From positions 1-46,266 of the forward strand of contig PWYW01000072.1 of assembly GCA_003567685.1 (NCBI GenBank): 46,266 bases of DNA. The letters are read 5' to 3'. Position 1 is the first letter of the stretch. Each line of letters begins with the position of its first letter. The notes below the pieces were generated by a model. That model ran no database searches. It was not told the origin of the DNA and saw only the letters and a list, made by a program, of their open reading frames with translations. Origin of the DNA: Gammaproteobacteria bacterium. GTDB lineage: Bacteria; Pseudomonadota; Gammaproteobacteria; Xanthomonadales; Wenzhouxiangellaceae. This document shows, in pieces, positions 1 to 46,266 of this stretch. Made by a program: the position numbers and the translations under genes.

Positions 1-2
1 AC

Positions 3-266
3 CTGCCGTTTCGCGACCGTCTGCTCAAGGTCTGCGACGACGTGCCCTGGGCGCCGGGCGGTTCCTGCCTCGCCGGGCCGGATGGTCGCTGGATCATCGA
101 GCCCAATGAGACCACCGACGGCCTGCTGACCGCCGAGATTGACCTGGCCGAGGTGCGCCGGGCCCGACAGAATTTCTCACCGGCCGGCCATTACGCGCGG
201 CCCGATGTGCTTTCCCTCCGAGTCGAACGCCACCGCCAGCGCACCGCCAGCTTCAGCGACGAGTGA
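3..266 (+). CDS. Nitrilase/carbon-nitrogen hydrolase family protein, C-terminal fragment
   Basis: The reading frame is open from the left edge and ends at TGA 264-266, so only the last 87 residues are present. The visible part has a GGS segment, then GPDGRWIIEP, a TAEIDL strand and NFSPAGHYARPDVLSL. This is the usual end of branch-1 nitrilases and aliphatic nitrile hydrolases, where a GHYxRPDVF-like stretch closes the alpha-beta-beta-alpha sandwich. The Glu-Lys-Cys catalytic triad would lie upstream of the window and cannot be checked, so the substrate (nitrile, amide or other C-N bond) cannot be inferred. The gene is separated by about 150 bp from the RND operon and is probably not co-transcribed with it. 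Confidence 0.8.
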   Translation: MPFRDRLLKVCDDVPWAPGGSCLAGPDGRWIIEPNETTDGLLTAEIDLAEVRRARQNFSPAGHYARPDVLSLRVERHRQRTASFSDE

Positions 267-345
267 CTGGCGCTCCACCGACTGCTGCCGGGTCAGTGGG
301 CATTTTCGCGCCATCGCGTGGTCCTAGCCGTCGACGCAGTGACTT

Positions 346-374
346 TTGGCCTATCGGCAGCCAGGTCTTATAGC
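346..374 (+). promoter_or_regulatory. Candidate sigma70-like promoter for the RND operon
   Basis: TTGGCC (346-351) and TATAGC (369-374) are separated by 17 bp, about 45 bp before the adaptor start. A second A/T-rich hexamer, TTATAC, lies at 376-381. The match to consensus is only moderate. The rest of the 267-419 gap shows no gene. Confidence 0.3.
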
Positions 375-419
375 GTTATACTTCACCAACACACCTGATT
401 GGCGTTTGGAGTTTTTCTG

Positions 420-1556
420 ATGAGAGTACCTGGTTCCCTTGGGATGGCTGTCCTGATGCTGTTGCTGACGGCTTGCGGCAACGGCGGGGCGCCGATGGGC
501 GCCATGCCGGAAGCCCCGACGACCCGCGTGCCGGTCGAGGTGGCCGAGGTTCGCGAAGGCACCATCATGGCTTTTTACTCGGCCACCGCGACGCTGGAAT
601 CCGACGGCGAGGCTCGCATCGTGCCGCGCATTGCCGGCCGGGTGGTCGAGATCCTCGCCGAGGAGGGCGATCGGGTGGAGGCCGGCCAGACGCTGGCGCG
701 CATTGACGATGATCGGCTGCGCCTGGAACTGGCGCGGGCCGAAACTGATCTGAGTCGCTTGCGCCAGGACTTGGCCCGACAGGGCGAGATGCACCAGCGT
801 AACCTGATTGCCACCGAAGTGTTCGAGCGCCTGCAGTACGAGGTTCAGGCCCAGCAGGCCCAGGTCGACCTGGTCAGCCTGGAGCTGTCTTACACCGATA
901 TCACTGCGCCCATCAGCGGGGTGGTGTCCGAGCGAATGGTGCGAGCCGGCAATATGGTCAACACCAGCGAACCGGTGTTCATGGTCACGGCCATGGAGCC
1001 ACTGCAGGCCATTCTGAACGTGCCCGAGCGTGAGTTGGCCCGGCTGCAGGCCGACCAACCGGCGCGCCTTCAGGTCGACGCCCTGCCGGGTGAGCTGTTC
1101 ATGGGCCAGGTGGCCCGCATCAGCCCGGTGGTCGATTCGGCCTCGGGTACCTTTCGCGTCACCATTGCGCTGGAAGGCCATGGGGGCCGCCTGCGACCCG
1201 GCATGTTCGGCCGCTTCCACATCGTTTACGACAGCCGCGACCAGGCCGTGCTGGTGCCGGTGGCTGCCGTGATGAACGAGGACGGACGCCAGTCGGTGTT
1301 CGTGGTCGAAGAGGGCGAGGCCCAGCGGCGCTCGATTACCGTAGGCCATCGCAACAACGGCGAGTTCGAGGTACGCGAGGGCCTGGAGGCCGGCGAGCGC
1401 GTGGTGGTCATCGGACAGGCCAGCCTCCGTAGCGGGGTGGAAGTCCAGGTGATTGGCGAAGAGCCCGACGTCGAGCCCGATGACGATGACGAGGCGGAGC
1501 CCGACGGCACTGATGAGTCCGATCCCTCTGACGACGCCGGGGAGCCGTGGGCGTGA
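420..1556 (+). CDS. RND efflux periplasmic adaptor (membrane fusion) lipoprotein
   Basis: This is a 378-residue HlyD/AcrA-type adaptor that would bridge the inner-membrane RND pump and an outer-membrane channel. The ATG at 420 is preferred over an in-frame TTG at 399. It has a GGAG sequence at a sensible distance, and it gives a clean lipoprotein signal with lipobox LLTAC (Cys19), implying lipid anchoring in the inner membrane. After the signal come a biotinyl-lipoyl-like half (IVPRIAGRVVEIL, EGDRVEAGQTLARID), a helical hairpin around residues 95-150, the returning lipoyl half (DITAPISGVVSERMV) and beta-barrel and membrane-proximal domains. The last ~30 residues are an acidic Asp/Glu-rich tail with no role I recognise. 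The 3' end overlaps the next gene by 10 bp, so translation is probably coupled. Confidence 0.9.
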   Translation: MRVPGSLGMAVLMLLLTACGNGGAPMGAMPEAPTTRVPVEVAEVREGTIMAFYSATATLESDGEARIVPRIAGRVVEILAEEGDRVEAGQTLARIDDDRLRLELARAETDLSRLRQDLARQGEMHQRNLIATEVFERLQYEVQAQQAQVDLVSLELSYTDITAPISGVVSERMVRAGNMVNTSEPVFMVTAMEPLQAILNVPERELARLQADQPARLQVDALPGELFMGQVARISPVVDSASGTFRVTIALEGHGGRLRPGMFGRFHIVYDSRDQAVLVPVAAVMNEDGRQSVFVVEEGEAQRRSITVGHRNNGEFEVREGLEAGERVVVIGQASLRSGVEVQVIGEEPDVEPDDDDEAEPDGTDESDPSDDAGEPWA

Positions 1557-4500
1557 ACCTGGTCCGGCTGGCCACCCGTCGCCGGGTGACGATTGCCATG
1601 TTCACCCTGGGCGTGATGCTGTTTGGCCTGGTCTCGCTGTCGCGGCTGGACATCAGCCTGCTGCCCGACCTGGCCTACCCGACGCTGACCGTGCGCACCG
1701 ATTTCAGCGGTGCTGCGCCGGCCGAGATCGAAAACCTGGTCACCCGCCCGGTCGAAGACGTGGTGGGCGTGGTGCGGGGCGTGCAGCAGGTCAGCTCGGT
1801 GTCGCGACCGGGCCAGTCGGATGTCACCCTGTCGTTTGCCTGGGGCAGCAATATGGACCACGCCGCCCTCGATGTGCGCGAACGGCTCGAGCGGCTCAAC
1901 CTGCCGCTGCAAGCCGACCGCCCGCTGCTGCTGCGTTTCGACCCCTCGACCGAGCCCGTGCTGCGCTTTGCCCTGGCCCGGCAGACCGGCAATGAAGCGG
2001 CTGATGTCGACGAATCCCGGGCTTTGCTGTCGCCGGCCAGCGAGCCGGACGAGGTGCTGGACTTGCGCCTGCTGCGCCGCTTTGCCGACGAGCAGCTCCA
2101 GCGCCAGATGGAATCCATCCCCGGCGTGGCCGCCATCACCATTTCCGGGGGGCTTGAGGATGAAATCCAGGTTCGGATCGACCAGTTCCGCCTGGCCCAG
2201 CTTGGCCTGACGGTCGAGCAGGTGGCCCAGCGCCTGCGCGCCGAGAACGTCAACCTGTCCGGCGGGCGCCTGGAGGAGGGCAGTCGCCAGTTCCTGGTTC
2301 GCACCATCAACGAATTCCGAAGCGTCGAGGAAATTGCCGGCGTTATCATCGCCACCGCCGAGGGCCGGCCGGTGTACCTGCGCGACATCGCCGAGGTGCG
2401 CCAGGGCTGGCAGGAGCGCGAAGCCATTACCCGCGTCAACGGCGAGGAAATGGTCGAGCTGGCGATTTACCGCGAAGGCGACGCCAACGTGGTGGCGGTG
2501 GCCCGCGCGGCCGAGCAGCGCCTGAACCAGCTGCGCGGAACGCTGCCGCCCGACGTGGCGCTGACGCCGGTTTATGACCAGTCGATCTTCATTCGCAACG
2601 CCATTCGCCAGGTCATCCAGGCCGCCCTGTTCGGCGGACTGCTGGCCGTGGCCGTGCTCTACCTGTTCCTGAAAAACCTGCGCGCCACGGTCATCATCGG
2701 GCTGGCCATCCCGGTGTCGGTGGTGGCGACCTTTGCCGCGATGTATGCCGGCGGCATCAGCCTGAACATCATGTCGCTGGGCGGCATTGCCCTGGCCATT
2801 GGCATGCTGGTCGACAACGCCATCGTGGTGCTGGAAAACATTGCCGCCAAGCGCGAGCGCGGGCTGGGCCTGATCGATGCCGCCCGCCAGGGCTGCAGCG
2901 AGGTATCCGGCGCCGTGGTGGCGGCCACGCTCACCACCATTGCCGTGTTCCTGCCGCTGGTGTTTGTCGAGGGCATCGCCGGGCAGTTGTTCCGTGACCA
3001 GGCCCTGACCGTCACCTTCGCCCTGCTGGTCTCGCTGGCCGTCGCCCTGACCTTGATTCCCATGCTGGCCTCACTGGGCGAGAAGCCGCGCGCCCGGGCC
3101 AGTGGCGACCTGCCGTCGGCCCCAGCCGGGGGCAGGGACGCCAAACCGGGCCGCCTGGCCCGCGTTCGCGCCGGCCTGGCTGGCTTGATCACGGGGTCGA
3201 GCGTGTTCATCGTTTCGGTGCTGGCTCGCCTAGTCGGCGGCCTGGCCTGGCTGATGAACCGCCTGTTCCGCCCGCTGGTTTCCGGCTTCAACCGGGGCTT
3301 CAACGTACTGGCCGATGTCTATCCGCACTTGCTTGAGCGCGCGCTGGGCTGGCGGGCAGCCACCATTGGTCTGGCACTGGGGCTGTTTGCCCTGGCCCTG
3401 TTCCTGGTGCCCCGACTGGGAGCGGAACTGGTCCCAACACTGGCCCAGGGCGAGTTTCACGTCGAGGTGCAACTGGCCCCGGGCACGCCGCTGGAACAGA
3501 CCGACCGGCTGATTGCCCGGCTTGACCAGCGCGTTCGCAGCCAGCCGGGCGTGGCCCGCACCGATGCCGTGGCCGGCACCGGCTCGCGCATGGACACCAA
3601 CCCGGAAGAGGCCGGCGAGCATTCGGGCACGCTCAACGTCGTGCTTGAACCGGGGGCTGACGAATCGGCCGTGGTCGCCGACATTCGCCGCTACCTGGCC
3701 GGCCTGCCCGGCGTGCAGTTCACCATCGGCCGACCCGAGTTGTTCACCTTCGCCACGCCGCTGGAGATCGAGGTGAGCGGTTTCGAGCTGGACCAGTTGC
3801 GCGTTGTGACCGAACAGATTGTCGAGGCCTTGTCGGCTTCACCCCGCTTTGCCGATGTCCAGACCACGGTGGAGCAGGGCCACCCGGAAATCCAGATTCG
3901 CTTCGATCATGAGCGGGCCGCCCGCCTGGGGCTGCGCGCCGACCAGATCGCCGATACGGTGGTTCGCCAGGTGCGCGGCGAGGTAGCCACGCGCTACACC
4001 TGGCGCGAGCGGCGCATTGATGTGCTGGTGCGCGCCCGCGAGGACCAGCGCGACTCGCTGGAGCGCCTGGCCCAGATGGTCGTCAACCCCGGTGCCGACC
4101 GCCCGGTCACGCTGGACGCTGTGGCCGACCTGAGCCTGGCGATTGGCCCGTCGGAAATCCGCCGTGTCTCGCAGCAGCGGGTGGCGCTGATTCGCGCCAA
4201 CCCCGGTTTCGGCGACCTGGGCCGGGCCGCCGATGAAGCCCGCGAGATCCTGGCCGGGGTGCCCTTGCCCTCGGGCATGGCCGCGCGGGTGGCCGGCCAG
4301 AGCGACGAAATGGCGCGTGCCTTTACCTCGCTGATGCTGGCGCTGGCGCTGGCCGTGTTCCTGGTTTACCTGGTCATGGCCTCGCAGTTCGAATCCCTCC
4401 TGCACCCCTTCGTGATTCTGCTCACCGTGCCGCTGGCCTTGACCGGCGCGGTGTTTGCCTTGTGGCTGAGCGGGTCCAGCCTGTCGGTAGTGGTCTTCAT

Positions 4501-4858
4501 CGGGCTGATCATGCTGGTTGGGATCGTCGTCAACAATGCCATCGTGCTGATCACCCGCATCAACCAGCTGCGCGAAGACGGCCTGGTCCGCCAGACCGCC
4601 ATCATCGAGGCCGGCCGGGCCCGCCTTCGTCCCATCATCATGACCACGCTGACCACCACGCTGGGCCTGTTGCCGCTGGCGCTGGGCCTGGGCGAGGGTG
4701 CCGAGATGCGTGCACCGATGGCGCTGACCGTGATCGGCGGCCTGCTGCTGGCCACCCTGCTGACCCTGTTCGTGATTCCGGTGGTCTACAGCCTGCTGGA
4801 TCGCCGCCAGACCGAGGCCGACCTGGCCCTGGCCGAACAGCAGGCCAGCCCGGCATGA
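1547..4858 (+). CDS. RND family efflux pump inner-membrane subunit (first of two)
   Basis: This is a 1,103-residue proton-driven exporter of the AcrB/HAE-1 superfamily. It shows the typical duplicated plan: an N-terminal TM helix, a large periplasmic porter loop, a TM bundle around residues 350-510, a second periplasmic loop and a last TM bundle to the C-terminus. The TM4 relay motif reads GMLVDNAIVVLENI, with Asp423 followed by Asn424 where AcrB has Asp-Asp. The later helix reads GIVVNNAIVLI and lacks the AcrB-type Lys. This pattern fits the VDN subgroup of RND pumps. The link between the two halves (about residues 510-585) is longer than usual and contains an extra hydrophobic stretch. Start codons GTG 1547 or GTG 1553 are both possible. 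The stop overlaps the next gene as ATGA. Confidence 0.92.
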   Translation: MGVNLVRLATRRRVTIAMFTLGVMLFGLVSLSRLDISLLPDLAYPTLTVRTDFSGAAPAEIENLVTRPVEDVVGVVRGVQQVSSVSRPGQSDVTLSFAWGSNMDHAALDVRERLERLNLPLQADRPLLLRFDPSTEPVLRFALARQTGNEAADVDESRALLSPASEPDEVLDLRLLRRFADEQLQRQMESIPGVAAITISGGLEDEIQVRIDQFRLAQLGLTVEQVAQRLRAENVNLSGGRLEEGSRQFLVRTINEFRSVEEIAGVIIATAEGRPVYLRDIAEVRQGWQEREAITRVNGEEMVELAIYREGDANVVAVARAAEQRLNQLRGTLPPDVALTPVYDQSIFIRNAIRQVIQAALFGGLLAVAVLYLFLKNLRATVIIGLAIPVSVVATFAAMYAGGISLNIMSLGGIALAIGMLVDNAIVVLENIAAKRERGLGLIDAARQGCSEVSGAVVAATLTTIAVFLPLVFVEGIAGQLFRDQALTVTFALLVSLAVALTLIPMLASLGEKPRARASGDLPSAPAGGRDAKPGRLARVRAGLAGLITGSSVFIVSVLARLVGGLAWLMNRLFRPLVSGFNRGFNVLADVYPHLLERALGWRAATIGLALGLFALALFLVPRLGAELVPTLAQGEFHVEVQLAPGTPLEQTDRLIARLDQRVRSQPGVARTDAVAGTGSRMDTNPEEAGEHSGTLNVVLEPGADESAVVADIRRYLAGLPGVQFTIGRPELFTFATPLEIEVSGFELDQLRVVTEQIVEALSASPRFADVQTTVEQGHPEIQIRFDHERAARLGLRADQIADTVVRQVRGEVATRYTWRERRIDVLVRAREDQRDSLERLAQMVVNPGADRPVTLDAVADLSLAIGPSEIRRVSQQRVALIRANPGFGDLGRAADEAREILAGVPLPSGMAARVAGQSDEMARAFTSLMLALALAVFLVYLVMASQFESLLHPFVILLTVPLALTGAVFALWLSGSSLSVVVFIGLIMLVGIVVNNAIVLITRINQLREDGLVRQTAIIEAGRARLRPIIMTTLTTTLGLLPLALGLGEGAEMRAPMALTVIGGLLLATLLTLFVIPVVYSLLDRRQTEADLALAEQQASPA

Positions 4859-7800
4859 GCGCGGCCCGCCTGGCGATTCGCCGGCCGGTGACCACCGGCA
4901 TGGTGTTCCTGAGTTTCGCGCTGCTTGGGGTGATTGCGGTTCGAATGCTGCCGCTGGAGTTTTTCCCCGACATCGACTTCCCCGGCATGATGGTGCAGGT
5001 GCCCTACCAGGGCAGTACGCCCGAGGAAGTCGAGCGGCTGATCACCCGGCCGATCGAGGAAGTGCTCTCGACCATGTCGGGTGTCCAGCGGATGAACTCC
5101 AATTCCAGCCAGGATCAGTCGACCGTGTTCATGTTCTTTGGCTGGGATGCCGACATGGATGCCCGGGGCGTCGAGGCGCGCGACAAGATCGACGGCATTC
5201 GCCACCTGCTGCCCGACGACGTCGAGCGGGTGTTCGTTCGCAAGTTCACCAACATGGACGACCCGATCCTGGGGCTCCGGATTGGCTCCAGCCGGGATTT
5301 GTCCGAATCCTACGAGCTGCTCGACCGCCACGTGCGCCAGCGCCTGGAGCGCCTCGACGGCGTGGCCCAGGTATCGCTGGACGGCGTGCAGGCGCGCGAG
5401 GTGCGCATTCTGCTGCATGCCGACCGCGTAGCTGCCCACCAGGTCGATCTGAACGAATTGAGCGAGCGGCTTCGCCAGGCCAATTTCTCGCGCTCGGGTG
5501 GCTACCTGGACGACCGGGCGGCCGGGCTGCGGGTGCGCGTTGCGCCCCAGGGCGAGTTCCGCAGCCTGGACGAAATCCGCGCCCTGCCGATCAACCAGCG
5601 CGGTCTGCGCCTGGGTGATGTGGCCGATGTGGTACTGGAATCCCCGCCAATGCGCTACGGCCGCCTGCTGGACGGCCATTTCGCCGTGTCGCTGGACGTC
5701 TTCGCCGAGTCCGGCGCCAACCTGGTCGACGTCAGTCGCGCGGTGTTCGAGGAAATCGAGGCCATCAATGCGTTGCCGGACATGGCCGGCATCAGCCTGT
5801 ACGTGCTGTTCAGCCAGGCCGAGGCGGTGGTGACCTCGCTGAAGGACCTGGCCATGGCCGGCCTGCTCGGTGCCTTGATGTCGATGCTGGTGCTGTATGT
5901 GTTCCTGCGCCAGTGGGCGACCACGCTGATCGTGATGTTCTCGGTGCCGGCGGCCATCCTGATGACCCTGGGTGCGATGTGGATGCTGGGTCTGACCCTC
6001 AACATCCTGACCATGATGGGCCTGATGCTGGCCATCGGCATGCTGGTCGATAACGCCGTGGTGGTCACCGAGAGTATCTATCGCAAGAAGGAACAGTTCC
6101 CGGACCAGCCCGGTCGGGCCACGCTGCTGGGCGTGCGCGAAGTCGCGCTGGCGATCACTGCGGGCACCATTACCACGGTGATTGTCTTCCTGCCCAACAT
6201 TTTCGGCGGCCAGAACGAAGTCACCCTGTTCCTGTCGCACGTGGCTTACACCATTACGGTGGCCCTGCTGGCCTCGCTGTTGATTGCCCAGACCGTGATT
6301 CCCCTGCTGGCCCTGAAGGTTCGCGCCCCGGCCGACCGCCGGCGCGGTGCCTGGCTGCGTCGCCTGACCGACGTCTATGCTCGCTGCCTGGGCTGGAGCC
6401 TGGCCCACCGCTGGACCTCGGCCTTACTGGTGCTGGCCCTGCTGTTCTCGGTCGTCGTGCCGATGGGCAAGGTTCAGCAGGACATGTTCGGCCAGACCGA
6501 AAGCGACCGGCTGATGCTTCGCTACAACGTGGCCGGCAGCTACAGCCTGGAAACCGTGCGCGCCGCCGTCGACCTGATCGAGGACACCCTGCGCGCCAAC
6601 CAGGACGATTTCGAGTTCGAGTCGCTGTACAGCTATTACAACGACAGCCGCGCCGAGACCACGCTGATCCTGCGCGAGGATCGGCGTTTGTCAAACGAGG
6701 AAATCCGCCAGCGGGTGCGCGACGCCTTGCCGCCCATAGCCATCGGTAGCCCCTCGTTCGAATTCCAGCGCGGTGCCGGGGCCGAGTCGCTGAGTCTGCG
6801 CCTGGAGGGCGAATCCACCGAGGTGCTGTTCGGCCTGGCCGAGGAGGTGGTGCGGCTGCTATCGACCATCGACGGCCTGGTCGATGTGCGCTCGGGCGCC
6901 ACCGCCGGCGGCGATGAGCTTCGCGTTCGCGTCGACCCCGAGCGGGCCTTCAACGCCGGCCTGAGCACCGCCGAAATCGCCCAGGCCATCAGCGTGGGCA
7001 TGCGCGGGCAGGCGCTCAACGAATTTCGCGGGCCGGAAGGCGAGCTGGTAATGCGCCTGGAGTTTCACGATGCCGATCGCCAGAACGCCGCGCAGCTGGC
7101 TGATCTGTCGCTGGTCAACAACCGGGGCGAGCGGATTCGCTTAGGCGCCGTGGCCGACCTGGTGGTCGAGCCCGGCCCGCGAAACATCTTCCGCCAGGAC
7201 CGCCGAACCAGCCTCAACGTCCAGGCCAACCTGCGCGGCACCACCATGATGGAAGCCCGCCCGGCCATGGCGGCGATGATGGAGCAGGTCAGCCTGCCGG
7301 TGGGTTACTCCTGGAGTTTCGGCCAGGCCTTCCAGCAGGACCAGGAGGCCATGAACCAGATGGTCTTCAACATGCTGCTGGCACTGGCGCTGATCTTCAT
7401 CGTCATGGCCGCGTTGTTCGAGTCCACGCTGTTTCCGGTCTCGATCATCACCTCGATCCTGTTTTCCTTCGTCGGCGTGTACTGGTTCTTCTTCCTCACC
7501 GGCACCAGCATGTCGCTGATGGCCATGATCGGCATGCTGGTGCTGATGGGCATTGTCGTCAACAACGGCATCGTGCTGATCGACCACGTCAACAACCTGA
7601 GGCGGCGTGGCCTGGCGCGCGATGCCGCCGTCGTCCAGGCCGGCCGCGACCGCCTGCGCCCGATCCTGATGACCGCCGCGACCACCATCCTGGCGATGAT
7701 TCCACTGGCCATGGGCAACACCCGCATCGGCGGCGAAGGCCCGCCGTACTTCCCGATGGCCCGCGCCGTTATCGGCGGCCTGGCGTTCTCCACCGTCATC

Positions 7801-7893
7801 AGCCTGATCGTCGTGCCGTTCGTCTACGTGCTGCTCGACAACCTGCGCGACTGGACCCGCCAGGTCCTCCTCCGCGCTCGCGTCTTTGCCTGA
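4855..7893 (+). CDS. RND family efflux pump inner-membrane subunit (second of two)
   Basis: This is a 1,012-residue RND transporter that begins at the ATG of an ATGA overlap with the preceding pump gene. The N-terminus is typical: a first TM helix, then LPLEFFPDIDFPGMMVQVPY. TM4 carries GMLVDNAVVVTESI (Asp399, Asn400). The C-terminal half has GIVVNNGIVLIDHVNNLR and a final GGLAFSTVISLIVVPFVYVLL helix. The sequence differs clearly from the first pump, so this is not a recent duplicate. One adaptor with two non-identical pumps resembles MdtABC-type systems, where the two pumps form heterotrimers. Whether these two do so is inference. No TolC-like outer-membrane factor or regulator is adjacent, so the channel must be encoded elsewhere. 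Substrate unknown. Confidence 0.92.
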   Translation: MSAARLAIRRPVTTGMVFLSFALLGVIAVRMLPLEFFPDIDFPGMMVQVPYQGSTPEEVERLITRPIEEVLSTMSGVQRMNSNSSQDQSTVFMFFGWDADMDARGVEARDKIDGIRHLLPDDVERVFVRKFTNMDDPILGLRIGSSRDLSESYELLDRHVRQRLERLDGVAQVSLDGVQAREVRILLHADRVAAHQVDLNELSERLRQANFSRSGGYLDDRAAGLRVRVAPQGEFRSLDEIRALPINQRGLRLGDVADVVLESPPMRYGRLLDGHFAVSLDVFAESGANLVDVSRAVFEEIEAINALPDMAGISLYVLFSQAEAVVTSLKDLAMAGLLGALMSMLVLYVFLRQWATTLIVMFSVPAAILMTLGAMWMLGLTLNILTMMGLMLAIGMLVDNAVVVTESIYRKKEQFPDQPGRATLLGVREVALAITAGTITTVIVFLPNIFGGQNEVTLFLSHVAYTITVALLASLLIAQTVIPLLALKVRAPADRRRGAWLRRLTDVYARCLGWSLAHRWTSALLVLALLFSVVVPMGKVQQDMFGQTESDRLMLRYNVAGSYSLETVRAAVDLIEDTLRANQDDFEFESLYSYYNDSRAETTLILREDRRLSNEEIRQRVRDALPPIAIGSPSFEFQRGAGAESLSLRLEGESTEVLFGLAEEVVRLLSTIDGLVDVRSGATAGGDELRVRVDPERAFNAGLSTAEIAQAISVGMRGQALNEFRGPEGELVMRLEFHDADRQNAAQLADLSLVNNRGERIRLGAVADLVVEPGPRNIFRQDRRTSLNVQANLRGTTMMEARPAMAAMMEQVSLPVGYSWSFGQAFQQDQEAMNQMVFNMLLALALIFIVMAALFESTLFPVSIITSILFSFVGVYWFFFLTGTSMSLMAMIGMLVLMGIVVNNGIVLIDHVNNLRRRGLARDAAVVQAGRDRLRPILMTAATTILAMIPLAMGNTRIGGEGPPYFPMARAVIGGLAFSTVISLIVVPFVYVLLDNLRDWTRQVLLRARVFA

Positions 7894-7896
7894 GTT

Positions 7897-7946
7897 GTCA
7901 TCCCGCCTGGGATCCCGGCTCTGCCCTCCGGGCAGTCCGGGATGAC
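7897..7946. repeat. REP-like inverted repeat between convergent genes
   Basis: GTCATCCCG (7897-7905) pairs with CGGGATGAC (7938-7946). Inside is a second perfect hairpin, CTGCCC-TCC-GGGCAG (7921-7935). Two more GGATGACA copies follow before 8000. The position between the RND operon and the convergent glyoxalase gene suits a bidirectional terminator or a dispersed extragenic palindrome. No T-run follows. Confidence 0.6.
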
Positions 7947-8003
7947 AGCGGGGTGGCGCCGACCAGGATGACAAGTGGCAGCGCCGGCCGGGATGACAAC
8001 GCC

Positions 8004-8549
8004 TCAGCCGCCCTGTTTTTCAATCATGTTTGGCTGAAGGATTTCGATCCAGTAGCCATCCGGGTCCTTGATGAAGGCCAGGCCTTTCATCTTGCCGTCG
8101 TCGGGTTTCTTGACGAATTCCACGCCCAGTTTCTCGAAGCGCTCGGCGGCGGCGTAGACGTCCGGCACGGCCACGCCGATGTGGCCGAAGCCCTGCGGCT
8201 CGGCGTTGCCGTCGTGATAGCTCAGGTCAGGGTCGTCTTCGCTGCCCCAGTTGTGGGTCAATTCCAGCATGGCTTCGCGACCAAAGGTAAAGGTGGTGCG
8301 CCGGGCATCGTCGGCGGGTACTTCGGCGGCTTGCTCGTCGGAGAGATAGGCCAGGAAGTACAGGCTGAACTTCATTTCCTCGAAATCCAGCCGTCGTACC
8401 AGCTGCATGCCCATGATGCGGGTGTAGAAATCCAGGCTGCGTTCCGGGTCCTTGATGCGCAACATGGTCTGGTTGAAAACGTAGTCCTTCGTCGCCGGGT
8501 CGGCGCTCTGGCAAAGGCCGGGGGCCTGGTCAAAATGGCGTTGGCTCAT
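8004..8549 (-). CDS. gloA: Lactoylglutathione lyase (glyoxalase I)
   Basis: This 181-residue cytosolic enzyme isomerises the hemithioacetal of methylglyoxal and glutathione to S-lactoylglutathione. The sequence follows the long human/Pseudomonas GloA3-type form almost motif for motif: [59 protein letters not shown] and [10 protein letters not shown]. The expected metal ligands are visible as Gln27, Glu96, His123 and Glu169. The long form with these insertions is normally the Zn-dependent class, unlike the short Ni-dependent E. coli enzyme. It lies 26 bp downstream of the methyltransferase gene on the same strand and is probably co-transcribed with it. Confidence 0.95.
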
Positions 8550-8575
8550 TGGTTAAAGGCTCCTGTGGGGAAGTG

Positions 8576-9403
8576 TCAGTGGGCGCGGGCAAGCAGGCGG
8601 GTTCCGCCCAGGGCCGCGCCGTCGAACAGTTCGACAACGGCGGCGTAAAAATGGTGCAGTGCCCGGTAGGCCTCGGCGCCGTGCAAGGTCTGGAAGCGCC
8701 AGCGCTCGCTCTCGAAATCGGCCAGTCGGGCCTGAACAAAATGGCGCCAGGCGCGCGTCATGTCATGCTGCTCAATCAGCTTGAAGCCGTTCCGGTCCAG
8801 CGCGGCCGCGTAGTCGGCGGCCGACACCAGCGTGCGGCAGTAAACGTCGTTGGCCAGAAGGTCGCGCTCGCGCGGGCTGGGCGTGCGCTCCAGAGTGAAA
8901 TCTTCAATGTAGATCAGCGCGCCGGGCTTGAGCAGTTGGCGGCAGTGAGCAAATAGCGCCGGCTTGTCGTCGATGTGCAGGAAGCACAGCCAGCTGACCA
9001 GGGCATCGAAGCCTTCTCCCTCGGGCTTCAGGTCAAAAATGTCGCGACAGCGGTGGTCTATCTGCGCGCTCAGGCCGCAGCGCTCGGTCAGTTCGGACGC
9101 CAGGTCGTTCAGATCCGCCTGCAGTTCCACGGCGGTGACCGAGCAGCCGCTGCGTTCAGCCAGTACCCGCGCCGGGCCGCCCAGGCCGGCACCCACGTCC
9201 AGTACGCGCTTGTCCGGGCCAAGCGCCAGCACTTTCAGGGCGGCTTCAATCGCGGCGACGCCCAGATAGTGCAACTGGTCGACGGTTTCCAGCGCCGTCG
9301 GGTCAAGCCGGGGGATCTGGTCCAGCCCGCGCACTTTCAGCTCACGTCGTACCCGTTCGACATGGGTGTAAAGCTTCATCTGCTTGATGGCGGGCTGGGT
9401 CAT
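8576..9403 (-). CDS. Class I SAM-dependent methyltransferase
   Basis: This is a 275-residue Rossmann-fold methyltransferase. The SAM-binding motif I is RVLDVGAGLGGPAR (about residues 66-79), with the acidic residue ending strand beta-2 in TAVELQ (Glu93). The DALVSWLCFLHI segment fits motif IV. The N-terminus has LYTHVERVRREL and VDQLHYLGVAAI, seen in a subgroup annotated only as methyltransferase-domain proteins and distantly like sarcosine/dimethylglycine N-methyltransferases. The substrate cannot be told from the sequence. It is the first gene of a probable two-gene unit with glyoxalase I. The 70 bp separating it from the upstream regulator hold no clear terminator. Confidence 0.8.
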   Translation of the reverse strand: MTQPAIKQMKLYTHVERVRRELKVRGLDQIPRLDPTALETVDQLHYLGVAAIEAALKVLALGPDKRVLDVGAGLGGPARVLAERSGCSVTAVELQADLNDLASELTERCGLSAQIDHRCRDIFDLKPEGEGFDALVSWLCFLHIDDKPALFAHCRQLLKPGALIYIEDFTLERTPSPRERDLLANDVYCRTLVSAADYAAALDRNGFKLIEQHDMTRAWRHFVQARLADFESERWRFQTLHGAEAYRALHHFYAAVVELFDGAALGGTRLLARAH

Positions 9404-9473
9404 GGAGAGAATCTGAATGCAAACTGCTCCTTACGCTACCAGCCGGTTGGTCAAAGCCGCGTTCCCGCCGGAT

Positions 9474-10208
9474 TCAGTCGCGCCTGAATCGGGCAAAAAA
9501 TGAAGGTTCCCAGGAACGCATGGCCAGCAGCAGGGTGGTGCCCTCTCGCTCCTGCTGCGGCAAATCAAGGCCCTTCAGGTGGACATCATTGAAATGCTCA
9601 ACAAGCTGGCGCAAGCGCTTGTTGAGTTCGGCGCGGGCTGCGGGGCTCAGCATGCCGCTGACCACCAGGCGGCATTCGGATGGCTGGTCAAAGTCATCCC
9701 GCAGAAATTCCGATTGCATGTGTTCGCGAAACAGTCGTTCGATGGGTCCGCCGCTTCGCCAGCGAAAGTCTCGCTTGACCTTCAAGCGCACGCGGTTGCC
9801 GGGCATCAGCTCGATCAAACCGATGCCATCCAGCTTGCCGAGAGTCACCTGAAGCTCGTTCGGGCTCAACTGATAGCTCTCGAGAATGGTCTCCGGCGGC
9901 CAGTGGTTGAGCAGGCAAACCGCCACCAGCAACTGGCGGGGCTCTTTGACCAGCGCCTGTTCCTGATCTTCGCTCAACTGGCTGACCCGATGCTGGCGAG
10001 AGTCCATCTGTCGGGCCAGTTCGATGAAGTCCATGCCCAGATGGGTACACAAGATCTCCAATCGGTCCAGGCTGAACTGATATTTCGAGAACAGCCGCTT
10101 GACGCTGGCTTCCGACAGATCCAACCACCGGGCGCAGTCGGCATAGGTATGGCCCTGGCTGCGAAGCATGCTTTTCAGCGTGTCGATCAGTGCCCGGGTC
10201 TGGCTCAT
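9474..10208 (-). CDS. XRE-family helix-turn-helix transcriptional regulator
   Basis: The product is 244 residues. The N-terminal part (about 20-45, TYADCARWLDLSEASVKRLF) reads as a Cro/C1-type helix-turn-helix. The remainder is predicted mostly helical with a possible winged segment (LGKLDGIGLIELMPGNRVRLKVKRDF) and no metabolite-binding family I recognise. I chose the ATG at 10208 over an upstream in-frame start because an AGGAG sequence lies about 7 nt before it and the HTH then sits at the usual distance from the N-terminus. The gene lies between the tricarboxylate transporter and the methyltransferase/glyoxalase pair, all on the same strand. It could control either, but no operator repeats were identified. 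Confidence 0.75.
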   Translation of the reverse strand: MSQTRALIDTLKSMLRSQGHTYADCARWLDLSEASVKRLFSKYQFSLDRLEILCTHLGMDFIELARQMDSRQHRVSQLSEDQEQALVKEPRQLLVAVCLLNHWPPETILESYQLSPNELQVTLGKLDGIGLIELMPGNRVRLKVKRDFRWRSGGPIERLFREHMQSEFLRDDFDQPSECRLVVSGMLSPAARAELNKRLRQLVEHFNDVHLKGLDLPQQEREGTTLLLAMRSWEPSFFARFRRD

Positions 10209-10339
10209 GAGTCGTCTCCTGGATAAGCCGGCCAGAAGCGCGTGTCGTCGCGCAACCGACAAGACTCAGGAGTTTAGCGCGGCGACCGATTCAGCCAGGG
10301 CGTTTTCGTGGCTGAGTTGACGTTGGGCTGGCAAGCGCA

Positions 10340-11818
10340 TCAGGCCCGGTGGCGGATGGCGCGGATGCGGTTGGTCATGGGGATCAGGAAGGACAGGGCG
10401 GCCAGGATGATGAGCGTGAGCGTCACCGGGCGCGAGAAGAAGATGGTCCAGCCGTCCATCATCAGGGCGCGCCGGAAGTTGGTTTCGGCGATGCTGCCCA
10501 GCACCAGGCCCAGGATGACCGGCGCCAGCGGGTAGCCGTGGCGGCGCATCCACCAGCCCAGCAGGCCAAAGCCCAGGCAGCAGAACACGTCAAACAGCGT
10601 GTTACGAACCGCGAAGGAACCGATCAGCGCCATCATCGTGATCAATACGTAGAGCAGTTCCTTGGGAATGTTGGCGACCTTCACCCACAGGCGGCCGCCA
10701 GCCAGGCCAACAAACAGCAGGACGAACTGGGCAACCAGCATGGCCGCAAAGATGGCGTAGATCATTTCCGGGTTACGCAGGAACAGCTGCGGGCCGGGGG
10801 TGAGATCGTGAATCATCATGGCGCCAATCAGCACGGCGGTGGGGGCGCTACCGGGAATGCCCAGCGCCAGCAAGGGCACCATCGCCCCGCCCACCGAGCC
10901 GGAATCGGCTGCCTCCGAGGCGGTCACGCCTTCCGCGCTGCCCTGGCCGAATTGCTCGGGTTGCTTGCTGAAGCGCTTGGCCAGGCCGTAGCTGATAAAG
11001 GAACCAATGGTGGCGCCGGCGCCGGGAAACACGCCGACCAGCGTGCCGATGGCACCGGAGCGCAGCGTGACCCACTTCAGCTTCCAGTAGTGGGCAAAAC
11101 GCGGCCATTTGTCCGATACCTTGCCCAGTTTTTCCAGCTTGAATTCGCCTTTTTCAATGCCGCGAAACACCTCGCTCAGGGCGAACATGCCAATCAGCGC
11201 CGGAATCAGCAAGAAGCCGTCCGACAAGGCGGTGAAACCAAAGGTAAAGCGTTCGTGGCCGGAAATCGGGTCGGTGCCAACCGTGGCAATCAGCAGGCCG
11301 ACCAGCATGGCGATAAAGGCCTTGCCCCAGTTCTCGCCAGCCAGGGTAGCAATGGTGGCCATGCCGAACAGGGCAAAGGCAAAGTATTCCGACGGATGGA
11401 AGCGCACCGCGGCGGCGGCCAGCGGCACGGAAAACAGGATGAGAATCAGCGTGCCAAACATGCCGCCGACCGAGGAGGCAATGATGGACGTGCCCAGCGC
11501 AGTGGAGGGTTTGCCCTGGCGGGTGAGTGCATAGCCATCGATGGCGGTGACCACGGCCGATGGCGTGCCGGGCGCATTGACCATGATGCCGGTAATCGAG
11601 CCGCCGTAGCTTGAGCCGATGTAGATGCCCACCAGCAAAATCAGCGCCAGCGTGGGCGACATGCCGTAGGTAAACGGCACCATCAGGGCCACGCCCATCG
11701 ACGGCGAAAGGCCGGGCATGGCGCCAATCAGAATGCCCAGCACGATGCCAACCACAATGGTGATCAGCGGTACCAGCGCCATGACCGTGCCTAACCCGCC
11801 GAACAGCGACTCAATCAT
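10340..11818 (-). CDS. tctA: Tripartite tricarboxylate transporter large permease (TctA)
   Basis: This 492-residue protein is the normal length for TctA, the 12-TM transport subunit of secondary TTT systems driven by the ion gradient. Family signatures are visible: GAMPGLSPSMGVALMVPFTYG near the N-terminus, then YGGSITGIMVNAPGTPSAVVT, and the second-half equivalent VFPGAGATIGSFISYGLAKR. These belong to the two inverted-repeat substrate-site motifs of the family. The ATG at 11818 was chosen over the TTG one codon upstream. It starts 24 bp after the TctC-TctB fusion gene and should be co-transcribed. Substrate is probably a di- or tricarboxylate, not determinable further. No TctDE-type two-component regulator is adjacent. 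Confidence 0.93.
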   Translation of the reverse strand: MIESLFGGLGTVMALVPLITIVVGIVLGILIGAMPGLSPSMGVALMVPFTYGMSPTLALILLVGIYIGSSYGGSITGIMVNAPGTPSAVVTAIDGYALTRQGKPSTALGTSIIASSVGGMFGTLILILFSVPLAAAAVRFHPSEYFAFALFGMATIATLAGENWGKAFIAMLVGLLIATVGTDPISGHERFTFGFTALSDGFLLIPALIGMFALSEVFRGIEKGEFKLEKLGKVSDKWPRFAHYWKLKWVTLRSGAIGTLVGVFPGAGATIGSFISYGLAKRFSKQPEQFGQGSAEGVTASEAADSGSVGGAMVPLLALGIPGSAPTAVLIGAMMIHDLTPGPQLFLRNPEMIYAIFAAMLVAQFVLLFVGLAGGRLWVKVANIPKELLYVLITMMALIGSFAVRNTLFDVFCCLGFGLLGWWMRRHGYPLAPVILGLVLGSIAETNFRRALMMDGWTIFFSRPVTLTLIILAALSFLIPMTNRIRAIRHRA

Positions 11819-11842
11819 CAAGAAGGCCTCTTGTCTGGCGGG

Positions 11843-13405
11843 TTACCACGGCAGCAAGGCCCCGCGTGGCAGGTCAACGTGCATCAGGCGCTGAAAGACC
11901 ACCTCGGAAAACAGCAACCAGGCCGTGGTCAGTACCGCAATGACCCCCACGCGCCGATAGCCGAGGAACCAGGTCAGCGCGGGGATGTACAGCAGGCACA
12001 CCAACAGATAGCCCAGCAGCGGCATCAGCACCAGACTGAGCGTGAACAAGCCCACGGTAATCCACAGGCGCAGGCTGTCGGTTTTTTCGGCTTGGCCGGG
12101 CGGCGAACGAAAGACGGCCACCATCTGCCAGACCAGCAGCGGCGCCAGGGCAAGCAGCCACACCGCCGGAATACCGCCAGGGCCAATCGGATCGGCGACG
12201 CTGCGCGGCGGTAGCTGGAGAGTCATGACGCCTGCCAGCAGTACCGTCAGCGCAAGGCTGCCCAGCAGCAGGATTTCGCCGCAGTTCGCGCGCCACCGGG
12301 TGCGTCCCAGTCCGGCTCCAAGGCCCACGATGAACAACACAGCCAGTCCGCCGGCTGCGGCCAGCCATGTACCTTCGCTTAACCGTTGCAGCCCGCTGGG
12401 TGGCTGGTCGTCAGGCAGCAGTTCAAGCTGTGCCAGCAGGCGACGAAACTCATCGCGGTCGCGTTCCACCACGCGGGTGAATTCCGCATGGCCGCGGTAG
12501 CGCAGGTTGACAGCCTCATGCTGCCAGGCGCTGACCCAGCGCGGGTCGTGCAGTACCTGGCGAATCAGCGCGTCGTACCAGGCCTGGACCTCATCGGGAA
12601 TGCCCTTGCGAAAGGCAAAACCGCGCCAGATCAGTTCATCTTCCAGGCCGTCGACGCCCAACTCGGCAAAGGTCGGCGCGTCGGGAAATTCGCGCAGGCG
12701 CTCGTCGGCGGCCACCACCACTACGCGCAGGCGCGGCGAGGCCAGCGCATCGCGCGGGTTGCCCAGATAGGCCGAGCCGAGGCCACCCAGCAGGGCTGCC
12801 ACCGCTTCGCCACCGCTGCCGTAGGGAATCCAGCGCATGTCCACGCCGGCGGTTTCGGCAATGCTGACGCCGGAAAGGTGTTTCACGCCGCCGATGTCCA
12901 CGCCCAGCCAGCGCTGCTGGACGCCCTGATCGGTGGTGGCGGCCAGCAAGGAGGGCCAATCGGCAGCGCCTTCGTCGCTGTTGGTGATCAGCACATGGGG
13001 GTTGTCCATGATGTAGGAGTGCCAGTGGATGCGCTCGATCAGGTCCTCGCGACCGGTAACGACCATGCGGGAGATGTTCGAACGGGTGACGGCCAGCAGT
13101 CGGTGACCATCGGCAGGCTCACGCAGTGCTTCTTCGAATGCGACAATGCCGCCGCCGCCCGGTCGGTTGATGACCGCGAAAGGGTGGTCGGCCACGTCTT
13201 GGGCAATGCGGGCAAAGCGCCGCGCCGTCACATCAATCAAGCCGCCCGGGCTGGTGTAGACAATCAGGCGGATGGGCTGGGAAGGAAAGCCTTCAACGTA
13301 AGGCAGGGGCGGGTAAAGTGGCTCGGCGCGCTCGGTGGCGTCACCGGCGAAGGCCAGTGGGCACAGCAGCAGTGCAATCAGCAGCAGTGTCTGGCGAGCG
13401 CGCAT
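11843..13405 (-). CDS. TctC-TctB fusion: solute-binding protein joined to the small membrane subunit of a TTT transporter
   Basis: A single 520-residue frame carries both accessory subunits of a tripartite tricarboxylate transporter. Residues 1-20 are a signal peptide (RARQTLLLIALLLCPLAFA). Residues ~40-330 match the Bug/TctC fold: PSQPIRLIVYTSPGGLIDVTAR, VINRPGGGG, IPYGSGGEAVAALLGG and FPDAPTFAELG. A hydrophobic helix follows at ~346-366, then four to five more TM segments to residue 505. The closing FQRLMHVDLPRGALL is the usual end of TctB. The binding protein would therefore be tethered in the periplasm. The ATG at 13405 is preferred for its signal peptide, though no strong ribosome-binding site is visible. 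A GTG 39 bp upstream is possible. TctA follows 24 bp downstream. Confidence 0.85.
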   Translation of the reverse strand: MRARQTLLLIALLLCPLAFAGDATERAEPLYPPLPYVEGFPSQPIRLIVYTSPGGLIDVTARRFARIAQDVADHPFAVINRPGGGGIVAFEEALREPADGHRLLAVTRSNISRMVVTGREDLIERIHWHSYIMDNPHVLITNSDEGAADWPSLLAATTDQGVQQRWLGVDIGGVKHLSGVSIAETAGVDMRWIPYGSGGEAVAALLGGLGSAYLGNPRDALASPRLRVVVVAADERLREFPDAPTFAELGVDGLEDELIWRGFAFRKGIPDEVQAWYDALIRQVLHDPRWVSAWQHEAVNLRYRGHAEFTRVVERDRDEFRRLLAQLELLPDDQPPSGLQRLSEGTWLAAAGGLAVLFIVGLGAGLGRTRWRANCGEILLLGSLALTVLLAGVMTLQLPPRSVADPIGPGGIPAVWLLALAPLLVWQMVAVFRSPPGQAEKTDSLRLWITVGLFTLSLVLMPLLGYLLVCLLYIPALTWFLGYRRVGVIAVLTTAWLLFSEVVFQRLMHVDLPRGALLPW

Positions 13406-13493
13406 GGTCGATGATCGGCCATTGATAATGAACCAGCCCGACACGCTAACAGGGCTTTATGACAATTCGGTTGCACTCTCGAGACAAGCATTC

Positions 13494-13961
13494 ATGGACG
13501 CGCAGGTTCAAAAACAGCAGCAAGATACCCTGGCCCGGCTGGACCGCTTCAGTTACTGGACCGACAGCAATTTCCGCGTGCCGTTTACCCAGTTCCGGTT
13601 TGGCCTGAGCCCGCTGATTGGCCTGGTGCCGGTGCTGGGCGATTTTATCGGCCTGGTGCTGTCGCTGTATGTCTTGTATGAGGCACGCAAGGTCAAGGCC
13701 AGTCGCGGTGTGCAGCTGCGCATGATCCGCAACATGCTGGTCGAGTTCGTTGGCGGTTTGTTGCCAATCATCGGTGACGCCTTCGATGCCATTTTCAAGG
13801 CCAATACCCGCAATACCGAATTGCTCCGAAGCTGGCTTCATGAGCAGCTCGAAACCGAGCCGCCCAGGCGCTTCCCCTGGTGGACCCTGGTCTGGCTGTC
13901 GTTGTTGATCGTCTTGCTCCTGCTGGGCAGCTTGCTGCTGCTGTTGCTGATCATCCCGTGA
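13494..13961 (+). CDS. DUF4112 family membrane protein
   Basis: This is a small protein of about 155 residues. The core FRFGLSPLIGLVPVLGDFIGLVLSLYVLYEARK, followed by MIRNMLVEFVGGLLPIIGDAFDAIFKANTRN, is the hallmark of DUF4112, a family of unknown function with paired hydrophobic hairpins that each contain a GD motif. A C-terminal TM helix (WTLVWLSLLIVLLLLGSLLL) completes it. ATG 13494 is chosen, with ATG 13428 in frame as an alternative. The latter would leave only 22 bp to the divergent transporter gene. Probably inner membrane. No functional partner is evident. Confidence 0.75.
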   Translation: MDAQVQKQQQDTLARLDRFSYWTDSNFRVPFTQFRFGLSPLIGLVPVLGDFIGLVLSLYVLYEARKVKASRGVQLRMIRNMLVEFVGGLLPIIGDAFDAIFKANTRNTELLRSWLHEQLETEPPRRFPWWTLVWLSLLIVLLLLGSLLLLLLIIP

Positions 13962-14079
13962 TGACCATTTGGCCGCTTTGGCGCAAATAGGGCGTATCAA
14001 GGTTACGAGTCGTCAATGCGTCTGGGCATCGAAAGGCGAGTTGGCGGCAAGTCAATCAAATAACCAAGAGGGCCACCGC

Positions 14080-14826
14080 ATGAAATTCAGCTACCTGATC
14101 GCCATTCTCGCCGTCGCTATTGCCGCCCTGACGCTGGCGGCCTGCGGTGGCGATGCTGATGACACCGCTGCCACCGCCTCCGAGCCAGCGCAACGCAGCA
14201 GTGCATCCCAAGCCGAAGACAGCGACGAAATCATCACCATGAGCGCGGAAGACGGTTGGGTAGACCTGCACGACCTGGTCTTGCCGGAAGCAGGCACGGC
14301 CACGCTGGTTGTTAATGGCGAGACCATCCTGCTGGAGATTGAATGCTTCGGGCCTGGTGTGATTGATCATGACGGCGAGGTGCCGCCGATCATGGCTTCA
14401 CGCCTGTTCAACGCCCAGTTCAGCGGCGAAGGCACCATGGCCAATGGCTGGCGCGTGCAGCTTTCAGGTCATCGGCGCGTGGTTGATGAGGAGGAGGCTC
14501 GTCGCGACCTGCGGTTTTATCGTTACCGGGGCATGGACCGGGCCAGTCTGGACATCAACGTGTTCGATGATGAAGGCATGGCCAACTCATCCTTCCAGGG
14601 TGGCCCCAATGATCGAAACCGACGCGGCGAAGGCCTCCCGATGCTCCATGTCCAGCCCGATGGGACCTTTACAGCGGTTACCGAGATGACCTCTGCCGCA
14701 GCCATGATCCCTGGTGACCACGAGTTTCATCGGAATGCCGTGGCTGGTCCCATCGAGCTGGCGGGTCGCTGCGACCAGCCCTGGGCCGAGTTGCCTTTTC
14801 CAGGGGGCATTCGCGCAGCGTTTTGA
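14080..14826 (+). CDS. Putative lipoprotein of unknown function
   Basis: This 248-residue protein starts at ATG 14080, preceded by AAGAGG. It has a type II signal peptide with lipobox LAAC (Cys22), then a Ser/Ala/Asp-rich linker to about residue 50, typical of an outer-membrane-bound lipoprotein with a flexible stalk. The remainder is a soluble beta-rich domain (for example ATLVVNGETILLEIECFGPG and GWRVQLSGHRRVV). Two Cys beyond the lipid-modified one are visible, in LEIECFG and AGRCDQPW, and could form a disulfide. I do not recognise the domain. An in-frame upstream start would remove the signal peptide and is rejected. A small hairpin followed by T residues lies just after the stop. Confidence 0.7.
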   Translation: MKFSYLIAILAVAIAALTLAACGGDADDTAATASEPAQRSSASQAEDSDEIITMSAEDGWVDLHDLVLPEAGTATLVVNGETILLEIECFGPGVIDHDGEVPPIMASRLFNAQFSGEGTMANGWRVQLSGHRRVVDEEEARRDLRFYRYRGMDRASLDINVFDDEGMANSSFQGGPNDRNRRGEGLPMLHVQPDGTFTAVTEMTSAAAMIPGDHEFHRNAVAGPIELAGRCDQPWAELPFPGGIRAAF

Positions 14827-14840
14827 CCGCATCATGTCTT

Positions 14841-14858
14841 CAGCCGCGGCTGGTTTTT
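14841..14858 (+). terminator. Possible intrinsic terminator after the lipoprotein gene
   Basis: The palindrome CAGCCGCGGCTG (14841-14852) is followed by GTTTTT. The stem is short and the loop tight, so the terminator is weak at best. A second GC-rich pair, CGCCCGG (14881-14887) with CCGGGCG (14912-14918), lies just downstream. Confidence 0.4.
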
Positions 14859-15202
14859 CGAGGCTGGGCAGAAACCATTGCGCCCGGAATACGAGCCGGT
14901 TCCGACACAGGCCGGGCGTGCTCGTTCTGCTTTGAGTCGGGCCTGTCCTTGCTTTCGAGCCAAAGTAGGGGGTTTGAAACTTCCACGGTTCGGTGCTAAT
15001 TTGATTTAGGCGATTTGTTGGTTGGTTTAGGGAAGCCGCCATCAAACTGCCGGCCCGAGGGAGTTGGCTGGGCAAAAAAAAGGGGTGCCGGAATCCGGCT
15101 TTCACTGACCTTTTCGGACCACTTTGGTCCCCCTTGCACTCTCTCGCAGTGTTAAGCACTGGGCTGCGGCTTTCGGGCGTGGTCCGCTTTTTGGGGAATC
15201 AA
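14859..15202. other. Non-coding leader region of the giant gene
   Basis: No gene is seen in this stretch. A possible promoter is TTGAAA (14974-14979), 17 bp, TAATTT (14997-15002), which would give an untranslated leader of about 195 nt. Within that leader are a run of eight A (15074-15081), a palindromic GCCGGAATCCGGC (15087-15099) and a clean hairpin GGACCA-CTT-TGGTCC (15116-15130). The order does not fit a riboswitch class I know. Confidence 0.35.
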
Positions 15203-18200
15203 ATGAACATCAACTCGTCTGTTCTTAGGGGGCTTCTCGGCCTGGTTTTCGTCGTTGCTCTCATTGGAGCAACCACCGCTGAGACTCGGTTCGATTCCGG
15301 GTTTGATGATGGCGTCGTCGGCCCGGTCAGTCCCGGGCCCGATCTCGGTGGTTTTCAGACATTTGCGCCGCTCGTGGCCGTACCCGATGTGCGGGATGAG
15401 CCTTCGCCGGCCCTGCCGCGCGGTGCCGACCTCTCCTTCCTTGAAGATGCCGGGTCCTGGCTCCTGACCCAGCAACAGCCGAACGGTGGTTTTCCCTGGT
15501 CGCCCGGAACCACGGCAACCCAGGCAAATATTCAGGCTCCCATTGGTCTTGGCCTGCTGTATGCCTGGCGACGGACCGGGAATACCGACTTCCTGACCGC
15601 GGCCGTGGAAGCGGGCGATTTCTTGTTCGACAACCCCAACACCTTCGCAAATGGCAGCCGTCGTTTTTCTGCTGCCGACGCTCTGTTTTTCGTCGAGTTG
15701 AGCAGTGTCTCCGGTGATCCAAAGTATCGAGAAGAAATTGATGCTGAATACTGGGGCCCCTTGGCGGCCGGCACCTACGGCCCAGACGCTGATTGGAATG
15801 CGGCTGATTATGCGGCGGCCGTCGTTGGTAACCGCCTCAATGCCAACATTGTCGCCCTTGCTGCCTGGGACCTTGGGTTCGTCAGCGTTGCTGCCAGTCG
15901 AAGTGCACAACCAGCCATCCGGCAGCAGATTGATGACGCCATTGTTGGCGTCCTGGAATTGGTCGACAACGAAGGTGACTTTCCGCTCGATTTGTTCGGT
16001 CTGACGGGTGCCGTCTGGGCGGGCGCCATTGCCGGCGAGGATTTGAACCCGCAGGCGGGCATATGGGCGTCGGCAACGACTACTGAAGGCCTGGCGAGTC
16101 TGCTGGCTGGCTACCAACTCCCAAGCGGCGGAATGCCGGGTAGCACGGGTAGTACAACGCCGGTTTCCCAGGCGACCGCTTTTTCTGTACTCGGGTGGGA
16201 AACGCTGGATAGTGCCACCTTCGCCAGCAATCTGACTTCTGCCACCTCTTTCCTGGCAGTGCTGCAACAGCCGGACGGTCAGATTCTGAATGTTCTCGGC
16301 GGCGACCCACTTCAGGCAGGCGGAGTGGAGACGCATGCCGAATCGATGGCGGCCTTTGCCTTGAGTCGGCTGGAGGCCGACCTGTCGGTGGCAGTTTCGA
16401 CCGGGCTGGTTGATCCCGTGCCGCCACTGGAGTCGGGTTGGGCGCATTTCACGGCCGAGTTGAGCAACGACGGTGCTGGCACTATCGAGAACGTATTGCT
16501 GTGGGTTGAAGTTGACGGCATTGATGATGCCGCGAAATCCGGCGTGCCCGAGTTGCGTCTCGAGTACTGGGCCGATGGCGCCTGGGTCGAGCTGGCCTGG
16601 GCCGGCAGCGGGTTCCATGGTGCAATCGGTCGCGACGGCTGGTTCCTCGGCCGTGATGGCTCAGGTGGTGTGCCTGGTTTCGCGGTTGGTCCGGATTTTG
16701 ATGAGGCCATTTCGCTGCGGGCCAATTTCCCCAATGATCTTTACCAGGCCCAGATTTCCGTCGAGAGCCTGGATTCAAGTTTTGCCAACGCTGCCAGCGG
16801 CAGCGTGATTTATTTTTCCGACAGCGTGACCTTGCCGGTTCAGTCCAACCCGGTTGACGTCGTGTACGTGGATGACGCCTATGAGGGCGCCCAACCCGGC
16901 GACACGCTCAGCTTTACGCTGCCCGATGCCAGCACGGTCACCGTTGTCTTCGGGATCGATGCCTTCGATGATTTGCAGTCGGGTATTAACGCAGCAGCGG
17001 CGGATGGACAGGTGTTTGTTCGCGGTGAACATGAAACGTCGGGCCAGATCCTGATCGACCGGAATCTGGAAATCCAGGGTGCGGATCTTGTCGATCGGGC
17101 AGTCATTTCGCCGGCCTCTGATTTGCCCGGTGCCAATTCGGCTGACGCCTGGATACTGGTGAGTGAAAACGTCGATTTTCGCTTGGCCGATCTCATTCTG
17201 GATGGCGGATCGCAACTGGTGCGGCAGGGTCTGCGTAATCATGGCCAGACGTCGATCGAGGGCGTCAGTTTCCGGAATATCCAGGAGTCCCAGTATCGCG
17301 GGAACGCGGTGCTCAGCTTTGGTGGCATTGTTGCCGGTGGTGCCGGTGGCGACAGCCACGCCTCTCCCGGCTTGGCTGCCAGTACGTTGACGGTGACCGA
17401 TTCGGACTTCGAGCAGATCGGCCGCGTCGCTATTTTGGTCAAGGGAACCGAAGCCACGGCAACGATCAGTGACAATCTTTTCCAGGGCAAGGGTGATGGA
17501 GATTTCCTCGACTACGCGGTAGAAATTGGCGCCAGCGGTGCGGCCACCATCACGAATAACGAGATCCGTGACAATCGAGGTATTGCCTCTGCTGATGGAT
17601 CTGTTTCAGGCGGGATCCTTGTTTCCACATTCTTTGGCACCTCCCCACCCAGTTCCGCGACTATCAGCGGCAACACTATCGAGGACAGCGCCATTGGCAT
17701 TGCCCTGGGTTTTGGTGCAGCCGATTCGGTTGATGTGTCCATTGCCGGAAACACCCTGGCCAATAACGATATCCAGCTGCGCACGTCTTTCGATGACAGC
17801 GGACTGATCGATCAGGCGCTGGCGGATAACGCTTTCGATCAGGCGGTGGTCGTCACGGGTGTCGAGACCACGATCTTCTCCACCATTGCTCAAGCCGTGG
17901 ATGCCGCTGATGTTGGCGCCACGGTACAGCTGGCAACCGACATCACTGAGGGGCTGGTTGCCTTGAACAAGCCGCTGAGCCTGGACGGTGACGGGTTCAC
18001 CCTGACGTCCACCTCGGCCAACTTCGGTGTGTCCATCCAAAGTGTTGATGTCGAAGTGCGCAACCTGAAGGTCGATGGCGCCGGGACCTTTGGCATCCAT
18101 CAGTCACCGGGCAGCGATGGCCTGACCATCGAAAACACCACCGTGCAGAATGGTGGCGGCAGCGGCTTTGCCCTGAATTGTTCGGACAACGCCACTCTGG

Positions 18201-21200
18201 CCGATATTTCTGCCTTTAATAACACCGGCACTGGCGTGTCGATCACTAACAGCAACAATGTCACCATTGATGGTCTGACGACCTCAGGCAATGCCTTTGC
18301 AGGCGGATTCAGCGCCGGCGTTGGCATTTTCTCCAATTCAGCCACCTGTTCCCCTGATGGCACCAGCGATGTCACCATCACGGACAACTTCAGCGCAGCC
18401 GAGCCAATCCCGGTTTATGAGCAGACCACGACCGGCAGCATTGCCAATGTCGCTGTGCCCTCGGGCCTGACCCATGCGACGGGCATAGGTCAGATTTCCT
18501 TGTTCTATCAAACGAGCCTGGCCAACGCGGTAGACGTCGCCGAAGCCTTTATTGCTGGCGATCCGGCGCTGCAACCGCTCGTCTTTGCTCGTGAATTGGG
18601 CGGTCCTTTCCAGGTTGAAGACGCCATGTCCATCCAGGCCGCCATCAATGCTGCCGAGGACGGTGCCACCATTGCCGTGGCCGCCGGGAGCTTTACTGAA
18701 AACCTGGATTTATCCAACCGTAACGGACTCATCCTGCTGGGCGCCCAGGCCGGCGTGGGTGCCGGTGTGGCCGGTCCGCGTGACGCTGCCAGCGTTACGG
18801 ATGAGTCGATCATCATTGGCAGCCTGGGCTTTGGCGGCGGCACGCCAACCGTGGCCGACCTGGCGATCGATGGCTTCCGGCTCGAGCAGGCCAGCCTGGT
18901 CAACAACGGTGCCCGGATCAATGGCACGCTTGAGCTGCGCAACCTGGTGGTGGATTTCACCACCACGTATTTCCTGATCAGTGTGGGCACGGGCTCAGGC
19001 CACGAACTGGTCCTGCTGGATTCAACCCTCAGCGGCCAGCGGGGCTTCTCGATCGGCAACGCCCAGGTTACCCAGGCGACGATCAGCGGCAATGTCTTCA
19101 ACCAGTCTGCGGCCAGCCTGGTCTCGGCCAGCGCGCTTGATGGCGTGCTTGATCTGACCGGCAACCAATTCAATGGCCCGCGCGGGCTGAATCTGTTGAC
19201 CAATAACAACGTCATCAGCAACAACGTCTTCAATGTCGTCGACGTTGATGGCCAGCAACGCGGGATCGATCTCTACGAAGTGACCGGCAACGCGATCGAA
19301 GACAACGTCTTTAATACAGACGACGCGATCGGTATTTTGGTCATAGCCGGCGGGCGCAACGAAGCGGTCCTGGATAACGAGATCACGAACAATCAGTTCC
19401 TTGGATCGAACGCCAGCGGCGTAGTGAACTCCATCGCCGGCAAGAGTGTTGACGCATCCTGCAACTGGTGGGGTGCGGCGGACGGCCCGTCGGGCGATGG
19501 CAGTGGATCTGGCAGTGCAGTCGCCGGCGAGATTGACTTCGAGCCCTGGCAAACGTCTGTTGAAGGTGCCTGCGACGGCTTTGCTTCTCCGGTTACCCGT
19601 CTCAGTGACGGTGCGATATTCCCCAGCTTCAGCGATGCCATCAATGATCCGGACACCCTGGATGGCGAAACCCTGACCGGAAGTGCGGCGACCTACGAGG
19701 AGAATATCGTGGTCAACAAGGCCGTCACCATCGCGGGTGCCGGGCCCGATACCGTGATCGAAGGCGGCGGTGCCGCCGGGAATGGCATCACCATTCCCAA
19801 TGGTCAGGCCGGCGTAACCATTCGCGAACTTCGCGTACAGAACTTCGGCGGCAACTGCATTTTCGGTGCACTGTCGAACCACAACACGACCATCCATGAT
19901 GTTGAGGTGGACAGCTGCCTGGCATCCGGCGCTGGCGGCGGCATTTACCTGAATGGCCCGGTCGATAACGTCAGCATCACTGATTCCACGGTTACCAACT
20001 CGACCACACGTGGCATCGTGATCTGGAATGGCTTCAAGACCAATATCACTATCAGCGGCAATACCGTCAGCGGCAACAATTGCTGCGGTATCGAACTGCA
20101 GGATGGCACCGCCTCTGGCGTGACCATCACTAACAACACGGTCACCGGCAACGGCGACAACGGGATCGGCGTGGTTGGTTTGACCAGCGGTGCCGGTCCC
20201 AACCTGATTGCCGAGAACACCGTGACCGACAACGGTCGCTTCGGTATCGAGGTCAAGCTGCCCGATGGCTCCACCACGCTCGACGAGAGTGCCGATGGTG
20301 CCGTTGTTGTGCGCGACAACCAGGTCAGCCTGAACAGCAGTGTTACCGACTTGCGCGACCTGGCCGGCATCGCCGTTTTCCGGCGCGGCTGGGTAGCCGG
20401 CGCAAACAACGTCGACATTCCTACCGGCGTGATCGTGCGCAACAACACCGTCAGCGGTTATCGCCAGGACAATGCGGCATCCTTCAGTGACGGCTTCGGG
20501 ATCGTCGTCGAAGGCACCAACATCCGCGTGTTTGACAATACCGTCGACGACAACGATGTTGGCATTCAGCGCCAGTCCGGACACCTGCCTTACACACCGA
20601 ATACGAATGTCGACGGCGATCAAGGCAACCTGGATGACGACTATTTCGGCCGCGGTAACAGCCCGGTGGTCTGCGCCTTGGTTGCTGACAATCTGTTCAG
20701 TGGCAATAGCATTGACCAGAGGGACGTTGCCCAAGCTGGAGCGCCTGACCCGAGCGGGCAGGTCGTCAACGTCTCCACAGACCAGTTCTTCTGCAGCATT
20801 CAGGATGCGATTGATGCCGCGGATACCGAAGCTGGGCACGTGATTGAAGTTGGTGCGGCGACGTTCGAAGAAACCGTTCTGGTCAACAAGTCCATTACCC
20901 TGCAAGGTGACCCGAGCGGCGCCGATCGTCCGGTCATCACCTTCGGCAGCGTGCCGGCCGAGTCCAGCCTGATTCGGGTTCAGGCTCAGGATGTTGTCAT
21001 CGATGGCTTCGACCTGATCGTCGATCAGAGCTTTATTGGCGAAGGTATCCGTTCGGTGGGTAATGCCGCCGGCCTGGTCATTCGTAATAACCGGATCAGT
21101 GCTGAACCCAGCGATCCATCTGCCCTGGTTCCATTCGGTGTGCGCAATGCGATTGGCCTGAACCTGTCCGTGCGACCGGATTCGGTCGGAAGTGGCTTCG

Positions 21201-24200
21201 GTCCTGTGACCATCGAGAACAACGACATCGTGGCCAATCCGGCCGGTGTCGGCATCGCCGGATTCTTCCGCGCCGGTGTCGCGATGGATACCGTGCACGG
21301 CACGCTGACCGGCAACGACATCCAGTCCTTCAGTCATGACGCCATCATCCGCTTTGTTCTGGGTGGAGAAATCGTGGTTGACGACAACACGTTCCGTGGC
21401 GGCGGCTTGCAGTTCAACGAGTTCAACCCGACCGCTCCAGCCCTGATCAGCAACAACCGCTTCCTGCCGGATGCGGACCTGGTCCAGGCGCTGGCCGGCG
21501 GCCAGTCCTCGTTGCGCCTGCAGAACAACCCGAACAGCATCGCCACCACGGTCAGCGACAACGAATTCACGGGTCATACCACGGCCGTCCGTGCCGAGAA
21601 CTACCCGGCCCTGGCAATTACTGGCAACCAGTTTGCGCCGGCCACTGGCCTGGCCTACCAGCACTTGGTGGTCAGCAACCGGGTCAACGCCTCCAACTAC
21701 ATCGCGCCGCTGGAAGTCGATATCGCTGTTGATGGCAATGACTTCCTGGGCGGCGTGGAGCCTGGCACCGCGATCGTCTTCGATAATCTGAACTGCTGCG
21801 AAAGCGTGGGCTCAGGCAGCACAACCGCCAGCTTCGGCGATCTGCGCCTTGGCGGAACCGCGCCCAACATTTTCGATGGCAGCCTGGCCCAGTACATCGT
21901 GCTGGACGACACCGATGGCCTGGTCGACTTCGGCCTGGCCGAGTCGGAGGCCCAGCCGTTCTTCACCGATGTTGATGCCCAGGGCAATATCTGGGATGGC
22001 GTTGCCGGCGCGGATCAGACCGCCGCCCAGCGCCAGGCCACTCGCGATCGAATCGTCGACCGTTTCGTCAACAATGATCTGGGCGAGGTCATTCTCGAGG
22101 GGCAAGATAGCCTCACCGTAGAGCTTGTTGGTCTGGCTGCCGGCTATGCGCCGGGCGACAGCCAGACCGGCGATGAGCTGGCTCGGTTCAGCCACGACGA
22201 TGTCGCCGGCAGTATCGACCAGATCTTCAACGTCTTCACCATTCTGGATGCCAGTGGCAACCCGATTTCGGCGGCCCAATATGACGAGCTGTTCGTCAGC
22301 TTCACCACCGATCCGGCCGACTACATCCGCAGCCTTTCCGGCACCACCGTGGCTAATGTTGTCGCGCCCGATTCAATCGATGTCAGCTTGCTGTTCGAGC
22401 TTCAGCCCGACGCACCGTTTGGCGAGTACGAGCTGGTGCTGACCAGCTTTGATGTCACTGGCGTCGTTCCGACCGAGGTCAATCTGGGCGACGCCCTGGC
22501 CGGTGAATATTTCGTGCTCGATAGTGCCAGCCAGTTCATCAGCGTTCGCCCGGATACCGTCTTCGTCGACGACGATTTCGCCGGGCTGTCAGCGGGTGAT
22601 CCGGTCGTATTCGACCACCCCGAACTGGGCGCGCCGGTCAATGCCACCTTCGGCATCGACGCCTTTGCCACCGTGCCCGCCGGCCTTGGTGCAGTCAATA
22701 ATGGAGGTCTGGTATTGGTCGCCGAAGGCCAGTATCCAGGTGGCAATCTGATGCTGGACGGCAGCCAGCGACTGATTGGCGCTGGTGCCGACGTCACCGT
22801 GCTTGGCGCCGAGGAAGGGGGCTGGCCGAGTGGTCAACTGGGCGACGTCATCGTGGGCTCCGACAATGTCGAGATCGCCAGCCTGCAGATTCATGGCTAC
22901 GACTCTTTCCGGATTGACACCGCCGTGGGCGGGGTGGAAAACATTGTTATTCGTGACAACCGCCTGAGGAAGGGTAATCAGCACGGTATCGTCGTCGATG
23001 GTCGCAACTGGAGAATCACGGAGAACGTCATTGAGGATGCCGGGCAGGTTCTGCCGCATCTGGGTATCCTCGGCGGTTTCCTGGATTTTGCCGAGGACAT
23101 TCTGGTTCGCGGTAACACCATCCGTGGCAGTGCCGCGACCGGTGTGTTCATTCAGGGCGGCCCGGGCATTGTCCTGCTCAATAACGACATTGAAGACAAT
23201 GGTGGCTTTGGTGCCGCCAGCAGTGCCCAAGCCTTCATGGGCTACAACCGGGCTCGGTCTGTTCCGAATCCGGCTATTGATGTCAGAACTGGCGATAGCG
23301 TCGTCCTGTGCAATCAGGTTCTCGCCAACGCCGATGGCAGCGCCTCGGAGGTTCGTGCGACCGATAGTGATGCCTTTGTCAGTCTGAATGCGCTGTTTGA
23401 TAGCGCCAGCATCGCCAACACGGGTGCCGGTCAGCTGGATGCCACGGAAAACTGGTGGGAAGCTGGCCCGTTGACCGACGGAGATGTTCTGGTCGACCCC
23501 GAACTGGATGCCTTCGATGATTATTTGTCCCTGTGCTTCCCGACGCCGGAACTGAATTTCTCGGCACCGAGCGTCCAGCCGGGTGGCACCGTCGCCCTGA
23601 CCGTGTCGGTTGAAAAACCGGTGGCTATCGCCAGCGGTGGTTTCGACATTGGCCTTGAGGGCGTGGTCTTCGATGTCCCGCTACCGGCGGAATTCGATGT
23701 TGCACTGGTCAATGACGGCTGCGGCACCGCATCGCTGGTGGCCAATGTCCTTATGGTCACCGATGCCGCGCTTCCGGCCGGCACCGATGGCTGCGAGATC
23801 GAGTTGTCCATCAGCACGCTGGACACCGGCACCTACGAGGTATTCTCGTCGGAGTTCTTCAGCCTGGAGACGGGGCTGGGCGGTGTGCCGGGGTCGGCAA
23901 CCTTGCAGGTCGAATCGGCAGCCATCGAACTGGACGGCTTCGACAGCAGCACGCTGACAGTCGCCTTCGAGACCGACGTCGAGGCAACTGGCCTGGCGGG
24001 CGACGCCAGTGCCTGGAATGGCCTGTCGCCAAGCCAGATCGCTGACGCGATTGCCGCTGCCGGAGACCCGGTTGCGGCCAAGCAGCTTTTCCTCGACAGC
24101 TTCTTCGAGATCAGCATCAGTATCGGCGGTGTGCCAACCGTAGTGCCCGCAGTGGCGCTGGATGATTTCGGCGCTGACTGGTCCGCGATCATCATTGACG

Positions 24201-27200
24201 GTACCGACACGCCCGCAGCCTTGACCGTCGAATTCCAGGCCGGTGTCATCGACCTGGACTTCAGCCTTGATCAGGGCAACACCGGTGCCACCCGCATCGA
24301 TGTAGCCTGGACGGGTACCGACAACTTCCAGACGGGTTTCGGCCAGCCGCTGGCCGGTCCGGAACCCGCCGACAACCCGTTCAAGGTCGAGTTCGATGTG
24401 GCCTATGACCTGGCTACCGGCCCGGCTTACGGCCCGGCTACGGCCACCTTCATCGACCGCAGCACGCCGCTGCAGCGGCCGTTTGCGACTGGTATCCAGT
24501 TTGGTGCCACCAGTATCGACCCGGTGGCCATTGACTTCCCTGCCGACACCACCGCCACCGTCAGTTTCAACGGCGGTACGGACGAGCCGTACGCCCCGGG
24601 TGAGGTTCTGGCTGCTGCTGGAGACTATGTCGTGCTGGTCACCAACAACGGCAACCCGGGTATCGTCCCTGGTGCCCAGACGGCAGTTGCCTTCACTATT
24701 GAGCAGGCGACGGTTTCGCTGGCCGGCCTTGGTAGCGATACTTTGACGGCCAACTTCTCGCAGCCGGTAGTCACCCCGGCCGGAGACGGCCCGGCCGACA
24801 TCGCCGCCCTGGCCGTGGATGTGGCCAGCAAGCAGGCCCTGCTGGACGAGTTCTTCGAGATCCGCTTGAGTATTGGCGGGGTGCCGACCCAGGTTCCGGC
24901 CGCAGCGCTGGACGACTTCGGCACCGACTGGAGCAAGGTCCTGTTCGCCGGCACCAGCGACTCGCTGAGCGTGACCTTCGAAGCCGGCGTGATCGATCTG
25001 GACTTCAGCCTGGATCAGGGCAACACCGGTTCCAGCCGCATCGATGTCGAGTGGATCGGCACGTCGGCCTTCGTCACCGAGTCCGGCGGCCAGCCGCTGG
25101 CCGGTCCGGACGCAGCCGACAACCCGTTCAAGATCGAGTTCGACGTGGCCTATGACCTGGCCAGCGGCCCGGCCTATGGCCCGGCCACGGCCACCTTCAT
25201 CGACCGCACCACGCCGCTGCAGCGGCCGTTCGCGACCGGCATCCAGTTCGGTGAAACCACCACCGACCCGGTGGCGATCGAGTTCCCGGCCGACACCATT
25301 GCCACCGTCAGCCTCAACGGCGGTTCGGACGAGCCGTATGCTTCGGGCGAGCTGCTGACCGCTGCCGGTGACTACGTCGTGCTGGTCACCAACAACGGCA
25401 ACCCGGGCATCGTCGCCGGCGCCCAGACCGCGGTCGCCTTCACCATCGAACTGGCCACCGTCACCCTGGACGGCCTCGAGACCAGCACCCTGACGGCGAA
25501 CTTCTCCGAACAGGTGGTCTCGACTGCGGCCGGCTACGACGGCCTGACGCCGGCCCAGATCGCGGCGACGGCAGTTGATCCGGCCAGCAAGGAAACCTTC
25601 CTGCTGACCTTCTTCGACTTCGACCCGGCCGAACTGGGCCTGATCAGCAACTGGACTGCGGTGCAGATTGACGGCACCGACACCGAGCTGAGCGTGACCT
25701 TCAACCCCGGCCTGTTCGACAAGAGCTTCGCCCTTGACCAGGGCAACACCGGTGCCTCGCGCATCGATGCGGCCTGGGATGGCACCGACCTGTTCGAGAC
25801 CCTGTCCGGCCAGCCCCTGGAAGGTCCGGTCGAGTCGGCCTTCAAGCTCGAGTTCACCGTGCCGTACTCCGACACCACTGGCGTTGATTACACCGCCGCA
25901 GTGACCACGACCTTCATCGATGCCGTCAAGCCGATCATCCGGCCGTTCGCACCGGGTATCGAGTCGGGCACTGCCACAACCGACCCCGTGGCCATCAACT
26001 TCGCCACCGGCTCCTACAGCACGGGCCTGGTCGCCGAGTACAGCCTTGACGGCGGTACCGCGGTGGCCTACACCTCAGGCGAGGAGTTGGTCCAGGCCGG
26101 AGCTTATGAGCTGACGGTCACCAATGTCAGCAACCCGAACGTGGAGCCTGGCGCCTCGACCACCATCCGCTTCACCATCGAGGCCGAGCTGGCTATCAGC
26201 ATTGACGGCCCGACCCCGGTGCCGGTGGTCGATGAGCAGTTCTACGAGGTCAGGCTGCAAAACACTCTGGCGACCGAACCGTCGGAAAACGTGATTGGCC
26301 AGGTCATCGTGGCCCGGGCGGCCGGCATTGATGTGGCCGACCTGGTTGTTGATTTCTGCGCCGACTCCGAAGCCGCGGGCACGCCGGAAAACTGTGCCGA
26401 CTGGCTGCCACTGAACCTGGTTGAAGACGGCGGCGAATTGACTGCCACCTTCGGTCCGGGTGCGGGCTTCCCGGTTCCGGTCGGCTATGACGCCACCACC
26501 TTCTTCCGCGTGAGCTTCCTGACCGCCGGCAACTACGATGTCAGCGTCAACGCCCTGGGCGTTGACAGCGACGGCGTGCTCGCCAGCGACAGCATCGGCA
26601 TTGCCGCTACCGAGCTTGCCTTCGACATCGTCGCCGGCACCAGTGGTGTACCGACACCGGACGAAGGCAATGGCTGGGCTTACTACACCGCCACCCTGAT
26701 CAACCAGGGCGACGCTCTGCCCGAGAATGTATTGCTCTGGGTAGAAGTCGACGGCATCGACCAGGCTGAGTTCGACGCGGGCGCCGCGCTGCAGTATTAC
26801 AACCCTGTCACCGAGTCGTGGACCGACTTCGGCTGGGGCATGCACGCGGATATTGACCCGTCCAACCAGCGCGAAGCCTTCTTCCTTGGCCGCGACGGCA
26901 TGGGTAGCGTCACCGGCTTCCCGGTTGGCGACAACGAAGACTTCCCGACAGCGATCCGGGTCAATTTCGACAACGCCATTTATGACCTGACGGTCAGTGT
27001 CGAAACGGCTGATCAGGCAGCTCAGACGTTCATCTACGGTCTGTTCGACGAGCAGATCGCGGTGATCAGCCTTGATGTGAACCTGTCCTTCGAGCTTGAC
27101 CGAGGTGTCGCGGCACCCGTGCAACCGCCTCGCTGGGATTATTTCACCGCCACGCTCAGCAACACCGATGGTGGCGCCACTCCGGACAATATCGTCCTTT

Positions 27201-29749
27201 TCGTCGAAGTGGATGTCACCGACTTCCCTGCCGGCGATCGTCTGCAGTTCTGGAACGGCAGCGACTGGCAAGACTTCGGCTGGGATGCCGGCCGCCAGGC
27301 CTGGTTCCTCGGCCGCGACGGTGCTGGCGGTGTCTCGGGCTTCCCGATCGAGGCCGACGAGGTGTTCCCGATCGAGCTCAGGGTCAACTTCCTGCCAGGG
27401 GATTACGACTTCACGGTCAGCGTTGAAAGCATCGATGACGACATCACCGGCGTCGGCGGCGTTTATGCCCTGTTTGCCGAAAGCGTCGAAGTGCTGCCTA
27501 CCCCGGCCACCATCACCTTCGTGGCGGCGGACCTGGTCCAGACCTTCGACGGCAACGTCAAGACCGTGGGCGTGACCACCGGGCCCGAGGCTGACCTGCC
27601 GGTTGATATCAGCTTCGATCCCGAGCCGCCGATCAATGCGGGCAGCTATGTCGTACAAGCTGTCATCACCGACCCCTACTTCGACGGCAGTGCCACGACC
27701 AGCCTGCTGATCGAAAAGGGACAGGCCGAGGTGATCCTGTCGGATCTCAGCCAGGTCTTCGATGGTGCTCCCAAGCCGGTCACCGTTGAGACCGTGCCGG
27801 CTGGGCTGTCAATCAACGTGACGTACGACGGGTTGACCGATGCGCCAATACCGGTCGGCAGCTACTCGGTCTTCGCCAGTGTTGACGACCCCAACTGGGC
27901 CGGTTCAGCAGCGGGTCTATTGCAGATCACGCCGGCAACGGCAGATGTGACCCTGGTTGGCCTGGAGCAGACCTTCGACGGTTCACCGCGCGTGGTGATG
28001 GCCGATACCGATCCCGCCGGACTGACGGTCGAGATTACCTACGATGGCAGCCCCGTCGCACCGGTTGACGCCGGCAGTTACGCGATCGAGGCGACCGTGA
28101 ACGATGCCAACTTCATGGGCTCGGCAGTGGGTACCTTGATTGTCGATCCGGCAACGGCGGACGTTCAGCTCTCCGATCTGGTTCAGGTCTTTGATGGTCT
28201 GCCCAAGCCGGTCACTGTCATCACCGATCCAATCGGCCTGGCGGTGGAGGTCAGCTACGATGGCGACCCGGCGGCTCCAACGCCAGCGGGTGATTACGCC
28301 GTCACCGCTACGGTTGTCGATCCCAACTACGTCGGTTCGGCGAGCGACACTCTGGTGATTGAGCAGGGCGATCAGACCATCGACTTCCCGATGCTTATGG
28401 ATCGGACGGCAGACGATTCGCCGTTCACCCTGACCGCAACGGCGAGTTCAGGTCTGGCGGTCAGCTTCGAGGTGGTATCAGGACCGGCCACGGTGGACGG
28501 CGATGAAGTGACCCTGACCGGTGGCCTTGGTGAAGTGGTCATTGAAGCGCAGCAAGACGGAGACAGCGACTGGAATGCCGCGGTGCCGGTCCAGCAAGCC
28601 TTCCAGGTGACTGCCGGCCAGGCCGTTGCCATCGAGGCGATCAGCGCCACCAGCATTAGCGGTGTCGCCGGACAACCGATTGCCGCGGCCGACCTGCCGA
28701 CGGTTCGTGCCATTGATGCCAACGAGAACCCGGTCCCCGGAGTCACCGTCGGATTCGCCATAACGGGCGGAAGCGGCAGCATCAGCGGTAGCGTGGCCGA
28801 AACCGACAGCGATGGTCTTGCCCAACTGACCAGCTGGACCCTGGGTGGTGAAAATGTGCAGACGCTCGAGGCCAGTGCACCTTCCGTTGCGGCCGATCCG
28901 GTTGTCTTTACGGCGACGGTTGGTGGTGCGGCCGATGTGACTGTGCAGATAACGGATAACCGCGAGACCATCGAGGTGGGCACGCGCAATACCTACGTAG
29001 TGACCATCGGAAACCTTGGGCCCAGTGCGGTGCCGGAGGCTGAGGTCAGCGTTCCATTGCCGGCCGAGCTGGATCCTGCCACTGCCGAGTGGGTTTGCTT
29101 CCCGGGTAACGGGGCAAGCTGTGCGAGCGAGGGCACAGGGGCTATCAGTGATACGGTCTCGTTGCCGGAAGGTGGTTCGCTGGTCTACATTCTTGAAGCG
29201 GATGTTCGAGTCTTCGATGAGCGCCTGCTGGTGGTGACCGCGTCGGTGGATCTCGGAGCGATCACACCGGTTGATCCGAGTACGCTCATCGATTCCGATG
29301 AAACCTTCATCGAAATCGCCGAGGACTCCCTGTTCCGCGATCGCTTCGAGGCGGATTCGTTGAATGGCGGGCATAGCATGCGGGGTCAGATTCAGGGTTT
29401 CCTGACTCTGCCCGCCAGTATCGAAAGTCTCGGCAAGAGCGCGTTGCTGGTCACCGGGTTTGATGCCGGTGGACGCCAGAACTTGCGGGTCGTGCTGGTT
29501 CAATCAGACGATCAGCGCTGGATTCGCGCCTCGGTTCGTGGTGAGTCCGACCTGTGGGAGCACAGCGATTGGCAATCCTCAGCGCTTCAGGATCGATTGC
29601 TGGCTTTCGAGTTCAACGCGGGTCTGGGCAGCGTTATCCTGGCCGGTGAAGCGCTTGAGGTCATCAGCACTCAGACGCGCCAGGCAGTACTGCCGATCGG
29701 ACGGCTGGAGACACATCGAAGCGTTCGATTCGAGGCCGACTCGATGTAG
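15203..29749 (+). CDS. Giant exported multidomain protein: toroid, beta-helix and Ig-like repeats
   Basis: This uninterrupted frame encodes 4,848 residues. ATG 15203 is chosen because GGGGAA precedes it and a signal peptide follows (VLRGLLGLVFVVALIGATTA, cleavage near residue 27). Domains in order: alpha/alpha-toroid-like (~75-395); FLGRDG domain (~411-547); right-handed beta-helix (~550-2775) with many 'ISGNxI..NN' rungs and NWW motifs; an Ig-like/DUF7933-like segment (~2780-2905); three ~250-residue repeats (2907-3660); an unassigned domain; FLGRDG domains 2 and 3 (~3823-4100); four MBG repeats (~4102-4390); a companion beta domain; Big-1-like and DUF11-like domains; and a tail after LFRDRFE. 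This architecture is typical of surface or secreted adhesins and carbohydrate-active proteins. No autotransporter barrel, RTX repeats, LPXTG or PEP-CTERM anchor is seen. Function is unknown. Confidence 0.9.
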   Translation: MNINSSVLRGLLGLVFVVALIGATTAETRFDSGFDDGVVGPVSPGPDLGGFQTFAPLVAVPDVRDEPSPALPRGADLSFLEDAGSWLLTQQQPNGGFPWSPGTTATQANIQAPIGLGLLYAWRRTGNTDFLTAAVEAGDFLFDNPNTFANGSRRFSAADALFFVELSSVSGDPKYREEIDAEYWGPLAAGTYGPDADWNAADYAAAVVGNRLNANIVALAAWDLGFVSVAASRSAQPAIRQQIDDAIVGVLELVDNEGDFPLDLFGLTGAVWAGAIAGEDLNPQAGIWASATTTEGLASLLAGYQLPSGGMPGSTGSTTPVSQATAFSVLGWETLDSATFASNLTSATSFLAVLQQPDGQILNVLGGDPLQAGGVETHAESMAAFALSRLEADLSVAVSTGLVDPVPPLESGWAHFTAELSNDGAGTIENVLLWVEVDGIDDAAKSGVPELRLEYWADGAWVELAWAGSGFHGAIGRDGWFLGRDGSGGVPGFAVGPDFDEAISLRANFPNDLYQAQISVESLDSSFANAASGSVIYFSDSVTLPVQSNPVDVVYVDDAYEGAQPGDTLSFTLPDASTVTVVFGIDAFDDLQSGINAAAADGQVFVRGEHETSGQILIDRNLEIQGADLVDRAVISPASDLPGANSADAWILVSENVDFRLADLILDGGSQLVRQGLRNHGQTSIEGVSFRNIQESQYRGNAVLSFGGIVAGGAGGDSHASPGLAASTLTVTDSDFEQIGRVAILVKGTEATATISDNLFQGKGDGDFLDYAVEIGASGAATITNNEIRDNRGIASADGSVSGGILVSTFFGTSPPSSATISGNTIEDSAIGIALGFGAADSVDVSIAGNTLANNDIQLRTSFDDSGLIDQALADNAFDQAVVVTGVETTIFSTIAQAVDAADVGATVQLATDITEGLVALNKPLSLDGDGFTLTSTSANFGVSIQSVDVEVRNLKVDGAGTFGIHQSPGSDGLTIENTTVQNGGGSGFALNCSDNATLADISAFNNTGTGVSITNSNNVTIDGLTTSGNAFAGGFSAGVGIFSNSATCSPDGTSDVTITDNFSAAEPIPVYEQTTTGSIANVAVPSGLTHATGIGQISLFYQTSLANAVDVAEAFIAGDPALQPLVFARELGGPFQVEDAMSIQAAINAAEDGATIAVAAGSFTENLDLSNRNGLILLGAQAGVGAGVAGPRDAASVTDESIIIGSLGFGGGTPTVADLAIDGFRLEQASLVNNGARINGTLELRNLVVDFTTTYFLISVGTGSGHELVLLDSTLSGQRGFSIGNAQVTQATISGNVFNQSAASLVSASALDGVLDLTGNQFNGPRGLNLLTNNNVISNNVFNVVDVDGQQRGIDLYEVTGNAIEDNVFNTDDAIGILVIAGGRNEAVLDNEITNNQFLGSNASGVVNSIAGKSVDASCNWWGAADGPSGDGSGSGSAVAGEIDFEPWQTSVEGACDGFASPVTRLSDGAIFPSFSDAINDPDTLDGETLTGSAATYEENIVVNKAVTIAGAGPDTVIEGGGAAGNGITIPNGQAGVTIRELRVQNFGGNCIFGALSNHNTTIHDVEVDSCLASGAGGGIYLNGPVDNVSITDSTVTNSTTRGIVIWNGFKTNITISGNTVSGNNCCGIELQDGTASGVTITNNTVTGNGDNGIGVVGLTSGAGPNLIAENTVTDNGRFGIEVKLPDGSTTLDESADGAVVVRDNQVSLNSSVTDLRDLAGIAVFRRGWVAGANNVDIPTGVIVRNNTVSGYRQDNAASFSDGFGIVVEGTNIRVFDNTVDDNDVGIQRQSGHLPYTPNTNVDGDQGNLDDDYFGRGNSPVVCALVADNLFSGNSIDQRDVAQAGAPDPSGQVVNVSTDQFFCSIQDAIDAADTEAGHVIEVGAATFEETVLVNKSITLQGDPSGADRPVITFGSVPAESSLIRVQAQDVVIDGFDLIVDQSFIGEGIRSVGNAAGLVIRNNRISAEPSDPSALVPFGVRNAIGLNLSVRPDSVGSGFGPVTIENNDIVANPAGVGIAGFFRAGVAMDTVHGTLTGNDIQSFSHDAIIRFVLGGEIVVDDNTFRGGGLQFNEFNPTAPALISNNRFLPDADLVQALAGGQSSLRLQNNPNSIATTVSDNEFTGHTTAVRAENYPALAITGNQFAPATGLAYQHLVVSNRVNASNYIAPLEVDIAVDGNDFLGGVEPGTAIVFDNLNCCESVGSGSTTASFGDLRLGGTAPNIFDGSLAQYIVLDDTDGLVDFGLAESEAQPFFTDVDAQGNIWDGVAGADQTAAQRQATRDRIVDRFVNNDLGEVILEGQDSLTVELVGLAAGYAPGDSQTGDELARFSHDDVAGSIDQIFNVFTILDASGNPISAAQYDELFVSFTTDPADYIRSLSGTTVANVVAPDSIDVSLLFELQPDAPFGEYELVLTSFDVTGVVPTEVNLGDALAGEYFVLDSASQFISVRPDTVFVDDDFAGLSAGDPVVFDHPELGAPVNATFGIDAFATVPAGLGAVNNGGLVLVAEGQYPGGNLMLDGSQRLIGAGADVTVLGAEEGGWPSGQLGDVIVGSDNVEIASLQIHGYDSFRIDTAVGGVENIVIRDNRLRKGNQHGIVVDGRNWRITENVIEDAGQVLPHLGILGGFLDFAEDILVRGNTIRGSAATGVFIQGGPGIVLLNNDIEDNGGFGAASSAQAFMGYNRARSVPNPAIDVRTGDSVVLCNQVLANADGSASEVRATDSDAFVSLNALFDSASIANTGAGQLDATENWWEAGPLTDGDVLVDPELDAFDDYLSLCFPTPELNFSAPSVQPGGTVALTVSVEKPVAIASGGFDIGLEGVVFDVPLPAEFDVALVNDGCGTASLVANVLMVTDAALPAGTDGCEIELSISTLDTGTYEVFSSEFFSLETGLGGVPGSATLQVESAAIELDGFDSSTLTVAFETDVEATGLAGDASAWNGLSPSQIADAIAAAGDPVAAKQLFLDSFFEISISIGGVPTVVPAVALDDFGADWSAIIIDGTDTPAALTVEFQAGVIDLDFSLDQGNTGATRIDVAWTGTDNFQTGFGQPLAGPEPADNPFKVEFDVAYDLATGPAYGPATATFIDRSTPLQRPFATGIQFGATSIDPVAIDFPADTTATVSFNGGTDEPYAPGEVLAAAGDYVVLVTNNGNPGIVPGAQTAVAFTIEQATVSLAGLGSDTLTANFSQPVVTPAGDGPADIAALAVDVASKQALLDEFFEIRLSIGGVPTQVPAAALDDFGTDWSKVLFAGTSDSLSVTFEAGVIDLDFSLDQGNTGSSRIDVEWIGTSAFVTESGGQPLAGPDAADNPFKIEFDVAYDLASGPAYGPATATFIDRTTPLQRPFATGIQFGETTTDPVAIEFPADTIATVSLNGGSDEPYASGELLTAAGDYVVLVTNNGNPGIVAGAQTAVAFTIELATVTLDGLETSTLTANFSEQVVSTAAGYDGLTPAQIAATAVDPASKETFLLTFFDFDPAELGLISNWTAVQIDGTDTELSVTFNPGLFDKSFALDQGNTGASRIDAAWDGTDLFETLSGQPLEGPVESAFKLEFTVPYSDTTGVDYTAAVTTTFIDAVKPIIRPFAPGIESGTATTDPVAINFATGSYSTGLVAEYSLDGGTAVAYTSGEELVQAGAYELTVTNVSNPNVEPGASTTIRFTIEAELAISIDGPTPVPVVDEQFYEVRLQNTLATEPSENVIGQVIVARAAGIDVADLVVDFCADSEAAGTPENCADWLPLNLVEDGGELTATFGPGAGFPVPVGYDATTFFRVSFLTAGNYDVSVNALGVDSDGVLASDSIGIAATELAFDIVAGTSGVPTPDEGNGWAYYTATLINQGDALPENVLLWVEVDGIDQAEFDAGAALQYYNPVTESWTDFGWGMHADIDPSNQREAFFLGRDGMGSVTGFPVGDNEDFPTAIRVNFDNAIYDLTVSVETADQAAQTFIYGLFDEQIAVISLDVNLSFELDRGVAAPVQPPRWDYFTATLSNTDGGATPDNIVLFVEVDVTDFPAGDRLQFWNGSDWQDFGWDAGRQAWFLGRDGAGGVSGFPIEADEVFPIELRVNFLPGDYDFTVSVESIDDDITGVGGVYALFAESVEVLPTPATITFVAADLVQTFDGNVKTVGVTTGPEADLPVDISFDPEPPINAGSYVVQAVITDPYFDGSATTSLLIEKGQAEVILSDLSQVFDGAPKPVTVETVPAGLSINVTYDGLTDAPIPVGSYSVFASVDDPNWAGSAAGLLQITPATADVTLVGLEQTFDGSPRVVMADTDPAGLTVEITYDGSPVAPVDAGSYAIEATVNDANFMGSAVGTLIVDPATADVQLSDLVQVFDGLPKPVTVITDPIGLAVEVSYDGDPAAPTPAGDYAVTATVVDPNYVGSASDTLVIEQGDQTIDFPMLMDRTADDSPFTLTATASSGLAVSFEVVSGPATVDGDEVTLTGGLGEVVIEAQQDGDSDWNAAVPVQQAFQVTAGQAVAIEAISATSISGVAGQPIAAADLPTVRAIDANENPVPGVTVGFAITGGSGSISGSVAETDSDGLAQLTSWTLGGENVQTLEASAPSVAADPVVFTATVGGAADVTVQITDNRETIEVGTRNTYVVTIGNLGPSAVPEAEVSVPLPAELDPATAEWVCFPGNGASCASEGTGAISDTVSLPEGGSLVYILEADVRVFDERLLVVTASVDLGAITPVDPSTLIDSDETFIEIAEDSLFRDRFEADSLNGGHSMRGQIQGFLTLPASIESLGKSALLVTGFDAGGRQNLRVVLVQSDDQRWIRASVRGESDLWEHSDWQSSALQDRLLAFEFNAGLGSVILAGEALEVISTQTRQAVLPIGRLETHRSVRFEADSM
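15425..16390 (+). other. Alpha/alpha-toroid-like domain of the giant protein
   Basis: Residues ~75-395 contain repeated helical pairs with WLLTQQQPNGGFPW, ANIQAPIGLGLLYAW, SATTTEGLASLLAGYQLPSGG and FLAVLQQPDGQI. The Q-x-x-x-GGF/GG pattern at helix ends resembles terpene-cyclase, prenyltransferase and family-10 pectate-lyase toroids. An enzymatic role, for example polysaccharide cleavage, is possible, but the catalytic residues were not identified. Confidence 0.55.
16433..16845 (+). other. FLGRDG domain, copy 1
   Basis: Residues ~411-547 share a line of conserved blocks with two later copies: SGWAHFTAELSNDG, ENVLLWVEVDGID, a short YWADGAWVELAW strand, WFLGRDGSGGVPGF (FLGRDG at 481-486), an acidic and hydrophobic FDEAISLRANF, and YQAQISVESLD. 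I do not recognise a named family. It looks like a beta-sandwich of ~135 residues. Confidence 0.6.
16855..23530 (+). other. Right-handed parallel beta-helix region made of six modules
   Basis: About 2,200 residues are dense in short rungs of the form 'xxIxxNxIxxN' (for example TISGNTIEDSAIGIAL and TITNNTVTGNGDNGIGV), as in pectate-lyase/NosD-like helices. Six segments look like fresh helix starts, near 16950, 17872, 18627, 19613, 20786 and 22650. They have an 'sIqdAIdaA..G..I.V..G.y.E.l.l.k.ltL.G' pattern. NWWG-type motifs occur near 19467 and 23452. Confidence 0.8.
23921..26182 (+). repeat. Three tandem ~250-residue repeats in the giant gene
   Basis: The copies are 23921-24706, 24707-25453 and 25454-26182 (residues 2907-3168, 3169-3417 and 3418-3660). 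Each begins with 'L.GL.SSTLTANFS..V' and continues through FSLDQGNTG, a GTDxFxTxxGQPLxGP stretch, YGPATATFIDRSTPLQRPFA and 'VTNxxNPxxxxGA.T'. Copies 1 and 2 remain very similar at the DNA level, suggesting recent duplication. Copy 3 is shorter and more diverged. Confidence 0.85.
26669..27503 (+). other. FLGRDG domains, copies 2 and 3
   Basis: Copy 2 covers residues ~3823-3960 (NGWAYYTATLINQGD, ENVLLWVEVDGID, FFLGRDGMGSVTGFPVG, YDLTVSVETAD). Copy 3 covers ~3975-4100 (RWDYFTATLSNTDGG, DNIVLFVEVD, WFLGRDGAGGVSGFPIE, YDFTVSVESID). They lie in tandem here, about 3,300 residues from copy 1 in the same protein. Confidence 0.65.
27506..28372 (+). repeat. Four MBG-type repeats of 72 residues
   Basis: The period is 216 bp in the last three copies, which begin near 27725, 27941 and 28157. 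Each has 'V.L..L.QVFDG.PKPV.V.T.P.GL.V.V.YDG....P...GSY.V.A.V.DPN..GSA...L.I', the MBG beta-sandwich repeat found in stalks of large bacterial surface proteins. A QTIDFP companion domain, a Big-1-like domain (28618-28930) and a DUF11-like domain (28931-29320) follow. Confidence 0.8.
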
Positions 29750-29805
29750 ACAGAACGGTTGCCAGCGCCCCCGGCACCGGCAACCTGGTCATTGTTGAAC
29801 GAACC

Positions 29806-29833
29806 AAGGCCGGGTCATGGACCCGGCCTTTTT
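29806..29833 (+). terminator. Strong intrinsic terminator after the giant gene
   Basis: AAGGCCGGGT (29806-29815) pairs perfectly over 10 bp with ACCCGGCCTT (29821-29830) around a CATGG loop, followed by a T-run through 29833. It lies 57 bp after the giant gene's stop, before the convergent valS gene. The A tract on the other side could make it bidirectional. Confidence 0.9.
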
Positions 29834-29913
29834 CCTGGGCGCAGTCGCCTGATGGGCCAGCAGGCTGCTGGACACCCGTGAAGGTGGCGGACAGCCGATG
29901 AGACAGCGAGCGG

Positions 29914-32691
29914 TTATTTCAAGGATTCAAGCTTTTTGATCTGTCCGCTGAGTTCCTGCACCTTGGACTGGTGGGCGGTCAGGCGTTCGCGTTCCTTTTC
30001 GACCACCTCGGCGGGGGCGTTGGCGACGAAGCGTTCATTGGCCAGCTTTTTCTCGACGCCTTCAAGCCCTTTTTGTTCGCGTTCCAGTTGCTTGTTCAGG
30101 CGGGCCAGTTCTTCGCCGATGTCGACCAGGCCGGCCAGCGGGATCAGCAGGCGCAATTTGCCGGCCAGGGCCACGGCGCAGTCGCCGCTGTCGCGGTCTT
30201 CGGGCACGCGGTCGATGCTGTCGATGCGAGCCAGGCGGCGGATCAGGTCGTTGAATTTCTCCAGCCGCAGGTGGTCGCCGGACTCGCCTTGCTGAATCAT
30301 CAGCGGCATGGGTTTACCGGGCGCCAGGTTCAGTTCGGTGCGCGCCGAGCGAATCGCCGAGATCACGGTTTTCACCCAGTCGGCATCGGCTTCGGCGGCC
30401 TCGTCGATGGCGCCGGCTTCGGGCCAGGCAGCGGACATGATGTGCTCGCCGCCTGCGCCGGCCGGGCCCTTGACCTTCTGCCAGATTTCTTCGGTGACAA
30501 ACGGGATGAAGGGATGCAGCAGTCGCAAGGTGGCGTCCAGTACGGTGGCCAGGGTGTGGCGGGTGGCGCGGGCAGTGGCCGGGTCGTTGGCTTCGGCTTC
30601 TTCGAACAGGGCCGGCTTGGACAACTCCAGGTACCAGTCACAGAACTCGTTCCAGACAAACTCGTACAGCGCCTTGGCAGCGAGGTCGAAGCGGTACTCG
30701 GCCAGGGCTTGTTCCACCTCAACGATGGTGCGGCTGAGCCTTGAGCGAATCCAGCGCGACAGCGTGTCCAGTTCGTCCTCGGCCGGTACCGGCAGGGTGT
30801 CTTCGCCGGTGTTCATCAGGGTGAAGCGCGCGGCGTTCCAGAGCTTGTTGATGAAGTTGCGGTAGCCCTCGCAGCGGGCCAGATCGAACTTGATGTCGCG
30901 GCCGTGGCCGGCCAGTGCGGTAAAGGTGAAGCGCAGGGCATCGGCGCCGAAGGCCGGGATGCCGTCGGGGAATTCGTCGCGGGTGGCCTTTTCGATCTTT
31001 TTGGCCAGCTGCGGCTGCATCATGGCGCTGGTGCGCTTGGCCAGCAGGGCGTCCAGCTCGATGCCGTCGATCAGGTCGATCGGGTCCAGCACGTTGCCCT
31101 TGGACTTGGACATCTTCTGGCCGTCGCGGTCGCGGATCAGGCCGGTGATGTAGACCTGCTCGAACGGCACCTTGCCGGTGAAATGGCCGGTCATCATGAT
31201 CATCCGGGCCACCCAGAAGAAGATGATGTCGAAGCCGGTGATCAAGACGGACGACGGCAGGTAGCGATCAAACCCTTCGGCCTGCATGCGCTCAGGGTCT
31301 GGCCAGCCCAGGGTGGAATGCGCCCACAGGGCCGAGGAGAACCAGGTTTCCAGCACGTCATTATCCTGGCTTAGCGCGACATCGGCGGCCAGTCCATGCT
31401 TGCTGCGCACTTCGTCTTCGCTGCGCCCGACGTAGATAGTGCCTTGCTCGTCATACCAGGCCGGAATGCGGTGGCCCCACCACAGCTGGCGACTGATGCA
31501 CCAGTCCTGAAGGTTTTCCATCCAGTGGCGGTAGGTGTTGATCCAGTTGCCGGGCACGAACTCGACATCGCCGGACTCGACCGCGTCCAGGCCAAGCTTG
31601 CCCAGTTCGTCCATTTTCACGAACCACTGGTCGGTCAGGTAGGGCTCGATAATCTGGCCGGAACGGTCGCCTCGGGGCACCACCATGGCGTGCGGCTTTT
31701 CTTCCACCAGCAGGCCGGCGGCTTCGAGATCGGCAATGATCTTCCTGCGCGCTTCGAAGCGATCCAGGCCGCGATAGGCTTCGGGCGCGTTGTCGTTGAC
31801 GGTGGCGGTCGGGGTGAAGATGTTGATCGGCTCGAAGCCGTGGCGGCCGCCCACTTCCCAGTCGTTGAAGTCGTGGGCCGGGGTGATCTTGACGCAGCCG
31901 GTGCCGAATTCCATGTCCACGTAATCGTCGGCAATGACCGGAATCCGGCGGCCGGTCAGCGGCAGCTCGACGGTTTTGCCAACCAGGTCGGCGTAGCGCT
32001 CGTCGTCCGGATGGACGGCGACGCAGACATCACCCAGCAGGGTTTCCGGACGGGTCGTGGCCACCACGACATCGCCTTGCCCGTCGGATCGAGGGTAGCG
32101 GATTGACCACAGCTTGCCCTGCTCATCGCTGTTGATCACTTCCAGGTCAGAAATGGCGGTCTGCAGTACCGGGTCCCAGTTGACCAGGCGCGGGCCGCGA
32201 TAGATCAGCCCTTCCTCGTGCAGGCGCACGAAGGTTTCAACCACCGCTTCGGACAGGTCCGGGTCCATCGTGAAGCGTTCGCGCGACCAGTCGGCCGACG
32301 CACCCAGGCGGCGCATCTGCGAGGTGATGGTCGAGCCGGACTCATGTTTCCACTGCCAGACCCGGTCGATGAATGCATCGCGCGAGTAGTCGTCGCGCTT
32401 GCCGCCTTCGCCCTCGATCTGGCGGGTCACCACCATTTCGGTGGCAATGCCGGCATGGTCAACCCCCACCTGCCACAAGGTATCGCGCCCTTTCATTCGC
32501 TGATAGCGAATCAGCGCGTCCATCAGCGTGTGCTGAAAGGCATGCCCCATGTGCAGCGTGCCAGTCACGTTCGGCGGCGGCAACAGAATGCAGTAGGGCT
32601 CACCGCTGCCGGTCGGCTGAAAACAGCCCGACGCTTCCCACTGGCCATACCAGCGCTGTTCAAGATCGTGGGGGTTGTAGGTTTTGTCCAT
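29914..32691 (-). CDS. valS: Valyl-tRNA synthetase
   Basis: This 925-residue class Ia synthetase charges tRNA-Val. It shows [16 protein letters not shown] with the HIGH-box variant HMGH at residues 47-50, and the KMSKS loop at 526-530 ([14 protein letters not shown]). The CP1 editing region lies around residues 200-350. The C-terminal coiled-coil arm ([23 protein letters not shown]) is the ValS-specific tRNA-binding domain. Start ATG 32691 gives the canonical [16 protein letters not shown] longer open frame to 32811 only translates the upstream repeat tract. It is the last gene of the pepA-holC-valS order known in many gammaproteobacteria. The repeat tract between holC and valS may affect co-expression. 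Confidence 0.97.
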
Positions 32692-32706
32692 GAGTAAAAA
32701 GAGCTG

Positions 32707-32829
32707 TAAAAGGTAAAAAGTAAAAGGTGAGAGGTAAAAGGTCAGAGGTAAAAGGTCAGAGGTGAAAGGTGAAAGGCAACGCCAGGCTCCATGCAACCTT
32801 TCACTTTTCACCTTTTACCTTTCACCTAC
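32707..32829. repeat. AAAGGT(G/A) repeat tract with self-complementary arm, holC-valS gap
   Basis: The left arm (32707-32776) has about ten degenerate 6-8 bp units of AAAGGT/GAGGT/AAAGGTCAG. The right arm (32796-32829) is the reverse complement pattern (CCTTTCAC, CTTTTCACC, TTTTACC, TTTCACC). Together they can fold into a long imperfect hairpin with a ~20 bp loop. The right arm overlaps the holC stop codon. Confidence 0.75.
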
Positions 32830-33227
32830 CTCAACACATGATGCTGCACATCAGCGCCGCGCTGTTTCCAGGCGATCCAGCGTTCGCGCAGTTTGGCTTT
32901 CAGGGATTCATCGGGCGGCACGATTTCCAGGATGCGTTCGAAGCGACCGCCCGGCAGCGGGGCAGTCGGGTCCAGGTTGATCAGGATGTCGGCGCTATCG
33001 GGTGCGTCTTCCATCAGCCGGATGGGTGCCGGGTCGGGCGCCATGGCGTGCGGCAGGAAGCGGCCTTCCGGCTGCAGCCATAACTGCTTGTCCAGTTGCT
33101 GCAGCTGCGCGCGCGGTGCCACCACCGCAATGCTGGCTACCGTCGGCCAGGCCCGCCCTACCAGCACCCCGGCAACAAACAGCGGGTCGGTAAACCGCCC
33201 GCTCAGTTCGTAGAAATCCACCCTCAC
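32826..33227 (-). CDS. holC: DNA polymerase III chi subunit
   Basis: This 133-residue protein connects SSB to the clamp-loader psi subunit during replication. Recognised from MRVDFYEL at the start, the Rossmann-like VASIAVVAPRAQLQQLDKQLW, the FLPHAMAPDPAPIRL segment, ADILINLDP, and RILEIVPPDESLKAKLRERW with a terminal HH. The length is near that of the E. coli protein (147). The start is GTG 33227. A second in-frame GTG lies two codons later. Its position between pepA and valS supports the call. The stop lies inside the right arm of the downstream repeat. Confidence 0.9.
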   Translation of the reverse strand: MRVDFYELSGRFTDPLFVAGVLVGRAWPTVASIAVVAPRAQLQQLDKQLWLQPEGRFLPHAMAPDPAPIRLMEDAPDSADILINLDPTAPLPGGRFERILEIVPPDESLKAKLRERWIAWKQRGADVQHHVLR

Positions 33228-33274
33228 GGCGACTCAAGTTCCCTTGTTCTGGCCGGGCATCGCAAAACCCTTTT

Positions 33275-33348
33275 GTCGCAAAGCAGCTAAGCAGCCAAGG
33301 GTTCTACCCTCAATTCTTCGCTGCTTCGTTGCTTTGCTGCTTCGCGAC
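33275..33348. repeat. Large imperfect inverted repeat in the pepA-holC gap
   Basis: The left part, GTCGCAAAGCAGCTAAGCAGC (starting at 33275), is mirrored by a reverse complement of the form GTCGCGAAGCAGCAAAGC ending at 33348. The repeated core is a GCAAAGCAGC heptamer-like unit. It lies in the 162 bp between the pepA stop and the holC start and could fold into a long hairpin in the transcript. The rest of the gap shows nothing I can name. Confidence 0.65.
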
Positions 33349-33389
33349 ATAGAGATTTTGCCTTCAGGCGGCTTACGCAATGCCTGGAA

Positions 33390-34889
33390 TCAGCCTGCGA
33401 TCGCGTTCCAGCCGCCGGCGTTGCTGACCAGCCATTCAACCAGCAGGCCAACCGGACGGCCCGAGGCGCTTTCGGCCTTGCCCCAGTTCCAGGCGCTGCC
33501 GGCGATGTCGATATGGGCCCAGCGCTGGCCGTCGGTGAAGCGCGACAGGAAGCAGCCCGCGGTGATGGAACCGGCCGGCATGCCGCCCAGGTTCTTCATG
33601 TCGGCAAACGGGGTTTCGATCTGGGCCTGGTACTCGTCCCACAGCGGCAAACGCCAGCCGCGATCGGCCGATTGCAGGCCGGCGGTCAGCAGTTCGTCGG
33701 CCAGCTCGTCGTCCTGGGTCATGATGCCCGAGGCGTGCGCGCCCAGCGCCACCACGCAGGCGCCGGTCAGCGTGGCAATGTCGACCATCTTGGCCGGCTT
33801 GACGTTCTGGCCGGTCCAGTACAAGGCGTCGGCCAGCACCATGCGGCCTTCGGCGTCGGTATTGTGCACCTCAATGGTCTTGCCGTTCATGGCGGTGATG
33901 ACATCGCCCGGGCGATAGGCCTTGCCGTCGGGCATGTTTTCCACGGCGGCCACCACGCCGTCCACGTTCATCGGCAGCTTCAGCCGGGCAATGGCTTCCA
34001 TGGTGCCGATGGTGGCTGCGGCACCACCCATGTCGAACTTCATCTGTTCCATCAGCTCGCGCGGCTTCAGGGAAATGCCGCCGGTGTCGAAGGTGATGCC
34101 CTTGCCGACCATTGCCAGCGGGGCTTCGCCATCCTTGCCGCCGCGCCAGCTCAGACGAACCAGATAGGAGGGGTTCTCACTGCCCACGCCGACGGCCAGC
34201 AAAGCGTTCATGCCCAGTTCGGTCATTTGCGCTTCGTCCAGAATTTCCACGCTCAGGCCGTCATGTTCGGCGGCCATCTGGCGTGCCGTTTCGGCCAGAT
34301 AGGCAGGGTTGCAGATGTTCGGCGGCGCGTCGGCCAGGTCGCGGCAGCGCTGGACGCCGGCGGCAATCGCTTCGGCCAACTTCAATTGATTGGCCACACC
34401 GTCAGCGTCGGCGAAACTCACCGTCTCGGTGGCCGGGGCATCGTGCGCCTTCGGGGTCTTGGTGGCGGTATAGATGTAGTCGGCATGGGTCAGGGCGATG
34501 CCAGCCTGGCGAACGCGCCAGGCGTGGTCGCAGTTTTTCACGTCGATGCAATCCAGCAGGCAGTGGGCAGATTTGGCCGGTGACTGGCGCAGCGCCTTGC
34601 CGGCAGCCTGAACGCCGCGAACGAAAGCCGGGCCGTCCAGTTTTTCGGCTTTGCCGAAGTTGACCACCAGTACACGCTTGGCAGCCACGCCGGGCAGGCC
34701 GTGCAGCATCAGGGTCTGACCGGCCTTTTTGGGCAGGTCGGCGCTGTCGGCCAGGCGGCTCAGGGCGCCGTCGCTGACGTTGTCGATCTCGGCAGCAGCA
34801 CCGCTCAAGCCGCCATCTTCAAGGATGCCGATGATCAGGCAGTCGGTGGGAATGGAGCTTGCAGCGATTTGCGAAGTAGTAAGTTGCAT
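33390..34889 (-). CDS. pepA: Leucyl aminopeptidase (cytosol aminopeptidase, M17)
   Basis: This 499-residue M17 peptidase removes N-terminal residues from peptides. In some gammaproteobacteria PepA also binds DNA in Xer recombination. Di-metal site residues are visible: Lys263 and Asp268 in VGKGITFDTGG, Asp286 in KFDMGGAA, and Asp345/Glu347 with catalytic Arg349 in NTDAEGRMVL. Lys275 matches the second catalytic lysine. ATG 34889 (MQLTTSQIAA) is chosen. The open frame extends upstream to 34973 but would run through the promoter-like palindrome. The gene is divergent from lptF and followed by holC and valS. xerD lies 3.6 kb away. Confidence 0.96.
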   Translation of the reverse strand: MQLTTSQIAASSIPTDCLIIGILEDGGLSGAAAEIDNVSDGALSRLADSADLPKKAGQTLMLHGLPGVAAKRVLVVNFGKAEKLDGPAFVRGVQAAGKALRQSPAKSAHCLLDCIDVKNCDHAWRVRQAGIALTHADYIYTATKTPKAHDAPATETVSFADADGVANQLKLAEAIAAGVQRCRDLADAPPNICNPAYLAETARQMAAEHDGLSVEILDEAQMTELGMNALLAVGVGSENPSYLVRLSWRGGKDGEAPLAMVGKGITFDTGGISLKPRELMEQMKFDMGGAAATIGTMEAIARLKLPMNVDGVVAAVENMPDGKAYRPGDVITAMNGKTIEVHNTDAEGRMVLADALYWTGQNVKPAKMVDIATLTGACVVALGAHASGIMTQDDELADELLTAGLQSADRGWRLPLWDEYQAQIETPFADMKNLGGMPAGSITAGCFLSRFTDGQRWAHIDIAGSAWNWGKAESASGRPVGLLVEWLVSNAGGWNAIAG

Positions 34890-34961
34890 GGTCTGTGTGT
34901 CCTGTCCGTTGCGATGACGAAAGGCAGCGGCGTTCGGTACGGAGTGCCGGACTCGCTGGCG

Positions 34962-34977
34962 ACAATGTTTCATTGTA
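34962..34977 (-). promoter_or_regulatory. Palindrome overlapping a -10-like hexamer upstream of pepA
   Basis: ACAATG-TTT-CATTGT (34962-34976) is a perfect 6-bp inverted repeat. On the minus strand TACAAT (34977-34972) is a good -10 hexamer, about 80 bp before the pepA start. An operator at the pepA promoter is plausible. The -35 match is poor. Confidence 0.4.
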
Positions 34978-35030
34978 ACCGCTGGCCCGGTGACAGGCTT
35001 GATGCCGCCGTGTCTGGCTGGGCTTGGCGG

Positions 35031-35036
35031 TATGAT
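35031..35036 (+). promoter_or_regulatory. TATGAT -10-like hexamer 6 bp before lptF
   Basis: TATGAT ends only 6 bp before the lptF ATG, and no purine-rich ribosome-binding site lies between them. If it is used, the transcript would start at or beside the start codon. No good -35 was seen. Confidence 0.35.
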
Positions 35037-35042
35037 CGCCTC

Positions 35043-36113
35043 ATGTCGATCCTGCAGCGTTATCTTTTTCGCGAAAGCCTGGCGGCCAGCCTGATGAGCC
35101 TGGCCGTCTTTGTGGGTGTCATTCTGGCGCTGTTCATGGCTGAATTACTGGGTGATGCGGCCCAGGGGCAATTGCCTGCGGCCAGTGTGCTGGCGCTGTT
35201 GCTGCTGCGTTTGCCCGAGGCCATGCTTCTGGTCGGCCCCCTGGCGTTGATGACGGGTTTGCTGCTGGCTTTTGGCCGCTTGGGCGAGCAAAGCGAGTTG
35301 GTCGTGATTCGGTCGGCTGGCAGCCGTTATCGTCAGACCTTGTTGCCGGTGTTGGGCCTGGCCGGTTTTTGGTCGGCATTCCTGTTGTTGGTGGCGGGTT
35401 GGCTGGCGCCCGCCGCCATCGAGCGTACCGGGCAACTGATGGCCGACGCCGCCCGTTACGCGCTGGTGGCCGGATTGCAGCCCGGACAGTTCGAGAGTTT
35501 CGAGCAGGGACGGCTTGTCGTTTATGTAGGTGCCATTGATCGGGCGGACGGCAGCCTGCGTGATGTGTTCGTTCAGCATGGCGATCCCGATCGCCCAGAA
35601 GTGCTGACGGCCGCTCGCGGACGATTGTGGACCGATGCCGACAGTGATGAGCGTTACCTGTCGCTTCTGGACGGCATACAGGTTCAGCATTCCGCCGGCC
35701 TTGAGGACGTGGGCCGGCGAGAGATTCGATTTGCGCGTAACGATATTCGCTTGCCCGTGCCGGTGGTCAGCGGCGGCAGCGAGGGCGAGTTGATGATGAC
35801 TTTGCCTGAGCTCCGCCAGCAGGAAGGCCCGGCCGCCTATCGCGAGTGGCACTGGCGTTTGGCCGCTCCAGTCGCCGCATTGGTGCTGGCCGTGCTGGCT
35901 TTGCCCTTGTCCAACCGCTTGCCGCGCCAGGGACGTTTCGGGCCAATCGTTCTCGCCCTGGGTATCTACCTGATCTACACCAATGCCGTGCATGGGGGAC
36001 TGGTCATCATTGAGCAGCGCGGAGTCGCTGCTGGCTCCGGACTGTGGCCATTGCATTTGGGTTTGGGCGTTCTCGCCCTGGCCATGACCTGGCGCCAGGC
36101 TCGGCGATGGTGA
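35043..36113 (+). CDS. lptF: LPS export system permease LptF
   Basis: This 356-residue protein is one of the two permeases of LptB2FG, the inner-membrane ABC machine that lifts LPS onto the periplasmic bridge. The YjgP/YjgQ plan is visible: three TM helices in the first ~110 residues (LQRYLFRESLAASLMSLAVF at the start), a periplasmic beta-jellyroll (~120-260) and three TM helices at the end. LRLPEAMLLVGPLALMTGLLLAFGRLGEQSELVVIRSAG is the usual coupling-helix region. ATG 35043 is chosen. A longer open frame to 34701 would overlap pepA. The stop overlaps lptG by 7 bp, and divergence from pepA is the enterobacterial arrangement. Confidence 0.95.
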   Translation: MSILQRYLFRESLAASLMSLAVFVGVILALFMAELLGDAAQGQLPAASVLALLLLRLPEAMLLVGPLALMTGLLLAFGRLGEQSELVVIRSAGSRYRQTLLPVLGLAGFWSAFLLLVAGWLAPAAIERTGQLMADAARYALVAGLQPGQFESFEQGRLVVYVGAIDRADGSLRDVFVQHGDPDRPEVLTAARGRLWTDADSDERYLSLLDGIQVQHSAGLEDVGRREIRFARNDIRLPVPVVSGGSEGELMMTLPELRQQEGPAAYREWHWRLAAPVAALVLAVLALPLSNRLPRQGRFGPIVLALGIYLIYTNAVHGGLVIIEQRGVAAGSGLWPLHLGLGVLALAMTWRQARRW

Positions 36114-37198
36114 CCGCGGTGGGCTGGTTGCTGACTCGTTACCTGGCCGCCCGCGTATTGCTGGGAATCGCCTTGGTCAGCGCGCTGTTGCTTGGGCTGT
36201 TTACGCTTGTGGAGTTGATTCGTGAAGCGCGCTCGCTGACCGGTGACTACGGCCCCTTGTCAATGCTGGTCTACTTGTTGCAGACCACGCCCAGGCGGCT
36301 TTACGACATTTTCCCTTTCAGCGCGCTTATCGGCACCCTGATCGGCCTGAGTGGGTTGGCCAGCGGCAACGAGTTGGTCGCCATGCGCAGCGCCGGCTTT
36401 GATCGCGGGCGCATCATGATGCGGGCACTGGCAGCGGTGTTGCTTTGCTTGCTGGTGCTGATGCTGGTGGCCGAGTGGTTGATCCCTGACCTGGAAGCCC
36501 AGGCAAGAAGCCAGCGTGAGCAGGCGCGGACCGGCCAGGTGCAGTTGCGCGAACGTGGTGCGCTCTGGCTAAGGGATGGTGAACATGTGCTGCGCATTGG
36601 CCAGGCAGCCTGGGATAGTGAAGATACCCTGGCATTCGCTGATGTGACGGTATATTCCATGGCCGCCGGCATGCAAACCGAAACGATTCGCTTTGCCCGG
36701 AGCGCACGCCATGATGGCGACCGGTGGATATTGCTGGAGGCACGTCGAGTTGGCGTGGGTGAGGCTGCAGCAGTTCAAGAGGCGACGATGGCGTCCACCG
36801 AACAACTGGCCTCGGGGTTGAGTCCGGATCTCTTCGCTGCAACCGTCAGCCGGCCGCGATTGTTGTCGCTGGCCGACCTTCGTGCCATGACGGTCTTTCT
36901 TCAGGAAAACAATCTCGACGCCGAGCGCTATATCCAGGCCTTCTGGACACGGATTTACTTTCCCATCAATGTGTTGGCCATGGTGTTGATCGGCTTGCCA
37001 TTTGTATTTCGCGATGCTCGCGGTGGACAACGGGGGTTATCCCTGTTTGCCGGAGTTGGTCTTGGGATGGGGTACTTCGTATTGATTCGTGTCTCGCAAG
37101 GCGTTGCCGTTCTGCTGCCGCTGCCAATGGGCATCACGGCGTTGCTGCCTGCCTTGCTTATCCTGGTGATTGCGGTTGTGTTGATTCGGCGTCTTTAG
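36107..37198 (+). CDS. lptG: LPS export system permease LptG
   Basis: This 363-residue partner of LptF has the same six-TM and jellyroll plan. The first helix is LLTRYLAARVLLGIALVSALLLGLF. The conserved coupling region is TPRRLYDIFPFSALIGTLIGLSGLASGNELVAMRSAG. The periplasmic domain carries the LREAGALW-like strand (QLRERGALWLRDG), and the last helices end in GITALLPALLILVIAVVLIRRL. ATG 36107 overlaps the lptF stop, implying translational coupling and equal expression. LptB, LptC and LptA are not in the window. It ends 22 bp before the convergent RDD gene, with no obvious terminator between. Confidence 0.95.
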   Translation: MVTAVGWLLTRYLAARVLLGIALVSALLLGLFTLVELIREARSLTGDYGPLSMLVYLLQTTPRRLYDIFPFSALIGTLIGLSGLASGNELVAMRSAGFDRGRIMMRALAAVLLCLLVLMLVAEWLIPDLEAQARSQREQARTGQVQLRERGALWLRDGEHVLRIGQAAWDSEDTLAFADVTVYSMAAGMQTETIRFARSARHDGDRWILLEARRVGVGEAAAVQEATMASTEQLASGLSPDLFAATVSRPRLLSLADLRAMTVFLQENNLDAERYIQAFWTRIYFPINVLAMVLIGLPFVFRDARGGQRGLSLFAGVGLGMGYFVLIRVSQGVAVLLPLPMGITALLPALLILVIAVVLIRRL

Positions 37199-37220
37199 TT
37201 GGCCACTTGCCAGCTACTGG

Positions 37221-37655
37221 TCATGGCTTTTTGACAGGTTTGGGCAAAACGACCAGGCGAGTGCCGGAAGCCAGGTCATGCCAGCACGATTTGTCATGAC
37301 GAAAAACTGCCCACCAGTATCCCAGTCCCGCTGGCAGCCACGCTATCGTCGCCACGGCGAAGCGCACCACGGTACTAAGCCAGTCAATGGGTTGCGTCGA
37401 GCCCTCGATGCCGATGCGCCAGGCTTTCATCCCCAGGGTCTGACCGCCGCGCCAACAGATTGCAAAATAGCCCCATGCCACCACCAGCAGATAAAGCTGG
37501 AAAGCGACGTTGATGACTTCGCTGCCAGCGGGTATCACGATGATCAGGGTGGCCATCATCAAAACCCCAACCAGTAACAGGCCATCGTAAAGAATGGCAG
37601 CAAAACGGCGGGCAAGGCCGCAGGGCGGAAGGGCAGGCGTCGTGTTCGCTTTCAT
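37221..37655 (-). CDS. RDD family membrane protein
   Basis: This 144-residue inner-membrane protein is recognised by its opening LARRFAAILYDGLLLVGVLM (Arg and Asp of the RDD signature), a middle helix (FQLYLLVVAWGYFAICW) with RGGQTLGMKAWRIGI, and the final HDLASGTRLVVL. Three or four TM helices are expected. RDD proteins have no settled function. Some have been linked to ion transport. It is convergent to lptG, with its 5' end facing the promoter region of the histone-like gene. The 252 bp at 37656-37907 contain no other gene and no convincing promoter. Confidence 0.85.
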   Translation of the reverse strand: MKANTTPALPPCGLARRFAAILYDGLLLVGVLMMATLIIVIPAGSEVINVAFQLYLLVVAWGYFAICWRGGQTLGMKAWRIGIEGSTQPIDWLSTVVRFAVATIAWLPAGLGYWWAVFRHDKSCWHDLASGTRLVVLPKPVKKP

Positions 37656-37907
37656 TCCGTTATTTTAAGTGATGGTCATGATGACGTTGATCAATAATCG
37701 ATGCTAAACAAACCAGGCCTTTGCTTGCCGGCACGCTTTCAGTTCTGGTATTGTTCAAAGCGGTAAGAATCGTGCCTGCAGAAACAATGGATCCAACCCT
37801 CGCAGGCAGGGAAAGTTGAAGGGTATTTTCGATGAGCGTCGGTTTGCGCTGGCAGTACGCAATTAACGATCACGTTTCACCAAAGACCAAAGCGGGAGCT
37901 TAGAGTC

Positions 37908-38516
<609 letters not shown>

Positions 38517-38533
38517 ATGCCTGCCAAGGCTCG

Positions 38534-39433
38534 ATGACGCAGTCTCGCCAACCGTCCGCCGCAGCAAGGCGGACGGTTGATCATTTCATCGATGCCCTCT
38601 GGGCGGAGCGAGGGCTTCGCCCAGCCTCTCTGAAAGCTTATCGTGAAGACCTGCTCAATCTGGCCCGCTATGACACCGCCGAACTGAATGATCGGCAACG
38701 TGATCAGGTGCTGAGTTTTTTATCCTGGCGTCTGAAACAGGGCGCTGCGGTGGCCAGTGTAACTCGAGCATTGTCTACGTTTCGCCAGTTTTACGCTTGG
38801 CTAGTGCGCACGGGCCAGCGGGATGACAATCCGATGGCTGATATCGAATCGCCTCGTCGCGGGCATTCCTTGCCGGGGGTGTTGTCCATGAACCAGGTCG
38901 ACGCGTTATTGGCGGCACCTGACGTCTCTACCCCCCTCGGTGTGCGTGATCGAGCGATGCTGGAGACCTTGTATGCGGGAGGGCTACGGGTAAGCGAGTT
39001 AACCAGCCTGGAATTGTCGGCCTTGAGTCTTGACCGAGGTCTGGTCCGTGTGTCGGGTAAAGGCGGCAAAGAGCGCCTCGTGCCACTGGGCGAGCAGGCC
39101 GTCGAGTGGTTGGGCCGCTATTTGCGAGGGGCTAGACCGGTCAAAAGTGGAACCGAGCCGCGCATTTTTCTCTCGCGAACGGGACGGCCGCTGACTCGTG
39201 AAGCCGTATGGCAACGCATTCGTCTGCAGGCAACCACAGCGGGGATTGAGCAGCGGGTCTACCCTCATCTGCTGCGGCATTCCTTCGCAACGCATTTGCT
39301 CGATCATGGTGCCGACCTTCGTGTGGTGCAGCTTCTTCTCGGGCATTCCGATCTCGGAACCACGCAAATCTACACCCACGTCTCCCGCGCGCGGCTGGGC
39401 GAGCTTTATCGGCGTCATCATCCGCGGGGCTGA
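38534..39433 (+). CDS. xerD: Site-specific tyrosine recombinase XerD
   Basis: This 299-residue recombinase acts with XerC at dif to resolve chromosome dimers under FtsK control. The N-terminal SAM-like core-binding domain spans ~12-100. The catalytic domain has all expected residues: Arg152 (GLRVSEL), Lys176 (SGKGGKERLVP), His245 and Arg248 (PHLLRHSFATHLL), His271 (LGHSDLGTT) and nucleophile Tyr280 (QIYTHVS). XerD rather than XerC is favoured by its close resemblance to XerD in these motifs and by dsbC immediately downstream, the gene order in E. coli and relatives. An integrase of a mobile element is unlikely, as no other phage or integron genes are near. Confidence 0.93.
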   Translation: MTQSRQPSAAARRTVDHFIDALWAERGLRPASLKAYREDLLNLARYDTAELNDRQRDQVLSFLSWRLKQGAAVASVTRALSTFRQFYAWLVRTGQRDDNPMADIESPRRGHSLPGVLSMNQVDALLAAPDVSTPLGVRDRAMLETLYAGGLRVSELTSLELSALSLDRGLVRVSGKGGKERLVPLGEQAVEWLGRYLRGARPVKSGTEPRIFLSRTGRPLTREAVWQRIRLQATTAGIEQRVYPHLLRHSFATHLLDHGADLRVVQLLLGHSDLGTTQIYTHVSRARLGELYRRHHPRG

Positions 39434-39584
39434 AAATCTTCGCGGTTGGATGCCTTACAATCAGGGAACCTTGTGGCTTCGTCGAGACTCTGATGATTGC
39501 TCGTCAGGTACCGTCTCCCTGCAGTCTGGGGTCGGGCCAAGCCCGGCGGATGTCCATGAAATCGTGTTTTCCAAGGAGTGATCA

Positions 39585-40325
39585 ATGAGTTTCAAGTCTT
39601 TCAAACTGGCTGTCGGGCTTTCGGTATCAAGCCTTCTGGTAGCTGGTGCTGCCGTGGCTTCGGATTACCAGGCTATCGAAGATCGTCTGGCCGGGCTGCT
39701 GCAGGACACCAGTCAGGTTGTCATTTCGGAGACGCCAGTGGCCGGACTGGTTCAAGTTCGTATTGGAGGCGACATTGTCTACCTGAGCGACGATGGCCGC
39801 TATCTGCTTCAGGGCAACATCGTCGACATGGATACCCAGGTCAACCTTACCGATGCCGCCTTGTCGGATGTTCGCAAGGAACAGCTTGCCGCGCTGGACG
39901 CCGAACAATTCGTTACCTTCGGCAACAGCGACTCTGAATTCGAGGTTTTGGTGTTCACGGATCCAGATTGTGGGTTCTGCCGCCGTATGCATGACCAGAT
40001 GGATGGCTACCAGGAAGCCGGGATCACGGTTCATTACGTGGCCTACCCGAGAGCGGGTGTGGGGTCACCGACTTATGACAAGCTGGTCTCGGTCTGGTGC
40101 GCCGAAGATCGTAACGGCGCCATGGACATCGCCAAGGAAGGCCGCACACCGCCGCGGGCCACCTGTGATAACCCGGTGACCGAGCAGTTCCAGCTGGGGC
40201 AAGCCATGGGTGTCACCGGCACGCCCTCCATCATGACGTTCGACGGCGACATCATTCCGGGTTACGTGCCGCCTGAGCAGCTTCGTGAGCGCCTCAAAAC
40301 CCTGGCGGCTCGCAACGGGCAGTAA
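39585..40325 (+). CDS. dsbC: Thiol:disulfide interchange protein DsbC
   Basis: This 246-residue periplasmic isomerase reshuffles wrong disulfides and is kept reduced by DsbD. It has a signal peptide (LAVGLSVSSLLVAGAAVA, cleavage near residue 26), an N-terminal dimerisation domain (~27-85, GGDIVYLSDDGRYLLQGNIVD) and a thioredoxin-like domain. The active site is CGFC at 129-132 (FTDPDCGFCRRMH), where many homologues have CGYC. The cis-Pro loop reads GVTGTPSI. A second Cys pair is visible in VWCAED and ATCDNP. AAGGAGTG lies 5 bp before ATG 39585. xerD ends 151 bp upstream, and that gap shows no other gene. Confidence 0.95.
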   Translation: MSFKSFKLAVGLSVSSLLVAGAAVASDYQAIEDRLAGLLQDTSQVVISETPVAGLVQVRIGGDIVYLSDDGRYLLQGNIVDMDTQVNLTDAALSDVRKEQLAALDAEQFVTFGNSDSEFEVLVFTDPDCGFCRRMHDQMDGYQEAGITVHYVAYPRAGVGSPTYDKLVSVWCAEDRNGAMDIAKEGRTPPRATCDNPVTEQFQLGQAMGVTGTPSIMTFDGDIIPGYVPPEQLRERLKTLAARNGQ

Positions 40326-40351
40326 CAAGCGCGGCAAACCACTGACCGCCT

Positions 40352-40379
40352 GGCCCGTCCGGCATCAGTCGGGCGGGCC
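40352..40379 (+). terminator. GC-rich hairpin after dsbC, possible terminator
   Basis: GGCCCGTCCG (40352-40361) can pair with CGGGCGGGCC (40370-40379) over 10 bp, one pair being G-U, around an 8-nt loop. No T-run follows, so Rho-independent termination would be inefficient. Confidence 0.45.
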
Positions 40380-40387
40380 TACTCGCT

Positions 40388-40417
40388 TATAATGGGCGCG
40401 CCGGCCACAGGGCCGGC
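40388..40417 (+). promoter_or_regulatory. TATAAT -10 hexamer followed by a leader hairpin, purL
   Basis: TATAAT at 40388-40393 is a perfect -10. Seven bases later begins GCCGGCC-ACAG-GGCCGGC (40400-40417), a perfect 7-bp hairpin that would sit at or next to the 5' end of the purL message. No clear -35 was seen. The chosen purL start lies 74 bp further on. Confidence 0.45.
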
Positions 40418-40491
40418 TCGCGATGGGTTCGTTTCACTCAGGCCGTGCAGCCCGTCATCAATCCATGATTCTGCCAAAGGGCGCCTCGACC

Positions 40492-43400
40492 ATGCTCCTG
40501 CTCGGGAAACCTTCCCTCCCTGATTTTCGTCGTCAGCAACTGGCCAGCCAGCTGGGTGAACACATCGGCCAGCCGGTCGCCCTGTCGGCCCGCGACGTGA
40601 TTCTGATCGACAGTCCCCGGTCGCCGGATGACCGCCAGCTTGAACGGCTGAGTGCACTGCTGTCGGCCGAGCCTTGGCAACAAACAGATGCACCGGCCGG
40701 AGCCCTGCTGGTACTGCCACGCCCCGGCTCGCGCACGCCCTGGGCCAGCAAGGCCGGCGATATTCTCAAACACTGCGGCCTGGGCGACTTTGCCCGCGTC
40801 GAGCGTGCCATGCTGCTGGTCATTGATCCTGCGCCTGGCGCGTCCATGGATTCCTCGGCGCTGAACCTGCTGCATGACCGCATGACCCAGGTGATTCAGC
40901 CGGCCGAGGCCAGCCTGGCGGCCTGGTTTGCAGCACCGGATGCGGGCCCGCTGGACATCATTGAGCTGGGTGATGCCCCGCTGGCGCAACTCACCGAGGC
41001 CAACCAGCGCATGGGCCTGGCCCTGAGCGAGGGCGAAGTCGATTACCTGGCCGATGCCTATGGCCAGATGGGTCGTTCGCCGACGGATGCCGAGCTGATG
41101 ATGTTTGCCCAGGCCAACTCCGAGCATTGCCGCCACAAGATCTTCAACGCCAGCTGGACGCTGGACGGCCAGCCGCTCGACGGCTCGCTGTTCGGATCGA
41201 TCAAGAAAACCCATGCCGCCACGCCCCAGGGTACCGTGGTGGCCTACCACGACAATGCCGCCATCATTGATGGGTTCGACGGCCAGTTCCTGCTGACCAC
41301 CCCCGACCAGCCGGCCTATCGCCTGGCGCCGGGCCGGGGGAATATCCAGATCAAGGTGGAAACGCACAACCATCCGACCGCCATTTCGCCCGACCCGGGT
41401 GCCGCCACCGGCGCCGGTGGCGAAATCCGCGACGAGGCGGCTACCGGTCGTGGCGCACGCCCGGTGGCTGCATTGACCGGCTTTTCGGTATCGGATTTGC
41501 GCATCCCCGGTCGGCCGATGCCGTGGGAAACCACGCCACCGTCGCCGGATCGGCTGGCTTCGGCCTTCGACATCATGATCGAAGGGCCGATTGGCGCGGC
41601 CCGTTTCAACAATGAATTCGGCCGGCCGGCGCTGTTGGGCTATTTCCGCAGCTGGAGCCGGGCCATCGGCGGTCGGCTGTGGGGCTACCACAAGCCCATC
41701 ATGATCGCTGGCGGCAGCGGCATGATTGCCGGCAGCCAGACCGACAAGAAGCCGCTTTCGCCCGGTGACCGCATCATCGTGCTGGGTGGCCCGGCCATGC
41801 TGATTGGCCTGGGCGGCGGTGCGGCGTCATCCATGGCCTCGGGCCAGTCGGATGAAGACCTCGATTACGCCTCGGTCCAGCGCGGCAACCCCGAAATGCA
41901 GCGTCGCTGCCAGGAAGTGATCGATCGCTGCTGGTCGCGCGGTGACGCCAACCCGATCAAGTCGATTCACGACGTGGGCGCCGGTGGTTTGTCGAACGCG
42001 TTGCCCGAGCTGCTGCACGACGGCGGCGTTGGCGGGCGCCTGGACCTGCGCGCCATCCCCAGTGCCGACGCCAGCCTCTCGCCCATGGCCATCTGGTGCA
42101 ACGAGGCCCAGGAGCGCTATGTGCTGGCACTGGCGCCCGACGACGTTGCCGCGTTTGGCGAGCTGTGCCAGCGCGAACGTTGCCCCTGGGCCGACCTGGG
42201 CCCGGCCACCGACGATGGGCGCTTGCTCGTGGAAGACGCCCTGAGCGGCCAGCCGGTGGTCGACATGCCGCTGGAAACCCTGCTGGGCCGCCCGCCCAGC
42301 ATGCACCGCGACGCCACCACCCAGGCCGTATCGGCTGACGATGCCGGTCTGGGCGGCGTGGCGCTGGATGAGGCGGTCGACCGGGTGCTGGCACTGCCCA
42401 CCGTGGCCAGCAAGCAGTTTCTGATCACCATTGGCGATCGCAGCGTTGGCGGCCTGACCGCGCGCGACCAGATGGTCGGGCCCTACCAGGTGCCGGTGAC
42501 CGACTGCGCCATTACCCTGAGCGATTACGAGCAGTTCAGCGGCAGCGCCATGGCAATGGGCGAGCGCACGCCCCTGGCCGTGCACGACCCGGCCGCGGCT
42601 TCGCGCATGGCGGTGGCCGAAGCCTTGACCAATCTTGCCGGTACCGCCGTTCGAAGCCTGGATTCGGTAAAGCTGTCGGCCAACTGGATGGCGGCCGCCG
42701 GCGCCGAGGGCCAGGATGCCGCGCTGCGCGCTGCCGTCGAAGCGGTCAGCCAGTTCAGCCGCGAGCTGGACCTGGCCATTCCGGTGGGCAAGGACTCGCT
42801 GTCAATGCAGACGGTGTGGCAGCAAAACGGTGAAAGCACCCGCATGATCGCGCCGGTGTCGCTGGTGATTACCGCCTTCGCCCCGGTGCCTGATGTGCGC
42901 CGGCACGTCACGCCGATGCTGGATCGCGAGTCCACCGACAGCCGCCTGTTGCTGCTGCACTTCGGCCAGCAGCGGCTGGGGGGGTCGGCACTGGCGCAAA
43001 CGCTGGACCGTGAACTGGGTGCCGTGCCGGACGTGGAGTCGGCGATCGGCCTCAAAGCGCTGTTCCAGGTTGTCCAGACGGCGGTGGCCGACGGGCGCAT
43101 CCTGGCCTGCCACGATCGTAGCGACGGCGGCCTGTTCGTTACCGCGCTGGAAATGGCGCTGGCCGGTCACTGCGGACTGTCGCTGACGCTGGATGACGAC
43201 GGCGATGCGCTGCTCAAAACCCTGTTCAACGAAGAAATCGGGCTGCTGGTCCAAGTGGATGCTGCCCACTTGAGCACCCTCCAGGCTGAACTGGCCGAGC
43301 AGGTGCCGGGCCTGGTGGTCGAGGCGGTCGGCCAGATCGAGCCGCAGCCGCACTTCAGTGTTCATGCCAAGGGAGAATGTCGCTTCGAACGTCCGATGGC

Positions 43401-44331
43401 CGAACTTGCCCAGGCCTGGGCGGCGACCAGCCATGCCATGCAGCGCCTGCGTGATAACCCGGACTGCGCCGATGAGGAATTTGCCCTGTTGGCGGACTGG
43501 GACCGACCCGGCCTGACGCCTCAAGTCACCTTTGACCCATCAGTCGCGCCAGCCATCACCGGCCAGGCACGGCCGCAGGTTGCCATTCTGCGGGAGCAGG
43601 GCGTCAACGGCCAGCGAGAGATGGCGCGCGCCTTCATGATGGCCGGCTTTGAGGCGGTGGACGTGCACATGAGCGACCTCGCCTCGGGTCGGGCCTCGCT
43701 GGAGGATTTCCACGGCCTGGCCGCCTGCGGCGGGTTTTCTTACGGCGACGTGCTCGGTGCCGGCCAGGGTTGGGCCCGGTCGATTCTGTTCAACGATGCC
43801 CTGGCTGAACAGTTCCAGCGTTTCCTGGCCAACCCGGAGCGGTTTGCGCTGGGCGTATGCAACGGCTGCCAGATGTTGTCGGCGCTGAAACCGTTGATCC
43901 CGGGTAGTGAACACTGGCCGGCCTTTGTCCATAACCGTTCGCGCCAGTTCGAAGCCCGTTTGAGCCTGGTCGAGATCACGCCCTCGCCCTCGCTGTTTTT
44001 CGACGGCATGGCCGGCTCGCGCCTGCCGGTGGCCACGGCCCACGGCGAAGGTCGGGCCGACTTCGCCAGCCCGGCGGCCATGGACCTGGCATCAGTGGCC
44101 GTTCGCTACGTCGATGGTCACGGCCAGCCGGCAGATCAATATCCGGAAAACCCGAACGGTTCGCCAGGCGGCGTCACGGGCTTGTGCAACGCCGACGGAC
44201 GTGTGACCATTCTGATGCCGCACCCGGAACGTCTGCTGCGGCGCGTGAATTTCTCCTGGGCACCGGCCGAGTGGGGCGATGCGTCCCCCTGGATGCGGAT
44301 GTTCCAGAACGCCCGCCGCTGGCTGAATTGA
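40492..44331 (+). CDS. purL: Phosphoribosylformylglycinamidine synthase
   Basis: This 1,279-residue single-chain enzyme does the fourth step of purine synthesis, converting FGAR, glutamine and ATP to FGAM. It has the large gammaproteobacterial layout: an N-terminal PurS-like domain (~1-140), a linker, two AIRS-like synthase halves and a C-terminal glutaminase. Visible motifs include [35 protein letters not shown], the inactive-half VGKDSLSM, and in the glutaminase GVCNGCQML (nucleophile Cys1123) with PHPERLLR (His1244, Glu1246). ATG 40492 is chosen for homology to the usual LxGxPALSxFR-like start and the AAAGGG before it. In-frame ATGs at 40423 and 40465 lack ribosome-binding sites. It is followed 22 bp later by an unrelated membrane-protein gene. 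Confidence 0.96.
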   Translation: [1279 protein letters not shown]

Positions 44332-44353
44332 ACCTGTTAATGTCCGAAGCACG

Positions 44354-45013
44354 ATGAGCGAAGACCCCGACAAGGACGGCAGCGATGCTGATCAGGCCGA
44401 GACGCCTGACGCACCGCCGCCCCGAAAAGGCAACCCGATCAAGGAAATGTTCCTGCTGGCGGCGCTGTATCTGCCCATGGGCTTTTTCCTGTGGTTTTTT
44501 GCCTCCAGCTTGCTGATGGTGCCCACCCGGCTGGTGGTCGAATGGTTGCTGGTTGGCGTGCACGGCGACGTGTTCGTGTCGCTGTTTCAGGACGGCTACA
44601 TTTTCGAACTGCAGGCCGACCAGCAGGTTCGCAACCCGGAAACTGGCCAGATGATCCCGCTTACCTGGATCATCAACCCTATGATCTATGCCTGGGGTAT
44701 GGCGCTGCTGTTTGGTCTGATCATGGCTACCCCGTTGACGATCAAGCGTCGCCTCTTGCAAATGCTGATCGGATTCATGGTGGTCAGCGTTGTGGCTGTC
44801 TGGGGTACTTACTGGGAGGCATGGCGCGATGTCGCCTTTTTGTTCGGCCCGGATGTGGGCGCCCTGATTGATGAAACCTGGCACACGCCAACCATGATTG
44901 CGCTGTTTTACCAGATGGGCTACCTGATGTTCCCCGCAGTGGTTCCGGTGGCGACCTGGATCTTGATGAACCGGGACTTCATCGAGCGCGAGGTACTCAC
45001 GGGGCGCCACTGA
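44354..45013 (+). CDS. Polytopic membrane protein, possibly of the exosortase-H-associated family
   Basis: The product is 219 residues. An acidic, Pro-rich cytoplasmic N-terminus (~1-28) is followed by four likely TM helices: LLAALYLPMGFFLWFFASSL, INPMIYAWGMALLFGLIMAT, LLQMLIGFMVVSVVAVWGTY and FYQMGYLMFPAVVPVATWIL. Between helices 1 and 2 is a ~50-residue loop (GDVFVSLFQDGYIFELQADQ). The pattern 'INPxIYxxGxxLxxxLxxAT ... QxGYLxxPxxxPxxxW' resembles, from memory, proteins annotated as exosortase-H-associated membrane proteins. That link is unverified, and no exosortase is in the window. It starts 22 bp after purL and precedes gspE by ~95 bp. Function unknown. Confidence 0.55.
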   Translation: MSEDPDKDGSDADQAETPDAPPPRKGNPIKEMFLLAALYLPMGFFLWFFASSLLMVPTRLVVEWLLVGVHGDVFVSLFQDGYIFELQADQQVRNPETGQMIPLTWIINPMIYAWGMALLFGLIMATPLTIKRRLLQMLIGFMVVSVVAVWGTYWEAWRDVAFLFGPDVGALIDETWHTPTMIALFYQMGYLMFPAVVPVATWILMNRDFIEREVLTGRH

Positions 45014-45069
45014 ACCAGACCGGCCTTTATGCTGTCTGTTATCGGGGGCAATTGGAACTCGCCCTGATT

Positions 45070-45097
45070 TCGTCGAAATCGACGACCTAGCTATAAT
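45070..45097 (+). promoter_or_regulatory. Palindrome and TATAAT upstream of gspE
   Basis: TCGTCGA-AA-TCGACGA (45070-45085) is a perfect 7-bp inverted repeat where a -35 would be expected. It is followed by TATAAT (45092-45097), which ends 10 bp before the gspE ATG. A repressor or activator site at the gspE promoter is plausible. Confidence 0.45.
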
Positions 45098-45107
45098 CGC
45101 GAGGCTT

Positions 45108-46266
45108 ATGGAAACCCAAGGATTGACCGCAACTGGTGATTCCGAGCTGTTACCCAGCATTGGAGATCACCTGGAAGACCAGGCGTCGGAATTGTGTCGC
45201 CTGATGGTTGAGCAGGGCCGCCTGCGCGAAGAAGACCTGGCCCGTGCCCGTGCCTATCGGGATCAGCATGGCGGGAACCTGCTCACCCTGCTGGTGCGCC
45301 TGGGTCTGGTGTCCGAGCGCGACCTGGCCCGCGCCCAGTCCGACATGCTTGGTATCGATCTGGTCAGCGACAAGGATTACCCCGAAGACGCGCCCACGTG
45401 TGAAGACATCTCGCTGCGCTACATGAAGCAGCAGCACCTGGTGCCGATCTCAATGACCGACGAGGACATCGTTGTGGTCATGGCCGACCCGCAAGACCAG
45501 TTCGCCCTCAAGGCGATTGGCATGGCCTGCGGTCGCAAGGTGATTCCACGGGTGGGCGTTACCTCGGAAATCGACAACACCATCGAGCGTTATTTTGGCG
45601 GTGGCCGCAGCGCCATGGGCCAGATTGCCGACACTCTGGGTGGTGAAGGTGCGGCCGGTGGCGAAGACGAGGAAGATGTCGAGCACCTGCGCGACCTGGC
45701 TTCCGAAGCCCCGGTCATCCGGCTGGTCAACCTGATTCTCCAGCGCGCGGTGGAATCGCGCGCTTCGGACATCCACATTGAACCGTTTGAAAACCGTCTG
45801 AAGGTCCGCTACCGAATTGACGGGGTGCTGCAGGAAGTCGAGGCGCCGCCGGCTCGCTCGACCTCAGCGGTGATTTCGCGCGTCAAGATCATGGCCAAGC
45901 TCAACATTGCCGAGCGCCGACTGCCTCAGGACGGTCGCATCATGCACCGGGTTGGCGGCAAGGAGCTTGACCTTCGAGTCTCGACGGTTCCGACCGCTCA
46001 TGGCGAATCGGTGGTCATGCGTATTCTCGATCGCGAAGCCGTGGTGCTGGATTTCACCAGCCTGGGTTTTGCCGAGGATTCGCAAAAGACCTTCATCAAG
46101 GCCCTTGAGATGCCCCACGGCATCATCCTGGTAACCGGCCCGACCGGTTCGGGTAAAACGACCACGCTGTATACCGCCCTCAGCCAGCTCAACACGCCTG
46201 AGCGCAAGATCATCACCGTCGAAGACCCGATTGAATACCAGATCGAGGGTATCAACCAGATCCAGG
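45108..46266 (+). CDS. gspE: Type II secretion system ATPase GspE, N-terminal part (cut by window end)
   Basis: 386 complete codons are present. The protein is a hexameric cytoplasmic ATPase that powers pseudopilus assembly in type II secretion. The N1E-like domain spans ~25-160. The linker to the core has a short Gly/Glu-rich stretch (~178-188). The N2E and catalytic parts show RDLASEAPVIRLVNLIL, SRASDIHIEPFENRLKVRYR, NIAERRLPQDGRI and DLRVSTVPTAHGESVVMRIL. Walker A is GPTGSGKT at 344-351. The Asp-box TVEDPIEYQIEGINQIQ reaches the edge. These motifs favour GspE over PilB, but PilB is the main alternative. ATG 45108 has GAGG only three bases away. An in-frame ATG at 45204 is a weaker choice. 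Other gsp genes would be expected downstream. Confidence 0.88.
   Translation, partial: METQGLTATGDSELLPSIGDHLEDQASELCRLMVEQGRLREEDLARARAYRDQHGGNLLTLLVRLGLVSERDLARAQSDMLGIDLVSDKDYPEDAPTCEDISLRYMKQQHLVPISMTDEDIVVVMADPQDQFALKAIGMACGRKVIPRVGVTSEIDNTIERYFGGGRSAMGQIADTLGGEGAAGGEDEEDVEHLRDLASEAPVIRLVNLILQRAVESRASDIHIEPFENRLKVRYRIDGVLQEVEAPPARSTSAVISRVKIMAKLNIAERRLPQDGRIMHRVGGKELDLRVSTVPTAHGESVVMRILDREAVVLDFTSLGFAEDSQKTFIKALEMPHGIILVTGPTGSGKTTTLYTALSQLNTPERKIITVEDPIEYQIEGINQIQ

Follow-up and report, generated by a model that had tools for sequence, protein, structure and literature searches.

A giant modular exported protein of Wenzhouxiangellaceae and its helix-free C-terminal tag, a candidate sorting or anchoring signal

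The proteins that a bacterium displays can be told from their C-terminal tags, and the locus described here raises the question of how an exported protein of 4848 residues would leave the cell and what, near its C-terminus, might keep it there. The window, that is, the whole stretch of 46,266 nucleotides that was analysed (contig PWYW01000072.1), belongs to a Wenzhouxiangellaceae genome of 2.74 Mb in 107 contigs (99.6% complete), and the giant-protein gene is by far the longest of its listed ORFs (Table 1).

Is this a single gene? The 4848 codons contain one stop only, the terminal one, and GC at the second codon position is the lowest of the three in 25/25 bins of 200 codons each (GC1 0.56–0.72, GC2 0.39–0.54, GC3 0.62–0.89). 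This coherent bias over the whole ORF argues against a join of out-of-frame pieces and, together with the existence of relatives with the same domain order (see below), makes a gene join unlikely. Tandem arrays inside the gene are limited to two short ones, of 34 and 46 bases. The ATG at 15203 is preceded by GGGGAATCAA, and the N-terminus reads, by eye, as a classical Sec signal peptide, MNINSSVLRGLLGLVFVVALIGATTA; 3′ of the stop codon stands a hairpin with a T run, GGCCGGGTCATGGACCCGGCCTTTTT, partly flagged by the search. The downstream neighbour is valS, on the opposite strand (29914–32811), with a hairpin between the two genes, and the upstream neighbour encodes a putative lipoprotein; no partner pore gene was found among these neighbours in the ORF lists. 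In the window, we found no tRNA and no Rfam RNA. Two other features of the window are worth recording: a gene for a Histone H1-like protein (37908–38516, +; below the NCBIfam cut-off), which contains 18.5 copies of a 15-nt unit (KKASK), lies directly upstream of xerD, and at 10340–13444 (−) a TctA-like permease adjoins an apparent TctC-TctB fusion frame, seen by eye and with no NCBIfam match at E 1e-4.

Table 1. Coordinates, in the window, of the giant-protein gene and of the segments that it encodes.
Feature	Position	Strand	Evidence
Giant-protein ORF, 4848 aa + stop	15203..29749	+	Translation, codon-position GC
Sec signal peptide, residues 1–26	15203..15280	+	By eye
Alpha/alpha toroid, residues ~76–391	15428..16375	+	Relatives, AF2 model, PDB matches
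Domain X1, ~394–549, without assigned family	16382..16849	+	Self matches, DNA repeat D4
Beta-helix block 1, ~550–2301, edges inferred	16850..22105	+	PF13229, PF05048, TIGR03804
Domain Y, ~2302–2450, without assigned family	22106..22552	+	By-eye likeness to same-genus G016 fragments
Beta-helix block 2, ~2451–2778, edges inferred	22553..23536	+	Pfam search, sequence
Three repeats of 244–264 residues, starts 2905, 3169, 3418, without assigned family	23915..26185	+	Repeat comparison
Domain Z and X2, X3 (copies of X1), ~3662–4101, without assigned family	26186..27505	+	Self matches, repeats
Four MBG_3 domains, 4102–4390	27506..28372	+	PF18887
Big_1-like domain, 25.0 bits (Pfam cut-off 34.9)	28625..28933	+	
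DUF11-like domain, 21.0 bits (Pfam cut-off 24.6)	28934..29323	+	
C-terminal tag DSLFRDRFE, residues 4708–4716; FRDRFE = 29333–29350	29324..29350	+	
132-residue C-terminal domain after the tag	29351..29746	+	Conserved in G039, G016, G023, Dokdonella L067

The preliminary description of this DNA, made from its letters alone, had reported an unbroken frame of 4,848 residues with a clear signal peptide, joining a toroid-like domain, about 2,200 residues of beta-helix and Ig-like repeats, and most of this is borne out. The frame is intact in translation and coherent in codon-position GC, and the signal peptide is of the Sec type. The toroid is confirmed as a fold: the AF2 model (10-residue pLDDT means mostly 79–96) is a ring of paired helices matching solved toroids in the PDB, and a profile search of the PDB pointed to squalene/terpene cyclase-type chains, a single-sequence search of it having returned nothing useful. 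Likeness to alpha/alpha toroid proteins (GH88/GH105, GH76, epimerases, terpene cyclases) stops at the fold, with 7–16% identity and no family assignment. The beta-helix share, residues ~550–2778 with one intervening domain and inferred edges, agrees with the stated size of about 2,200 residues; Beta_helix and NosD matches exceed their Pfam cut-offs, and NosD identity itself falls short of its cut-off (TIGR04247, 90.4 vs 300 bits), leaving a common beta-helix only. The MBG_3 part of the Ig-like repeats is equally sound (PF18887, 267.6 vs 25 bits, 4 stretches). Domain X1 and the C-terminal domain are poorly modelled (pLDDT below 50 and mean pLDDT 47, respectively). Searches of the full protein gave no T9SS C-terminal domain among NCBIfam models and no two-partner secretion or autotransporter domain in Pfam (E up to 1 in both cases).

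The combination of modules had been called unrecognised, which proved too strong. Protein L067 (2632 aa) from a Dokdonella metagenome-assembled genome carries toroid, beta-helix, NosD, MBG_3, Big_1, DUF11, the motif FRDGFE and the C-terminal domain in the same order, with 38% identity to the giant protein over residues 67–399 and 32% over 4219–4820; it is, however, 2,216 residues shorter. A second Dokdonella protein, L068, cut by its contig, gave matches, in the same order, to toroid, beta-helix, MBG_3, Big_1 and DUF11. The search for proteins with this domain order, suggested in that description, thus found two that share the core order; both are uncharacterised, and a characterised homologue was not among them. 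The giant protein is a genuine modular exported protein, but it is not singular.

Within the family, a toroid-X1 query matched 8/43 genomes, the source genome included: the toroid in G012, G007, G033, G031 and G021, and X1 only in G016 and G039. These toroid homologues end in different ways: L065 (992 aa) and L066 (1779 aa) in FADGFE followed by 14 and 6 residues, respectively, and L069 (G031) and L070 (G033), both of ~420 aa, in an IPTL-CTERM-like segment, L070 passing the Pfam cut-off (21.7 vs 20.8 bits) and both standing just below that of NCBIfam (19.5 and 18.2 vs 20.5); the short-type protein of G021 is cut by its contig. The pair formed by the tag and the C-terminal domain recurs in same-genus pieces of G039 (FSDRFE), G016 (FSDRFE) and G023 (FQDRFE), with a weak fifth case in G031 (FRDRFE). 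The C-terminal domain is found once each in 5/43 family genomes, the source genome included (one match being weak, E 0.004), and no paralogue of it was found in the source genome (E up to 10); it therefore goes with the giant protein and not with the tag in general. The earlier statement that no known anchor is visible was literally right, but it missed the candidate formed by FRDRFE and this conserved domain of 132 residues.

The tag itself is not confined to the giant protein. FRDxFE occurs at 14 sites in the source genome, all of them FRDRFE though the fourth position was left free, with 1 site for the reversed-pattern control, and 12/14 lie 0–12 residues before a stop codon. The wider pattern FxDxFE gives 40 sites, 39 of which were examined (one identical context was dropped); 26/39 are within 16 codons of the stop, or 25 after removal of one more duplicate. 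Position 4 is R in 23 of these 25 (two of the 23 being copies of one repeated gene end), and in these R-type sites the first F is preceded by I, L or V in 23/23, D stands at −3 in 17/23, and the tail after the motif counts 0–13 residues; the C-terminal FADVFE and FDDLFE, taken as chance, are counted in the 26/39 and left out of the 23. One Dokdonella genome has 39 FxDxFE sites, which gave 41 rows after fetching, overlaps included; in 30/41 rows (29 distinct) the stop is no more than 7 residues away, and among the distinct ones the fourth position is taken by G (21), D (7) or S (1) and D stands at −3 in 25/29. Read across these sequences, the tag consensus is D-x-[ILV]-F-x-D-R-F-E, Dokdonella usually having G for R.

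One has to keep in mind that a pattern read backwards can contain an in-frame TAG, so that such a control may understate the background, and we therefore added a control based on position. In three genomes outside the family (G113, G066, and G196), 4/39 FxDxFE sites, out of 41 in all, lie near a stop and none of them in the consensus context; the near-stop enrichment in the source genome is significant (25/39 vs 4/39, Fisher p 1.3e-6). In the control genomes, FADGFE recurs inside one conserved protein, which we take to be ProA. With the reservation that pattern counts miss motif variants, FxDxFE reaches at least 40 sites in 24/43 family genomes and, from a reading of the table, in 2/275 other genomes of the class, G261 (59) and G120 (41). 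Low counts also occur in the family (e.g., 9 sites in G041, with 5 for the control, and 9 in G040), and three same-order genomes of another family have only 4, 14, and 4 sites, so the tag is patchy. As a separate observation, G261 (family f152, of another order), with 59 sites vs 14 for the control, may on these counts represent a second tag lineage. In G016, 15/19 rows are near a stop, a biased figure that is no test since the loci were mostly picked from FxDRFE sites (16 stretches of 64 sites).

A signal peptide was predicted by a rough score in 15/20 complete tagged frames of the source genome vs 3/9 frames with an internal site, and one of these 3 is the giant protein, whose tag stands 132 residues before its end and is thus internal. 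The highest 19-residue hydropathy in the last 60 residues reaches 1.81 among 20 tagged proteins of the source genome (next 1.54), 1.32 among 27 from Dokdonella and 1.42 among 15 from G016, compared with 2.08 for the IPTL controls L069 and L070; 61/62 tag ends are thus without a hydrophobic stretch above 1.54. In the six ends that were tested (E up to 10), the tag is covered by no Pfam or NCBIfam model, the NCBIfam matches in two of the six lying upstream of it, and we found no description of such a tag in the open-licence PMC literature, by tag strings or among the listed matches of wider searches. Short and in most cases without a helix, the tag is a C-terminal mark that exported proteins of Wenzhouxiangellaceae and Dokdonella carry, and it probably acts as a sorting or anchoring signal.

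Which proteins carry it? In the source genome, the carriers include an ExeM/NucH nuclease (522.7 vs 300 bits, 1.3e-156), whose sister NCBIfam model is exonuc_ExeM-GG, a choice_anch_D protein (90.3 vs 45 bits), a protein that weakly matches choice-of-anchor J, a PQQ-dehydrogenase-like protein (partial, below cut-off), and Kelch, FG-GAP, SpoIID-like, beta-helix, and PMP-repeat proteins; several of the scanned carriers have no domain match at all. In G016, the tag comes soon after choice_anch_Q in two proteins (66.1 and 68.8 vs 25 bits) and also ends a partial ExeM-like nuclease, below cut-off. The Dokdonella carriers, whose frames were cut at 1.5 kb, include a homologue of the MXAN_5453 family (6e-57; 193.4 vs 500 bits, below cut-off), a family named by NCBIfam as MYXO-CTERM-anchored, an M36 protease stretch, below cut-off, whose nearest models are those named as myxosortase- or rhombosortase-dependent, and three proteins that match Mep72 in part, below cut-off. 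With the caveat that several of these matches are partial or below cut-off, FxD[R/G]FE thus closes several proteins here whose counterparts in other bacteria terminate in a sorting tag. One tagged gene end, PDGVFADRFEGGSGD, recurs where contigs of the source genome stop (L123, L128, L129, and L131 on contigs C51, C73, C80, and C90); the assembly is thus probably interrupted by a tagged gene that is present in several copies.

On these grounds, we lean towards seeing in the giant protein an extracellular surface protein of Wenzhouxiangellaceae that is held through a non-tripartite C-terminal sorting or anchoring tag, after passage by Sec and then by the type II route. Sec would carry it into the periplasm, as its signal peptide suggests; type II secretion, for which GspD genes are present, would then export it; and the FRDRFE tag would keep it on the cell surface. 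As the tag has no membrane helix, a putative partner in the periplasm or the outer membrane would have to recognise it. Outside the cell, the beta-helix and Ig-like rods would give reach, and the N-terminal toroid would probably handle polysaccharide or cell-wall glycan, a weak indication that comes from the fold only. A role as adhesin, polysaccharide binder or predation factor is plausible. FRDRFE would represent the variant, in this bacterium, of a sorting signal D-x-[ILV]-F-x-D-[R/G]-F-E that closes some two dozen exported proteins of the source genome and 29 in one Dokdonella genome; in the giant protein and its orthologues, the tag precedes an extra domain of 121–134 residues. That this motif constitutes a new class of bacterial C-terminal sorting signal, with the giant protein among its largest clients, we propose more tentatively, giving it somewhat less than even credence.

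No partner for the tag was found among rhombosortase, exosortase, and GspD, looked at in 43 family genomes. GspD is over cut-off in 38/43, the source genome included, and showed no covariation with tag number; indeed, G041 is 98% complete and poor in tags, yet keeps a GspD over cut-off.

The first alternative to anchoring is that the motif directs proteins, as a signal for secretion or targeting, to the type II system or to some other exporter, and that they are then released. The exported types of the tagged proteins (nuclease, protease-like, beta-helix), the presence of GspD and the lack of a membrane segment in nearly all tag ends would all fit; however, we know of no type II substrates sharing a short linear C-terminal tag. 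In addition, GlyGly-CTERM and MYXO-CTERM proteins are kept on the surface in the studied cases, VesC being freed later by autoproteolysis, according to excerpts of PMC13393428 and PMC11980579, and excerpts on the related strain AB-CW3 (PMC7691419) describe protease activity as cell-associated, with none in the supernatant. The same excerpts place type II secretion in the core genome and present outer-membrane anchoring as an assumption of the authors. We consider release fairly unlikely. A folding or stability element without a sorting role (a last beta-strand, a capping strand or a periplasmic quality-control tag) appears quite unlikely: hydrophobic and polar residues do alternate in the motif, which in several carriers comes after an Ig-like or beta-helix domain, but it also follows folds as different as Kelch, nuclease, SpoIID, FG-GAP, and beta-helix, leaves a free tail of 0–13 residues in the R-type sites, and is patchy across the order, unlike a general folding element. 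Finally, that the giant protein is an ordinary modular adhesin whose motif, without function, is common through descent or recombination of 3′ ends is highly improbable, for although identical tagged gene ends stand at several contig ends and four small carriers (L029, L030, L033, and L126) look related by eye, so that some gene ends have been duplicated, the other scanned carriers match different domains or none, the residues flanking the motif vary on both sides, and the motif is kept in both Dokdonella and Wenzhouxiangellaceae.

A surface-retaining tag, the reading that we prefer, calls for comparison with known sorting systems, whose job (that of GlyGly-CTERM, MYXO-CTERM or IPTL-CTERM) it would do without transmembrane helix and basic tail. 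Like the tag, GlyGly-CTERM ends many unrelated exported proteins, extracellular nucleases included, and it is linked to type II secretion, with which it works according to excerpts of PMC13393428 and PMC3237569; the tested tag ends, however, have no Gly-Gly signature, hydrophobic helix or basic tail. Its enzyme, rhombosortase (TIGR03902), is over cut-off in 0/43 family genomes, the source genome included, with weaker matches in 42/43 and in all 14 control genomes, and was rejected as tag partner. MYXO-CTERM, the myxosortase signal, is alike in its dozens of copies per genome and in related passengers (the MXAN_5453-family homologue and the M36 stretch), but the tag has no invariant cysteine, helix or Arg cluster.

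The third comparison is with IPTL-CTERM/exosortase H and PEP-CTERM. The likeness lies in the choice-of-anchor domains and in L069 and L070, which end in an IPTL-CTERM-like manner where others have FADGFE; exosortase gave no match in G031, G033, and G021, the genomes with the short toroid proteins, so that the IPTL-like ending is not a proven sorting signal there and the comparison is weaker. The difference is that no CTERM model matches the tag in the six tested ends and that no exosortase was detected in the source genome (PF09721, 0 matches; 23/43 family genomes have one). The window also encodes, at 44354–45013 (+), an Exosortase-H-associated membrane protein (NF041730, 124.9 vs 35 bits), to which tblastn found nothing similar in the ~3-kb loci that surround the exosortase-like genes of G016, G025, and G039; a missed or lost exosortase is thus possible in the source genome, where this gene may have been orphaned when XrtH was lost, unless XrtH escaped detection. 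G002, G004, and G006, 99% complete and without exosortase match, have 59, 47, and 61 FxDxFE sites, which speaks against exosortase dependence; like rhombosortase, exosortase was set aside as tag partner.

According to excerpts of PMC11980579, MYXO-CTERM, GlyGly-CTERM, and the sortase and exosortase tags are tripartite, and C-terminal sorting tags are said to be able to work inside proteins, which makes the internal place of the tag in the giant protein less strange. If our reading is right, a considerable share of the surface proteome would bear the tag, in Wenzhouxiangella and in Dokdonella alike, and the tag would suggest a way for these bacteria to hold their digestive enzymes at the cell; excerpts of PMC7691419 describe AB-CW3 as a contact-dependent predator of Gram-positive cells. 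A helix-free tag of this kind would then fall outside the tripartite scheme that known sorting-enzyme systems follow.
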